Assembly: GCA_018268655.1 (NCBI GenBank) | Contig: JAFDWC010000012.1 | Span: 1-35,634, forward strand | Length of the DNA stretch: 35,634 nucleotides | Direction of reading: 5' to 3' | DNA from: Actinomycetota bacterium | GTDB lineage: Bacteria; Actinomycetota; Thermoleophilia; Solirubrobacterales; 70-9 | Shown here: positions 1-35,634 of the stretch, piece by piece | Layout of the letters: the number at the start of each line of letters is the position of its first letter | How positions within the stretch are numbered: position 1 is the first letter of the stretch | Notes under the pieces: generated by a model | Seen by the model: the letters and a program-made list of their open reading frames with translations, nothing else | Databases searched by the model: none | Told to the model about the DNA's origin: nothing | Made by a program: the position numbers and the translations under genes

Positions 1-1
1 C

Positions 2-475
2 GCCGGCCGCGGCCGGCGGCGGGGGGCGAAGGTGCCGCGGGTCCGCGCCTCGGTGATGCTCGACGGCGGCTCCGCCGGCGGCGCCGAGACCAGCCGCGCC
101 GCCCGCCTCGCCTACCTCTCGGCCGAGCTCGGCCCCGACGAGGTCGACCTGGCGGAGATCGAAGACCCGACCCCGGTCGAGGAGATCGCCGCCTATGAGG
201 CGCTCGAATTCGCCCCCGAGGGCAGCGGCCCGGAACTGGTCGAGAGCGGCTTCACCGCCCTCGGCGGGGTGCTGCCGGTCAACCCCAGCGGCGGCGCCCT
301 CTGCCACGGCCTCTCCCGCGGCGCCGGCGGAATCCGGCAGCTGGTCGAGCTCTCGCTGCAGCTGCGCGACCGCGCCGAGCGCCGCCAGGTCCCCGGCGCC
401 CGCGTCGGCCTCAGTCTCTGCGGCGGCCCCGCCAGCCCCACCGGTCCCACCGGCCTCACCATCGTCACCACCTGA
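2..475 (+). CDS. Thiolase-like protein (SCP2-thiolase / lipid-transfer type), C-terminal part, 5' end outside window
   Basis: The reading frame is open from base 2 and has no convincing start, so this is the last ~157 residues of a larger gene. It shows the C-terminal thiolase pattern: a D-E-V-D-L-A-E-I-E-D stretch, a G-G-V-L-P-V-N-P-S-G-G loop, then Q-L-V-E-L and R-Q-V-P-G-A-R, ending in G-L-S-L-C-G-G. Thiolases cleave beta-ketoacyl-CoA with CoA, or condense acyl-CoAs. The His normally found in the G-H-P-x-G-A-T-G loop is replaced: the loop reads C-H-G-L-S-R-G-A-G-G, so the GHP His position is Leu, although a His lies two residues earlier. The Cys of the C-terminal C-G-G remains. The protein may therefore be a non-canonical thiolase or an Ltp2-like aldolase partner. 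A ligase and an SDR follow downstream, fitting a CoA-linked degradation route. Confidence 0.72.
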   Translation, partial: AGRGRRRGAKVPRVRASVMLDGGSAGGAETSRAARLAYLSAELGPDEVDLAEIEDPTPVEEIAAYEALEFAPEGSGPELVESGFTALGGVLPVNPSGGALCHGLSRGAGGIRQLVELSLQLRDRAERRQVPGARVGLSLCGGPASPTGPTGLTIVTT

Positions 476-522
476 CCCTCCCACCGCGGCCTCCGAGCCG
501 GCGGTTACCAGCGGCGGCTTCG

Positions 523-804
523 TACGGCATCGACAAGGAAAGCATCACGACCGGTACCGCCGCCCGGATCCAGTCGAGGTACCGGCGGCAGGGAACCGGC
601 ATGGCGCAGATCGAGCACGTGATCGAGACGCCCTTCTTCACCCCCTCCCACTGGTCGCGGCCGCTGCAGATGGTCGACGTCGCGACCTATTACGTGGCTC
701 GGCACCTGCGAGGGGCTTCGACGGCGTCGTATTGGGAGCGCATCGAGCGTCTGCTCGATGGCTACCCCAACTACGCAGGGAAAGGCCTGAAGACCTTTCC
801 CTAG
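523..804 (+). pseudogene. DUF3800 protein, C-terminal remnant
   Basis: From about base 523 the frame reads Y-G-I-D-K-E-S-I-T-T-G and continues without a stop to 804. It contains W-S-R-P-L-Q-M-V-D-V-A-T-Y-Y-V-A-R and ends G-K-G-L-K-T-F-P. This matches my memory of the C-terminal part of DUF3800 proteins, where an Asp follows L-Q-x-A/V in a conserved helix. Full-length members are about 200-250 residues and begin with an acidic strand motif that is absent here. An internal ATG at 601 gives only 67 residues. The fragment lies 50 bp after the thiolase stop and has no clear promoter or ribosome site, so it is most likely a dead remnant left by rearrangement. A short functional peptide cannot be excluded. 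Confidence 0.55.
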
Positions 805-930
805 CCGAGAAATGGCGGCCGATGTAGTCGCCGATGGCGGCGGCTCACGTACGGTCGCCAGCGACCAAATATAGCCGGCCTCCGGACGGCGAAATACCTA
901 AACCGGATCCGCCTCGACATTGGCGGCTGT

Positions 931-988
931 GGGGAGTACAAAGCGGCGGCGCGATCTTCACCCGGGGCGGGGGCCCTGGTGAAATGGT
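931..988 (+). promoter_or_regulatory. Putative activator-dependent promoter of the 998 ligase gene
   Basis: GGGGAGTACAAAGC (931-944) matches an element found in front of four other transcription units in this window. The ACAAA begins at 938 and a -10-like hexamer AATGGT begins at 983, exactly 45 nt later, the same spacing as at the other sites. The predicted transcript start (about 995) is 3 nt before the ATG, so the mRNA would be nearly leaderless. No -35 box is visible, which fits activator dependence. The left half of the element (TGTGG) is 2 nt closer than in the best copy. Confidence 0.45.
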
Positions 989-997
989 TCCGCGGGG

Positions 998-2521
998 ATG
1001 TATCGGGCGCTGCAGACCGACTTCGAGAGCCTGCCGCAGGTCCTCGCCGTGCGGGCGGGTGAGATCGGCGCCGAGCGCTTCGTCCGCGACGCCCACCGCG
1101 AGTGGACCTACGCAGAGTTCCAGCAGCGGGTGACCGAGGTAGCGGCCGGCCTCCGCGAGCTCGGCGTGAAGCAGGGCGACGTGGTCGGGGTGATCCTCCC
1201 CAACAGCCCCCACTACCTCGAGGTCTGGTGGGGGATCCTCTGGCTCGGGGCGGTCTTCAACCCGGTCAACCCGGCGCTGACCGCGCGCGAGGCGGCCGGG
1301 ATCCTCGCCGACTCCGAAGCGGTGGTCGCGGTCTGCACCCCGGAGGCGGCGGCCGGGCTGGCGGAGCGCCGCGGCGAGCTGCCGAACCTGCGCGAGATCG
1401 TCGCCGCCGAGGGCGATGACCCGGCGGCGCCGCTGCGCGGTCACGGCGCCGTCGCCAACCACGCGAGGATCGCCCCCGGCGACCTCGCCGCCTTCGTCTA
1501 CACCTCCGGCACCACCGGCCGCCCGAAGGGGGCGATGCTGGGCCACGGCAACTTCCTTGCCAACGCCTGGCAGCTGGGCGAGCCGCTGCCGGTCTCCCGG
1601 GGCGACACGCTGGGGATGGTGCTGCCGCTGTTCCACGTCAACGCCCAGCTCGTCACCACCGTGATCCCGCTCGTGCTCGGCGCCCAGGTGGCGATGTGGG
1701 AGCGCTTCTCGGCCTCCCGCTTCTGGGCCGACGTGGCGGCCTTCGAACCGGTCACCTTCTCCTCGGTGCCGACGATGCTGGCGGCGCTGCTGCACGCGCC
1801 CGGCGCCGACCAGGCCGAGTCGAACTCGCTGCGCTTCGTGATCTGCGGCGCGGCGCCTCTCTCGCCGGCCCTGTTCCGCCGCTTCGAGGAGAAGTTCGGG
1901 CTGAAGATCATGGAGGGCTACGGGCTCACCGAGGGCACCTGCTGCACCACGATCAACCCCTTCACCGGGCCGCGCAAGATCGGTTCGGTCGGGCTGCCGA
2001 CCCGGGCCCAGGAGGTGAAGGTGATCGACGAGAGCGGCGCGGCCGTGCCCGACGGCACCCCGGGCGAAGTCTGCTTCCGCGGGCCGAACATGATGCACGG
2101 CTACTACCGCCGTCCCGACGCCAACGCCGAGACGATGGTCGACGGCTGGATCCGCACCGGCGACGTCGGCTACCGCGACGAGGACGGCTACTTCTTCCTC
2201 GTCGACCGGACCAAGGACATGATCATCCGCGGCGGCGAGAACATCTACCCGCGCGAGATCGAGGACGTCCTGCTCGAGCACGAGGCGGTCAGGGAGGCGG
2301 CGGTGGTGGGGCGGCTGGACGAGGTCCGCGGCGAGGAGGTGCACGCGGTGGTGGCGCTGGTCGCCGGCGCCGAGGTCGCCGTGCTCGAGCAGCACTGCCG
2401 GGCGCGGCTGGCGGCCTTCAAGGTGCCGACGAGCTGGGAGGTGGTCGAGGAGCTGCCGAAGACCTCGACCGGGAAGATCGACAAGAAGCCGCTGCGCGAG
2501 AAGCTCGCCGCGGCCGGTTGA
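998..2521 (+). CDS. Class I adenylate-forming acyl-CoA ligase
   Basis: This 507-residue protein belongs to the ANL superfamily (AMP-binding enzymes). It activates a carboxylic acid with ATP to an acyl-adenylate and transfers it to CoA. The phosphate-binding signature Y-T-S-G-T-T-G-R-P-K-G starts at residue 168. The adenine-pocket motif G-Y-G-L-T-E-G-T follows mid-protein. The hinge region reads G-W-I-R-T-G-D-V-G-Y and L-V-D-R-T-K-D-M-I-I-R-G-G-E-N. The C-terminal catalytic Lys is Lys493 in S-T-G-K-I-D-K-K. All core motifs are intact and the length is normal. The ATG at 998 was chosen because the aligned N-terminus starts there and the predicted -10 box ends at 988. The substrate is unknown. 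Its place beside a thiolase, an SDR and, further on, a ketone carboxylase suggests a short or branched acid or beta-keto acid. An SDR gene follows after 12 nt. Confidence 0.9.
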   Translation: MYRALQTDFESLPQVLAVRAGEIGAERFVRDAHREWTYAEFQQRVTEVAAGLRELGVKQGDVVGVILPNSPHYLEVWWGILWLGAVFNPVNPALTAREAAGILADSEAVVAVCTPEAAAGLAERRGELPNLREIVAAEGDDPAAPLRGHGAVANHARIAPGDLAAFVYTSGTTGRPKGAMLGHGNFLANAWQLGEPLPVSRGDTLGMVLPLFHVNAQLVTTVIPLVLGAQVAMWERFSASRFWADVAAFEPVTFSSVPTMLAALLHAPGADQAESNSLRFVICGAAPLSPALFRRFEEKFGLKIMEGYGLTEGTCCTTINPFTGPRKIGSVGLPTRAQEVKVIDESGAAVPDGTPGEVCFRGPNMMHGYYRRPDANAETMVDGWIRTGDVGYRDEDGYFFLVDRTKDMIIRGGENIYPREIEDVLLEHEAVREAAVVGRLDEVRGEEVHAVVALVAGAEVAVLEQHCRARLAAFKVPTSWEVVEELPKTSTGKIDKKPLREKLAAAG

Positions 2522-2533
2522 GAGGAGAGTGCG

Positions 2534-3298
2534 ATGGGGATTCTCGAGGGCAAGGCGGTGATGATCACCGGGGCCGCCAGCGGAATCGGCAGGGCGACCG
2601 CCGAGGAGGCGGCGGCCGAGGGGGCGCGGCTGCTGCTCTGCGACGTCGACGACGAGGGCGGCGCCGCGGTTGCCGCGGCGATCGGCGGCGCGGCGAGCTA
2701 CCGCAGCTGCGACGTCACCGACGAGGCCGCGGTCGAGGCGGCGGTGGCGGCGACGATCTCCGAGCTGGGGCGGATCGACGGCGCCTTCAACTGCGCCGGG
2801 ATCCTCGGCGTCCTCGGCAACATCGGCGAACTGCCGCTCGACGGCTGGAAGCGGCTGATCGAGGTCGACCTCAACGGCGTCTTCCTCTGCACCAAGCACC
2901 AGGTCAACGCGATGGCCGAGCAGGGCTCGGGCTCGATCCTCAACATGGCCTCGGCCGCCGGCCTGATCGGCTGGCCCGGCGCCTCCGGCTACGTCGCCGC
3001 CAAGCACGGCGTGGTCGGGCTCTCGAAGGCGGCGGCCCTGGAGTACGCGCCGCAGGGGGTCCGGGTCAACTCGATCTGCCCCAGCTACACGATCACCCCG
3101 ATGGTCGAGAAGGACCTCTTCGAGGACGCCCTCGGCAACGACGAGGAGCTGATCGGGGCGGCCCGGGCCAACCACCCGATCGGGCGCTTCGCCGACCCGC
3201 AGGAGATCGCCAGCGCCGCCGCCTGGCTGCTCTCCGACAAGGCCTCGTTCGTGACCGGGACGGCCATGGCGGTCGACGGCGGCTACACCGCGCCCTAG
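2534..3298 (+). CDS. SDR-family NAD(P)-dependent oxidoreductase
   Basis: This is a 254-residue classical short-chain dehydrogenase/reductase. It has the nucleotide-binding motif T-G-A-A-S-G-I-G near the N-terminus, N-C-A-G-I at the end of beta-4, a catalytic Ser region (N-M-A-S-A-A-G) and the pair Tyr153/Lys157 in Y-V-A-A-K. An Asp at the end of strand beta-2 (C-D-V-D-D) favours NAD(H). Such enzymes typically oxidise secondary alcohols or 3-hydroxyacyl compounds. A ribosome site (GAGGAGAG) precedes the ATG, and the gene lies 12 nt after the ligase, so the two are very likely cotranscribed. A strong hairpin follows the stop codon. The substrate cannot be read from the sequence. Confidence 0.9.
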   Translation: MGILEGKAVMITGAASGIGRATAEEAAAEGARLLLCDVDDEGGAAVAAAIGGAASYRSCDVTDEAAVEAAVAATISELGRIDGAFNCAGILGVLGNIGELPLDGWKRLIEVDLNGVFLCTKHQVNAMAEQGSGSILNMASAAGLIGWPGASGYVAAKHGVVGLSKAAALEYAPQGVRVNSICPSYTITPMVEKDLFEDALGNDEELIGAARANHPIGRFADPQEIASAAAWLLSDKASFVTGTAMAVDGGYTAP

Positions 3299-3348
3299 AT
3301 GGCCGATCCCGCGGCCAGACCCACCTCGATGACGTACCCGGCACGCAC

Positions 3349-3391
3349 TTGGGGCGCCTTTCTCTCGTATACCGAGAGGAAGGCGCCCCAA
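3349..3391 (+). terminator. Long hairpin terminator after the ligase-SDR operon
   Basis: A 19-nt left arm (3349-3367, beginning TTGGGGCGCCTT) pairs with 3373-3391 with only one wobble, around a 5-nt loop TATAC. It lies 50 nt after the SDR stop and before the phosphatase gene. There is no U-tract beyond a short AAACCC, which is usual for high-GC actinobacterial terminators. Confidence 0.75.
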
Positions 3392-3428
3392 ACCCTGGAA
3401 ACGGCCATCTAGCCTGTCCGCGACCCCG

Positions 3429-4118
3429 ATGGCCGACCGCGACTCCTTCGAGCAGACGCCCTACCAGCTGCCGGCGGGCGCGACCGAGCTGATCCTGGTC
3501 CGCCACGGCGCCTCCTCGCCGCCGCTCGAGGGCGTCCCCAACCCGCTGATCGGCGGCCACTCCGACCCCGCCCTGGCGGCGGCGGGCCTCGCCCAGGCGG
3601 AGCTGGTGGCGGAGGGGCTGCGGCACGAGCCGATCGACGGGATCTTCGTCTCGACCCTGCGCCGGACCGGCGAAACGGCGGCGCCACTGGCGGCGGCGAC
3701 CGGGCTCGATCCGGTCGCCCTGGAGCAGCTGCGCGAGGTCTTCCTCGGCGACTTCGAGGGCGGCGAGTACCGGATCCGGGCCGCCCGCGGCGACCCGGTG
3801 ATCCGCCGCGTCTTCGCCGAGGAACGCTGGAGCGCGATCCCCAACGGCGAGGATTGGGAGAGCTTCTCGACCCGGGTCACCGCCGGGGTCGAGGAGATCG
3901 TCGCCACGGTCGGGCCCGACGCGGTCGCGGTCGCCGTCCTCCACGGAGCGGTGATCGGCCAGCTCTGCCGGCAGGCGACCGCCAGCCGCCCGTTCGCCTT
4001 CGTCCACGCCGACAACGGCTCGATCTCTCGGCTGGTCGTCGACGCCGACGGCAAGTGGCTGCTGCGCAGCTTCAACGACATCTCGCACCTGCGGGTGCGG
4101 ACCGGATCGGCCGGCTGA
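3429..4118 (+). CDS. Histidine phosphatase family protein (phosphoglycerate-mutase-like)
   Basis: The 229-residue product has the R-H-G signature with catalytic His26 (L-V-R-H-G-A). It also has the second catalytic His172 in V-L-H-G-A-V-I-G, and the usual intermediate motif S-T-L-R-R-T-G-E-T-A. Enzymes of branch 1 remove or transfer phosphate through a phosphohistidine; many actinobacterial members are broad phosphatases. It is a single domain of ordinary length without a signal peptide. A TAGCCT hexamer (3410-3415) in front of the ATG could be a -10 box giving a very short leader. A phosphatase beside kinase-like and phosphotransferase-like genes is suggestive, but no specific substrate can be named. 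An alpha/beta hydrolase gene follows after 24 nt with its own AAAGGAG ribosome site. Confidence 0.88.
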   Translation: MADRDSFEQTPYQLPAGATELILVRHGASSPPLEGVPNPLIGGHSDPALAAAGLAQAELVAEGLRHEPIDGIFVSTLRRTGETAAPLAAATGLDPVALEQLREVFLGDFEGGEYRIRAARGDPVIRRVFAEERWSAIPNGEDWESFSTRVTAGVEEIVATVGPDAVAVAVLHGAVIGQLCRQATASRPFAFVHADNGSISRLVVDADGKWLLRSFNDISHLRVRTGSAG

Positions 4119-4142
4119 GGCCGGCCGGCGAAAGGAGAGCAC

Positions 4143-4871
4143 ATGCCAGCGTTCCTCGTTCACGGCAACCCCGACTCCTCGCGGCTGTGGTCGCGGGTGG
4201 TCGAGCACCTCGGCCCCTACGGCGAGGAGGTGGTCGCCGCCGACCTGCCCGGCTTCGCCGCGGCGGCGCCGGCGGGCTTCCCCCGCAGCAAGGAGTCCTA
4301 CGTCGAGTGGATCGAGGAGCAGCTGGAGGCGCTCGGAGGCGGCGTCGACCTGGTCGGCCACGACTGGGGCTCGCTGCTGGCCCAGCGGGTCGCCTCGACC
4401 CGGCCCAACCTGGTGCGGACGGTCGCCTGCGGCGGCGCCGCGGTCGACCGCGAGTACCCATGGCACCCGCTGGCCCAGGTCTGGCAGACGCCCGGCGAGG
4501 GCGAGCGCTACATGGAGGAGGAGCTGACCGACGAGTTCGGGATCGCCCACCTGGTCGAGAACGGGGTGCCGCAGGAGGACGCCGAGGCCAACATCTGGAC
4601 CACCCCGCACGGCAAGGCGACGATCCTCGCCCTGTATCGCTCGGCGGTGGACATCGGCGAGGAATGGCAGCCCGACCTGGAGCGGATCGAGGTGCCGGCG
4701 ATGGTGATCTGGGGCAAGGACGACCCCTACGTCCCGCTCGCCTTCGGCGAGGCGCTGGCGACGCGGATGAAGGGTGAGCTGGTGGTCCTCGATTGCGGCC
4801 ACTGGTGGCCCTTCGAGCGCCCCGAGGAGACCGCCGAAGCCCTTCTCCGCCACTGGTCCGAGGCCGCCTGA
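4143..4871 (+). CDS. Alpha/beta hydrolase with Asp nucleophile (haloalkane dehalogenase / epoxide hydrolase type)
   Basis: The 242-residue protein has the oxyanion motif H-G-N-P near residue 7 and the nucleophile elbow G-H-D-W-G-S with Asp74. The catalytic acid is probably in W-G-K-D-D-P, and the catalytic His is His220 in D-C-G-H-W-W. Asp instead of Ser in the elbow places it with haloalkane dehalogenases, epoxide hydrolases and fluoroacetate dehalogenases, not esterases. The domain starts almost at residue 1, so the ATG at 4143 with ribosome site AAAGGAG is well supported. It is the last gene before the perfect inverted repeat at 4896-4916. The substrate is unknown; a halogenated or epoxidised precursor of the ketone pathway is possible. 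Confidence 0.85.
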   Translation: MPAFLVHGNPDSSRLWSRVVEHLGPYGEEVVAADLPGFAAAAPAGFPRSKESYVEWIEEQLEALGGGVDLVGHDWGSLLAQRVASTRPNLVRTVACGGAAVDREYPWHPLAQVWQTPGEGERYMEEELTDEFGIAHLVENGVPQEDAEANIWTTPHGKATILALYRSAVDIGEEWQPDLERIEVPAMVIWGKDDPYVPLAFGEALATRMKGELVVLDCGHWWPFERPEETAEALLRHWSEAA

Positions 4872-4895
4872 CAGCACCCCGCTGCCGCTCCCGGC

Positions 4896-4961
4896 GTTTG
4901 TGGGGAATCCACAAACCGGGGGCGCGGCGGGCGCTGGCGGTCGCGGGCCGACCGTGAGAGT
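4896..4961 (+). promoter_or_regulatory. Inverted-repeat operator and promoter of the dikinase operon
   Basis: GTTTGTGG-N5-CCACAAAC (4896-4916) is a perfect 8-5-8 inverted repeat. It has the same layout as TTTGTGC-N5-GCACAAA beside the PucR regulator gene. The right-half ACAAA starts at 4911 and a GAGAGT -10-like hexamer starts at 4956, again 45 nt later. The predicted start is near 4968, 6 nt before the ATG at 4974. The operator would be centred near -62, the usual place for a class I activator. Confidence 0.55.
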
Positions 4962-4973
4962 CTGGCGCCTGGG

Positions 4974-5597
4974 ATGTCGAGCGCTACCGACACCGAGCTC
5001 CTCGCGCTGCACGGACTCGCGGTGAAGAAGGCCGGGAGCCCAGCCGCGGTCGCGGCCGTGATCGGCGCCGAGGAGGCCGAGGTGGAGGCAGCGCTCGAGG
5101 CCGCCGTCGCCGCCGGCCGCGCCGCCGGCGCCAAAGGCACCTTCATGGTCGCCCCGGTTGGCCGCGAGTGGCTCGACGCGCAGTACCCGCAGGCCTTCGC
5201 CGGGTTCCGCGCCGACCCCGCCGCGACCGAGGCCTACGAGCGCTTCGAGCGGATCAACCGGGCCCTGCTGGCGCTCTTCACCGACTGGCAGATGGTCCCG
5301 ACCGCCGGCGGCGAACGGGTTCCCAACGACCACGGCGACAGCGAGTACGACGCCGACATCGTCGATCGCCTCGGCGCCCAGCACGAAAAGGCGGAAAAGG
5401 TGCTCGACTCCTTCGCCGCGCTCGAACCGCGCCTCGGCCTCTACAAGCAGCGCCTCGACTCCGCCTACGACAGGGCCCTGGCGGGCGAGCACGAGTGGGT
5501 CTCGGGCGCCCGCATCGACAGCTACCACACGGTCTGGTTCGAGCTCCACGAGGACCTGCTGCGCATGCTTGGCCGCGAGCGCGAGGAGGCGCCGTAA
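4974..5597 (+). CDS. Small protein resembling the C-terminal extension of actinobacterial pyruvate phosphate dikinases
   Basis: The product has 207 residues. Residues ~8-65 look like a winged-helix unit (L-L-A-L-H-G-L-A-V-K-K followed by Ala-rich helices and A-P-V-G-R-E-W-L). The rest is helical, with Y-E-R-F-E-R-I-N-R-A-L-L, D-W-Q-M-V-P and a late E-W-V-S-G-A-R-I-D-S-Y-H-T-V-W-F-E-L-H-E-D-L-L. From memory, a similar HTH-plus-helical segment occurs as a C-terminal extension of some actinobacterial PPDK proteins. Here it is a free-standing subunit placed directly in front of a PPDK-like gene, so a partner or regulatory role in that enzyme is the best inference. The start ATG lies 6 nt after the predicted transcript start. 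The end of the gene carries one copy of a 20-bp direct repeat. Confidence 0.6.
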   Translation: MSSATDTELLALHGLAVKKAGSPAAVAAVIGAEEAEVEAALEAAVAAGRAAGAKGTFMVAPVGREWLDAQYPQAFAGFRADPAATEAYERFERINRALLALFTDWQMVPTAGGERVPNDHGDSEYDADIVDRLGAQHEKAEKVLDSFAALEPRLGLYKQRLDSAYDRALAGEHEWVSGARIDSYHTVWFELHEDLLRMLGREREEAP

Positions 5598-5634
5598 TCG
5601 TGTGCGTGTCCGGGCGCGAGCGCGAGGAGGCGCC
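5574..5634 (+). repeat. 20-bp direct repeat spanning a stop codon and the next ribosome site
   Basis: An identical 20-nt unit occurs at 5574-5593 and 5615-5634 (41-nt period). Each copy contains GCGAGGAGGCGCC. The first copy encodes the last residues (R-E-R-E-E-A-P) of the small PPDK-associated protein. The second supplies the GAGGAGG ribosome site 4 nt before the TTG start of the dikinase gene. A short tandem duplication is the simplest origin. Confidence 0.8.
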
Positions 5635-7233
5635 TTGACCGCGGTCGCCGACCGCGCCGTCGTTCTCGACGGGGCGACGGTGCCGAGCAGGGAGGTGGTC
5701 GGCAACAAGGGGCGCAGCATCGCCTGGATGCTCAGCCTCGGCCTGCCGGTGCCGCCGGCGCTGTGCCTGCCGATCGAGGAGTGCCGCCGCTTCCACGCCG
5801 GCGGCGGCGAGCTCGACGATGAGGTCTGGAGCTCGGTCCTGGCCGGCGTCGCCGGGCTCGAGCAGAAGCTCGACCGCGAGTTCGGCGGCGGCGAGCGGCC
5901 GCTGCTGGTCTCGGTCCGCTCCGGCGCCGCGGTCTCGATGCCGGGGATGATGGACACCGTCCTCAACCTCGGCATCACCGACACGGTCGAGGCGGCGCTG
6001 GCTCGGCTCTCGGGCGACGCCGACTTCGCCCGCCAGACCCACTGCCGCTTCGTCCACCAGTTCGGCGCGACCGTGCTCGGCGCCGACCTCGACGAGCCCG
6101 CCGCCGACGCGACCCCGGCCGCGGTCCGCGAGGCGGTCCGCCGCGACAGTGGCGAGGAGGTTCCGACCGACCCCCAGGAGCAGCTGCGGGCGGTGATCAA
6201 GACCGTCTTCGGCTCCTGGTCCTCGCGCCGCGCCAAGGCCTACCGCCGCCACTGGGGCATCCCCGAGGACGGCGGCACCGCGGTGATAATCCAGGCGATG
6301 GTCTTCGGCAACCTCGGCCGGGACTCCGGCACCGGCGTCCTCTTCAGCCGCAACCCGCTCAGCGGCGAGCCCGAGCCCTACGGCGAGTGGCTGCCGGGCG
6401 GCCAGGGCGAGGACGTCGTCAGCGGCACCCACGACCCGCTGCCGCTGGCCGCCCTCGAGGCCTCGCTGCCGGCGGCCCACGAGCGCCTGATCGCGGCCGC
6501 GACGCTGCTCGAGCGCGAGCACGGCGACGTCCAGGACGTCGAGTTCACGGTCGAGCACGGCCAGCTCTACCTGCTCCAGACCCGGGCCGCCAAGCGCTCG
6601 CCGCTGGCCGCCGTGCGGGCCGCCGTCGACCTCGCCGCCGAGGGCGCGATCGACCGCGCCGAGGCGCTCGACCGGGTCACCCCCGAGCAGCTCGCGAGCG
6701 TGCTGGCGCCGCGCCTGGAGGCCGAGGTCGCCGCCGCGGCCGAGGTCCTCGCCCGCGGCACCGCCGCCTGCCCGGGGGTTGCGAGCGGGGTCGCGGTCGG
6801 CGACTCCGAAGCCGCCTGCGAGGCCGGCGGGGACGTCGTCCTCGCCCGCCCGACGACCAGCCCCGAGGACGTCAGCGGGATGATCGCCGCCCGGGCGGTG
6901 GTGACCGAGCGCGGCGGCTCGACCTCGCACGCAGCCGTCGTCACCCGCGCCCTCGGCCGCCCCAGCGTCGTCGGCGTCGGGGAGGGGGAGAGCGCGGCGC
7001 TGCTCGGCCAGGAGCTGACCGTCGACGGCTCCGAGGGCGTGGTCTACCGCGGCGCCCTGCCGACCGCGGCGGTCGACCCGGCCAGCGTGCCGGGGCTGTC
7101 GCGGCTGCTCGAGTGGGCTCGCGAGCTGAGCCCGGTCGAGGTCGCCGCGGCGACGTCCCCGGTCGACCTACTTCGTCTCGCGCAGGGCAAGTCGATTCCA
7201 CAGGGTTCCGAGCAGGAGGAGGAGATTTCGTGA
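5635..7233 (+). CDS. PPDK-like protein: ATP-binding and phosphohistidine domains without the PEP/pyruvate barrel
   Basis: The protein has 532 residues. The N-terminal part is a pyruvate-phosphate-dikinase ATP-grasp domain: N-K-G near residue 23 and the signature V-S-V-R-S-G-A-A-V-S-M-P-G-M-M-D-T, followed by F-S-R-N-P-L-S-G-E and Q-D-V-E-F-T-V. The swivel domain follows with catalytic His432 in G-G-S-T-S-H-A-A-V-V. The chain stops about 100 residues later, so the C-terminal TIM barrel of full PPDK (~870-900 residues) is missing. It can probably form a phosphohistidine from ATP but needs another protein as acceptor. The TTG at 5635 was chosen because GAGGAGG precedes it and the domain begins at once. 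A GTG at 5602 is an alternative. It overlaps the next gene by 4 nt (GTGA), so expression is coupled. Phenylphosphate synthase and rifampin phosphotransferase are known relatives with altered acceptors. Confidence 0.82.
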   Translation: MTAVADRAVVLDGATVPSREVVGNKGRSIAWMLSLGLPVPPALCLPIEECRRFHAGGGELDDEVWSSVLAGVAGLEQKLDREFGGGERPLLVSVRSGAAVSMPGMMDTVLNLGITDTVEAALARLSGDADFARQTHCRFVHQFGATVLGADLDEPAADATPAAVREAVRRDSGEEVPTDPQEQLRAVIKTVFGSWSSRRAKAYRRHWGIPEDGGTAVIIQAMVFGNLGRDSGTGVLFSRNPLSGEPEPYGEWLPGGQGEDVVSGTHDPLPLAALEASLPAAHERLIAAATLLEREHGDVQDVEFTVEHGQLYLLQTRAAKRSPLAAVRAAVDLAAEGAIDRAEALDRVTPEQLASVLAPRLEAEVAAAAEVLARGTAACPGVASGVAVGDSEAACEAGGDVVLARPTTSPEDVSGMIAARAVVTERGGSTSHAAVVTRALGRPSVVGVGEGESAALLGQELTVDGSEGVVYRGALPTAAVDPASVPGLSRLLEWARELSPVEVAAATSPVDLLRLAQGKSIPQGSEQEEEIS

Positions 7234-7949
7234 CCGTCAAGCAGGAGGGCAAGAGGCCCTATCCCGACAAGTGGTCGCGCGAGTCGGCGACGCCGCTGGT
7301 CGAGCGCTACCACAGCGCCGTTCGCGCGCTCGCCGCCGATAAGTTCGCCGCCAGCGGCATGTCCTGGGAGCAGGCGGTGGCCGCCGGCGTCCTGATGCCG
7401 ACCAGGGCAGAGCTCGAGCAGATCGAGGCCGACGTCCTCGCCGAGGGCTACCGGTTCGACGTCTCGGCGACGATCTCGCTGAAGGAGGAGCCGGACAAAT
7501 ACAAACCGCTGGCCGGGATCGCCGATTCCGGCGCCCAGGAGAGCGACGAGCAGGGGCGCCTGATCGTCGGCAGCGGCGACAACGTCTTCAAGGCTGCCGC
7601 CGACGTCACCGGGATCGCCCGCTACATCTCCGACGTCGACCGGGTGATGGAGATGCTGACCGGTGGCGTCCCGGAGAACACGGTGGCGATCATCGACGAC
7701 TCCGGCGGCACCCTGACCGCGCCGATCCTCGGCGACTTCACCGCCGTCGTCTGCATGGGCGGCACGGTGCGCTCGCACCTCGGGATCCTGACCCGCGAGT
7801 ACAACGTGCCGTGCCTGATGAACGCCGAGCTCGACGGGCTCGCCGACGGCGACGAGATCACGGTCGAGTACTCCAAACCCGCCGCCGACGCCTATGCCGA
7901 CGCCGGAGCGGCGGCCGAGCACCGCGCGCGCATCATCAAGGTCGCCTAG
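7230..7949 (+). CDS. Stand-alone PEP-utilising mobile (phosphohistidine) domain protein
   Basis: This 239-residue protein contains a second swivel domain: G-D-F-T-A-V-V-C-M-G-G-T-V-R-S-H-L-G-I-L at residues ~169-188, with the presumed phosphorylatable His183, then R-E-Y-N-V-P-C-L-M-N-A-E. The first ~130 residues have no motif I recognise; they include E-E-P-D-K-Y-K-P-L-A-G. It differs from the canonical S-H-A-A swivel of the preceding protein (S-H-L-G here), so it is not a simple duplicate. It starts with GTG overlapping the stop of the dikinase gene, and a strong AGGAGGGGG ribosome site follows for the next gene. As inference, it may relay the phosphoryl group from the dikinase to the substrate subunit, as in phenylphosphate synthase, where the ATP-binding and His parts are on separate chains. 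Confidence 0.72.
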   Translation: MTVKQEGKRPYPDKWSRESATPLVERYHSAVRALAADKFAASGMSWEQAVAAGVLMPTRAELEQIEADVLAEGYRFDVSATISLKEEPDKYKPLAGIADSGAQESDEQGRLIVGSGDNVFKAAADVTGIARYISDVDRVMEMLTGGVPENTVAIIDDSGGTLTAPILGDFTAVVCMGGTVRSHLGILTREYNVPCLMNAELDGLADGDEITVEYSKPAADAYADAGAAAEHRARIIKVA

Positions 7950-7963
7950 GAGGGGGTCCCGAA

Positions 7964-9433
7964 ATGCCGATCAACCACAGCTACGTCGACCTGCTGGAGA
8001 ACAACAACTTCATCCAGAAGTGGGCCGACTCGTTCTTCTTCCAGTGCACGACCCGGACCGTGCAGGAGTCGAAACTGTTCCCGGTCAACCCGTACATCGC
8101 GATGTCGTACTACAACGCCTGGTACCGGTACCCCGAAATCCTCCGCAAGGTCGACGCGGCGCTGCCGGCCGAGGAGATCGGCGACCGCGCCCGCCAGGTG
8201 GGGACCTACTGCAACACGATCTCGATGGGGGTCGGCCCGCAGTTCTACCTCGGCGGCCGCCAGTGGCTGCTCGACATGGGCCTGCTGAAGCCGACCGACT
8301 GCGTCGAAGACATGCTCGACGTGCTCGACTTCTGCCGTCGCCTCAACATGTCCTACCACCGCTCGGAGAACCACATCATGCCGAGCGACGGCAACCACAA
8401 AGACCAGATCCACACCGCCCGCCAGACCGAGTTCTTCGAAGACGGGGCGATCGGGGTGACCCCGGGCGACAAGCTCCACACCGCCTTCACGCACTTCATG
8501 GCCGCCGTCTCCGCCTACGGCTTCCTCAGCCACTGCGAGTGCCGGCTCAGCTTCTGCAACCACGGTCCCTACCGGACCCGCGACGGCAACCAGATGCTGG
8601 TCCGCGACGCGGTCGACCTCGCCGAGTGCGACTTCCCCTGGATGGACGGGGCGGCGCGGGAGATCGAGCACAACAACCTGACGATCCCGGTGGTGATGAA
8701 GGACACCGACTTCTACATGGTCGACGACTGGGGCAGCTTCGAGGCGAAGCCGTCATACGACAACCAGAACCTGGTCGCGATCGGGCTCTACACCTCCGAC
8801 TGGCTCTCCGACGGCTACGTCCCCGTCCACATGGACAGCGCTTCCGAGCTCGCCGACTACCTCGACGACCAGCGCGAGAAGATGGAAAGGGCGACCGCCG
8901 AGATGTGGCAGATGATGGCCGGCTGGACCCGTGAGCAGATGGTCGACGCGGGGCTGCTGGTGTACTTCGCGATCCTCAAGGACGTCGCCCACTTCGCCGG
9001 CGAGTACGACCAGGACGACTGGTTCCTGGTCGACGATCGCACCCAGCTGTTCCGGCCGCTGATGAACGACGAGTACGGCAACTCGGCGATCGCCGAGCTG
9101 GTCGGGCTGGTCTCGCTGACCTCGCAGGACCGCGGCCCGCACCGGATGGAGCGCTACTCGCGCGACCGCACCGAGATGTGGACCTCGATCCCCTACTCGG
9201 TCCTCGCCGACGACGACTGGACCGCCGGGGTCGGGCCGATCGGGCCGGGCAGCAGCTCGCTGCCGCCGAAAACGGCGAAGTGGACGACCACCCTCGGCAA
9301 GCTCAGCCAGGACGAGTGCAACGCGGCCGCCAAGCAGTTCCACTCGGCCAAGTACGACCTCCGCCATTACGACGACGACGTCTGGGCCAAGAACAACCCC
9401 GACGCCGAGCAGACGACGGCGCTGGCGAGCTAG
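7964..9433 (+). CDS. Unrecognised 489-residue protein of the dikinase operon
   Basis: I do not recognise this family. It has 489 residues, no signal peptide and no membrane segment. It is unusually rich in aromatic, Asp, His and Met residues and has few of the Ala/Arg runs seen in its neighbours, which suggests a tightly constrained enzyme or binding subunit. Notable stretches: F-F-F-Q-C-T-T-R-T near residue 25, Y-H-R-S-E-N-H-I-M-P-S-D-G-N-H near 130, and H-C-E-C-R-L-S-F-C-N-H-G-P-Y near 185 (three Cys and two His close together, possibly a metal site). Later come W-D/W-F-L-V-D-D-R-T-Q-L-F-R-P-L and T-S-Q-D-R-G-P-H-R-M-E-R-Y. The gene sits 14 nt after the swivel-domain gene behind AGGAGGGGG and 9 nt before a reductase. 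By position it is the best candidate for the substrate-binding subunit that replaces the missing PPDK barrel. Confidence 0.8.
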   Translation: MPINHSYVDLLENNNFIQKWADSFFFQCTTRTVQESKLFPVNPYIAMSYYNAWYRYPEILRKVDAALPAEEIGDRARQVGTYCNTISMGVGPQFYLGGRQWLLDMGLLKPTDCVEDMLDVLDFCRRLNMSYHRSENHIMPSDGNHKDQIHTARQTEFFEDGAIGVTPGDKLHTAFTHFMAAVSAYGFLSHCECRLSFCNHGPYRTRDGNQMLVRDAVDLAECDFPWMDGAAREIEHNNLTIPVVMKDTDFYMVDDWGSFEAKPSYDNQNLVAIGLYTSDWLSDGYVPVHMDSASELADYLDDQREKMERATAEMWQMMAGWTREQMVDAGLLVYFAILKDVAHFAGEYDQDDWFLVDDRTQLFRPLMNDEYGNSAIAELVGLVSLTSQDRGPHRMERYSRDRTEMWTSIPYSVLADDDWTAGVGPIGPGSSSLPPKTAKWTTTLGKLSQDECNAAAKQFHSAKYDLRHYDDDVWAKNNPDAEQTTALAS

Positions 9434-9442
9434 GGGGCCGAG

Positions 9443-10483
9443 ATGAGCGAGCGGGTCAATCGCGCCTACCGCCTGCGCCGGCGCCCCACCGGCGAGCTCG
9501 CCGACGGCGACCTCGAGCTGGTCGAGGAGGAGGTCCCGGAGCTCGGGGACGGCCAGGCCCTGGTCCGGACCAGGCTGCTCTCGCTCGACCCGACCAACCG
9601 GATCTGGATGAGCGACATCCGCGGCTACATGCCGCCGGTGCCGCTTGGCGCGGTGATGCGCGGGATCGGGATCGGCGAGGTGGTCGAGTCCAGGCGCGAG
9701 GACATGCCGGTCGGGGCGACGGTCAGCGGCTTCCTCGACTGGCAGGAGCTCTGCCTCGCCGACGACTCGCGGCTGCTGGCGCCGCTGACGGTCCTCCCGG
9801 ACCCGCTGCCGGGGCCGGAGTCGGCCTTCCTCGGCGCCCTCGGGCACACCGGGGTCACCGCCTACATCGGAATCGACCTGGCCGAGCTGGGGGAGGGCGA
9901 GACGATCGTCGTCTCCGCCGCCTGCGGCGCGGTGGGCTCGATCGCCGGCCAGATCGCCCGTCAGCGCGGTGCCGGTCGCGTCGTCGGCGTCGCCGGCGGC
10001 CCCGAGAAGTGCCGGCACGCGGTCGAGGCGCTCGGCTACGACGCCTGCGTCGATCACCGCGCCGACGATTGGCGCGAGCAGCTTGACGCCGCCACCCCGG
10101 ACGGCATCGACGTCGACTTCGAGAACGTCGGCGGGCCGATCATGGACCACGTCCTCGGCCGCCTCAACATCGGCGCCCGCGTCTCCCTCTGCGGGATGAT
10201 CGCCGAGTACAACAGCTACAACGAGGGTGGCGAGCACGCTGGCGGCCTGACCAACGTCGGCCAGCTGATCATGCAGCGCTCGACGATCAGGGGCTTCCTC
10301 GTGCTCGACTTCGGCGACCGCTTCGAAGAGGCGATCGGCTACCTCGGCGGCCTGCTCGGCGAAGGCAAGCTCCACTACGACGAGACGATCGTCGACGGTG
10401 GCATCGAGGCCGCCCCCGGCGCCCTCGCCGAGCTCTTCGACGGCGGCAACCTCGGCAAGCTGCTGGTCCGGGTCGCGGACTGA
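9443..10483 (+). CDS. Zinc-independent MDR-family reductase (CurA / prostaglandin-reductase type)
   Basis: The 346-residue protein has the layout of NADPH-dependent 2-alkenal/enone reductases of the medium-chain family. The N-terminus carries R-L-R-R-R-P-T-G. There is the S-L-D-P-T-N-R-I-W-M segment, a Y-I-G-I-D-L linker, and a Rossmann motif A-A-C-G-A-V-G-S-I-A-G. The later D-F-E-N-V-G-G segment is typical of the group. No catalytic or structural zinc cysteines are present. Such enzymes reduce the C=C bond of alpha,beta-unsaturated ketones or aldehydes. The gene begins 9 nt after the unknown 489-residue protein and ends 4 nt before an enoyl-CoA hydratase, so it is in the same operon. It points to an enone or cyclic ketone among the operon's substrates. 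Confidence 0.87.
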   Translation: MSERVNRAYRLRRRPTGELADGDLELVEEEVPELGDGQALVRTRLLSLDPTNRIWMSDIRGYMPPVPLGAVMRGIGIGEVVESRREDMPVGATVSGFLDWQELCLADDSRLLAPLTVLPDPLPGPESAFLGALGHTGVTAYIGIDLAELGEGETIVVSAACGAVGSIAGQIARQRGAGRVVGVAGGPEKCRHAVEALGYDACVDHRADDWREQLDAATPDGIDVDFENVGGPIMDHVLGRLNIGARVSLCGMIAEYNSYNEGGEHAGGLTNVGQLIMQRSTIRGFLVLDFGDRFEEAIGYLGGLLGEGKLHYDETIVDGGIEAAPGALAELFDGGNLGKLLVRVAD

Positions 10484-10487
10484 GCCG

Positions 10488-11315
10488 ATGAGCCTCTGGG
10501 CGGTCGAGCGGCGCGGCGACGGCATCGTCGTCGCCGCCTACACCAACCCGCCGATGAACTACTTCGTCGCCGCCGGAGTCGAAGAGCTGGCGGCGCTGAT
10601 CCCGAGCTGGCGCGATCCGGCGGTCCGCGCGGTGATCATCACCGGCGGCCCCGCCGACCAGTACCTCACCCACTACAGCGTCGAGGAGCTGGCGGCGCTG
10701 GCGGCCGACCGCGAGACCATGCGGGCGCTCGGCACCGACGTCAACGACGGCTACCACGCGCTGGTCCAGGACCTCAGCGACCTCGAGGTGCCGGTGATCG
10801 CGGCGATGAGCGGCGACACGATGGGCGGCGGCCTCGAGCTCTCGCTCGGCTGCGACATCCGGATCGCCAAGCGAGGCGACTTCTCGATCGGCTTCCCCGA
10901 GGTCTCGCTCGGGATCATCCCCGGCGGCGGCGGGACGCAACGGCTGCCGCGGATCATCGGCGCCGGGCCGGCGCTCGACTTCGTCCTTCGCAGCCGCATC
11001 GTCTCGCCGCAGCAGGCGCTCGCGCTCGGCATCGTCAGCGAGCTCGCCGACGACCCCAGGGCGCGGGCGCTCGAGGTCGCGGCGAGCCTGGTGCGCCAGT
11101 CGCCGACCGCGCTGGCGGCGGCCAAGCGCGCGGTCCTGCGCGGCTCCTCGCTGCCGCTCGCCGAGGGCCTCCGGGTCGAGGCCGACGCCTTCCTGGCGAC
11201 GATGCTGAGCGACGAGGCCGTCGCCGCGATGAGCGAGTACGCCGGCACCCCGGACGCCGACCGCCGCGCCTGGGCGCGCTCCCGGGCGACCGCCGTGCCC
11301 GGCGACCCGAGCTGA
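10488..11315 (+). CDS. Enoyl-CoA hydratase/isomerase family protein
   Basis: This 275-residue crotonase-fold protein has the oxyanion-hole segment M-S-G-D-T-M-G-G-G-L-E-L and the second catalytic region F-P-E-V-S-L-G-I-I-P-G-G-G-G-T-Q-R-L. Both acidic residues used by hydratases are present (Glu117 and Glu138). Members add water to trans-2-enoyl-CoA or carry out related isomerase or lyase reactions. The ATG at 10488 lies 4 nt after the reductase stop; an in-frame extension upstream overlaps the reductase and is not needed. It is the last gene of the dikinase operon. It shows that the route runs through CoA thioesters even though the operon itself lacks a ligase. Confidence 0.88.
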   Translation: MSLWAVERRGDGIVVAAYTNPPMNYFVAAGVEELAALIPSWRDPAVRAVIITGGPADQYLTHYSVEELAALAADRETMRALGTDVNDGYHALVQDLSDLEVPVIAAMSGDTMGGGLELSLGCDIRIAKRGDFSIGFPEVSLGIIPGGGGTQRLPRIIGAGPALDFVLRSRIVSPQQALALGIVSELADDPRARALEVAASLVRQSPTALAAAKRAVLRGSSLPLAEGLRVEADAFLATMLSDEAVAAMSEYAGTPDADRRAWARSRATAVPGDPS

Positions 11316-11370
11316 GCGAACCTGGAGCCCGGGCGCGGCGGTCCGGGGTCCCGACGCGATCGCGGGGCCG

Positions 11371-11392
11371 GTGTGACACCTGGTGTTACACT
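11371..11392 (+). promoter_or_regulatory. Palindromic operator with -10 box of the toxin-antitoxin pair
   Basis: A 21-bp dyad (11371-11391) has arms GTGTGACACC and GGTGTTACAC, with one mismatched pair. The right arm contains a TACACT -10-like hexamer (11387-11392). Transcription would start at about 11399, directly before the GTG at 11400, so the mRNA would be leaderless. Binding of the antitoxin complex here would block the promoter, the usual autoregulation of VapBC modules. Confidence 0.6.
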
Positions 11393-11399
11393 CGCCCGC

Positions 11400-11675
11400 G
11401 TGCCGACCACCAGACGCCGCCACGCGATAACCGAGACGCCTCCGGTCAAGGAGGCGCTCGACGAGCTGCGAGCCGAGCTCGGCAGCGACAAGGTGCCGAT
11501 GGGGGAGATCGTCGTGCTCGGCGCGCGCGACAAGCTGCGGCAGCTGCGGGCGGAGCGCGAGGGTCGGTTGCTGCGCCGGAGGCGGCTCACCGATCGGATC
11601 CGCGCCAGGGAGCCCCTGGCCGATCCTCTCGCGGCCGCGGAGATCCGCAGGCAGGGCTGGGCGCGGCCGCTGTGA
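11400..11675 (+). CDS. Putative VapB-like antitoxin
   Basis: A 91-residue, highly charged protein with Arg-rich helices (R-L-L-R-R-R-R-L-T-D-R-I-R-A-R-E-P-L-A-D) directly in front of a PIN-domain toxin. Its stop overlaps the toxin start (GTGA), the common arrangement for antitoxin-toxin pairs. The first ~30 residues (T-E-T-P-P-V-K-E-A-L-D-E-L-R) could form the DNA-binding dimer, and the C-terminal part would wrap the toxin. The GTG at 11400 is preferred because the -10 hexamer ends 7 nt upstream; an earlier start would fall inside the operator. The assignment rests on position and size more than on a family motif. Confidence 0.7.
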   Translation: MPTTRRRHAITETPPVKEALDELRAELGSDKVPMGEIVVLGARDKLRQLRAEREGRLLRRRRLTDRIRAREPLADPLAAAEIRRQGWARPL

Positions 11676-12103
11676 GCACCGCGCTTCTGATCGACAACTC
11701 CGCCTGGTCGCGACTGCAGCTCGGCTCCGTCCCGGACCAGCGGGCGACCGAGATCGCCGACCGCCTCGACGCCGGCGAGATCTCCGTCTGCCTTCCCTTC
11801 ATCCTCGAGGCTGGATATTCCGCCAGGGGACTGCTCGACCACGACGCGCTCTACGACGGCCTCGTCGCCTTCTCGCACGTCCTGATCGACCGCCAGGTGG
11901 AGCGCCGCGCGCTCGACGCGCAGGCGCAGCTGGCGCGGATCGGCCACCACAAGGTGCCTCCGGTCGATCTGATCATCGCCGGGCTCGCCGACCGGTACGA
12001 GCTCGGAGTCCTTCATTACGACCCCGACTTCGACCTCATCCTCGAAAAGACCGACCTCGAGTACGACAGCGAGTGGCTGATGCCGCGAGGCTCGCTGAAT
12101 TAG
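11672..12103 (+). CDS. VapC-like PIN-domain ribonuclease toxin
   Basis: The 143-residue protein has the PIN-domain acidic set: Asp in L-L-I-D-N-S-A-W near the N-terminus, Glu in F-I-L-E-A-G-Y, and two or more Asp in the C-terminal P-P-V-D-L-I-I-A-G-L-A-D and H-Y-D-P-D-F-D-L-I. PIN toxins are Mg-dependent ribonucleases, often cutting tRNA or rRNA, and are held inactive by the co-encoded antitoxin. The GTG start overlaps the antitoxin stop by 4 nt. The stop codon is separated from the convergent PucR gene stop by a single base, so the module is packed tightly against the regulator. It appears intact. Confidence 0.87.
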   Translation: MSTALLIDNSAWSRLQLGSVPDQRATEIADRLDAGEISVCLPFILEAGYSARGLLDHDALYDGLVAFSHVLIDRQVERRALDAQAQLARIGHHKVPPVDLIIAGLADRYELGVLHYDPDFDLILEKTDLEYDSEWLMPRGSLN

Positions 12104-12104
12104 A

Positions 12105-13355
12105 TCAGCGCGGGAGCAGGCGGGCCAGCCGTAGCGCCACCCGCAGCTCGAGCTGGCGCTCGCCGAGCGGGTGGCCGAGGAGGGATTCGGCGCGGCGCAC
12201 CCGGTAGGCGACGGTGTTGGCGTGGACGCCGAGGCGGCGGGCGGCGCGGACGAAGCTGGCGCTCTCGTCGAGGAAGATCGCGAGGGTCGAGGCGAGGCGG
12301 ACGGTGGCGTCGTCGGGCGCCGCGAGGGGGCCGAGCTCGCGGGCGGCGAAACGGCGGGCCGCCTCGGGGTCCTCGACCAGGAGCGCCTCCAGCGCGAGGT
12401 CGGGGTAGGCGGCGCGGGCGCCGGCGGCATCCCCGCGCAGCTGCGCGACCCGGCGCGCGACCAGCGCCTCGCGGTGGCTGAGGACGAAGCCCTCGACCCC
12501 GTGCGCCGGGGTCCCCGCCGCCACCGAGAGGCCGCGGCCGGCGCCGGCCGGCAGCCGCAGGCGCGCCAGCTCGGGCCGCTCGCGCCGTCCCGCCCAGCAG
12601 GCGAGGTGGCGGCCCTCGGCGACGGTCAGCGGCGGCCCGGCGCCGAGCGACTCGGCGATCGCCTCCGCCGCCCGCTCCATCGCCGCGAAGAGGGCACCGG
12701 CGTCGCCGGGTCGCTCGCCCGCGCCCTCGCTCCAGACCACGTAGCCGACGTGGAAGCGGTCGAGCTCGTAGCCGAGCCGGAGGCTGACCGCGGCCGAGTC
12801 GGCGGCGGTCCCGGCGAGGAGCGCCCGCACCTCGGCGGCGCGCAGGGCGGCGGCGCCGCGGACCCACTGCTCGCGCTCGGAGAGGTAGACGTCGGTGAGC
12901 CGGCGCTCGATCGCCTCGATCCAGGCGAAGATCCAGGCGTTGAAGAAGGCCATCGCCTCGGCCAGGTGGTCGGGGTCGTCGGTGGCTTCGCGCAGGCGGG
13001 CGAGGATCATCCCGGCGAAGACCCCCTGGGCGGTGCGGTAGGCGCGCTGCAGGAGGACCAGGTCGAGGCCGCGGACGACGTACTCCTTGGCGTAGCCGAT
13101 CGCCTCCGGCGGCGGCTGGGCGCTGCTCGGGTCGGCGCCGGCCCGCATCAGGGTGACGATCAGCCCGAGGTTGGCGCGGGTGCTCTGCAGGGTCCAGGTC
13201 CGCATGTCGTCGTCGAGCTCGTCGAGGTGATCGTGGATCGTGTCGGCGAGGGTCGCGGCGACCTGGTCGAGCTCGGCGCTGAGGGTGTCGACGATGGCTT
13301 CGACCTCGCCGCGACTGGCGGCGGGCGGGGCGGAGATCGCCGGGCCTCGGGCCAT
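12105..13355 (-). CDS. PucR-family transcriptional regulator
   Basis: The 416-residue protein has a long N-terminal helical region (with W-T-L-Q-S-T-R-A-N-L-G-L and M-A-F-F-N-A-W-I-F-A-W-I-E-A-I-E-R), a middle GGDEF-like/CdaR-type region, and the typical C-terminal PucR helix-turn-helix: F-L-D-E-S-A-S-F-V-R-A-A-R-R-L-G-V-H-A-N-T-V-A-Y-R (split here at residue ~20) followed by R-R-A-E-S-L-L-G. PucR proteins are usually activators of nearby catabolic genes. It is divergent from acxA, with a perfect inverted repeat between them. A TACGTT -10-like hexamer (13368-13363 on the minus strand) places the transcript start at 13356, next to the ATG, so its mRNA is probably leaderless. The inverted repeat then covers -18 to -36 of its own promoter, which would give self-repression. 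Related sites upstream of other units suggest a wider regulon. Confidence 0.88.
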   Translation of the reverse strand: MARGPAISAPPAASRGEVEAIVDTLSAELDQVAATLADTIHDHLDELDDDMRTWTLQSTRANLGLIVTLMRAGADPSSAQPPPEAIGYAKEYVVRGLDLVLLQRAYRTAQGVFAGMILARLREATDDPDHLAEAMAFFNAWIFAWIEAIERRLTDVYLSEREQWVRGAAALRAAEVRALLAGTAADSAAVSLRLGYELDRFHVGYVVWSEGAGERPGDAGALFAAMERAAEAIAESLGAGPPLTVAEGRHLACWAGRRERPELARLRLPAGAGRGLSVAAGTPAHGVEGFVLSHREALVARRVAQLRGDAAGARAAYPDLALEALLVEDPEAARRFAARELGPLAAPDDATVRLASTLAIFLDESASFVRAARRLGVHANTVAYRVRRAESLLGHPLGERQLELRVALRLARLLPR

Positions 13356-13362
13356 CCGTACG

Positions 13363-13451
13363 AACGTAGCCCGTTTGTGCTCCCGGCACAAAGGGGGCCG
13401 CCGCGATCGGTTGTGGAAGACGACGACAGCGCCGCCGGCCCGGCCTAGGGT
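13363..13451. promoter_or_regulatory. Divergent control region pucR-type regulator / acxA
   Basis: TTTGTGC-N5-GCACAAA (13374-13392) is a perfect 7-5-7 inverted repeat. Towards the regulator gene it overlaps the -35 position of a promoter with a TACGTT -10 hexamer (13368-13363). Towards acxA a TAGGGT -10 hexamer (13446-13451) ends 7 nt before the ATG at 13458, so acxA mRNA would be leaderless. The site spans -66 to -84 of that start. This arrangement fits repression of the regulator and activation of the carboxylase genes by the same protein. Confidence 0.6.
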
Positions 13452-13457
13452 CGGCCG

Positions 13458-15617
13458 ATGGCGACGGGAGCTGGGAGCGAGGAGCACGACCCGCGGGTGC
13501 TGGCGATCGACGCCGGCGGCACGATGACCGACACCTTCATCGTCGACGGCGCCGGCGCCTTCGTCGTAGGCAAGGCGCAGACGACTCCGCAGGACGAGTC
13601 GGTCGGGCTGATGCATTCGGCCGAGGACGCGATGCGGCAGTGGGACTCGACCACGGAGGCGGCGTTCCCGCAGATCCAGTCGGCGGTCTTCAGCGGCACC
13701 GCGATGCTGAACCGGCTGCTGACCCGTCGCGGCCGCCGCGTCGGCGCCCTCGTCACCGCCGGCCAGGAGGACGCGCTGCAGATGGAGCGGGGGATCCAGA
13801 CCTACCTCGGCTTCTCCTACGCCGACCGCCTCCACATCGCCACCCACCACCACAACGAGCCGCTGATCCCGCGCTCGCGGATGCACGGCGTCCGCGGTCG
13901 GATCGACCTCTTCGGCAACGAGGTGCTGCCGCTGCGCGAGGAGGACGCCCGCGCGGCCGCCGCGGCGCTGCTCGACGACGGGGTCGAGGGGATCGTCGTC
14001 TCGCTGATCTTCAGCTACCGCAACCCCGCCCACGAGCAGCGGGTCCGCGAGATCCTCGAGGAGGAGAAGGCGAGGCGCGGCCACAACGGCGACTGCCCGA
14101 TCTTCGTCTCCTCCGAGCTCTACCCCTCGCGGCGCGACTTCCCGCGCCTCAACACGACGGTGATCGAGGCCTACGCGGCCGAGCCCTCCCGCGGCACCCT
14201 GCGCGCCGTCCGCGACCGCACCAAGGAGCGCGGCGCCGGCTTCGAGCTGCGGGTGATGGCCTCCCATGGCGGCACGATCTCGATCGACGCCGAGCAGCTG
14301 GCGACGACACTGGTCAGTGGCCCGATCGGCGGTGTCGTCGGCGCCCGTTGGCTCGCCGACCGGATCGACCTCGACAACGTCCTCTGCACCGACATCGGCG
14401 GCACCTCCTTCGACATCGCCCTGCTGACCGGCAAGCGCTACGAGGTGACGACGACCCCGGACATGGCGAAATTCCTGCTCAACATGCCGCTGGTGCAGAT
14501 CGACTCGGTCGGCGCCGGCTGCGGCTCCTTCGTCCGCATCGACCCCAACGCGCGCCGGCCCGAGGTCGGCCCCGACTCGGCCGGGGCGATGATCGGCACC
14601 GCCTGGCCCGAGGGCGGGGTCGAGACCGCCTCGATCACCGACCTCAACCTCGTCCTCGGCCGGCTCAACCCCGACTACTTCCTCGGCGGCCAGGTCCAGC
14701 TCGACGTCGAGCGCGCCCGCCACGAGGTCAGGCGCCAGGTCGCCGACCCGCTCGGGCTCGGGGTCGAGCAGGCGGCGGCCGGGGTGATCGAGCTGTTCGA
14801 GACCTCGCTCCGCAACGAGGCGGTCGGCCGCATCCTCGGCAAGGGCTACAGCCCGGCCGACTACACCCTGCTCTGCTACGGCGGCGGCGGGCCGCTGCAC
14901 GTCGGCGGCTACACCCGCGGCGTCCCCTACCAGCAGGTGCTGGTGCCGGAGTGGGCGGCCGGGTTCTCGGCCTTCGGCTGCGCCTGCGCCGAGTTCGAGT
15001 ACCGCTTCGACCGCCAGGTCGACCTGCCGCTGCTGCCGACCGCAGCGGAGGCCGAAAAGGTGGCGATGGGCGGGATCCTGACCCAGGCCTGGCGCTCGCT
15101 CGAGGAGCGTGTCCGCGCCGAGTTCGCGAAGTCGGGATACGCCGCCGGGGAGGTCTCCTTCACCCACATGGTGCGGATGCAGTACTACGGCCAGCTGGTC
15201 GACATCGAGGTCGACGCGCCGCGGCCGGCGATCGAGTCGATCGCCGACGTCGAGGAGCTGGTCGAGACCTTCGAGCGGACCTACACGCGGATGTACGCGC
15301 GGGCGGCCTCCTCGCCGGAGCTCGGGTACCTGGTCGCGCAGGCGATCGTCAAGGGCTCGGTCCCGATCGAGAAGCCGACGCTGCCGGTGATGCCGCGCGA
15401 GTCGGGGTCGCCGCCGGTGAAGGAGACGCGCCAGGTCTGGTGGTCCGACGGCTACGCGACCACCGACGTCTACGAGATGGACGACGTCCGCAACGGCCAC
15501 GCGATCGAGGGCCCGGCGGTGCTCGAGGCCGAGTCGACCACCTTCCCGATCCCGCCCGACCGCCGCGCCTGGCTCGACGAGCACGGGATCTTCCACCTCG
15601 AGAACAAGGAGGCCTGA
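13458..15617 (+). CDS. acxA: Acetone carboxylase beta-subunit-type protein (AcxA; HyuA/hydantoinase A superfamily)
   Basis: The 719-residue protein matches AcxA (about 717 residues) in length. Its N-terminal nucleotide motif is I-D-A-G-G-T-M-T-D-T-F (residues 17-27); T-M-T-D-T-F is what I expect for ketone carboxylases, as opposed to hydantoinases. The second phosphate motif is D-I-G-G-T-S-F-D beginning at Asp312. In acetone carboxylase this subunit binds ATP, which is cleaved to AMP and two phosphates to activate the ketone (enol phosphate) and bicarbonate. Other motifs include S-G-P-I-G-G and G-G-G-G-P-L-H. The ATG at 13458 has no ribosome site but fits a leaderless transcript. The AcxB-type gene follows after 5 nt. 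Acetophenone carboxylase or N-methylhydantoinase subunits are alternatives, but the attached gamma domain downstream favours the acetone type. Confidence 0.82.
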   Translation: MATGAGSEEHDPRVLAIDAGGTMTDTFIVDGAGAFVVGKAQTTPQDESVGLMHSAEDAMRQWDSTTEAAFPQIQSAVFSGTAMLNRLLTRRGRRVGALVTAGQEDALQMERGIQTYLGFSYADRLHIATHHHNEPLIPRSRMHGVRGRIDLFGNEVLPLREEDARAAAAALLDDGVEGIVVSLIFSYRNPAHEQRVREILEEEKARRGHNGDCPIFVSSELYPSRRDFPRLNTTVIEAYAAEPSRGTLRAVRDRTKERGAGFELRVMASHGGTISIDAEQLATTLVSGPIGGVVGARWLADRIDLDNVLCTDIGGTSFDIALLTGKRYEVTTTPDMAKFLLNMPLVQIDSVGAGCGSFVRIDPNARRPEVGPDSAGAMIGTAWPEGGVETASITDLNLVLGRLNPDYFLGGQVQLDVERARHEVRRQVADPLGLGVEQAAAGVIELFETSLRNEAVGRILGKGYSPADYTLLCYGGGGPLHVGGYTRGVPYQQVLVPEWAAGFSAFGCACAEFEYRFDRQVDLPLLPTAAEAEKVAMGGILTQAWRSLEERVRAEFAKSGYAAGEVSFTHMVRMQYYGQLVDIEVDAPRPAIESIADVEELVETFERTYTRMYARAASSPELGYLVAQAIVKGSVPIEKPTLPVMPRESGSPPVKETRQVWWSDGYATTDVYEMDDVRNGHAIEGPAVLEAESTTFPIPPDRRAWLDEHGIFHLENKEA

Positions 15618-15622
15618 CGGCG

Positions 15623-18421
15623 ATGGCGACGATCGAGAAGACCCGCGTCCTCGAGCCCGACGAGCGGGCCCCGATCGGCTGGGACGGGCAGACGCTGGCG
15701 CAGATGCTGGCCGCCTCGGAGGCCGCCTTCGAGCAGACGGGCCACTACCACGGGCTGCGCGAGCTGGCGATGAAGGAGTCCGACCCGCTCCACTTCGAGA
15801 AGCTCTTCTCGCGGGTCCGCGGCGGCATGGTCACCGCCCGCGAGACCGCGCTCAACATCTCCGCCTCGCCGATCGTCCGCGAGCTCGGCGAGATCTGCTT
15901 CGCGCTCTACACGCCGGAGGGCGACAACGTCGCCCTCTCGACCGGGATCATCGTCCACGTCCACACGATGAGCGAGGCGATCAAGTTCATGGTGCGGAAC
16001 GGCTGGGAGGACAACCCCGGGATCGCCGCCGGCGACATCTTCGCCAACAACCAGCCGACGATCGGCGACGTCCACAACGCCGACGTCCAGACCTTCGTCC
16101 CGATCTTCAACCCCGAGGACGAGGGCGAGCTGCTGGGCTGGGCCGGCGGCGTGATCCACGTGATGGACATCGGCGCCTCGACCCCGGGCGGGGTCTGCGT
16201 CGCCCCGACCACCCGCTTCGACGACGGCATCGACCTCCATTGCATGAAGATCGGCGAGCGCGACACGCTCGCCCAGTGGCACACCAAGCGGGTCTCGATG
16301 CAGAGCCGCGCGCCGGGCCTCTACCTGCTCGACGAGCGCACCCGGCTGGCCGGCTGCCACATGATCCGCGACGCGGTCGAGCGGCTGGTCCTGGAGGAGG
16401 GCGCCGAGCCGTTCAAGCGGTTCATGCGCGAGGCGATCGAGGACGGCCGCCGCGACTTCAAGTCGCGGGTCCGCGGGCTGCTGGTCCCCGGCCGCTACCG
16501 CTCCGCCGGCTTCACCGAGGCGAAATACGCCAACAAGCAGAACCTGCCGAAGCGGGCCCAGCGCGACCTGATCATCCACGGCGCCTACGAGGCGGTGGTC
16601 GACCGCGACGGCCGCTGGACCACCGACCTGCGCGGCTCCTCGGCCTGGGGCTGGCACTCGTTCAACGCGACCCCGGCGGCGCAGCAGGGGATGCAGTGGA
16701 TCCTCTTCACCCAGACCCTGATCTGCAACGACAAGATCAACGACGGCGCCTACTACGCGACCGAGCTGCTGCTGACCGAGGGCAGCTGGGCCGACCTCGG
16801 CCAGGCGCCGTGCTCCTCCTCGTTCCCCTGGATGCCGATGTTCACGACCTCGACCGGGTACCTGCAGGCGATCTCCCGCGCCCTGCAGTCGCGCGGCTAC
16901 ATCGAGGAGATCGTCTCCACCTACACGGTGCCCGGGAACGTCGCCCAGGGTGGCGGGATCGACCAGTACGGGCAGATCTCCGGCTTCATGAACTTCGAGA
17001 TCGGGGCCCAGGGGCAGGGCGCCAAGTACGTCCTCGACGGTCTCGACTACGGCGCCGCCGTCTTCAACCCCGAGGGCGACATGGGCGACATCGAGATGTG
17101 GGAGCTGGTCAAGCCGATGGTCTACCTCGGGCGCCGGATCAAGCCCAACACCGGTGGCTGGGGACGGCACCGCGGCGGCTCCTCGTTCGAGACGCTGCTG
17201 CTGGTCAACGGGACCGATGATTTCGAGATCGAGAACATCGGCGCCGGCGGCATGCTGACCTCGCCCGGCCTGTTCGGCGGCTACCCGGCGCCGAGCGCAT
17301 ACGTCCACAACGTCTTCGGCTCCGACGTCTTCGAGCAGGCTGCCGCCGGCGCCGCCTACCCGGTCGGCGACGTCAGCGGCGAGGAGACCGCGCTGGCGGC
17401 GTTCGCCGGCGAGCACCAGCTCGAGCAGGACCCCTACACGATGATGATCGCGGTCCGCACCGGCGACCTCTACCTCAGCAGCGGCCGCGGCGGCGGCGGC
17501 CTCGGCGACCCGCTGCTGCGCAGCGAGGAGCGGGTCGAGGAGGACATCGCCGGCGGCCACCTGCAGCGGCGCTGGGCCGAGCGCGCCTACGGCCTCGGCG
17601 GCCGCGAAGGGCTGATGCAGGCGCGGCTGGCACGGGCGCGGCCGGCTCGCGAGTGGTGGGCCGAGCAGCGGCAGCGGATCCTCGCCGGCGAGCTGATCGA
17701 GCCGGTGCAGGTGATGTACGCGGAGTCGATGCGGCTGGAACCGCGCTGGGCGGCCGAGTTCCGTGGCTTCTGGGACCTGCCCGAGGACTTCGAGTTCGAG
17801 GTCGTCACCCCGACCACGGCGAGCCAGCGCTCCGAGCCGGGGAAGCTGACTCCGGAGGACTCGGTGCGCCAGTTCCTCGCCGGCTCCGAGGTCTTCCTGC
17901 CCGCCGACCTGCACCAGGTCCCGATCACCACCGAGGTCAGCGCCGAGACCCTCGCCGACCTGCTCGACGAGAAGCTGAGCCGGCGCGCGGTGAAGGAGAT
18001 CCAGACCGGGATCAAGGACCCGGACCGGTTCGAGAAGTGGGTGGCGCTGCTGCAGGCCCGGGTCGACTACGACGACCCGATCGTGCTGCCCTACGGCGAG
18101 GGCATGAACATCGTCCGCCGCGCCGCCGACGGCGAGCTGGTGATCCGCACCGACGCCGGCGCCGACCTCTGCCGCTGGGACGAGAACTGGAAGCTGAGCG
18201 TGCCGGTCTTCGTCCGCGACAGCGACGAGCTCTACGAGGAGGTCTACCCCGAGCTCGGCCACCCCGACGGCGAGTGGCAGGAGCTGCGCGAGTACTACTG
18301 CCCGCTGTCCGGGCGCCTGCTGGAGACCGAAGCAGTACCGCCCGGCTACCCGGTGATGCACGAGTACCTGCCCGACATCGAGGGCTTCTACTCGGGCTGG
18401 CTCGGCCGCGACGTCCCCTAG
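15623..18421 (+). CDS. acxB: Acetone carboxylase alpha subunit fused to gamma subunit (AcxB-AcxC fusion; HyuB superfamily)
   Basis: The 932-residue protein has two parts. Residues 1 to ~745 are an AcxB-type hydantoinase B protein with I-I-V-H-V-H-T-M, N-N-Q-P-T-I-G-D-V-H-N-A-D-V (Asp149, His151 and Asp154, probable metal ligands), W-A-G-G-V-I-H-V-M-D-I-G and a late S-S-G-R-G-G-G-G-L-G-D-P. Residues ~771-932 resemble the separate AcxC subunit (~168 residues in Xanthobacter): D-P-D-R-F-E-K-W, I-V-L-P-Y-G, C-R-W-D-E-N-W-K-L-S, R-E-Y-Y-C-P and Y-P-V-M-H-E-Y-L-P-D-I-E-G-F-Y. The total equals alpha plus gamma. Known enzymes are alpha2-beta2-gamma2 and carboxylate acetone to acetoacetate. In the gamma part only one Cys remains of each pair that I recall as zinc-binding in AcxC. 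The ATG at 15623 follows acxA by 5 nt. A 35-bp palindrome follows the stop. Confidence 0.82.
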   Translation: MATIEKTRVLEPDERAPIGWDGQTLAQMLAASEAAFEQTGHYHGLRELAMKESDPLHFEKLFSRVRGGMVTARETALNISASPIVRELGEICFALYTPEGDNVALSTGIIVHVHTMSEAIKFMVRNGWEDNPGIAAGDIFANNQPTIGDVHNADVQTFVPIFNPEDEGELLGWAGGVIHVMDIGASTPGGVCVAPTTRFDDGIDLHCMKIGERDTLAQWHTKRVSMQSRAPGLYLLDERTRLAGCHMIRDAVERLVLEEGAEPFKRFMREAIEDGRRDFKSRVRGLLVPGRYRSAGFTEAKYANKQNLPKRAQRDLIIHGAYEAVVDRDGRWTTDLRGSSAWGWHSFNATPAAQQGMQWILFTQTLICNDKINDGAYYATELLLTEGSWADLGQAPCSSSFPWMPMFTTSTGYLQAISRALQSRGYIEEIVSTYTVPGNVAQGGGIDQYGQISGFMNFEIGAQGQGAKYVLDGLDYGAAVFNPEGDMGDIEMWELVKPMVYLGRRIKPNTGGWGRHRGGSSFETLLLVNGTDDFEIENIGAGGMLTSPGLFGGYPAPSAYVHNVFGSDVFEQAAAGAAYPVGDVSGEETALAAFAGEHQLEQDPYTMMIAVRTGDLYLSSGRGGGGLGDPLLRSEERVEEDIAGGHLQRRWAERAYGLGGREGLMQARLARARPAREWWAEQRQRILAGELIEPVQVMYAESMRLEPRWAAEFRGFWDLPEDFEFEVVTPTTASQRSEPGKLTPEDSVRQFLAGSEVFLPADLHQVPITTEVSAETLADLLDEKLSRRAVKEIQTGIKDPDRFEKWVALLQARVDYDDPIVLPYGEGMNIVRRAADGELVIRTDAGADLCRWDENWKLSVPVFVRDSDELYEEVYPELGHPDGEWQELREYYCPLSGRLLETEAVPPGYPVMHEYLPDIEGFYSGWLGRDVP

Positions 18422-18435
18422 GTCCCGCGCCCCGC

Positions 18436-18470
18436 CCATCGTTTGTAACCCACTGGGTTACAAACGATGG
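18436..18470. terminator. Perfect 35-bp palindrome after the carboxylase operon
   Basis: Two 17-nt arms (left arm CCATCGTTTGTAACCCA) pair without mismatch around a single C at 18453. It lies 15 nt after the acxB stop and 9 nt from the end of a minus-strand pseudogene, so it is placed as a bidirectional terminator. There is no T-run. The inner part (TTTGTAACCC/GGGTTACAAA) also looks like a repressor operator, and that remains possible. Confidence 0.65.
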
Positions 18471-18478
18471 TGGTCGGC

Positions 18479-18835
18479 TCAGCTCTCGCCGAAGAAGACC
18501 CGCTCCGCGTTGCCGGCGGTGAAGGCCGCCAGCACCGGCGGCGGCAGCTCGAGGGCGGCGAGGTCACGGCGCACTTCTCGAGCTCCAGCAGCGGGTGGTC
18601 GGAGGAGAAGAGGACCTTGTCGCGGCCGCGAGTGCGCCGAGGGCCGGTCGAGGTTGAAGTCGAGGATCGCCCGCTCGACCCCGTGGGCGTCCATCGCCTC
18701 CAGCAGCTCGGCCGCCTCGAGCCGCCGCAGGCCGGCCCGGCCGGAGCCGAGGTAGCGCTCGGCGACCGCGACCATCCAGGGCTCGTCGCCCCACTCGGGC
18801 ATGTCGGCGTTGATCCAGGGGTCGACGATTCGCAT
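18479..18835 (-). pseudogene. Amidohydrolase-2 family gene, internally deleted and frameshifted
   Basis: Reading from 18835 the frame encodes an amidohydrolase N-terminus (R-I-V-D-P-W-I-N-A-D-M-P-E-W-G, then E-L-L-E-A-M-D-A-H-G-V-E-R-A-I-L-D-F-N-L-D). After ~60 residues the sequence jumps to what should be the end of the protein. The expected D-K-V-L-F-S-S-D-H-P-L-L-E-L-E-K lies in a different frame, and the frame then returns for D-L-A-A-L-E-L-P-P and G-N-A-E-R-V-F-F-G-E-S. About 170 residues of the usual ~290-residue metal-dependent hydrolase are missing, including the central catalytic part. An internal deletion with at least two shifts cannot be explained by one sequencing error, so this is a decayed gene. 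Confidence 0.78.
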
Positions 18836-18911
18836 GCGGCTCCTTCGCTCCGGGCGCAGCCGAGACTAGGCGCCGCCGACGCCGCTCCCGCGGGCCGCGG
18901 CGGCCGCCGCT

Positions 18912-18971
18912 GGGGATTCGACAAAGCCGCCGGCGCCCGGTCCCGGCGCAGCCCCCCGGCCGGGTTAGGTT
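18912..18971 (+). promoter_or_regulatory. Shared upstream element and promoter of the epoxide-hydrolase-like gene
   Basis: GGGGATTCGACAAAG (18912-18926) followed, 45 nt after the start of ACAAA (18921), by a TAGGTT -10-like hexamer (18966-18971). The predicted transcript start is near 18978, leaving a ~26-nt leader with an AAAGG ribosome site before the ATG at 19004. No -35 box is visible. Confidence 0.5.
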
Positions 18972-19003
18972 CGGCTCGATCGGCGCCGAACCGAAAGGCA
19001 GAG

Positions 19004-19957
19004 ATGGACTGGAACGCAGCGCAGACGGCTGAGACCAACGGGATCACGATGGAGTACTTCGAGGAGGGCGAGGGGACGCCGGTCCTGCTCCTCCACGGCT
19101 TCCCCGAGCACCCCTTCTCCTTGCGCCGCCAGGTGCCGACGCTGGTCGAAGCGGGCTTCCGGGTGATCGTCCCGAGCCAGCGCGGCTACGGCGGCACCGA
19201 CGCCCCCGCCGACCCGCTGACCTACAGCGTCAAGAACCTGGTCGCCGACCTGACCGGGCTGCTCGACGCGCTGGGGATCGAGCGGGCGGTCTTCTTCGGC
19301 CACGACTGGGGGTCGATGCCGGCCTGGTACTCGGCGATCTTCGCGCCCGAGCGGACCCTCGGCATCGGCAGCCTCTGCACCCCCTACTTCACCTGGGAAT
19401 CGCCGAAGGACATGATCGAAACCTACGACGAGCTGCGCGGCCCCAACCACTACATGCGGACCTTCCAGGAGCCCGGGGTGGGGGAGGAGATCCTCGGCCG
19501 CGACGTCGAGCACACCTTCCGCTCGATGCTGCGCGGCCGCGGCATGACCCGGGCCGAGTTCGAAGCGGCGCCGCGGGCGGTGCAGGAAGTCCCGGCCGGC
19601 GTCTTCGTCGCCGATCCGCAGCTGTTCGGCGAGCCGATCGTCAGCGACGAGGAGCTCGGCTTCTACGTCGACGTCTACTCGCGCACCGGCTTCACCGGCG
19701 GCCTCAACTGGTACCGGGCCCTGCGCAGGGACTTCGAAGAGGCCCAGGGCTCGAACTACGTCGTCGACCAGCCGGCGCTCCTCGTCTACGCCGCCGACGA
19801 CTGGTTCTTCCCCGCCGTCGCCTACGACGGCCTCGACGCCTTCCTGCCCCAGCTCGAGCAGCACGAGATCGCCGACGCGGGCCACTGGCTGCAGCAGGAG
19901 AAGCCGGCCGAGGTCAACGCCCATCTCAGCGCCTGGCTCCAGCGCAACTTCGCCTGA
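19004..19957 (+). CDS. Epoxide-hydrolase-like alpha/beta hydrolase
   Basis: The 317-residue protein has H-G-F-P-E (His31) as the oxyanion motif and the nucleophile Asp101 in G-H-D-W-G-S. A cap domain contains N-W-Y-R, and the catalytic His is His294 in A-G-H-W-L-Q. H-G-x-P together with N-W-Y-R in the cap is typical of soluble epoxide hydrolases, which open epoxides to diols through an Asp ester. The same fold also contains some C-C hydrolases and dehalogenases. The ATG at 19004 is supported by an AAAGG site, and the fold starts right after it. It lies alone between the amidohydrolase remnant and the convergent kinase gene (12 nt from its stop), with its own copy of the shared upstream element. 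Confidence 0.87.
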   Translation: MDWNAAQTAETNGITMEYFEEGEGTPVLLLHGFPEHPFSLRRQVPTLVEAGFRVIVPSQRGYGGTDAPADPLTYSVKNLVADLTGLLDALGIERAVFFGHDWGSMPAWYSAIFAPERTLGIGSLCTPYFTWESPKDMIETYDELRGPNHYMRTFQEPGVGEEILGRDVEHTFRSMLRGRGMTRAEFEAAPRAVQEVPAGVFVADPQLFGEPIVSDEELGFYVDVYSRTGFTGGLNWYRALRRDFEEAQGSNYVVDQPALLVYAADDWFFPAVAYDGLDAFLPQLEQHEIADAGHWLQQEKPAEVNAHLSAWLQRNFA

Positions 19958-19969
19958 CCGGACGCTCGT

Positions 19970-20995
19970 CTAAGGCGCCGTGGTCCGGTCGCGGGCGAGG
20001 GCGGCGAGGGTCGGGACGCCGGTCTCGAGCCCGGCGAAGAAGGGGTCCGACGTGGTGCCGGCGCCGAAGCGGCGGTAGCTGCCCTCGAGGAAGATCGCGG
20101 CCTTCCAGAGGGCTAGGACCTGGTACCAGGGGAGGGCGTCGATCGCGCGGCCGCTGGCCTCGGCGTAGCGGCGGGCGAGGGCGTCGCGGTCGGGGAAGCC
20201 GTCGCCCCGGGTCACCGCCGAGAGGTCGCCGACGGGGTTGGCCGGGTCGCCGGACTGCGACCAGGTCGCGGTCAGGTAGCCGAGGTCGGCGAGCGGGTCG
20301 CCGATCGTCGCCATCTCCCAGTCGAGGATCGCCGCCAGCCGCACCGGGGCGGCGGCGACCATCACGTTGCCGAGCCGGTAGTCGCCGTGGACGACGGTCG
20401 GCGGCGGCGAGGCCGGCAGGTTGTCGCGGAGCCACCCGGCGACCACCTCGACGTCGGGCAGGGGCCGGGTCGCGTTGACCTCGTAGAGGCCCTCGAAGCG
20501 CTTCAGCTGGCGCTCCAGGTAGCCCTCGGCGCGGCCGAACCCGGCCAGCTCCTCGGCCGCGGGGTCGACCTCGTGCAGGGCCAGCAGGCCGTCGACCAGG
20601 TGAGCGGCTATCGCCTCGGCCTCGCCCGCCAGCGCCGCCGGCAGGCGGTCGCCGAGGACCGCCCCGTCGACGAACGCCATCAGGTAGAAGGGGGCGCCGA
20701 TCACGGCCGGGTCATCGCAGATCGCCACCACCTCCGGCACCGGCACCCGGTGCGGGCGCAGCGCCCGCAGCAGCCGCGCTTCGCGGACGACGTCGTGGGT
20801 CGAGGGCGCCAGCGGCCCCCGCGGCGGCCGCCGCAGGACCAGCCGCGCCCCCTCGCGCTCGACCGCGAAGGTGAGGTTGGAGTGGCCGTCGCCGATCGGC
20901 TCGATCCGCACCGGGCCGGCGCCGAGCTGGCGCTGGTCGAGGTAGCCGGCGAGCGCCGCCCCCGGCGCCAGCTCCGCGACTTCGGTGGCGTTCAC
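19970..20995 (-). CDS. APH-family kinase, LvaA/ACAD10-11-kinase type (putative 4-hydroxyacyl-CoA kinase)
   Basis: The 341-residue protein has the aminoglycoside/choline-kinase fold: G-D-G-H-S-N-L-T-F near the N-terminus, catalytic loop H-G-D-Y-R-L-G-N-V-M (His203, Asp205) and metal-binding D-W-E (Asp225) in I-L-D-W-E-M-A-T-I-G-D-P-L-A-D-L-G. That wording is typical of the subfamily linked to acyl-CoA dehydrogenases. In Pseudomonas putida LvaA, with LvaB, phosphorylates the 4-hydroxyl of 4-hydroxyvaleryl-CoA. In mammals the same kinase is fused to ACAD10/11. Here the GTG start overlaps the stop of the ACAD gene (GTGA), so the two proteins are made together. No LvaB-like small gene is visible beside it. 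A true antibiotic kinase is unlikely in this setting. Confidence 0.83.
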   Translation of the reverse strand: MNATEVAELAPGAALAGYLDQRQLGAGPVRIEPIGDGHSNLTFAVEREGARLVLRRPPRGPLAPSTHDVVREARLLRALRPHRVPVPEVVAICDDPAVIGAPFYLMAFVDGAVLGDRLPAALAGEAEAIAAHLVDGLLALHEVDPAAEELAGFGRAEGYLERQLKRFEGLYEVNATRPLPDVEVVAGWLRDNLPASPPPTVVHGDYRLGNVMVAAAPVRLAAILDWEMATIGDPLADLGYLTATWSQSGDPANPVGDLSAVTRGDGFPDRDALARRYAEASGRAIDALPWYQVLALWKAAIFLEGSYRRFGAGTTSDPFFAGLETGVPTLAALARDRTTAP

Positions 20996-22197
20996 GATCC
21001 GGCGGCGGCCTGGGCGGCGGCGTGCGCGCGAAGCTGGCGGCGGGCGATCGACCAGAGGTGGGTCTCGGTCGGCCCGTCGTAGATCCGGAACGGCCGCAGC
21101 TCGTTGAGGAGCCGGGCCAGCGGCCCCTCGCCGGAGACGCCGGTGGCGCCGCAGACCTGGACCGCGTTGTCGACGACGCGGTTGACCGCCTCGGCGACGT
21201 GGGCCTTGGCGACCGAGGACTCGTGCTTGGCCGGCTCGCCGCGGTCGAGCGCCCAGGCGCAGCGCCAGATCAGCAGCCGCGAGGTCTCGATCTCGATCAG
21301 CGAGCGGGCCAGCTTCTCCTGCACCATCCCCAGCTCGCCGAGCGGGCCGCCGAAGGCCTCGCGCCCGGCGACGTAGGAGAGGGCGAAGTCGAGGGCCCGC
21401 CGCGCCGCCCCGAGCCAGCGCTCGCAGTGGGTGAGCCGGGCCGGCGCCAGCCGTACCTGGGCGTAGCGGAAGCCCTCGCCGACGGTGCCGAGGACGGCGT
21501 CCTCGCCGACCTCGCAGCCCTCGAAGAGGACTTCGGCGTGGCCGCCGGGGAAGGCGCGGTCGGTTGCCTCGAGCACCCGCTCGACCCGGAAGCCGGGGTT
21601 CTCGGCGTCGACCAGGAACATCGTCGCGCCGGCGCCCTCCGCCAGCGCCATGCAGATCGTGAAGGCGGCGCCCTCGGCGCCGGTGATGAACCACTTGCGA
21701 CCGTCGATCACCCAGCCCGAGCCGGACCGCCGCGCCGTCGTCCGCAGCATCGAGGGGTCCGAGCCGGTGCCGGGGGCGGGCTCGGTCATCGAGAAGGAGG
21801 AGCGGATCTCGCCGGCGGCGAGCGGCACCAGGTAGCGCTGGCGCTGCGCCGGCGAGGCGATCAGGTCGAGCATGTGCATGTTGCCCTCGTCGGGCGCGGC
21901 GCAGTTGAGCGCCTGCGGGCCGAGCAGGCTGTAGCCGCACTCCTCGAGGATCACCGCGGTGCCGCGGTGGTCGAGGCCGAGGCCGCCCAGCTCCTCGCTC
22001 AGCTGCGGGCCGAAGATGCCCCAGCGCTTCGCCTCCTCCTGTAGCTCTGCCCGCAGCCCCTCGTCGGTGCCGTGGCCGCCGACGTCGCGCGGCTCGGCCG
22101 GGATCGCGACCTCGCGGACGAACTCGGCCACCCGCTCGCGCAGCTCTCTCAGCTCGGGCTCGAGCTCGAAATCGATCACCGCCTCGACAGTAGTCAC
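20992..22197 (-). CDS. Acyl-CoA dehydrogenase of the ACAD10/11 (LvaC-like) type
   Basis: The 401-residue flavoprotein has the normal order of ACAD domains, with S-F-S-M-T-E-P-A-P-G-T-G-S-D and W-F-I-T-G-A mid-protein, G-R-E-A-F-G-G-P-L-G-E and C-G-A-T-G-V-S-G-E-G-P-L. The usual catalytic Glu position near the end (Y-E-G-T) reads Y-D-G-P-T-E-T-H, i.e. Asp374 with a nearby Glu378. The D-G-P-x-E-x-H wording is characteristic of ACAD10/11-like proteins, which eliminate phosphate from 4-phosphoacyl-CoA. The gene is followed with overlap by the APH-family kinase. A GTG at 22197 was taken as start; GTG 22179 is also possible because the homologous region begins there (D-F-E-L-E-P-E-L). It is divergent from the SDR-ligase-SDR operon. 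Confidence 0.85.
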   Translation of the reverse strand: MTTVEAVIDFELEPELRELRERVAEFVREVAIPAEPRDVGGHGTDEGLRAELQEEAKRWGIFGPQLSEELGGLGLDHRGTAVILEECGYSLLGPQALNCAAPDEGNMHMLDLIASPAQRQRYLVPLAAGEIRSSFSMTEPAPGTGSDPSMLRTTARRSGSGWVIDGRKWFITGAEGAAFTICMALAEGAGATMFLVDAENPGFRVERVLEATDRAFPGGHAEVLFEGCEVGEDAVLGTVGEGFRYAQVRLAPARLTHCERWLGAARRALDFALSYVAGREAFGGPLGELGMVQEKLARSLIEIETSRLLIWRCAWALDRGEPAKHESSVAKAHVAEAVNRVVDNAVQVCGATGVSGEGPLARLLNELRPFRIYDGPTETHLWSIARRQLRAHAAAQAAAGS

Positions 22198-22239
22198 GGC
22201 TCGGCCCGCCCCCCGGGCGACGCCGGCGCCGCCTTCGTC

Positions 22240-22296
22240 GAATCCACAAGCGCCGCCGCCGCGGCCGTTGGGCGCCGCCGCGGGATCTGGGACCGT
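22240..22296 (+). promoter_or_regulatory. Shared element and promoter of the SDR-ligase-SDR operon
   Basis: GAATCCACAAG (22240-22250) precedes, by 45 nt from ACAAG (22246), a GACCGT -10-like hexamer (22291-22296). The hexamer ends 7 nt before the ATG at 22303, which predicts a leaderless mRNA. A weak TTGGGC (22268-22273) sits at -35 with 17-nt spacing. The element lies in the divergent gap and could also act on the ACAD-kinase genes. Confidence 0.45.
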
Positions 22297-22302
22297 CTCC
22301 CC

Positions 22303-23058
22303 ATGGCGATCCTTGTCACCGGGGGGTCGAGCGGGCTCGGCCGCGCGATCGCCGAGCGCTTCGCCCGCGACGGTGCTGACTCTGCGGCCGAGGGCACCGA
22401 CGTCTTCGTCAACTTCCACGCCGACGATGCGGCGGCGGCCGAGGCCGAGGCGGCGATCGCCGCCGCCGGCGGCATCCCGCACCTGATCAAGGCCGACGTC
22501 GGCAGCGTCGACGGGGTCCGCGAGGTGATCGAGGTCGTCCGCGCCCACACCGACCACCTCGACCAGCTCGTCCACTGCGCGGCGAAGGCGGTCAACGGGC
22601 CACTGCTCGAGCTCGACCCCGGGCAGCTGCGCGAATCGGTGATCGTCAACGGCCTCGCCATGGTCGACCTGATCCGCGAGGCCGGGTCGCTGCTCGGCCC
22701 CGGCAGCGTCGTCTTCTACCTCTCCAGCCGCGGCGGCCGCTTCGTGATCAACGAATATGGCGCCCTCGGCATCGCCAAAGCGCTCGGCGAGCACGTCGTC
22801 CGCTACCTCGCCAAGGAACTCGGCCCGCGCGGGATCCGGGTGATCACGATCGCCCCCGGCGCGGTCGACACCGCGGCCCTGCGGGCGATGTTCCCCGGCA
22901 CCTACCAGGACCGGCTCGCCGCCGCCGCGAAGGCCAACCCGCTCGGGCGCGGGGTCGAGCTCGAAGACGCCGCGGCGCTGGCCGCGGCGCTCTGCGACCC
23001 CGGCCTGGAGATGGTCAACGGCCAGACGATCACCGTCGACGGGGGCCTCTCGCTTTGA
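22303..23058 (+). CDS. SDR-family protein with a Y-x6-K active site (FabL/FabI enoyl-reductase style)
   Basis: The 251-residue protein begins with the SDR cofactor motif T-G-G-S-S-G-L-G. Its active-site pair is Tyr152/Lys159 in Y-G-A-L-G-I-A-K, a Y-x6-K spacing. Classical SDR dehydrogenases have Y-x3-K, whereas FabI/FabL enoyl-ACP reductases have Y-x6-K. The following A-L-G-E-H-V-V-R-Y-L-A-K-E-L also recalls FabL. An enoyl-thioester or dienoyl reductase role is therefore more likely than alcohol oxidation. The ATG has no ribosome site but lies where a leaderless start is predicted. Its stop overlaps the TTG start of the ligase (TTGA). In the LvaD position of a levulinate-type cluster one would expect a classical SDR, so the assignment to that step is uncertain. 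Confidence 0.8.
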   Translation: MAILVTGGSSGLGRAIAERFARDGADSAAEGTDVFVNFHADDAAAAEAEAAIAAAGGIPHLIKADVGSVDGVREVIEVVRAHTDHLDQLVHCAAKAVNGPLLELDPGQLRESVIVNGLAMVDLIREAGSLLGPGSVVFYLSSRGGRFVINEYGALGIAKALGEHVVRYLAKELGPRGIRVITIAPGAVDTAALRAMFPGTYQDRLAAAAKANPLGRGVELEDAAALAAALCDPGLEMVNGQTITVDGGLSL

Positions 23059-24671
23059 GCCTGCCGTCAGCAGGAGGGGCCCAGGACTTCCCGCTGACGC
23101 TGACCCACCTCCTGCGCCGCGCCCGCGGCGTCAACGGCGACGCCGAGGTGGTGACGGCGCTCGACGCCGGCGGCCGGGTCGAGCGGGCGAGCGCGGCGGC
23201 GGTCGGCGAGCGGGCCGAGGCGCTCGCCGCCGGCCTGGCCGGGCTCGGCCTCCGCGCCGGGGATCGGGTTGGCGTCTTCGCCTGGAACACCCGCCAGCAC
23301 CTCGAGGCCTACTGGGGGGTTCCCTGCGCCGGGCTCGTCCTGCACACGATCAACCCGCGGCTCTCCCCCGAGCAGATCGCCTTCACCGTCCGCCACTCCG
23401 GCGACCGCGCGATCGTCGTCGACGGCGCCCTGCTCGGCGCCCTCGAACGCGTGCTCGAGCTGCTCGGCGGCGAGGGGGTCGAGCACCTGATCACGATCGA
23501 TGCCGGCGACGCCGCCCCGCCCGGCGCCCACGATTACGAGCTGCTGCTCGCCGCCGCCGGCCCCTACGAGTGGCCGGCCCTCGACGAGCGCGCCGCCGCG
23601 GCCCTCTGCTACACCTCGGGCACCACCGGCGACCCCAAGGGCGTCGCCTACTCGCACCGCTGCCTCGCCCTCCACACGATCCTGATGGCGGGCGCCGACA
23701 CCTACCGGATCGGCCGCCGCGACCGCGTCCTCGCCGTCGTCCCGATGTTCCACGCGATGGGCTGGAACCTCGCCTACCTGGCGGGGATGACCGGCGCCGA
23801 CCTGATCCTCCCCGGCCGCTTCCTCCAGCCCGAGCCGCTGACCAGGCTGATCGAGGCCGAGCGCGTGACCGCCAGCTGCGGGGTGCCGACGATCTGGATG
23901 GACGTGCTGCGCTACGCCGACGAGCACGGCTCCGACCTCTCCGCCTTCGAGCTGGCGATCTGCGGCGGCACCCAGGTCCCGCCGCAGCTGATGCGCGACT
24001 TCGAGGCCCGCCACGGGGTCGCCGTCGTCCAGGGCTGGGGGATGACCGAGACCCTGCCCGGCGCCGTCCTCGCCCACGACCCGCCCGGCGCCGACGAGGA
24101 GGAGCGCTGGCGCCGCCGCGAGCAGGCGGGCCGGGTCAGCCCCTTCTACGAGCTGCGGATCCTCGGCGACGACGGCGCCGAGCTGCCCCGCGACGGCGCC
24201 AGCCAGGGGGAGATCCAGGTCCGCGGCCCGGTCGTCGCCGGCTCCTACTTCGAGGCGCCGGCGGCGAGCGCCGCCGCCTTCGACGGCGGCTGGCTGCGGA
24301 CCGGCGACGTCGGCACCCTCGACGAGCGCGGCTGGCTGCGGATCACCGACCGCGCCAAGGACGTGATCAAGTCCGGCGGCGAGTGGATCTCCTCGGTCGA
24401 CCTCGAGTCGGCGCTGATGGCGCACCCGGCGGTGGCCGAGGCGGCGGTGATCGCGATCCCCGACGAGCGCTGGAGCGAGCGGCCCTTCGCCTGCGTCGCC
24501 GCCGCCGACGCGGTCGAGGCGGAGGAGCTGACGGCGTTCCTCTCGGCCCGCGGGGTCCCGCGCTGGTGGCTGCCGGACGGCTTCGCCTTCGTCGCCGAGA
24601 TCCCGAAGACGAGCGTCGGCAAGTTCGACAAGAAGGCCCTGCGGGGCACCTACGCGGAAGGCGGTGAGTGA
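23055..24671 (+). CDS. AMP-dependent medium/long-chain acyl-CoA synthetase-type ligase
   Basis: The 538-residue ANL-family protein has Y-T-S-G-T-T-G-D-P-K-G from residue 186, V-P-M-F-H-A-M-G-W-N, G-W-G-M-T-E-T and the hinge W-L-R-T-G-D-V-G-T and D-R-A-K-D-V-I-K-S-G-G-E-W-I-S-S. The catalytic Lys is Lys523 in S-V-G-K-F-D-K-K. G-G-E-W-I-S-S and the overall length match the fatty-acyl-CoA ligase branch (as in LvaE and DMSP lyase-pathway ligases). The TTG start overlaps the preceding stop by 4 nt and the gene overlaps the next start by one base, so the three genes form a translationally coupled operon. It probably makes the CoA ester on which the divergent kinase/ACAD pair acts. Confidence 0.88.
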   Translation: MSLPSAGGAQDFPLTLTHLLRRARGVNGDAEVVTALDAGGRVERASAAAVGERAEALAAGLAGLGLRAGDRVGVFAWNTRQHLEAYWGVPCAGLVLHTINPRLSPEQIAFTVRHSGDRAIVVDGALLGALERVLELLGGEGVEHLITIDAGDAAPPGAHDYELLLAAAGPYEWPALDERAAAALCYTSGTTGDPKGVAYSHRCLALHTILMAGADTYRIGRRDRVLAVVPMFHAMGWNLAYLAGMTGADLILPGRFLQPEPLTRLIEAERVTASCGVPTIWMDVLRYADEHGSDLSAFELAICGGTQVPPQLMRDFEARHGVAVVQGWGMTETLPGAVLAHDPPGADEEERWRRREQAGRVSPFYELRILGDDGAELPRDGASQGEIQVRGPVVAGSYFEAPAASAAAFDGGWLRTGDVGTLDERGWLRITDRAKDVIKSGGEWISSVDLESALMAHPAVAEAAVIAIPDERWSERPFACVAAADAVEAEELTAFLSARGVPRWWLPDGFAFVAEIPKTSVGKFDKKALRGTYAEGGE

Positions 24672-25429
24672 TGGCCGGGGAGAGATTGGCCGGGAAGGTG
24701 GCGCTGGTGACCGGTGCCGGCTCGGGGATCGGCAGGGCGAGCGCCGAGCGCTTCGCCGCCGAGGGGGCGCAGGTCGTCGCGGTCGACGTCAAGGGGGCCG
24801 AGGAGACCGCGGCGGCGATCGCGGCGGCCGGGGGAGAGGCGCTGGCGCTCGTCACCGACGTCGCCGACGAGGCGGCGGTGGCGGCGATGGCCGCGGCCGC
24901 GCTCGAGCGCTTCGGCCGGGTCGACGTGCTGATGAACAACGCCGGCATCCTCGACGCCTACGAGCCCGCGGCCGAGACCAGCACCGAGACCTGGGACCGC
25001 GTCCTCGGCGTCAACCTCCGGGCCCAGTTCCTGACCGCGCGGGCGCTGCTGCCGCAGATGGTCGAGCGCGGCGCCGGGGCGATCGTCAACGTCGCCTCGA
25101 CGGCCGGCCTCAACGGCGGCAACGGCGGCGCCGCATACACCACCTCCAAGCACGGGGTGATCGGCTTCACCCGCCAGCTCTGCTTCGACTACGCCCGCAG
25201 GGGGATCCGCTGCAATGTGCTCTGCCCCGGTGCGGTCGAGACGGGGATGACGAAGGAGATCTTCGCCTCGCCCGATGCGGCGGTGATGGCGGCGGTCGAA
25301 TCGGCGCCGATCGGCCGCTGGGCCCAGCCCGAGGAGCTGGCCGCCGCCGCCCTCTTCCTCGCCAGCGACGAGGCCAGCTTCGTCAACGGCGCCGTCTATC
25401 TCGTCGACGGCGGCTTCGACTCCAAGTAG
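24671..25429 (+). CDS. SDR-family NAD(P)-dependent oxidoreductase
   Basis: A 252-residue classical SDR with T-G-A-G-S-G-I-G, an Asp after beta-2 (V-A-V-D-V-K) that favours NAD, N-N-A-G-I, N-V-A-S-T-A-G and the catalytic pair Tyr156/Lys160 in Y-T-T-S-K. It shares its start with the stop of the ligase (ATGA-type overlap). A 3-hydroxyacyl-CoA or secondary-alcohol dehydrogenase is the likely role; in the Lva pathway this step would follow rehydration of the enoyl-CoA. The shared GGGGATTCCACAAG element starts at its stop codon, so the next gene is a separate unit. Confidence 0.9.
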   Translation: MAGERLAGKVALVTGAGSGIGRASAERFAAEGAQVVAVDVKGAEETAAAIAAAGGEALALVTDVADEAAVAAMAAAALERFGRVDVLMNNAGILDAYEPAAETSTETWDRVLGVNLRAQFLTARALLPQMVERGAGAIVNVASTAGLNGGNGGAAYTTSKHGVIGFTRQLCFDYARRGIRCNVLCPGAVETGMTKEIFASPDAAVMAAVESAPIGRWAQPEELAAAALFLASDEASFVNGAVYLVDGGFDSK

Positions 25430-25488
25430 GGGATTCCACAAGGCCGCGGCGCCGGCCCCCGGGGCGTCCGCGCGGCCGCGCCTACAGT
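25429..25488 (+). promoter_or_regulatory. Shared element and promoter of the acetoacetate-decarboxylase-family gene
   Basis: GGGGATTCCACAAGG (25429-25443) with ACAAG at 25438, followed 45 nt later by a TACAGT -10 hexamer (25483-25488). A leader of ~28 nt with GGAGGG precedes the ATG at 25523. No -35 box is seen. This is one of the two clearest copies together with the one near 18912. Confidence 0.55.
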
Positions 25489-25522
25489 CAGGCGGGGACT
25501 GAACTCGACGGAGGGATCACCG

Positions 25523-26347
25523 ATGGACAACGCCGCTTTCGCCGCCTCCTACTCGCAGCCGATCGGGCCCGGCAGCGCCTACGGGCCGCCGCCCTACCTC
25601 TACCGCGACGTCGAGGACTGCTTCATCGTCTACGAGGCCGACCGCGCCGGCGTCGAGTCGCTGCTGCCGCCGGGGCTGGAGATCGCCGACGAGGTGCCGA
25701 CCTGCATCGCGTGGGCGCGCTGGGTCCCGTTCTCGACCTTCGGCCAGTACCACGAGGCCTACATCATGGTCCGCGCCAGCTTCGAGGGCCAGACCTACCT
25801 CTACCAGCCGTTCATCTTCGTCGACAACGAGATCCCCCTCACCGCCGGCCGCGAGATCTGGGGGTACGCGAAGAAGCTCGCCGTCTTCGAGCGCAACTGG
25901 GGCGGCGGCGAGGTGCCCTTCGGCGAGCAGATGGTCTTCACCGTGCAGCGGCCGCAGGGGCAGCCGATCATGACCGCGACGATGATCGCCGACCGGGTCG
26001 CCGACCCCGGCGAGCTCGACGACGTGCCGGTGCTCTCGACCCGGATCATCCCCAACTCCGAGCCCGGCAAGCGCCCCTCGGTCGCCGAGCTGGTCCGGCT
26101 CGACGTGCCGGCGACCCTCCACACCGCCCAGGACGGCACCCCTCGCCTGTTCGCCGGCCGCGGCTCGCTCTCGCTGCCGACGGTATCCAGCGTCGACCCC
26201 TGGTACCTGCTGGCGCCAACCCGGATCGTCGAGTCCTACTTCGGCGTCTTCGACTTCGACCTCCCGCACGGCCGGGTGATCCACGACTACCTGGATGAAG
26301 ACGAGATCTGGCAGTCGGTCGAGAGCGGCAAGTTGGCGGCGGCGTAG
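25523..26347 (+). CDS. Acetoacetate decarboxylase (ADC) family protein
   Basis: The 274-residue protein has the ADC fold signature G-R-E-I-W-G-Y-A-K-K with Lys117/Lys118. The first Lys corresponds to the Schiff-base Lys of acetoacetate decarboxylase and the second tunes its pKa. L-L-P-P-G-L-E near residue 50 is also typical. Classical ADC turns acetoacetate into acetone and CO2. Many actinobacterial relatives act on other keto acids, as aldolases or dehydratases. Being 7 kb from an acetone-carboxylase-type enzyme it could run the opposite reaction or process another beta-keto acid. It is a single-gene unit with its own promoter and is followed by 309 nt without a gene. Confidence 0.85.
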   Translation: MDNAAFAASYSQPIGPGSAYGPPPYLYRDVEDCFIVYEADRAGVESLLPPGLEIADEVPTCIAWARWVPFSTFGQYHEAYIMVRASFEGQTYLYQPFIFVDNEIPLTAGREIWGYAKKLAVFERNWGGGEVPFGEQMVFTVQRPQGQPIMTATMIADRVADPGELDDVPVLSTRIIPNSEPGKRPSVAELVRLDVPATLHTAQDGTPRLFAGRGSLSLPTVSSVDPWYLLAPTRIVESYFGVFDFDLPHGRVIHDYLDEDEIWQSVESGKLAAA

Positions 26348-26656
26348 GCAGACCCTGAAAGTCCGCATCTTGTCCAGACAGGGGCGTTGCGGAGGGAGGG
26401 GCTCAGGGGACCCTCCTCTCTCGGCCTGTCGGCTGCGAAGCATTCGGGCGACGCCCCGGTCGAGCTCCCGGCCTCAGCCGCAAAACGTTCGGAGCGTCCC
26501 CCGACCCCCTCCCGCACAAAGTCAGCTCAAGACAAAGAGGGCGGAGCCCCCAACCGGGAACATCCGCAGCTTCTTCGTGAGCTTCGGGACGTAGCGAGTT
26601 CCGCAGTCGTTTCGTAGGGAGCGGTGCGCCGGCGCTCCCCCCGCCAACCCTGATCC
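26348..26656. other. Gene-free stretch between converging genes
   Basis: No coding signal, tRNA or strong promoter was found in these 309 nt. GGAGGG (26391-26396) and CCCTCC could form a short stem near 26391-26416. Two imperfect copies of a ~45-nt unit lie next to each other (26432-26476 and 26477-26521); the first 16 bases agree at 12 positions (GC-GC-AA-C-TTCGG). GCACAAA (26514-26520) resembles half of the regulator site but has no partner. The composition is slightly less GC-rich than the genes. It probably serves only as a terminator area between the ADC-family gene and the minus-strand nitroreductase. Confidence 0.5.
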
Positions 26657-27319
26657 CTAGCTGGTCTCCCGAGACGCCCCGATCGGGTTTCCGAAGCGCT
26701 CCAGGAAAACGGTCTCCTCCACGGGGCGCCTGGTGAGACGGCGCGGGAAGCCGTCGGCGGGGTAGCCGGCGGCGAGATGGCAGGCGGTCAGGTAGCCGTC
26801 GGGGATCGCCAGCAGCTCGCGCACCTCGGGCTCGGCGGCGACCGAGAGGGTGGTGATCGTCGTCGCCACCCCCTGCACGCGCAGGGCGATGCAGAGGTTC
26901 TGGACGTAGGGGTAGATCGAGGCCCCGCCGACCACCGAGGGACGGTCGAGCTCGAGGTCGGTGAGGTGGAGGTCCTCCTGGTGGGCGCAGACGACGATCA
27001 GCAGCGGGTGCTCCGCGAGGTTGCGGGCGAACTCGTCGGCGGCGAGGACCGCCTGCCGTGCCGAGGAGTACTCGCCGAGTGCCTGCGTCCCCGCCATCGC
27101 CGCCTCGAAGTAGGCTCGCCAGGGCACCAGGTAGAGGTCTCGCAGCCGCTCTTTCGCCGCCCGCTCGCGGACGGCGATGAGCCGCACCGGTTGGCGGTTG
27201 CCGCCCTGCGGCGCGAACCGCGCCGCCTCCGCCGCTCGGTAGAGGACCGCGTCGGGGACGTCGTCGGGCTGGTAGCGGCGGCAGGCGCCGATCGTCCGCA
27301 TCGCCTCGAGCGCGTCCAC
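26657..27319 (-). CDS. Nitroreductase-family protein
   Basis: The 220-residue protein begins A-M-R-T-I-G-A-C-R-R-Y and continues A-A-R-F-A-P-Q-G-G-N-R-Q-P-V-R, the FMN-binding pattern of nitroreductases. A second conserved region G-G-A-S-I-Y-P-Y-V-Q-N-L-C-I-A-L-R lies near residue 125. These are FMN-dependent NAD(P)H oxidoreductases acting on nitro groups, quinones or activated double bonds. The GTG at 27319 was chosen because it lies 5 nt after the stop of the upstream minus-strand gene, implying cotranscription. The normal fold starts there. The physiological substrate is unknown. Confidence 0.85.
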   Translation of the reverse strand: MDALEAMRTIGACRRYQPDDVPDAVLYRAAEAARFAPQGGNRQPVRLIAVRERAAKERLRDLYLVPWRAYFEAAMAGTQALGEYSSARQAVLAADEFARNLAEHPLLIVVCAHQEDLHLTDLELDRPSVVGGASIYPYVQNLCIALRVQGVATTITTLSVAAEPEVRELLAIPDGYLTACHLAAGYPADGFPRRLTRRPVEETVFLERFGNPIGASRETS

Positions 27320-27324
27320 CGTCC

Positions 27325-28830
27325 TCAGCCCCCGGCGCCCGCCCCGTTCCGCCCGGCGCCGCCGGCCTCCTCGGCGCCGCGCAGCTGCACCGAGATCCCC
27401 GGCTGGCGCAGGGTCAGGTGCTTGACCGAGCTCTCGTTCTCGATCAGTTCGACGACCCGTTCGAGGACGCCGTCGCCGTGGACGTGGCCCTCGGTCCGCA
27501 GCGGCGGCCCGGCCAGCATCTTGTCGACCTGCTCCTCGGGGCAGAAGTAGCGCAGCAGCAGCTCCTCGTCGGAGATCTTCTGGCCGAACCGCTTGCGGAA
27601 CTCGGCGACCGGGGTGCGGTCGCGTTCCCACCCCTCGAGTTCCTTCGCCCGCGGCTTGCTGAAGATCCTCTCGGCGACCTCGGGGTCGACCGGCCGCATC
27701 AGCGGCCCGTAGTGCCCCATCGCGTACTGGATCACTTCGTCCGGGACCACCTGGTAGCGCTCCGGCAGGACCACGTTGAGGACCGCCTGGATGCCGACGA
27801 ACTGGGAGAACGGGGTCGCCATCACCGGCTCGCCGAGCTCGCTGCGGACGATCACGATCTCCTCGATCACCTGCTGGAACCGCTCCGGCATCCCGTACTC
27901 GTCGAGCTGGTTCTTCAGGGTCCCGGTCATGCCGCCGGGGAGCTGGTGTTTGTAGGGGAGCATCCGGTACTCGTTCGGCACCCCGACCTCGTAGCCGAGC
28001 CGCGCCGCTTCGGCGTAGAAGTGGTCCGAGACCGGCTTCAGGTGGGATTTGTCGAGGTTGTGGGTGTGGCCGAGCTCCTCGACGATCTCGACCATCGCCT
28101 CGGTCGAGGGCAGCGAGGGGCCGTTGGCGAGCGGCATCGTCGCGGTGTGGACGAGGTCGATCCCGGCCTTGATCGCCTCGACGTAGACGAGCGGCGCCAG
28201 GCCGGTGGTGTTGTGGGAGTGGATCTCCAGCCGCACCTCGCCGGTCGCCTCCTGCAGCGCCGGCAGCAGCGTCGCCGCCCGCTCCGGGGTCAGGACCCCG
28301 GGGGCGTCCTCGACGTAGATCCGCTTGATCCCGTCCCAGCTCGCCATTTCGCGGGCGCGGTCGGCGAAGAACTCGTCGGTGTGGAGCTCGGAGAGCCCGT
28401 ACATGATCGCCGGCACGACTTCGCCGCCGACCGCCTGCAGCGCCTCGGTCCGCGTCTTCATCAGCGGCATGTCGTAGAGGCAGTCGAAGAGCCAGTGGCT
28501 CTGGACCCCATGCTTGACCAGGGTCTCGATCCAGAGGTCGAGGATGCCTTCCGGGACGAAGCCGAAGCTGCCGGCGGCGACCGGCCGCAGGGCGGAGCGC
28601 AGCGGCGCGTCCGGGAGGTGGCTGACGGTGTGGTCGAGCCAGGCCCAGGGGTCGTCGCCGGAGTCGCGCATCATCACCACCATGCTGGTGGCGCCGAGCA
28701 GGTCGATCGTGTCGAACCCGGTCGCGTTCAGGTGCGGCAGCGCCGGGGTCGCGTGCTGGGCCCGCATCCGCATCCCCCACAGGCTCTGAGGCCCGTCGCG
28801 CAGGGTCTGGTCGATGAACCCGATCTCCAT
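27325..28830 (-). CDS. Carboxyltransferase-like TIM-barrel protein (HMGL / PYC-OADA family) with Lys-to-Glu change
   Basis: The 501-residue protein resembles the carboxyltransferase part of pyruvate carboxylase, oxaloacetate decarboxylase alpha and transcarboxylase 5S. It has D-Q-T-L-R-D-G-P-Q-S-L at residues 7-17, metal-binding H-S-H in E-I-H-S-H-N-T-T-G-L-A, H-Q-L-P-G-G-M, and a C-terminal conserved domain. The family's carbamylated Lys in I-K-D-M is replaced: the sequence reads I-Y-V-E-D-A-P-G, with Glu174 at that place. No biotin domain or biotin carboxylase gene is nearby. The enzyme may thus be a metal-dependent lyase or aldolase and not a biotin carboxyltransferase. The ATG at 28830 starts exactly at the barrel. 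It lies between an exporter gene and the nitroreductase on the minus strand. Confidence 0.8.
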   Translation of the reverse strand: MEIGFIDQTLRDGPQSLWGMRMRAQHATPALPHLNATGFDTIDLLGATSMVVMMRDSGDDPWAWLDHTVSHLPDAPLRSALRPVAAGSFGFVPEGILDLWIETLVKHGVQSHWLFDCLYDMPLMKTRTEALQAVGGEVVPAIMYGLSELHTDEFFADRAREMASWDGIKRIYVEDAPGVLTPERAATLLPALQEATGEVRLEIHSHNTTGLAPLVYVEAIKAGIDLVHTATMPLANGPSLPSTEAMVEIVEELGHTHNLDKSHLKPVSDHFYAEAARLGYEVGVPNEYRMLPYKHQLPGGMTGTLKNQLDEYGMPERFQQVIEEIVIVRSELGEPVMATPFSQFVGIQAVLNVVLPERYQVVPDEVIQYAMGHYGPLMRPVDPEVAERIFSKPRAKELEGWERDRTPVAEFRKRFGQKISDEELLLRYFCPEEQVDKMLAGPPLRTEGHVHGDGVLERVVELIENESSVKHLTLRQPGISVQLRGAEEAGGAGRNGAGAGG

Positions 28831-28873
28831 CCTGCGGCGAAGGTAGCAACGGCCGCCCACCGGCTGGCTCAGG

Positions 28874-28914
28874 CCGGGCGCCCGCGGCTGGAGGATCGCC
28901 AAAGCGGCGCCCGG
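28874..28914 (-). terminator. Possible hairpin after the MFS gene
   Basis: CCGGGCGCC (28874-28882) pairs with GGCGCCCGG (28906-28914), leaving a 23-nt loop. It starts just past the MFS stop on the minus strand and before the carboxyltransferase-like gene. The long loop and lack of a T-run make this weak. Confidence 0.35.
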
Positions 28915-28923
28915 GCCGGGCGA

Positions 28924-30366
28924 CTACGTGCTGGCCGCGACCGCCGCCGCCCGGCGGGCGCGGGCGCTGGTGGTCACCCCGCCGACGACGAGCGCGACCA
29001 GGCCGCAGAGGGCGATGATCGCCCAGCTGATCCGCGCCGCTGAGGTGAAGCCGGCGCCGGGCCCGACCGTGGTCACGTGCTCGGCGATCACCGAGCCGAT
29101 CACCGCCACCCCGAGCGCCGAGCCGAGCTGGCGGGTGGTCGAGGCGATCGCCGCGGCGACGCCGGCCTGCTCCCGCGGCATCCCGGCGACGGCGGTGTCG
29201 GTGATCGCAGGGTTGAGCAGGCCGAGCCCGGCCCCGAGCAGGACGTAGGCGAGGAACAGGCGCAGGTCCGACGGTTCCCCCGCCGGCAGTGCCGAGACGA
29301 GGCCGGCGGCGAGGACCGCGGCGCCGCCGAGCAGCAGCGGCGCGCGGGCGCCGCGGCTGCCGGTCATCCGCCCCGAGAGCGGCGCCGTGATCATCATCGT
29401 CGCCGCCATCGGGATCAGCGCGACCCCGGCGTGCAGCGCCGAGTAGCCGCGCACGTCCTGCAGGTAGAGGGTGCTGAGGAAGAGGAAGCCGCCAAGCGAG
29501 AAGAAGGCGCAGGTCGCGACGACGGCGGCGCCGCTGAACGGCGGCGAGCGGAAGAAGCGGAGGTCGATCAGCGGTTCGGGGTGGCGGCGCTCGTAGGCGA
29601 CGAACCCGACCAGGGCCGCCAGCGAGGTGGCGAAGCAGGTGAGGATCAGGGCCGAGCCCCAGCCGTGCTCGGGCGCCTCGATGATCCCGAAGACGAGCAG
29701 CCCGATCGTGGCGATCATCAGCACCTGCCCGACCGGGTCGAGCCGGCGCGGGTGGGCCGCCCGCGACTCGGGGACGAAGCGGGAGCTGAGGGCGATCGCC
29801 GCCAGCCCGACCGGGACGTTGATCCAGAAGATCGAGCGCCAGCCCAGCGCCTGCACCAGCAGGCCGCCCAGCAGCGGGCCGCTGGCGATGCTGATCCCGG
29901 CGACGCCGCCCCACCAGCCGATCGCCCGCGCCCGCTCCGAGGGCTCGGTGAAGACGTTGGTGACGATCGAGAGCGCGACCGGGTTGAGCATGCTGCCGCC
30001 GATCGCCTGCAGCATCCGGAAGCCGATCAGCCAGCCGAGGCCGGGGGCGAGGCTGCAGAGCAGCGAGCCGGCGGTGAACGAGGCGAGGCCGATCTGGAAG
30101 GTGCGGCGGCGGCCGAGCCGGTCGCCGGTCGAGCCGGCGAGCAGCAGCAGGCTGGCGATCACCAGCGTGTAGGCGTCGATCGTCCACTGGGCGCCGGAGA
30201 CCGAGCTGCCGAATTCGCGCTGGATCGACGGCAGGGCGACGTTGAGGATCGTCACGTCGAGCCCGACCATGAGGATGCTGAGGCAGCAGATCGCCAGCAC
30301 CAGTTTGGGGCGGACCGGCGCGCGCCGCTCCGCCGCCGCGCCGAGGTCGGCTGGAGCCGAGTCCAT
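28924..30366 (-). CDS. MFS drug/metabolite exporter, DHA2 (14-TM, EmrB/QacA) type
   Basis: The 480-residue membrane protein has about 14 hydrophobic segments. Near the N-terminus is the DHA2 signature L-D-V-T-I-L-N-V-A-L-P-S-I-Q, followed by loop motif G-D-R-L-G-R-R-R. It is a proton-driven exporter of drugs or lipophilic compounds in the cytoplasmic membrane. The ATG at 30366 with an AGGTG site was chosen over longer in-frame starts, because it leaves a normal ~25-residue cytoplasmic tail before TM1. The gene precedes the carboxyltransferase-like and nitroreductase genes on the same strand, separated from the former by 93 nt. Confidence 0.9.
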   Translation of the reverse strand: MDSAPADLGAAAERRAPVRPKLVLAICCLSILMVGLDVTILNVALPSIQREFGSSVSGAQWTIDAYTLVIASLLLLAGSTGDRLGRRRTFQIGLASFTAGSLLCSLAPGLGWLIGFRMLQAIGGSMLNPVALSIVTNVFTEPSERARAIGWWGGVAGISIASGPLLGGLLVQALGWRSIFWINVPVGLAAIALSSRFVPESRAAHPRRLDPVGQVLMIATIGLLVFGIIEAPEHGWGSALILTCFATSLAALVGFVAYERRHPEPLIDLRFFRSPPFSGAAVVATCAFFSLGGFLFLSTLYLQDVRGYSALHAGVALIPMAATMMITAPLSGRMTGSRGARAPLLLGGAAVLAAGLVSALPAGEPSDLRLFLAYVLLGAGLGLLNPAITDTAVAGMPREQAGVAAAIASTTRQLGSALGVAVIGSVIAEHVTTVGPGAGFTSAARISWAIIALCGLVALVVGGVTTSARARRAAAVAAST

Positions 30367-30480
30367 CACCTCATTCTCGCCGACCCGTTTTTCGTCCAGC
30401 CCGATGCGGCCGGCGTTGCCCCGAGCGCCACGCCCAAGGCGAAGAAGCACCGCCGCGCGGACCACTGAGCCGCCCAGCCG

Positions 30481-30951
30481 CTAGCTGAAGGCGCGGCGCA
30501 GCAGCCGCTCGACCATCGGCGGGTGGTGCGGCGCGATCTCGGCCCAGGCGGCGCCGGCCCGTTCGCCCCGCAGCCGGACGAAGGTCGCGTAGGTGAGCGC
30601 CTCGGGCCCGCGGGCGAAGACGAGCTCGGCCTCGATCCCGAGCGGGGAGGCGGCGGCGAGGACGGCCACCTCGTCCTCGCCGCGCCGCAGCCGCCAGCCC
30701 AGTACCTGGCGGCCGACCCCGGCGCCGAGCCGCAGCCCGAGCGCCGACCAGCCCGCGAGCAGCAGCTGGCGCAGCTCGGCCGGCGCTTCCGCGAGCGTCG
30801 CCACCGCCGCCGCGACCGCCGAGCCGGCCGGCGCTGGGGCGACGAGGAAGGCGTCCTCGTAGTCGACCGCCGCAAGCACGGTCAGCTCGCGGCTGCTCCG
30901 CGGCACCTCGATCCGCTCCACCCTGGTCGTCGCTATCGCCGTCTCGGTCAC
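30481..30951 (-). CDS. Hypothetical protein, DUF2867-like
   Basis: This 156-residue protein starts with GTG at 30951. It has no signal peptide. The middle carries L-R-L-G-A-G-V-G-R-Q-V-L-G-W-R-L-R-R-G, and it ends in W-A-E-I-A-P-H-H-P-P-M-V-E-R-L-L-R-R-A-F. The ending (I-x-P-x-H-x-x-[ML]-V-x-x-L-L-x-x-A) recalls DUF2867 proteins, whose function is unknown and which often resemble a START/SRPBCC-like ligand-binding shape. It lies 82 nt downstream of the alcohol dehydrogenase gene and 114 nt upstream of the exporter, all on the minus strand. The assignment is tentative. Confidence 0.6.
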   Translation of the reverse strand: MTETAIATTRVERIEVPRSSRELTVLAAVDYEDAFLVAPAPAGSAVAAAVATLAEAPAELRQLLLAGWSALGLRLGAGVGRQVLGWRLRRGEDEVAVLAAASPLGIEAELVFARGPEALTYATFVRLRGERAGAAWAEIAPHHPPMVERLLRRAFS

Positions 30952-31033
30952 GCTGGCTCCTTCCCGTCGGTCTCACTCCTATGACGGACGACGCCCCGCG
31001 GACGTGACTGACCGGCGGACGAGAGCTGGCGCC

Positions 31034-32140
31034 CTAGGCGAACTCGATCACGCTGCGGATGCCGTCCTGGGCTTCCATCAGCTCGAAGCCGCGGTTGACG
31101 TCGTCCAGCCTGAGCCGGTGCGAGAGGAAGGGCTCGACGTCGATCTCGCCCGCCAGGTAGCGCTCGACCAGGACCGGGACCTGATCGCGGCCCTTGACGC
31201 CGCCGAAGGAGGAGCCGGCGATGCGGCGGCCGGTGATCAGCAGCCGCGGGACGACGTCGAGGGTCTCGCCCCTGCCGGCGACGCCGGCGACGGTGCAGAG
31301 GCCCCAGGCCATCCGCGCCGCCTCGACCGCCTGGCCCATCACCCCGACCAGGCCGGTCGCCTCGAAGGTGTAGTCGGCGCCGAAGCCGCCGGTGGCCTCG
31401 AGGATCCGCTCGACCGTGTCCTCGCCGCCGATCATCGTCTCGGTCGCTCCCTGGCCCCTGGCCAGCTCCAGCCGCTCGGCTGAGAGGTCGACGCAGATGA
31501 TCCGCTCGGCGCCCTGCAGGCGGCAGCCGGCGACGGCGCCGAGGCCGACCATGCCGGCGCCGAAGACGACGCAGGTGGTGCCGGGCTCGACCGCGGCGGT
31601 GTTGATCGCGGCCCCGAGCCCGGTCGAGAGGCCGCAGGCGAAGAGGCAGGCGTGCTCGAAGGGGGCCGCGGGGTCGATCTTGGCGAGGGCGATCTCCGGC
31701 ATCACCGTGTACTCGGCGAAGGTCGAGCAGCCCATGAAGTGGCGGATTCCCTCGCCGTCGCGACGCAGCCGGGTGCTGCCGTCCGGGAGGTGGCCGAGGT
31801 TCTGCTCGGTGCGGATCGCCAGGCAGAGGTTGGTGCGCGGGTCGAGGCAGTGGATGCACTCGCGGCACTGCGGCGAGAAGAGGGTGACGACGTGGTCGCC
31901 GACGGCGAGGTCGGCGACGCCCTCGCCGACCTTCTCGACGACGCCGGCGCCCTCGTGTCCGAGCACCGTCGGCGCGTAGCCGGAGGGGTCGGCGCCGGAG
32001 GCGGTGTAGAGGTCGGTGTGGCAGACGCCGCAGGCGGCGAGCCGGACCAGCACCTCGCCGGCGCGCGGCTCCTCGAGCTCGATCTCCTGCACCTTCAGGG
32101 GCTGGCCGAACTCCTCCAGGACGGCAGCGCGCATCCTCAT
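31034..32140 (-). CDS. Zinc-dependent alcohol dehydrogenase, class III-like
   Basis: The 368-residue medium-chain dehydrogenase has catalytic zinc ligands in C-G-V-C-H-T-D and G-H-E-G-A-G. The four structural-zinc cysteines are in C-R-E-C-I-H-C-x7-C. The Rossmann motif is G-A-G-M-V-G-L-G, with an Asp (C-V-D-L-S) after beta-2 indicating NAD. F-M-G-C-S-T-F-A-E-Y-T-V places it near the class III / S-hydroxymethyl-thiol dehydrogenase branch, which includes actinobacterial mycothiol- or NDMA-dependent enzymes. Primary alcohols or formaldehyde adducts are likely substrates. The ATG at 32140 and a second at 32134 are both possible. It could oxidise alcohols feeding the catabolic island, but it has no copy of the shared upstream element. 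Confidence 0.9.
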   Translation of the reverse strand: MRMRAAVLEEFGQPLKVQEIELEEPRAGEVLVRLAACGVCHTDLYTASGADPSGYAPTVLGHEGAGVVEKVGEGVADLAVGDHVVTLFSPQCRECIHCLDPRTNLCLAIRTEQNLGHLPDGSTRLRRDGEGIRHFMGCSTFAEYTVMPEIALAKIDPAAPFEHACLFACGLSTGLGAAINTAAVEPGTTCVVFGAGMVGLGAVAGCRLQGAERIICVDLSAERLELARGQGATETMIGGEDTVERILEATGGFGADYTFEATGLVGVMGQAVEAARMAWGLCTVAGVAGRGETLDVVPRLLITGRRIAGSSFGGVKGRDQVPVLVERYLAGEIDVEPFLSHRLRLDDVNRGFELMEAQDGIRSVIEFA

Positions 32141-32187
32141 CGGCCGGATCCTAGCTGCGGGCCGGGCACTCGCGAGCGGCGCCGTGG

Positions 32188-32697
32188 CTACGCGTGGCCG
32201 ATCGCGATGCCGACGCCGGCGACCATCGCTCCGGCCATCGTCACCTGGACCAGCGACTGGCTCAGCGCCACCTTCAGGTAGCGCTTGCGGACGAAGGCGA
32301 TCGCCAGCAGCTCGATCGCGACGACGGCGTAGGCGACGAGCAGTGCCTGGCTGACGTTCGGGATCAGGAAGGGGAGGGAGTGGAAGGCGCCGCCGATGAA
32401 GGTGGCGATGCCGGTGATCAACCCGCGGTTGACCGAGTCGCCGCGGCCGGTCAGCGAGCCGTCGTCGGAGAGCGCCTCGGAGATCCCCATGCTGATCGCC
32501 GCTCCGAGGGCGGAGGCGAGCCCGACCAGCAGCGCCGCCCGCGAGCCGGCTACGTAGGCGGAGGCGAAGATCGGGGCGAGGGTGGAGACGGTGCCGTCGA
32601 TCAGCCCGATCAGCCCCGGCTGCACGACCTGGAGCACGCGCTCGCGCTCGTCAGCGCCCTTCCAGCGGGCGATCAGGGCCTGTGCCGCGGCAGTCAT
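32188..32697 (-). CDS. VIT1/CCC1-family iron/manganese transporter-like membrane protein
   Basis: The 169-residue protein has about five hydrophobic segments and motifs of the VIT/CCC1 family: G-L-I-D-G-T-V-S-T-L-A-P-I, G-L-A-S-A-L-G-A-A-I-S-M-G-I-S-E-A-L-S-D-D-G and L-P-F-L-I. VIT proteins move Fe(II) or Mn(II) out of the cytoplasm, and related bacterial proteins (MbfA) export iron. It is divergent from a Fur-family gene, which supports a metal role. A TATAGT -10 hexamer on the minus strand (32711-32706) ends ~9 nt before the ATG, so the mRNA would be nearly leaderless. Confidence 0.83.
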   Translation of the reverse strand: MTAAAQALIARWKGADERERVLQVVQPGLIGLIDGTVSTLAPIFASAYVAGSRAALLVGLASALGAAISMGISEALSDDGSLTGRGDSVNRGLITGIATFIGGAFHSLPFLIPNVSQALLVAYAVVAIELLAIAFVRKRYLKVALSQSLVQVTMAGAMVAGVGIAIGHA

Positions 32698-32786
32698 CGC
32701 GGGAGACTATAGCAAATCACTTAAAATAAGGTCTCCCTAAGAAGAGTAAGTTAGGCATACCTGATAGGCGCTATCCTTTGCTCAGG
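32698..32786. promoter_or_regulatory. Divergent, A+T-rich control region of the VIT-like and Fur-family genes
   Basis: This 89-nt gap is far richer in A+T than its surroundings. It holds a TATAGT -10 for the minus-strand transporter (32711-32706) and a TATCCT -10 for the Fur-family gene (32772-32777). It also has three dyads of the AGG-CCT kind: AAGG-T-CTCCCTAA near 32728-32740, a segment at 32746-32764 matching 14 of 19 bases of the DtxR/IdeR iron box from memory, and GATAG-GCG-CTATC (32763-32775, perfect arms) across the Fur-gene -10. Metal-dependent control of both genes by the Fur-family product is likely. Confidence 0.6.
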
Positions 32787-33233
32787 ATGACCACGGCGAC
32801 GATCCCAGCCGCAGAGCAGGAGCTGAGCGGAGCGCTGCGTGAGCGCGGCCTCCGGGTCACTCCCCAGCGGCTCTTCATCTACCGGGCGCTGCTCCGGCTC
32901 GATCGCCACGTCAGCGCCGAGGAGGTGCTGGCGGCGGTGGGGGAGAGCCTGCCGAACGTCTCGCTGCCGACCGTCTACGCGACCCTCGAGCTGTTCGAGG
33001 AGATGGGGCTGGTGCGGCGGCTGGGAGTCACCCAGGGCGCCGTCCTCTACGACCCCCGCCCCGACCAGCACGATCACCGGGTCTGCGACCGCTGCGGCGC
33101 GATCGAGGATTTCGAGGCGGACCTAGACCTCGCCGCCGCGCTCCGCCGCGCCGGCCGCGGCGGCTTCCACGCCGGCCGCGCCGAGGTCGTCGTCCACGGC
33201 CTCTGCCCGCGCTGCGCCGCCCTCGCGGCGTAG
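32787..33233 (+). CDS. Fur-family metalloregulator
   Basis: The 148-residue protein has the winged helix of the family (L-R-V-T-P-Q-R-L-F-I-Y-R-A-L, then S-L-P-T-V-Y-A-T-L-E-L-F). The metal-binding part is D-Q-H-D-H-R-V-C-D-R-C-G with a second Cys pair C-P-R-C near the C-terminus, i.e. the structural zinc site. Fur, Zur, Mur and PerR cannot be separated with confidence from this; the divergent iron/manganese transporter favours iron or manganese sensing. The ATG at 32787 is preferred over an upstream in-frame TTG because the predicted -10 ends at 32777. The TetR-type gene ends 10 nt past its stop on the opposite strand. Confidence 0.9.
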   Translation: MTTATIPAAEQELSGALRERGLRVTPQRLFIYRALLRLDRHVSAEEVLAAVGESLPNVSLPTVYATLELFEEMGLVRRLGVTQGAVLYDPRPDQHDHRVCDRCGAIEDFEADLDLAAALRRAGRGGFHAGRAEVVVHGLCPRCAALAA

Positions 33234-33243
33234 GCCTCGGGCC

Positions 33244-33804
33244 TCAGCCGGGGCGGAGGCCGTCGAAGAGGACGTCCAGCGCCCGCGCCGCGGCTTCGCC
33301 GCGCTGGCGCTCGTCGCCGGCGGCGGCGAGGGCGCCGGCCAGCATCGCCAGCACCGCCATCACGTCGTCGAGGTCGAGCTGGGGCCGCACCAGCCCCGCT
33401 GCCTGCGCCGTCGCCAGCGGCTCGCGGAAGAGGGCCCTGGCGCGATCGGTCAGCCGCCGCACTCGCGCCGGCTCGAGCTCGCCGCGGCGGATCGCCACGG
33501 TCAGGGTCCGGTCGCGGGCCTGTTCGGCCGCGACCGAGCGCAGCAGCCGCTCGAAGCTGCCGGCCTCGACCGCCTTCGCCGCGACCCGCTCCTCCAGCTG
33601 GGTCATCGCCTCTTCGGCCAACGCCCCGAGCAGGTCCCGGCGGTCCTCGAAGTGGCGGTAGACGGTCGCCTGTCCGACCCCGGCCGCGTCGGCGATCTCG
33701 GCGAAGGAGGGCTCGCTGCCGTCGGCGAGGAGCTTGCGGGCGGCGTCGAGGATCGCCCGGCGGCTGCGCAACGCGTCTTTGCGGATCGTCGCCTTCGCCA
33801 CCAC
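33244..33804 (-). CDS. TetR-family transcriptional regulator
   Basis: The ~186-residue protein has the N-terminal TetR helix-turn-helix: A-I-L-D-A-A-R-K-L-L and F-A-E-I-A-D-A-A-G-V-G-Q-A-T-V-Y-R-H-F, followed by a helical ligand domain. Two adjacent GTG codons (33804, 33801) are possible starts. They lie right after a minus-strand TATGGT -10 hexamer (33813-33808), so the transcript would be leaderless; a TTG at 33828 would lie inside the promoter. It converges on the Fur-family gene and diverges from the M23 peptidase gene. Its effector and targets are unknown. Confidence 0.87.
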   Translation of the reverse strand: MVAKATIRKDALRSRRAILDAARKLLADGSEPSFAEIADAAGVGQATVYRHFEDRRDLLGALAEEAMTQLEERVAAKAVEAGSFERLLRSVAAEQARDRTLTVAIRRGELEPARVRRLTDRARALFREPLATAQAAGLVRPQLDLDDVMAVLAMLAGALAAAGDERQRGEAAARALDVLFDGLRPG

Positions 33805-33807
33805 AAG

Positions 33808-33927
33808 ACCATAATGGGTACGGGTCAATCTAATAACGATTTATCTATTCGGGCCAGATCGGACCTGGGCCGCATGAGAGGCGATTCCCAACTAAAGGGA
33901 CGCGGCGCCGCCGCCGATGGGGAGCGG
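33808..33927. promoter_or_regulatory. Divergent region between TetR and M23 peptidase genes
   Basis: The region holds the TetR -10 (TATGGT, 33813-33808 on the minus strand) and an A+T-rich patch (33828-33850) that probably contains the peptidase promoter. No clear -10/-35 pair for the peptidase and no convincing palindrome for TetR could be fixed by eye. Confidence 0.4.
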
Positions 33928-35109
33928 GTGACTCGTGCGCGCGGCTTCCTCGCCGTCCTCTTCTCGGTCCTGGCGGCGCTCGCCGCCGCCGCGCCCGCCG
34001 GCGCCGCCCCGATCGACCGCTTCACCCCGGTCGCGGCCGAAGTCCTCGCCGCACCCGAACCGGTCCTAGCCAGCGACGGTCGCCAGCACCTCGAGTACGA
34101 GCTGATCCTGACCAACCACTCCTACCCGCCGGCGACGGAGACCGTGAGGAGCGTCCAGGCGCTGGCCGGCGGCAGGGTCGTCGGCTCGCTCGCCGGGGCG
34201 CGGCTGGCGGCGGTGATGAAGCCCTTCGACCTCGGGCCCGAAGACGCCAGCAGGCCGACCAGGGTGCTGGCGCCGGGGGTAAGCGCGACCGTCCTCGTCG
34301 ACCTCTCGTTCCCGCGCGGCGCGAAGCTGCCGCGGCGGCTCGTCAACCGCCTCGCGATCGCCCAGCGGCCGCCGAGCGAGGTGATCGCGACCAGCTATCT
34401 GGCCGCGCCGACCCGGGTCTCGACCCGGGAAGCGATGGTGGTGGCGCCGCCGCTGCGCGGGCCGGGCTGGGTGATCGGCAACGGCTGCTGCGCCGAGCCG
34501 ACCTCGCATCGCGGCGGCGTCCTCTCGATCAACGGCGGCCTCCACAACGGGGAGCGCTTCGCGATCGACTTCTTCCAGCTCTCGAGCGACGGCCGGGTCG
34601 TCGACGGCCCCCGCGAACAGCTCTCCAGCTACCCCTTCTACGGCGCCGAAGTGCTCTCGGCGACGGCGGGGAGGGTGGTCGGCGTCGTCGATCGCCTGCC
34701 CGACGGGCCGATCACCTTCGCCCTGCCGCCGATCACCGCCGCCGACGCCGGCGGCAACCACGTCGTCGTTGCGATCGGCGGCGGCCGCTTCGCCTTCTAC
34801 GCCCACCTGCAGCCGGGCAGCGTCCGGGTGAAGGTGGGGGACCGGGTCCGGGTCGGCCAGCCGCTCGGGCTGCTCGGCAACAGCGGCAACAGCAACGCCC
34901 CGCACCTCCACTTCCAGCTGATGGACGGGCCGACGCCGCTGGCCTCGAATGGGATCCCGTTCCGCTTCTCGAGCTTCCGCGAGGAAGGGACCCTGGCCAA
35001 CTTCGCCCCGGTCCTGGTGCTCGGCGCCAGGGCCAGGATCCAGCCGCACCCGCGCGGCGAGCGCCACCGCGAGCTGCCGCTGGACAACGAGGTCGTCGGC
35101 TTCCCCTGA
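33928..35109 (+). CDS. Secreted M23-family (LytM-like) peptidase
   Basis: With the GTG at 33928 the ~393-residue protein starts T-R-A-R-G-F-L-A-V-L-F-S-V-L-A-A-L-A-A-A and ends its signal peptide near A-P-A-G-A. An upstream ATG (33874) would add 18 polar residues and is less likely. The C-terminal half is an M23 domain: H-N-G-E-R-F-A-I-D supplies the first zinc ligands, and F-Y-A-H-L-Q-P and H-L-H-F-Q-L complete the site. The segment V-K-V-G-D-R-V-R-V-G-Q-P-L-G-L-L-G-N-S-G is typical. Such enzymes cut peptidoglycan cross-bridges or act as regulators of other hydrolases outside the membrane. A ~150-residue Ig-like region separates the signal peptide from the catalytic part. Confidence 0.87.
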   Translation: MTRARGFLAVLFSVLAALAAAAPAGAAPIDRFTPVAAEVLAAPEPVLASDGRQHLEYELILTNHSYPPATETVRSVQALAGGRVVGSLAGARLAAVMKPFDLGPEDASRPTRVLAPGVSATVLVDLSFPRGAKLPRRLVNRLAIAQRPPSEVIATSYLAAPTRVSTREAMVVAPPLRGPGWVIGNGCCAEPTSHRGGVLSINGGLHNGERFAIDFFQLSSDGRVVDGPREQLSSYPFYGAEVLSATAGRVVGVVDRLPDGPITFALPPITAADAGGNHVVVAIGGGRFAFYAHLQPGSVRVKVGDRVRVGQPLGLLGNSGNSNAPHLHFQLMDGPTPLASNGIPFRFSSFREEGTLANFAPVLVLGARARIQPHPRGERHRELPLDNEVVGFP

Positions 35110-35117
35110 GCCGCCGC

Positions 35118-35372
35118 TCAGCTCGAGGCGAGGATCGTCGCGATCACGCCGAGGAAGCCGACCAGCGTCACCGCGAACATCCCGCCGAAGAGCTGGACCA
35201 TCGCCCGGTTCTGGGCGGCGAACTGAGCATTCATTTCGCCGAAGCGCTCGTTCATCTCGCTGCGGACCGCGCGGAACTCGGCGCGCGTGTCGGCGAAGCC
35301 TTCGTCGGTTCGCTTGCTGAGGTCGTCGAGCCGCTCGTCGGTCCAGGTGTCCCCGCGTGCCATGGTCGCCAT
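35118..35372 (-). CDS. Small coiled-coil protein with C-terminal membrane anchor
   Basis: An 84-residue protein. Residues ~10-55 are a charged heptad-like helix (W-T-D-E-R-L-D-D-L-S-K-R-T-D-E-G-F, A-E-F-R-A-V-R-S-E-M-N-E-R-F) and residues ~60-82 one hydrophobic segment (F-G-G-M-F-A-V-T-L-V-G-F-L-G-V-I-A-T-I-L). Short DUF-type proteins with this layout are common in actinobacteria; I know no function for them. The ATG at 35372 has an AAGGTG site 6 nt upstream; a second ATG at 35363 is possible. Its stop lies 8 nt from the end of the convergent peptidase gene. Confidence 0.8.
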   Translation of the reverse strand: MATMARGDTWTDERLDDLSKRTDEGFADTRAEFRAVRSEMNERFGEMNAQFAAQNRAMVQLFGGMFAVTLVGFLGVIATILASS

Positions 35373-35470
35373 GATGCACCTTAGCGGTCGGAATGAAACT
35401 TTCCGTCTGCGTCGATGATGGATGCTGGGCGATGGACGGCGAGGGATCGGGGCTTGGCGTGAGGGTCCTC

Positions 35471-35530
35471 GGGATCCCCTCCCAAAACGCTCCGCCTGCG
35501 GCTCCGCTGGAGTGTTTGGGAGGGGACCCC
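35471..35530. terminator. Long imperfect hairpin near the right edge
   Basis: A 23-nt left arm (35471-35493, containing TCCCCTCCCAAA) pairs with 35509-35530, with one bulge and two wobble or mismatched positions, around a 15-nt GC-rich loop. It may end a minus-strand gene to the right of the window. No gene is visible in the ~260 nt from 35373 to the window end. Confidence 0.5.
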
Positions 35531-35634
35531 GACGCCCCTCCAACGACACCGAATCGCCACCCCCCTTGGCTTGAAGCTGACAAGGGACGAAGGTCCGTCG
35601 TAGTTCGGCGAAGCGCGGGCGCGCTACGGTGCAG

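Follow-up and report, generated by a model that had tools for sequence, protein, structure and literature searches.

A putative four-subunit, barrel-less dikinase that couples a VadK-type phosphoryl donor to a candidate acceptor family

Four tightly packed genes in the window (the whole stretch of 35,634 nucleotides that was analysed) appear to encode a small-molecule dikinase that lacks the PEP/pyruvate barrel and is divided over four subunits, with P0003 and P0002 as phosphoryl donor, P0004 as relay and P0001 as holder of the substrate; judging from the sequences, we put the probability of this reading at roughly two in three. In what we consider the best reading of the sequence evidence, the VadK-type protein and its partner would be an interchangeable phosphoryl donor, and the swivel protein together with P0001 would make up an acceptor half of a new kind, acting on a catabolic substrate. 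What is directly seen is the domain content, the conserved carrier histidines, the co-occurrence of the genes, their fusions, and the exchange of P0004 plus P0001 for HpeH-like acceptors at the same donor.

The operon and its donor half

The four genes are:
4974-5597 (+): P0002, 207 aa, small dikinase partner, Rv1126c-like by operon position, predicted helical
5635-7233 (+): P0003, 532 aa, barrel-less pyruvate phosphate dikinase (PPDK) of VadK type, with ATP-grasp and swivel and carrier His432
7230-7949 (+): P0004, 239 aa, stand-alone phosphohistidine swivel with His183 and an N-terminal extension
7964-9433 (+): P0001, 489 aa, proposed acceptor-substrate subunit, new family

The tight packing described in the earlier note is real: the intergenic spacings are 37, -4 and 14 bp, P0003 and P0004 overlapping by 4 bp, and P0002, P0003, P0004 and P0001 all have coding composition. 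P0003 starts with TTG, downstream of a GAGG-rich site. A 19-base direct repeat, GCGAGCGCGAGGAGGCGCC, seen by eye, has copies at 5575-5593 and 5616-5634, i.e. from the 3' end of P0002 to the ribosome-binding region of P0003.

P0003 contains the PPDK_N and PEP-utilizers domains (Pfam), and PPDK sequences in the PDB match it at E 7e-104, in alignments that stop at residue 514 of 532; Pfam and NCBIfam detect no PEP/pyruvate barrel in P0003, nor in P0001, P0002 or P0004, in agreement with the split, barrel-less dikinase that the earlier note had described. The same note had correctly numbered the carrier histidines, His432 in P0003 and His183 in P0004. His432 sits in GGSTSHAAVV, and this GGxxSHA carrier motif recurs in 25 of the 26 P0003-type open frames compared; in the 26th, at L066, the automatic pattern took another stretch first.

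P0003 scores 672 bits against NCBIfam NF004531, whose curated cut-off of 456 can also be passed by full-length PPDKs; taken together with the paper on VadK, this is presumably the model for the Rv1127c (VadK) type. The probable VadK identity of P0003 is based on that model, on the VadK paper and on the occurrence of the same two genes together on plasmids of named mycobacteria. For P0002 there is no Pfam match; in many genomes its relatives adjoin VadK-like genes. In M. tuberculosis, VadK (Rv1127c) is a PPDK that lacks the barrel and autophosphorylates on His422, the equivalent of His432 in P0003, and its solubility is improved by its operonic partner Rv1126c; a 2026 paper describes it as a regulatory histidine kinase that binds methylcitrate-cycle enzymes (PMC13400623). 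By their sequences, P0003 and P0002 share the architecture and pairing of VadK and Rv1126c, and the donor half is already known, being of VadK/Rv1127c type.

The swivel protein and P0001

P0004 matches PF00391 at E 3e-5 (Pfam), and in profile comparison its swivel aligns with that of HpeH and rifampin phosphotransferase (RPH) at a probability of 98; the His183 carrier motif is retained in nearly all of its relatives. A natural fusion at L012, for which a structure model reached a pLDDT of 92, gives the structural counterpart: in the model its swivel part superposes on the swivels of RPH, PPDK, Enzyme I and pyruvate kinase with Z of 11-15, and of about 14 for RPH. The P0001 part of the same model has no PDB match, and RPH chains aligned on the swivel only.

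P0001 had been called unrecognised and placed in the acceptor position by the earlier note, and both statements stand after the profile and structure searches that it had proposed. Neither P0001 alone nor a 40-sequence family built around it has a Pfam, NCBIfam or PDB sequence relative, apart from a stray FA_desaturase_2 match (E 0.0056) in one member of the family; with these searches empty for the single protein and for the family, the reading of P0001 as a known enzyme was set aside. The AlphaFold2 model of P0001 (pLDDT 86, pTM 0.88) gave a best Foldseek E of 0.41 against PDB folds and no VIA-align chain at Z >= 2, a result that is not proof of a new fold. A diverged rifampin-binding domain was also considered and gained no support: when family profiles were compared, P0001 matched the acceptor domains of HpeH-like proteins and RPH at a probability of 0.1, against 98 for the swivel control, and there was no fold match, although such kinship could escape a structure search. 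Conservation in P0001 is highest at R99, R194, G201-P202-Y203, W226 and P263. Neither its sequence nor its fold links P0001 to a known acceptor domain, so its putative binding of a substrate is argued only from position and fusion.

Relatives of P0001 in the genus are about 80% identical, and more distant ones came from alignment searches in the order and phylum; a scan of genome contigs with P0001 alone gave a single relative, the others being found by whole-genome alignment searches. P0001 is often present in several copies per genome, with tandem pairs at L058, L059, L061, L062 and L069, and plasmid records add Rhodococcus, Methylibium, Novosphingobium and Paraburkholderia to the family. 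A literature search on Rhodococcus oxybenzonivorans and Methylibium found nothing covering the P0001-type cluster genes, and the paper on isobutylene ibc is silent on them.

We compared the neighbourhoods of 53 P0001 relatives from Actinomycetota and from Alpha- and Betaproteobacteria, a sample in which many contigs are too short for neighbours to be judged. Of the 53, 47 have a swivel gene no more than 2.5 kb from P0001; it stands immediately upstream on the same strand in 35 and shares an open frame with P0001 in 9. Within 8 kb there is a P0002 relative in 32 and a VadK (P0003) relative in 20, figures that are to be read with the many short contigs in mind. At L012, L057, L063, L065 and L066 the swivel, P0001 and P0002 form one protein that is followed by VadK. 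The gene order on a plasmid of Paraburkholderia sp. PGU19 is P0004-P0001-P0002-P0003, and a Novosphingobium plasmid holds all four genes, partly separated. The four genes do, then, co-occur elsewhere, natural swivel-P0001-P0002 fusions included, and their co-occurrence across several phyla argues that the module is more than chance. Counting against the dikinase reading, the barrel-less dikinase is absent near some P0001 loci (e.g. L050-L053), and two genomes, G374 and G463, have no close P0003 relative at E 1e-30.

Two further observations concern genes beside these loci. On the Methylibium petroleiphilum PM1 plasmid (L106, 9983-12872), relatives of P0001, the swivel and P0002 lie just upstream of B12-dependent mutase genes (a B12-binding protein, an AMP ligase, MeaB and the mutase), with no VadK nearby. 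Unannotated proteins of 360-380 aa stand beside VadK or P0001 at L112 (10029-11117), L103 (11130-12275), L057 (12337-13422) and L012 (6164-7246); those scanned have no Pfam match or only a weak one to DUF7065.

Gene neighbourhoods and exchange of acceptors

The genes flanking the operon in the window are:
998-2521 (+): AMP-binding acyl-CoA ligase, upstream member of the conserved cluster
2534-3298 (+): SDR, upstream member of the conserved cluster
3429-4118 (+): histidine-phosphatase-superfamily gene (PF00300, E 4e-37), candidate for a dephosphorylation step
4143-4871 (+): alpha/beta hydrolase, kept beside the module
9443-10483 (+): MDR-type NADPH enone reductase, curcumin-reductase-like at 320 bits, under the 440 cut-off
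10488-11315 (+): enoyl-CoA hydratase/isomerase (PF00378, E 1e-34)
13458-15617 (+): AcxA-like acetone-carboxylase-type gene
15623-18421 (+): AcxB-AcxC fusion, 932 aa, AcxB-like Hydantoinase_B plus acetone carboxylase gamma (PF08882)

The enone reductase, the enoyl-CoA hydratase and, further on, the ketone carboxylase (Hydantoinase_A/B and Acetone_carb_G evidence for 13458-18421) are found as the earlier note had described them. The upstream phosphatase, which that note had not used, fits a transient phosphorylation, and it is kept beside the module at L010, L017, L055 and L056; the enone reductase is conserved at L010, L017 and L056, and the acetone-carboxylase-type genes at L010. A PucR-type regulator at 12105-13355 (-) separates the dikinase operon from the acetone-carboxylase genes and is a candidate regulator of both. 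At L010, L017 and L056 an AMP ligase and a PYC_OADA-type carboxyltransferase lie between P0001 and the enone reductase; they are absent from the corresponding place in the window (9433-9443), which has a 42% paralogue of that carboxyltransferase at 26657-28902, beside a nitroreductase-family gene.

The cluster on Rhodococcus plasmids runs swivel, P0001, AMP ligase, P0002, VadK, biotin protein, biotin carboxylase, carboxyltransferase, OB-fold protein, thiolase and Tyr-phosphatase, which parallels HpeHI-HpeCBA-HpeD-HpeE (PMC9618137). HpeHI phosphorylates hydroxyacetophenones, and the steps that follow fall to a biotin carboxylase, a phosphatase and a CoA ligase (PMC9618137, PMC12167813). The Novosphingobium cluster likewise contains a biotin carboxylase, a carboxyltransferase, a ligase and a thiolase. 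Because phosphatase, CoA ligase, enone reductase and carboxylase-type genes are found in the clusters, we favour the transient phosphorylation of a catabolic hydroxy- or enolisable compound, which by analogy would be followed by carboxylation or CoA activation. An attempt to read the substrate from the neighbours was abandoned, as no one substrate is compatible with all clusters.

In other settings (L093, L094, L108, L109 and L110, with plasmids of M. avium, Rhodococcus and M. branderi among the carriers) the VadK-P0002 pair adjoins an HpeH-like protein, a rifampin-binding-type acceptor plus swivel, that replaces P0004 and P0001. The window donor falls in a 15-row clade of the VadK tree (support 100/100) that also contains donors linked to HpeH and VadKs presumed to be mycobacterial; within it, a subclade of 6 rows, likewise well supported, holds both P0001-linked and HpeH-linked donors. 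On two Rhodococcus plasmids (L103 and L105), three swivel-P0001 modules surround one VadK. The HpeH-linked pairs, the mixed subclade and the three modules per single VadK together point to a shared donor with exchangeable acceptors. A broader version, to which we give somewhat less than even odds, is that VadK and its Rv1126c-like partner are a general donor unit, much as Enzyme I is in the PTS, for two unrelated and interchangeable kinds of acceptor, namely HpeH-like proteins and a swivel-P0001 half with a fold absent from the PDB. On this broader view, the orphan VadK of pathogenic mycobacteria would be a donor from the system that has lost its acceptor, has had it replaced, or has one still to be discovered.

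The M. avium (L108) and M. branderi (L110) plasmids, with VadK and partner beside an HpeH-like acceptor, may bear on the orphan chromosomal VadK. On another plasmid, from Rhodococcus (L109, 8836-11007), an AMP-binding protein carries a P0002-like domain as a C-terminal fusion.

Proposed reaction, alternatives and known systems

In the proposed reaction P0003, with P0002 as its partner, would bind ATP and phosphorylate its own carrier histidine; the phosphoryl group would reach His183 of P0004, either by a relay from His432 or by docking of P0004 directly on the ATP-grasp domain, and P0004 would then pass it to the substrate held by P0001. The product would be a phosphorylated catabolic intermediate, on which a carboxylase, a CoA ligase and a phosphatase would then act in the manner of the Hpe pathway. 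We infer the phosphotransfer, the relay, the binding of substrate by P0001 and the class of substrate. The presence of two swivels, in P0003 and in P0004, makes the phosphoryl route uncertain and counts against the four-subunit reading, as does the published regulatory role of VadK in M. tuberculosis.

That role suggests an alternative, which we think unlikely, in which the genes form a regulatory phosphorelay: VadK~P would phosphorylate P0004, and P0001 would be a sensor or target-binding protein that adjusts metabolism. Such a relay would accord with the autophosphorylation of VadK and its binding of methylcitrate-cycle enzymes in M. tuberculosis (PMC13400623), with the acceptor substrate of P0001 still being without a name, and with four presumed mycobacterial genomes (L088-L091) that hold VadK and P0002 and in which a search for P0001 gave no match at E 10. 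However, other VadK-P0002 pairs adjoin HpeH-like acceptors of small molecules, the modules lie within catabolic clusters with phosphatase, carboxylase and ligase, and several P0001 paralogues per genome suit substrates better than sensors.

That P0001 is a separate catabolic enzyme, such as a lyase, isomerase or hydrolase acting on the phosphorylated product, and shares no more than a transcript with a dikinase whose acceptor site is in another place, seems quite unlikely to us. Its lack of a match to any known acceptor domain would agree with this, as would its position at L107, about 8 kb from the other three genes; but the nine swivel-P0001 fusion frames point to direct cooperation, a swivel accompanies the acceptor domain in PPDK, RPH and HpeH (PMC12167813), and among candidates for the acceptor P0001 is the most constant. 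Least credible by far is a degenerate or reassigned PPDK or PEP synthase whose barrel gave way to P0001, with the binding of pyruvate or PEP preserved. P0003 does retain the PPDK-type ATP-grasp and swivel, but the barrel and PEP-site domain occur in none of the four proteins and the many P0001 paralogues are in catabolic settings.

Returning to the four-subunit dikinase, the central idea of the earlier note, a new ATP-dependent phosphotransferase, is supported insofar as the dikinase is split, P0001 is in the place of the acceptor and the genes co-occur; its donor half, of VadK type, is not new, and its acceptor may be a ketone, an enol, an alcohol or a phenol. If the reading is correct, it defines a large, unnamed acceptor family in Actinomycetota and Proteobacteria, and hence a set of catabolic phosphorylations, and it hints that unrelated types of acceptor domain have been taken up by dikinases. 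For the VadK family, which matters in tuberculosis, there would be a testable biochemical setting as donor to a small-molecule acceptor.

Among known systems, PPDK is homologous to P0003 over about 510 residues of ATP-grasp and swivel, and differs by the PEP/pyruvate barrel that P0001-P0004 lack. VadK (Rv1127c) and Rv1126c provide the pairing of a barrel-less PPDK with an adjoining small partner gene, but VadK is reported to regulate the methylcitrate cycle and to have no acceptor subunit (PMC13400623), whereas the P0003 operon holds P0004 and P0001. RPH shares the dikinase logic and a superposable swivel, but is a single chain with a rifampin-binding domain to which P0001 failed to align. Nearest among the functioning relatives are HpeHI, CreHI and PpsAB, all two-component dikinases, of which HpeHI, the hydroxyphenylethanone dikinase, is a proven one (PMC12167813). 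HpeI is PEP-synthase/RPH-like and has no swivel, whereas P0003 is PPDK-like with its own swivel and the P0002 partner; in HpeH the rifampin-binding-type acceptor precedes the swivel, whereas here the swivel precedes P0001, which has no detectable similarity to the HpeH acceptor. What these systems have in common with the present operon is that an ATP subunit and a swivel-plus-substrate subunit are encoded separately, as are P0003 and P0004/P0001, with the ATP-grasp subunit and its swivel-bearing partner encoded together, as in dikinases of the HpeHI/PpsAB kind.

Follow-up and report, generated by a model that had tools for sequence, protein, structure and literature searches.

The closest described relatives of the protein analysed here are the carboxyltransferase (CT) subunits PycB (PDB 5ks8), OadA (2nx9) and transcarboxylase 5S (1rqb/1s3h). 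In pyruvate carboxylase, oxaloacetate decarboxylase and transcarboxylase, a carbamylated lysine counts as a component of the machinery and is regarded as essential. The DRE-TIM metallolyases, i.e. DmpG aldolase, HMG-CoA lyase and 2-isopropylmalate synthase, resemble the protein in their barrel and their Asp/His/His metal-ligand motifs. No active CT lacking the carbamyl-Lys was found in the mostly open-access literature that we searched by title and abstract start.

Ketone carboxylases of the Hpe, Acv and Xcc kind, e.g. HpeCBA of Rhodococcus rhodochrous GD02, are described as working with a dikinase, a three-part biotin carboxylase, a phosphatase, a CoA ligase and beta-ketoacyl-CoA cleavage (PMC9618137). 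According to that description of the hydroxyphenylethanone pathway, HpeHI phosphorylates 4-hydroxyacetophenone, the biotin-dependent HpeCBA carboxylates the phosphorylated ketone and HpeD then takes off the phosphate, with a ligase and a hydrolase proposed for the last steps (PMC9618137). The two accounts PMC8461187 and PMC9618137 differ on which subunit is the CT, the former giving XccBCA as the biotin carrier (BCCP), the biotin carboxylase (BC) and the CT, respectively, and the latter pointing to the order BCCP-CT-BC, so that gene order is not a safe mark of such a cluster. Acetophenone and acetone carboxylase, which have homologous genes in our window and of which the same conversion of a ketone to a beta-keto acid is expected, use no biotin and are unrelated to the CT.

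By the window we mean the whole 35.6-kb stretch of DNA that was analysed. The CT gene and the codons of its expected active site are located as follows.

27325..28830, minus strand: CT subunit of 501 aa, DRE-TIM-type barrel plus PYC_OADA domain, with Glu174 in the carbamyl-Lys column
28309..28311, minus strand: codon of Glu174 (GAG), placed in the carbamylated-Lys column by the 5S alignment
28795..28797, minus strand: codon of Asp12, an expected metal ligand, aligned to the 5S Asp and invariant in alignment A2
28213..28221, minus strand: codons of His204-Ser205-His206, expected metal ligands, aligned to the two 5S His
27814..27816, minus strand: codon of Thr339, in what we take to be the catalytic-Thr column known from pyruvate carboxylase; Thr in 153/153 sequences

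The CT reading frame runs uninterrupted for 501 aa from an ATG at 28830 to a stop codon at 27327-27325, and its translation contains DQTLRD (D7-D12), IYVEDAPG with E174, and then H204-S-H206. It matches the Pfam domains PYC_OADA (PF02436) with 93 bits (cut-off 27) and HMGL-like with 41.1 bits (cut-off 29). Its scores are below the cut-off for each of the 21 NCBIfam models listed, the best being pyruvate carboxylase subunit B (280.7 vs 402 bits), and the DRE-TIM models are all missed, i.e. 4-hydroxy-2-oxovalerate aldolase (47.4 bits against a cut-off of 229), 2-isopropylmalate synthase (36.3 against 517) and HMG-CoA lyase (29 against 246). A sequence search gave PycB 5ks8, OadA 2nx9 and transcarboxylase 5S as the nearest solved chains. 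We predicted the 3D structure with AlphaFold, using 43 aligned sequences (alignment A2) as the input; the model has a mean pLDDT of 88.3, and residues 170-175 form a strand. Compared with known structures, the model aligns to PycB, OadA and 5S at Z of 40.5-44.0 across 431-450 residues. Its match to the DmpG-type aldolases has Z of ~30 and covers 317-319 residues only, reaching model residue 360 and leaving out most of the C-terminal domain of the CT.

As judged from its sequence, the window protein agrees with the canonical CT family in the whole-domain fold, the PYC_OADA domain, the Asp and two His ligands and the catalytic Thr column; genomic partners like those of the family are seen with its relatives. 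It departs from the family in having Glu for the carbamyl-Lys, in falling under the 21 listed NCBIfam cut-offs and in having no BC or BCCP gene in the window. Since the fold matches PycB, OadA and 5S and 50 of the 153 sequences compared have Glu here, the observation on Glu174 is not due to chance.

Residue 174 and the metal site

In the phmmer alignment with the 5S chain 1s3h, E174 pairs with chain residue 195, while D12 falls on the Asp and H204 and H206 fall on the two His. Taking Asp23 of the literature as chain residue 34 (an offset of 11) would make chain residue 195 Kcx184. The initial annotation had read the protein as a CT-type barrel with the metal motifs kept and Glu in the carbamyl-Lys column, and the alignment to 5S, together with the PYC_OADA domain and the whole-domain fold match, bears this out. 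A Lys reaching the metal centre from another position, which it had named as grounds for refutation, was rejected: E174 is aligned without a gap up to D175 and G178, both of them invariant. The mutants T882A and T908A are named in the PDB titles among the structure matches of the CT.

Homologues were gathered from 396 genomes of the phylum, 399 of the class, a scan of named genomes (77 loci kept), plasmids and four further groups. The comparison of 153 distinct sequences used part of the gathered loci, with identical proteins and those of <300 aa left out. The carbamyl-Lys column holds Glu in 50 of them (the window protein included), Tyr in 49, Lys in 39, Gly in 13, Ala in one and Ser in one, i.e. 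114 of the 153 have no Lys. Outside this count, 23 loci comprise 2 with Glu, 20 with Lys and 1 unreadable, and seven others comprise 2 with Tyr, 4 with Lys and 1 unreadable. None of the 77 loci from the named-genome scan has Lys, which gives no estimate of frequency because the scan patterns were built from Lys-less sequences.

Residue 176 is Ala in 50/50 Glu-type sequences, Glu in 15/15 of the Gly/Ala/Ser type and Thr in 47/49 of the Tyr type. Over the 153 sequences, residue 204 is His except for Gln in 4/50 Glu-type and Asn in 1/49 Tyr-type proteins, and residue 206 is Asn in 44/49 Tyr-type proteins and His in everything else. The exclusive placement of Glu, at either 174 or 176, suggests from these alignments that one carboxylate is required on this strand.

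We built a tree by a quick method from 93 of the 153 sequences (<80% identity) with the strand columns removed. Sixty-six Lys-less sequences, having Glu, Tyr, Gly, Ala or Ser in the column, form one branch with support 89, which is not a starred one. The Tyr-type L191 is placed outside this branch, and hence two changes between Lys and non-Lys are needed over the whole tree; L034 and L040 are long branches joined together. For the shift of Glu from position 174 to 176, the tree requires three changes (the Gly group, L143 and L098). A sign test of this swap gives p 0.5, with only two independent pairs on starred branches, and with so few events the swap cannot reach significance by this test. 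On the evidence of these comparisons, the loss of Lys is a character of this whole, little-studied CT branch and no oddity of the window protein.

The loss of a residue regarded as essential might also point to an inactive or regulatory pseudo-CT. We consider this highly improbable, given that the substitution is conserved over a large branch, with D12 present in 49/49 readable Glu-type sequences and T339 in 50/50, and that the model is a confident one by its mean pLDDT.

The Tyr-type CTs, e.g. L157:10001-11443, have Tyr for Lys and in 44/49 cases Asn for the second metal His, yet 41/49 have BC or BCCP within 3 kb. From their sequences, they are possibly carboxyltransferases with an altered metal or none. 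In the sister group that keeps Lys (with LKDPGG or KDPAG, e.g. L036, L072, L206 and L227), column 82 is mostly non-Arg; it is Arg in 7/39 of all the Lys-type sequences.

Search for biotin partners in the window, its genome and the relatives

No BC or BCCP was found in the 35.6-kb window by tblastn with BC and BCCP. The remark of the initial annotation that no biotin partner is encoded nearby thus stands for the window; it does not stand for the genome as a whole or for the relatives. On contig C275 of the same genome, the locus L033 has a BCCP gene at 1182-1811 and a BC gene at 1816-3201 in a row with a Gly-type CT paralogue. This good BCCP-BC pair already has its adjoining CT, and the only other BCCP match in the assembly, which is 79% complete, is weak (E 6.5e-9).

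BC or BCCP genes lie within 3 kb of 86 of the 114 Lys-less CTs (Glu 30/50, Tyr 41/49, Gly 13/13, Ala 1/1, Ser 1/1) and of 36/39 Lys-type CTs, with the loci ended by a contig edge scored as misses. Linked Glu174 CTs that are 52-56% identical to the window CT were seen in Nocardioides, Acrocarpospora, Pseudonocardia, Georgenia and Rhodococcus, among others, and relatives of this identity stand directly behind BCCP-BC; a BCCP-BC-CT set is present in Nocardioides carbamazepini (L106). The Glu-type CTs of L093 and L094 are ~590 aa long and have the BC gene directly behind them; the additional residues at the C-terminus possibly form a fused carrier domain.

All 9/9 searched genomes with a separately encoded Glu- or Tyr-type CT gave a BCCP match; these matches may include acetyl-CoA carboxylase carriers. 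In two genomes a CT-less BCCP-BC pair is on the contig of the separate CT itself, ~10 kb away in G756 and ~19 kb away in G706, and in G731 the BCCP-BC pair extends to the contig end. For 17 of the 20 unlinked Glu-type CTs, the assembly also has a linked CT or a BCCP-BC pair (the window, L083, L102 as presumed, L104, L087, L084, L085, L086, L111, L112, L113, L118, L129, L131, L115, L116b and L120); L128 has BC and BCCP ~9 kb off, and the check covered all the 20 except L123 and L139. The genome of L166 has three tandem CT copies and one BCCP. These CT-less BCCP-BC pairs, tandem CTs with a single BCCP and unlinked CTs in partner-bearing assemblies indicate that several CTs per BC/BCCP recur in this branch. 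Three tandem Tyr-type CT paralogues, together with one BCCP and with dikinase, ligase and thiolase genes, lie in a Rhodocyclaceae MAG (L223:8506-12908).

We rejected decay of the unlinked members. Among the 30 linked Glu174 sequences 61 columns are invariant, and each of the 20 unlinked ones departs from 0-3 of these, vs 0-6 of 61-67 columns for the linked sequences when left out in turn.

The initial annotation had suggested that the protein may bind a metal with Glu in place of the carbamyl-Lys and do lyase or aldolase chemistry. On this view the CT would have become a biotin-independent DRE-TIM metal lyase, decarboxylase or aldolase. The lack of BC and BCCP in the window agrees with this, as does their absence around the closest relatives L102, L103 and L104 (77, 73 and 87% identical) in 3.5, 21.5 and 9.3 kb, respectively, and so does the resemblance of the barrel to the DmpG-type aldolases at Z ~30. 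Glu is presumably at this column in 2-isopropylmalate synthase too, a point which we count in its favour. However, relatives of the same branch are linked to BC/BCCP, the CT-specific PYC_OADA domain and Thr339 are retained, and the unlinked members have no loosening of the conserved columns. The annotation had named a carrier encoded with the CT as evidence against itself, and relatives do have one, in BCCP-BC-CT runs and as same-contig pairs in two genomes. It had also wanted homologues collected; 50 of the 153 have the Glu, and biotin genes lie within 3 kb of 30 of the 50. We set the biotin-independent lyase aside as unlikely because the relatives, Glu174 ones included, are linked to biotin genes. 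Since most of the examined relatives adjoin biotin partner genes, the CT probably still transfers CO2 and is not an aldolase.

Neighbouring genes and the candidate substrate

The other genes of the window considered here are listed below.

26657..27319, minus strand: nitroreductase-family gene (Pfam PF00881), a few bases downstream of the CT; GTG start at 27319 likely
28924..30465, minus strand: MFS transporter (Pfam PF07690), upstream of the CT on the same strand
25523..26347, plus strand: acetoacetate decarboxylase (ADC) family protein, with relatives in 7/10 Gly-type loci of at least 12 kb
23055..24671, plus strand: AMP-forming acyl-CoA ligase, the nearest ligase to the CT (NCBIfam PRK06187, 567.1 bits, cut-off 476)
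998..2521, plus strand: second AMP-forming acyl-CoA ligase (Pfam AMP-binding)
3429..4118, plus strand: histidine phosphatase, whose relatives adjoin the Gly-type BCCP-BC-CT operons L033, L091 and L092
5158..7233, plus strand: dikinase-like gene (PPDK_N and PEP-utilizer), start uncertain; Tyr-type carboxylase operons contain a homologous dikinase
7811..9433, plus strand: second dikinase-associated gene, no Pfam match, start uncertain
13458..15617, plus strand: HyuA-like subunit, hydantoinase/oxoprolinase (Pfam Hydantoinase_A)
15614..18421, plus strand: HyuB-like subunit, start uncertain (tblastn match 15665-17329)

All on the strand opposite to the CT, the nearest ligase is 2.7 kb away from it, the dikinase-like genes are at ~18-22 kb and the phosphatase is at ~23 kb. 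It is possible that the nearest ligase activates a carboxylated product. No thiolase match was found in the window.

We counted the gene content of loci of at least 12 kb, some of them ended by contig edges (Glu 40, Tyr 28, Gly 10 and Lys 11 loci). Acyl-CoA ligase was found in 27/40 Glu-type, 24/28 Tyr-type and 7/10 Gly-type loci vs 1/11 Lys-type ones, and thiolase in 12/40, 20/28 and 6/10 vs 0/11, respectively; catabolic clusters often have such ligase and thiolase links, and the Lys control has 11 loci only. In the same order, the ratios are 6/40, 25/28 and 0/10 vs 0/11 for the dikinase (PPDK_N), 8/40, 1/28 and 0/10 vs 0/11 for 3-oxoacid CoA-transferase A, and 2/40, 0/28 and 7/10 vs 0/11 for the ADC-family protein of the window type. 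Two distinct ADC-family proteins accompany the Gly-type operons of at least 12 kb, the window type (25523-26347) in 7/10 and the L033 type (L033:10312-11103) in 5/10. Annotated Glu-type loci contain a 3-oxoacid CoA-transferase gene, or dikinase, thiolase and phosphatase genes; on plasmid pRB98 of Rhodococcus oxybenzonivorans, the genes of a dikinase, BCCP, BC, a Glu-type CT, a thiolase and a phosphatase follow one another.

The likeness to the Hpe logic is seen in the gene kinds: L180 has similar ones, and other relatives have the dikinase, the ligase and the thiolase. No recognisable HpeCBA/XccBCA/AcvCDE cluster was found in the genus of L119 (37 genomes), the genus of L157 (94), the family of L166 (12) or the family of L110 (341). 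L220, a Tyr-type locus of Sphingobium with a BCCP, was tried as a characterised cluster; having no dikinase and no BC match, it was not taken for one. As the gene content of the relatives mirrors the hydroxyphenylethanone pathway and the window has dikinase-like, phosphatase, ligase, ADC-family and HyuA/HyuB genes, a ketone carboxylase is our best guess. The substrate of the CT, which we infer from this gene content, is probably a ketone and the product a beta-keto acid.

The dikinase-like genes at 5158-9433 have homologues in the carboxylase operons of the Tyr type, e.g. L157. The locus L088 has a Tyr-type CT flanked by a ligase and by the ADH_N_2 reductase behind the dikinase-partner gene, and the window has no CT at that place.

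The HyuA-like subunit belongs to what we take to be the acetone and acetophenone carboxylase superfamily. An alternative is that the CT has left biotin in this lineage and that a HyuA/HyuB-type ATP-dependent carboxylase of the same cluster supplies the activated carboxyl or the phospho-ketone. The HyuB and HyuA genes end ~9 and ~12 kb from the window CT, and genes of the HyuA/HyuB cluster (13458-18421 in the window) neighbour the Glu-type CTs of L084 and L085 and the Tyr-type CT of L088. However, HyuA occurs in only 5/40 Glu-type and 1/28 Tyr-type loci of at least 12 kb, and also in 1/11 Lys-type ones, and by their Pfam names the HyuA/HyuB relatives include hydantoinases and oxoprolinases too. 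In G706, HyuA is directly behind the BCCP-BC pair, which indicates that HyuA and biotin systems coexist. We regard such a switch of carboxyl donor as still less likely than the biotin-independent lyase. The window HyuA/HyuB could instead be the carboxylase of this pathway.

A working model of the proposed carboxylase

We give a probability of roughly two in three to the reading that the protein works as the CT of a split biotin-dependent carboxylase whose other subunits come in trans. It would belong to a Lys-less PycB/OadA-like branch and transfer a carboxyl group to a ketone, with a carboxylate at 174 or 176 replacing the carbamyl-Lys. The sequence, the predicted fold, the gene linkage of the relatives and the swap pattern are the observations behind it, and from them we infer the in-trans partnership, the ketone substrate and the role of Glu. 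BC would charge BCCP with CO2, spending ATP; the carboxybiotin would swing into the CT, and the CT would move the carboxyl group onto the alpha-carbon of the ketone to give a beta-keto acid. A ligase or a CoA-transferase, with a thiolase, would then consume the product. BC and BCCP would be supplied in trans from another locus of the genome, for which the pair beside the Gly-type paralogue is a candidate.

The metal site would keep Asp12, His204 and His206, and the carboxylate at 174 (176 in the Gly/Ala/Ser type) may serve as a water-mediated ligand or a base. Glu174 could hold the metal through a water, or act as the base that draws a proton from the ketone, and Glu176 could play the same role from the next inward position of the strand. 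A Glu is shorter than a carbamyl-Lys and is unlikely to extend to the same metal position on its own; for this reason, and because Tyr-, Gly- and Ala-type relatives exist, direct ligation of the metal by Glu is only one possibility. In the Tyr/Asn group, where the carboxylate and one His are lost, metal binding may be weak or absent.

A broader proposal, which we offer tentatively and rate at a little below even odds, is that the whole biotin-dependent CT branch works without the carbamyl-Lys and uses a carboxylate at 174 or 176 instead. The sub-branch with Tyr174 and mostly Asn206 would have changed or dropped the metal, and the substrates would be unactivated or phosphorylated ketones and not alpha-keto acids. 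Such a large natural branch, in which the Lys is missing while the fold, the catalytic Thr and, in most of the members examined, the biotin partners are retained, would offer a test of the roles of the carbamate and of the metal. It also suggests that the products of genes annotated simply as 'carboxyltransferase' may convert ketones to beta-keto acids when lignin products and pollutants are degraded.
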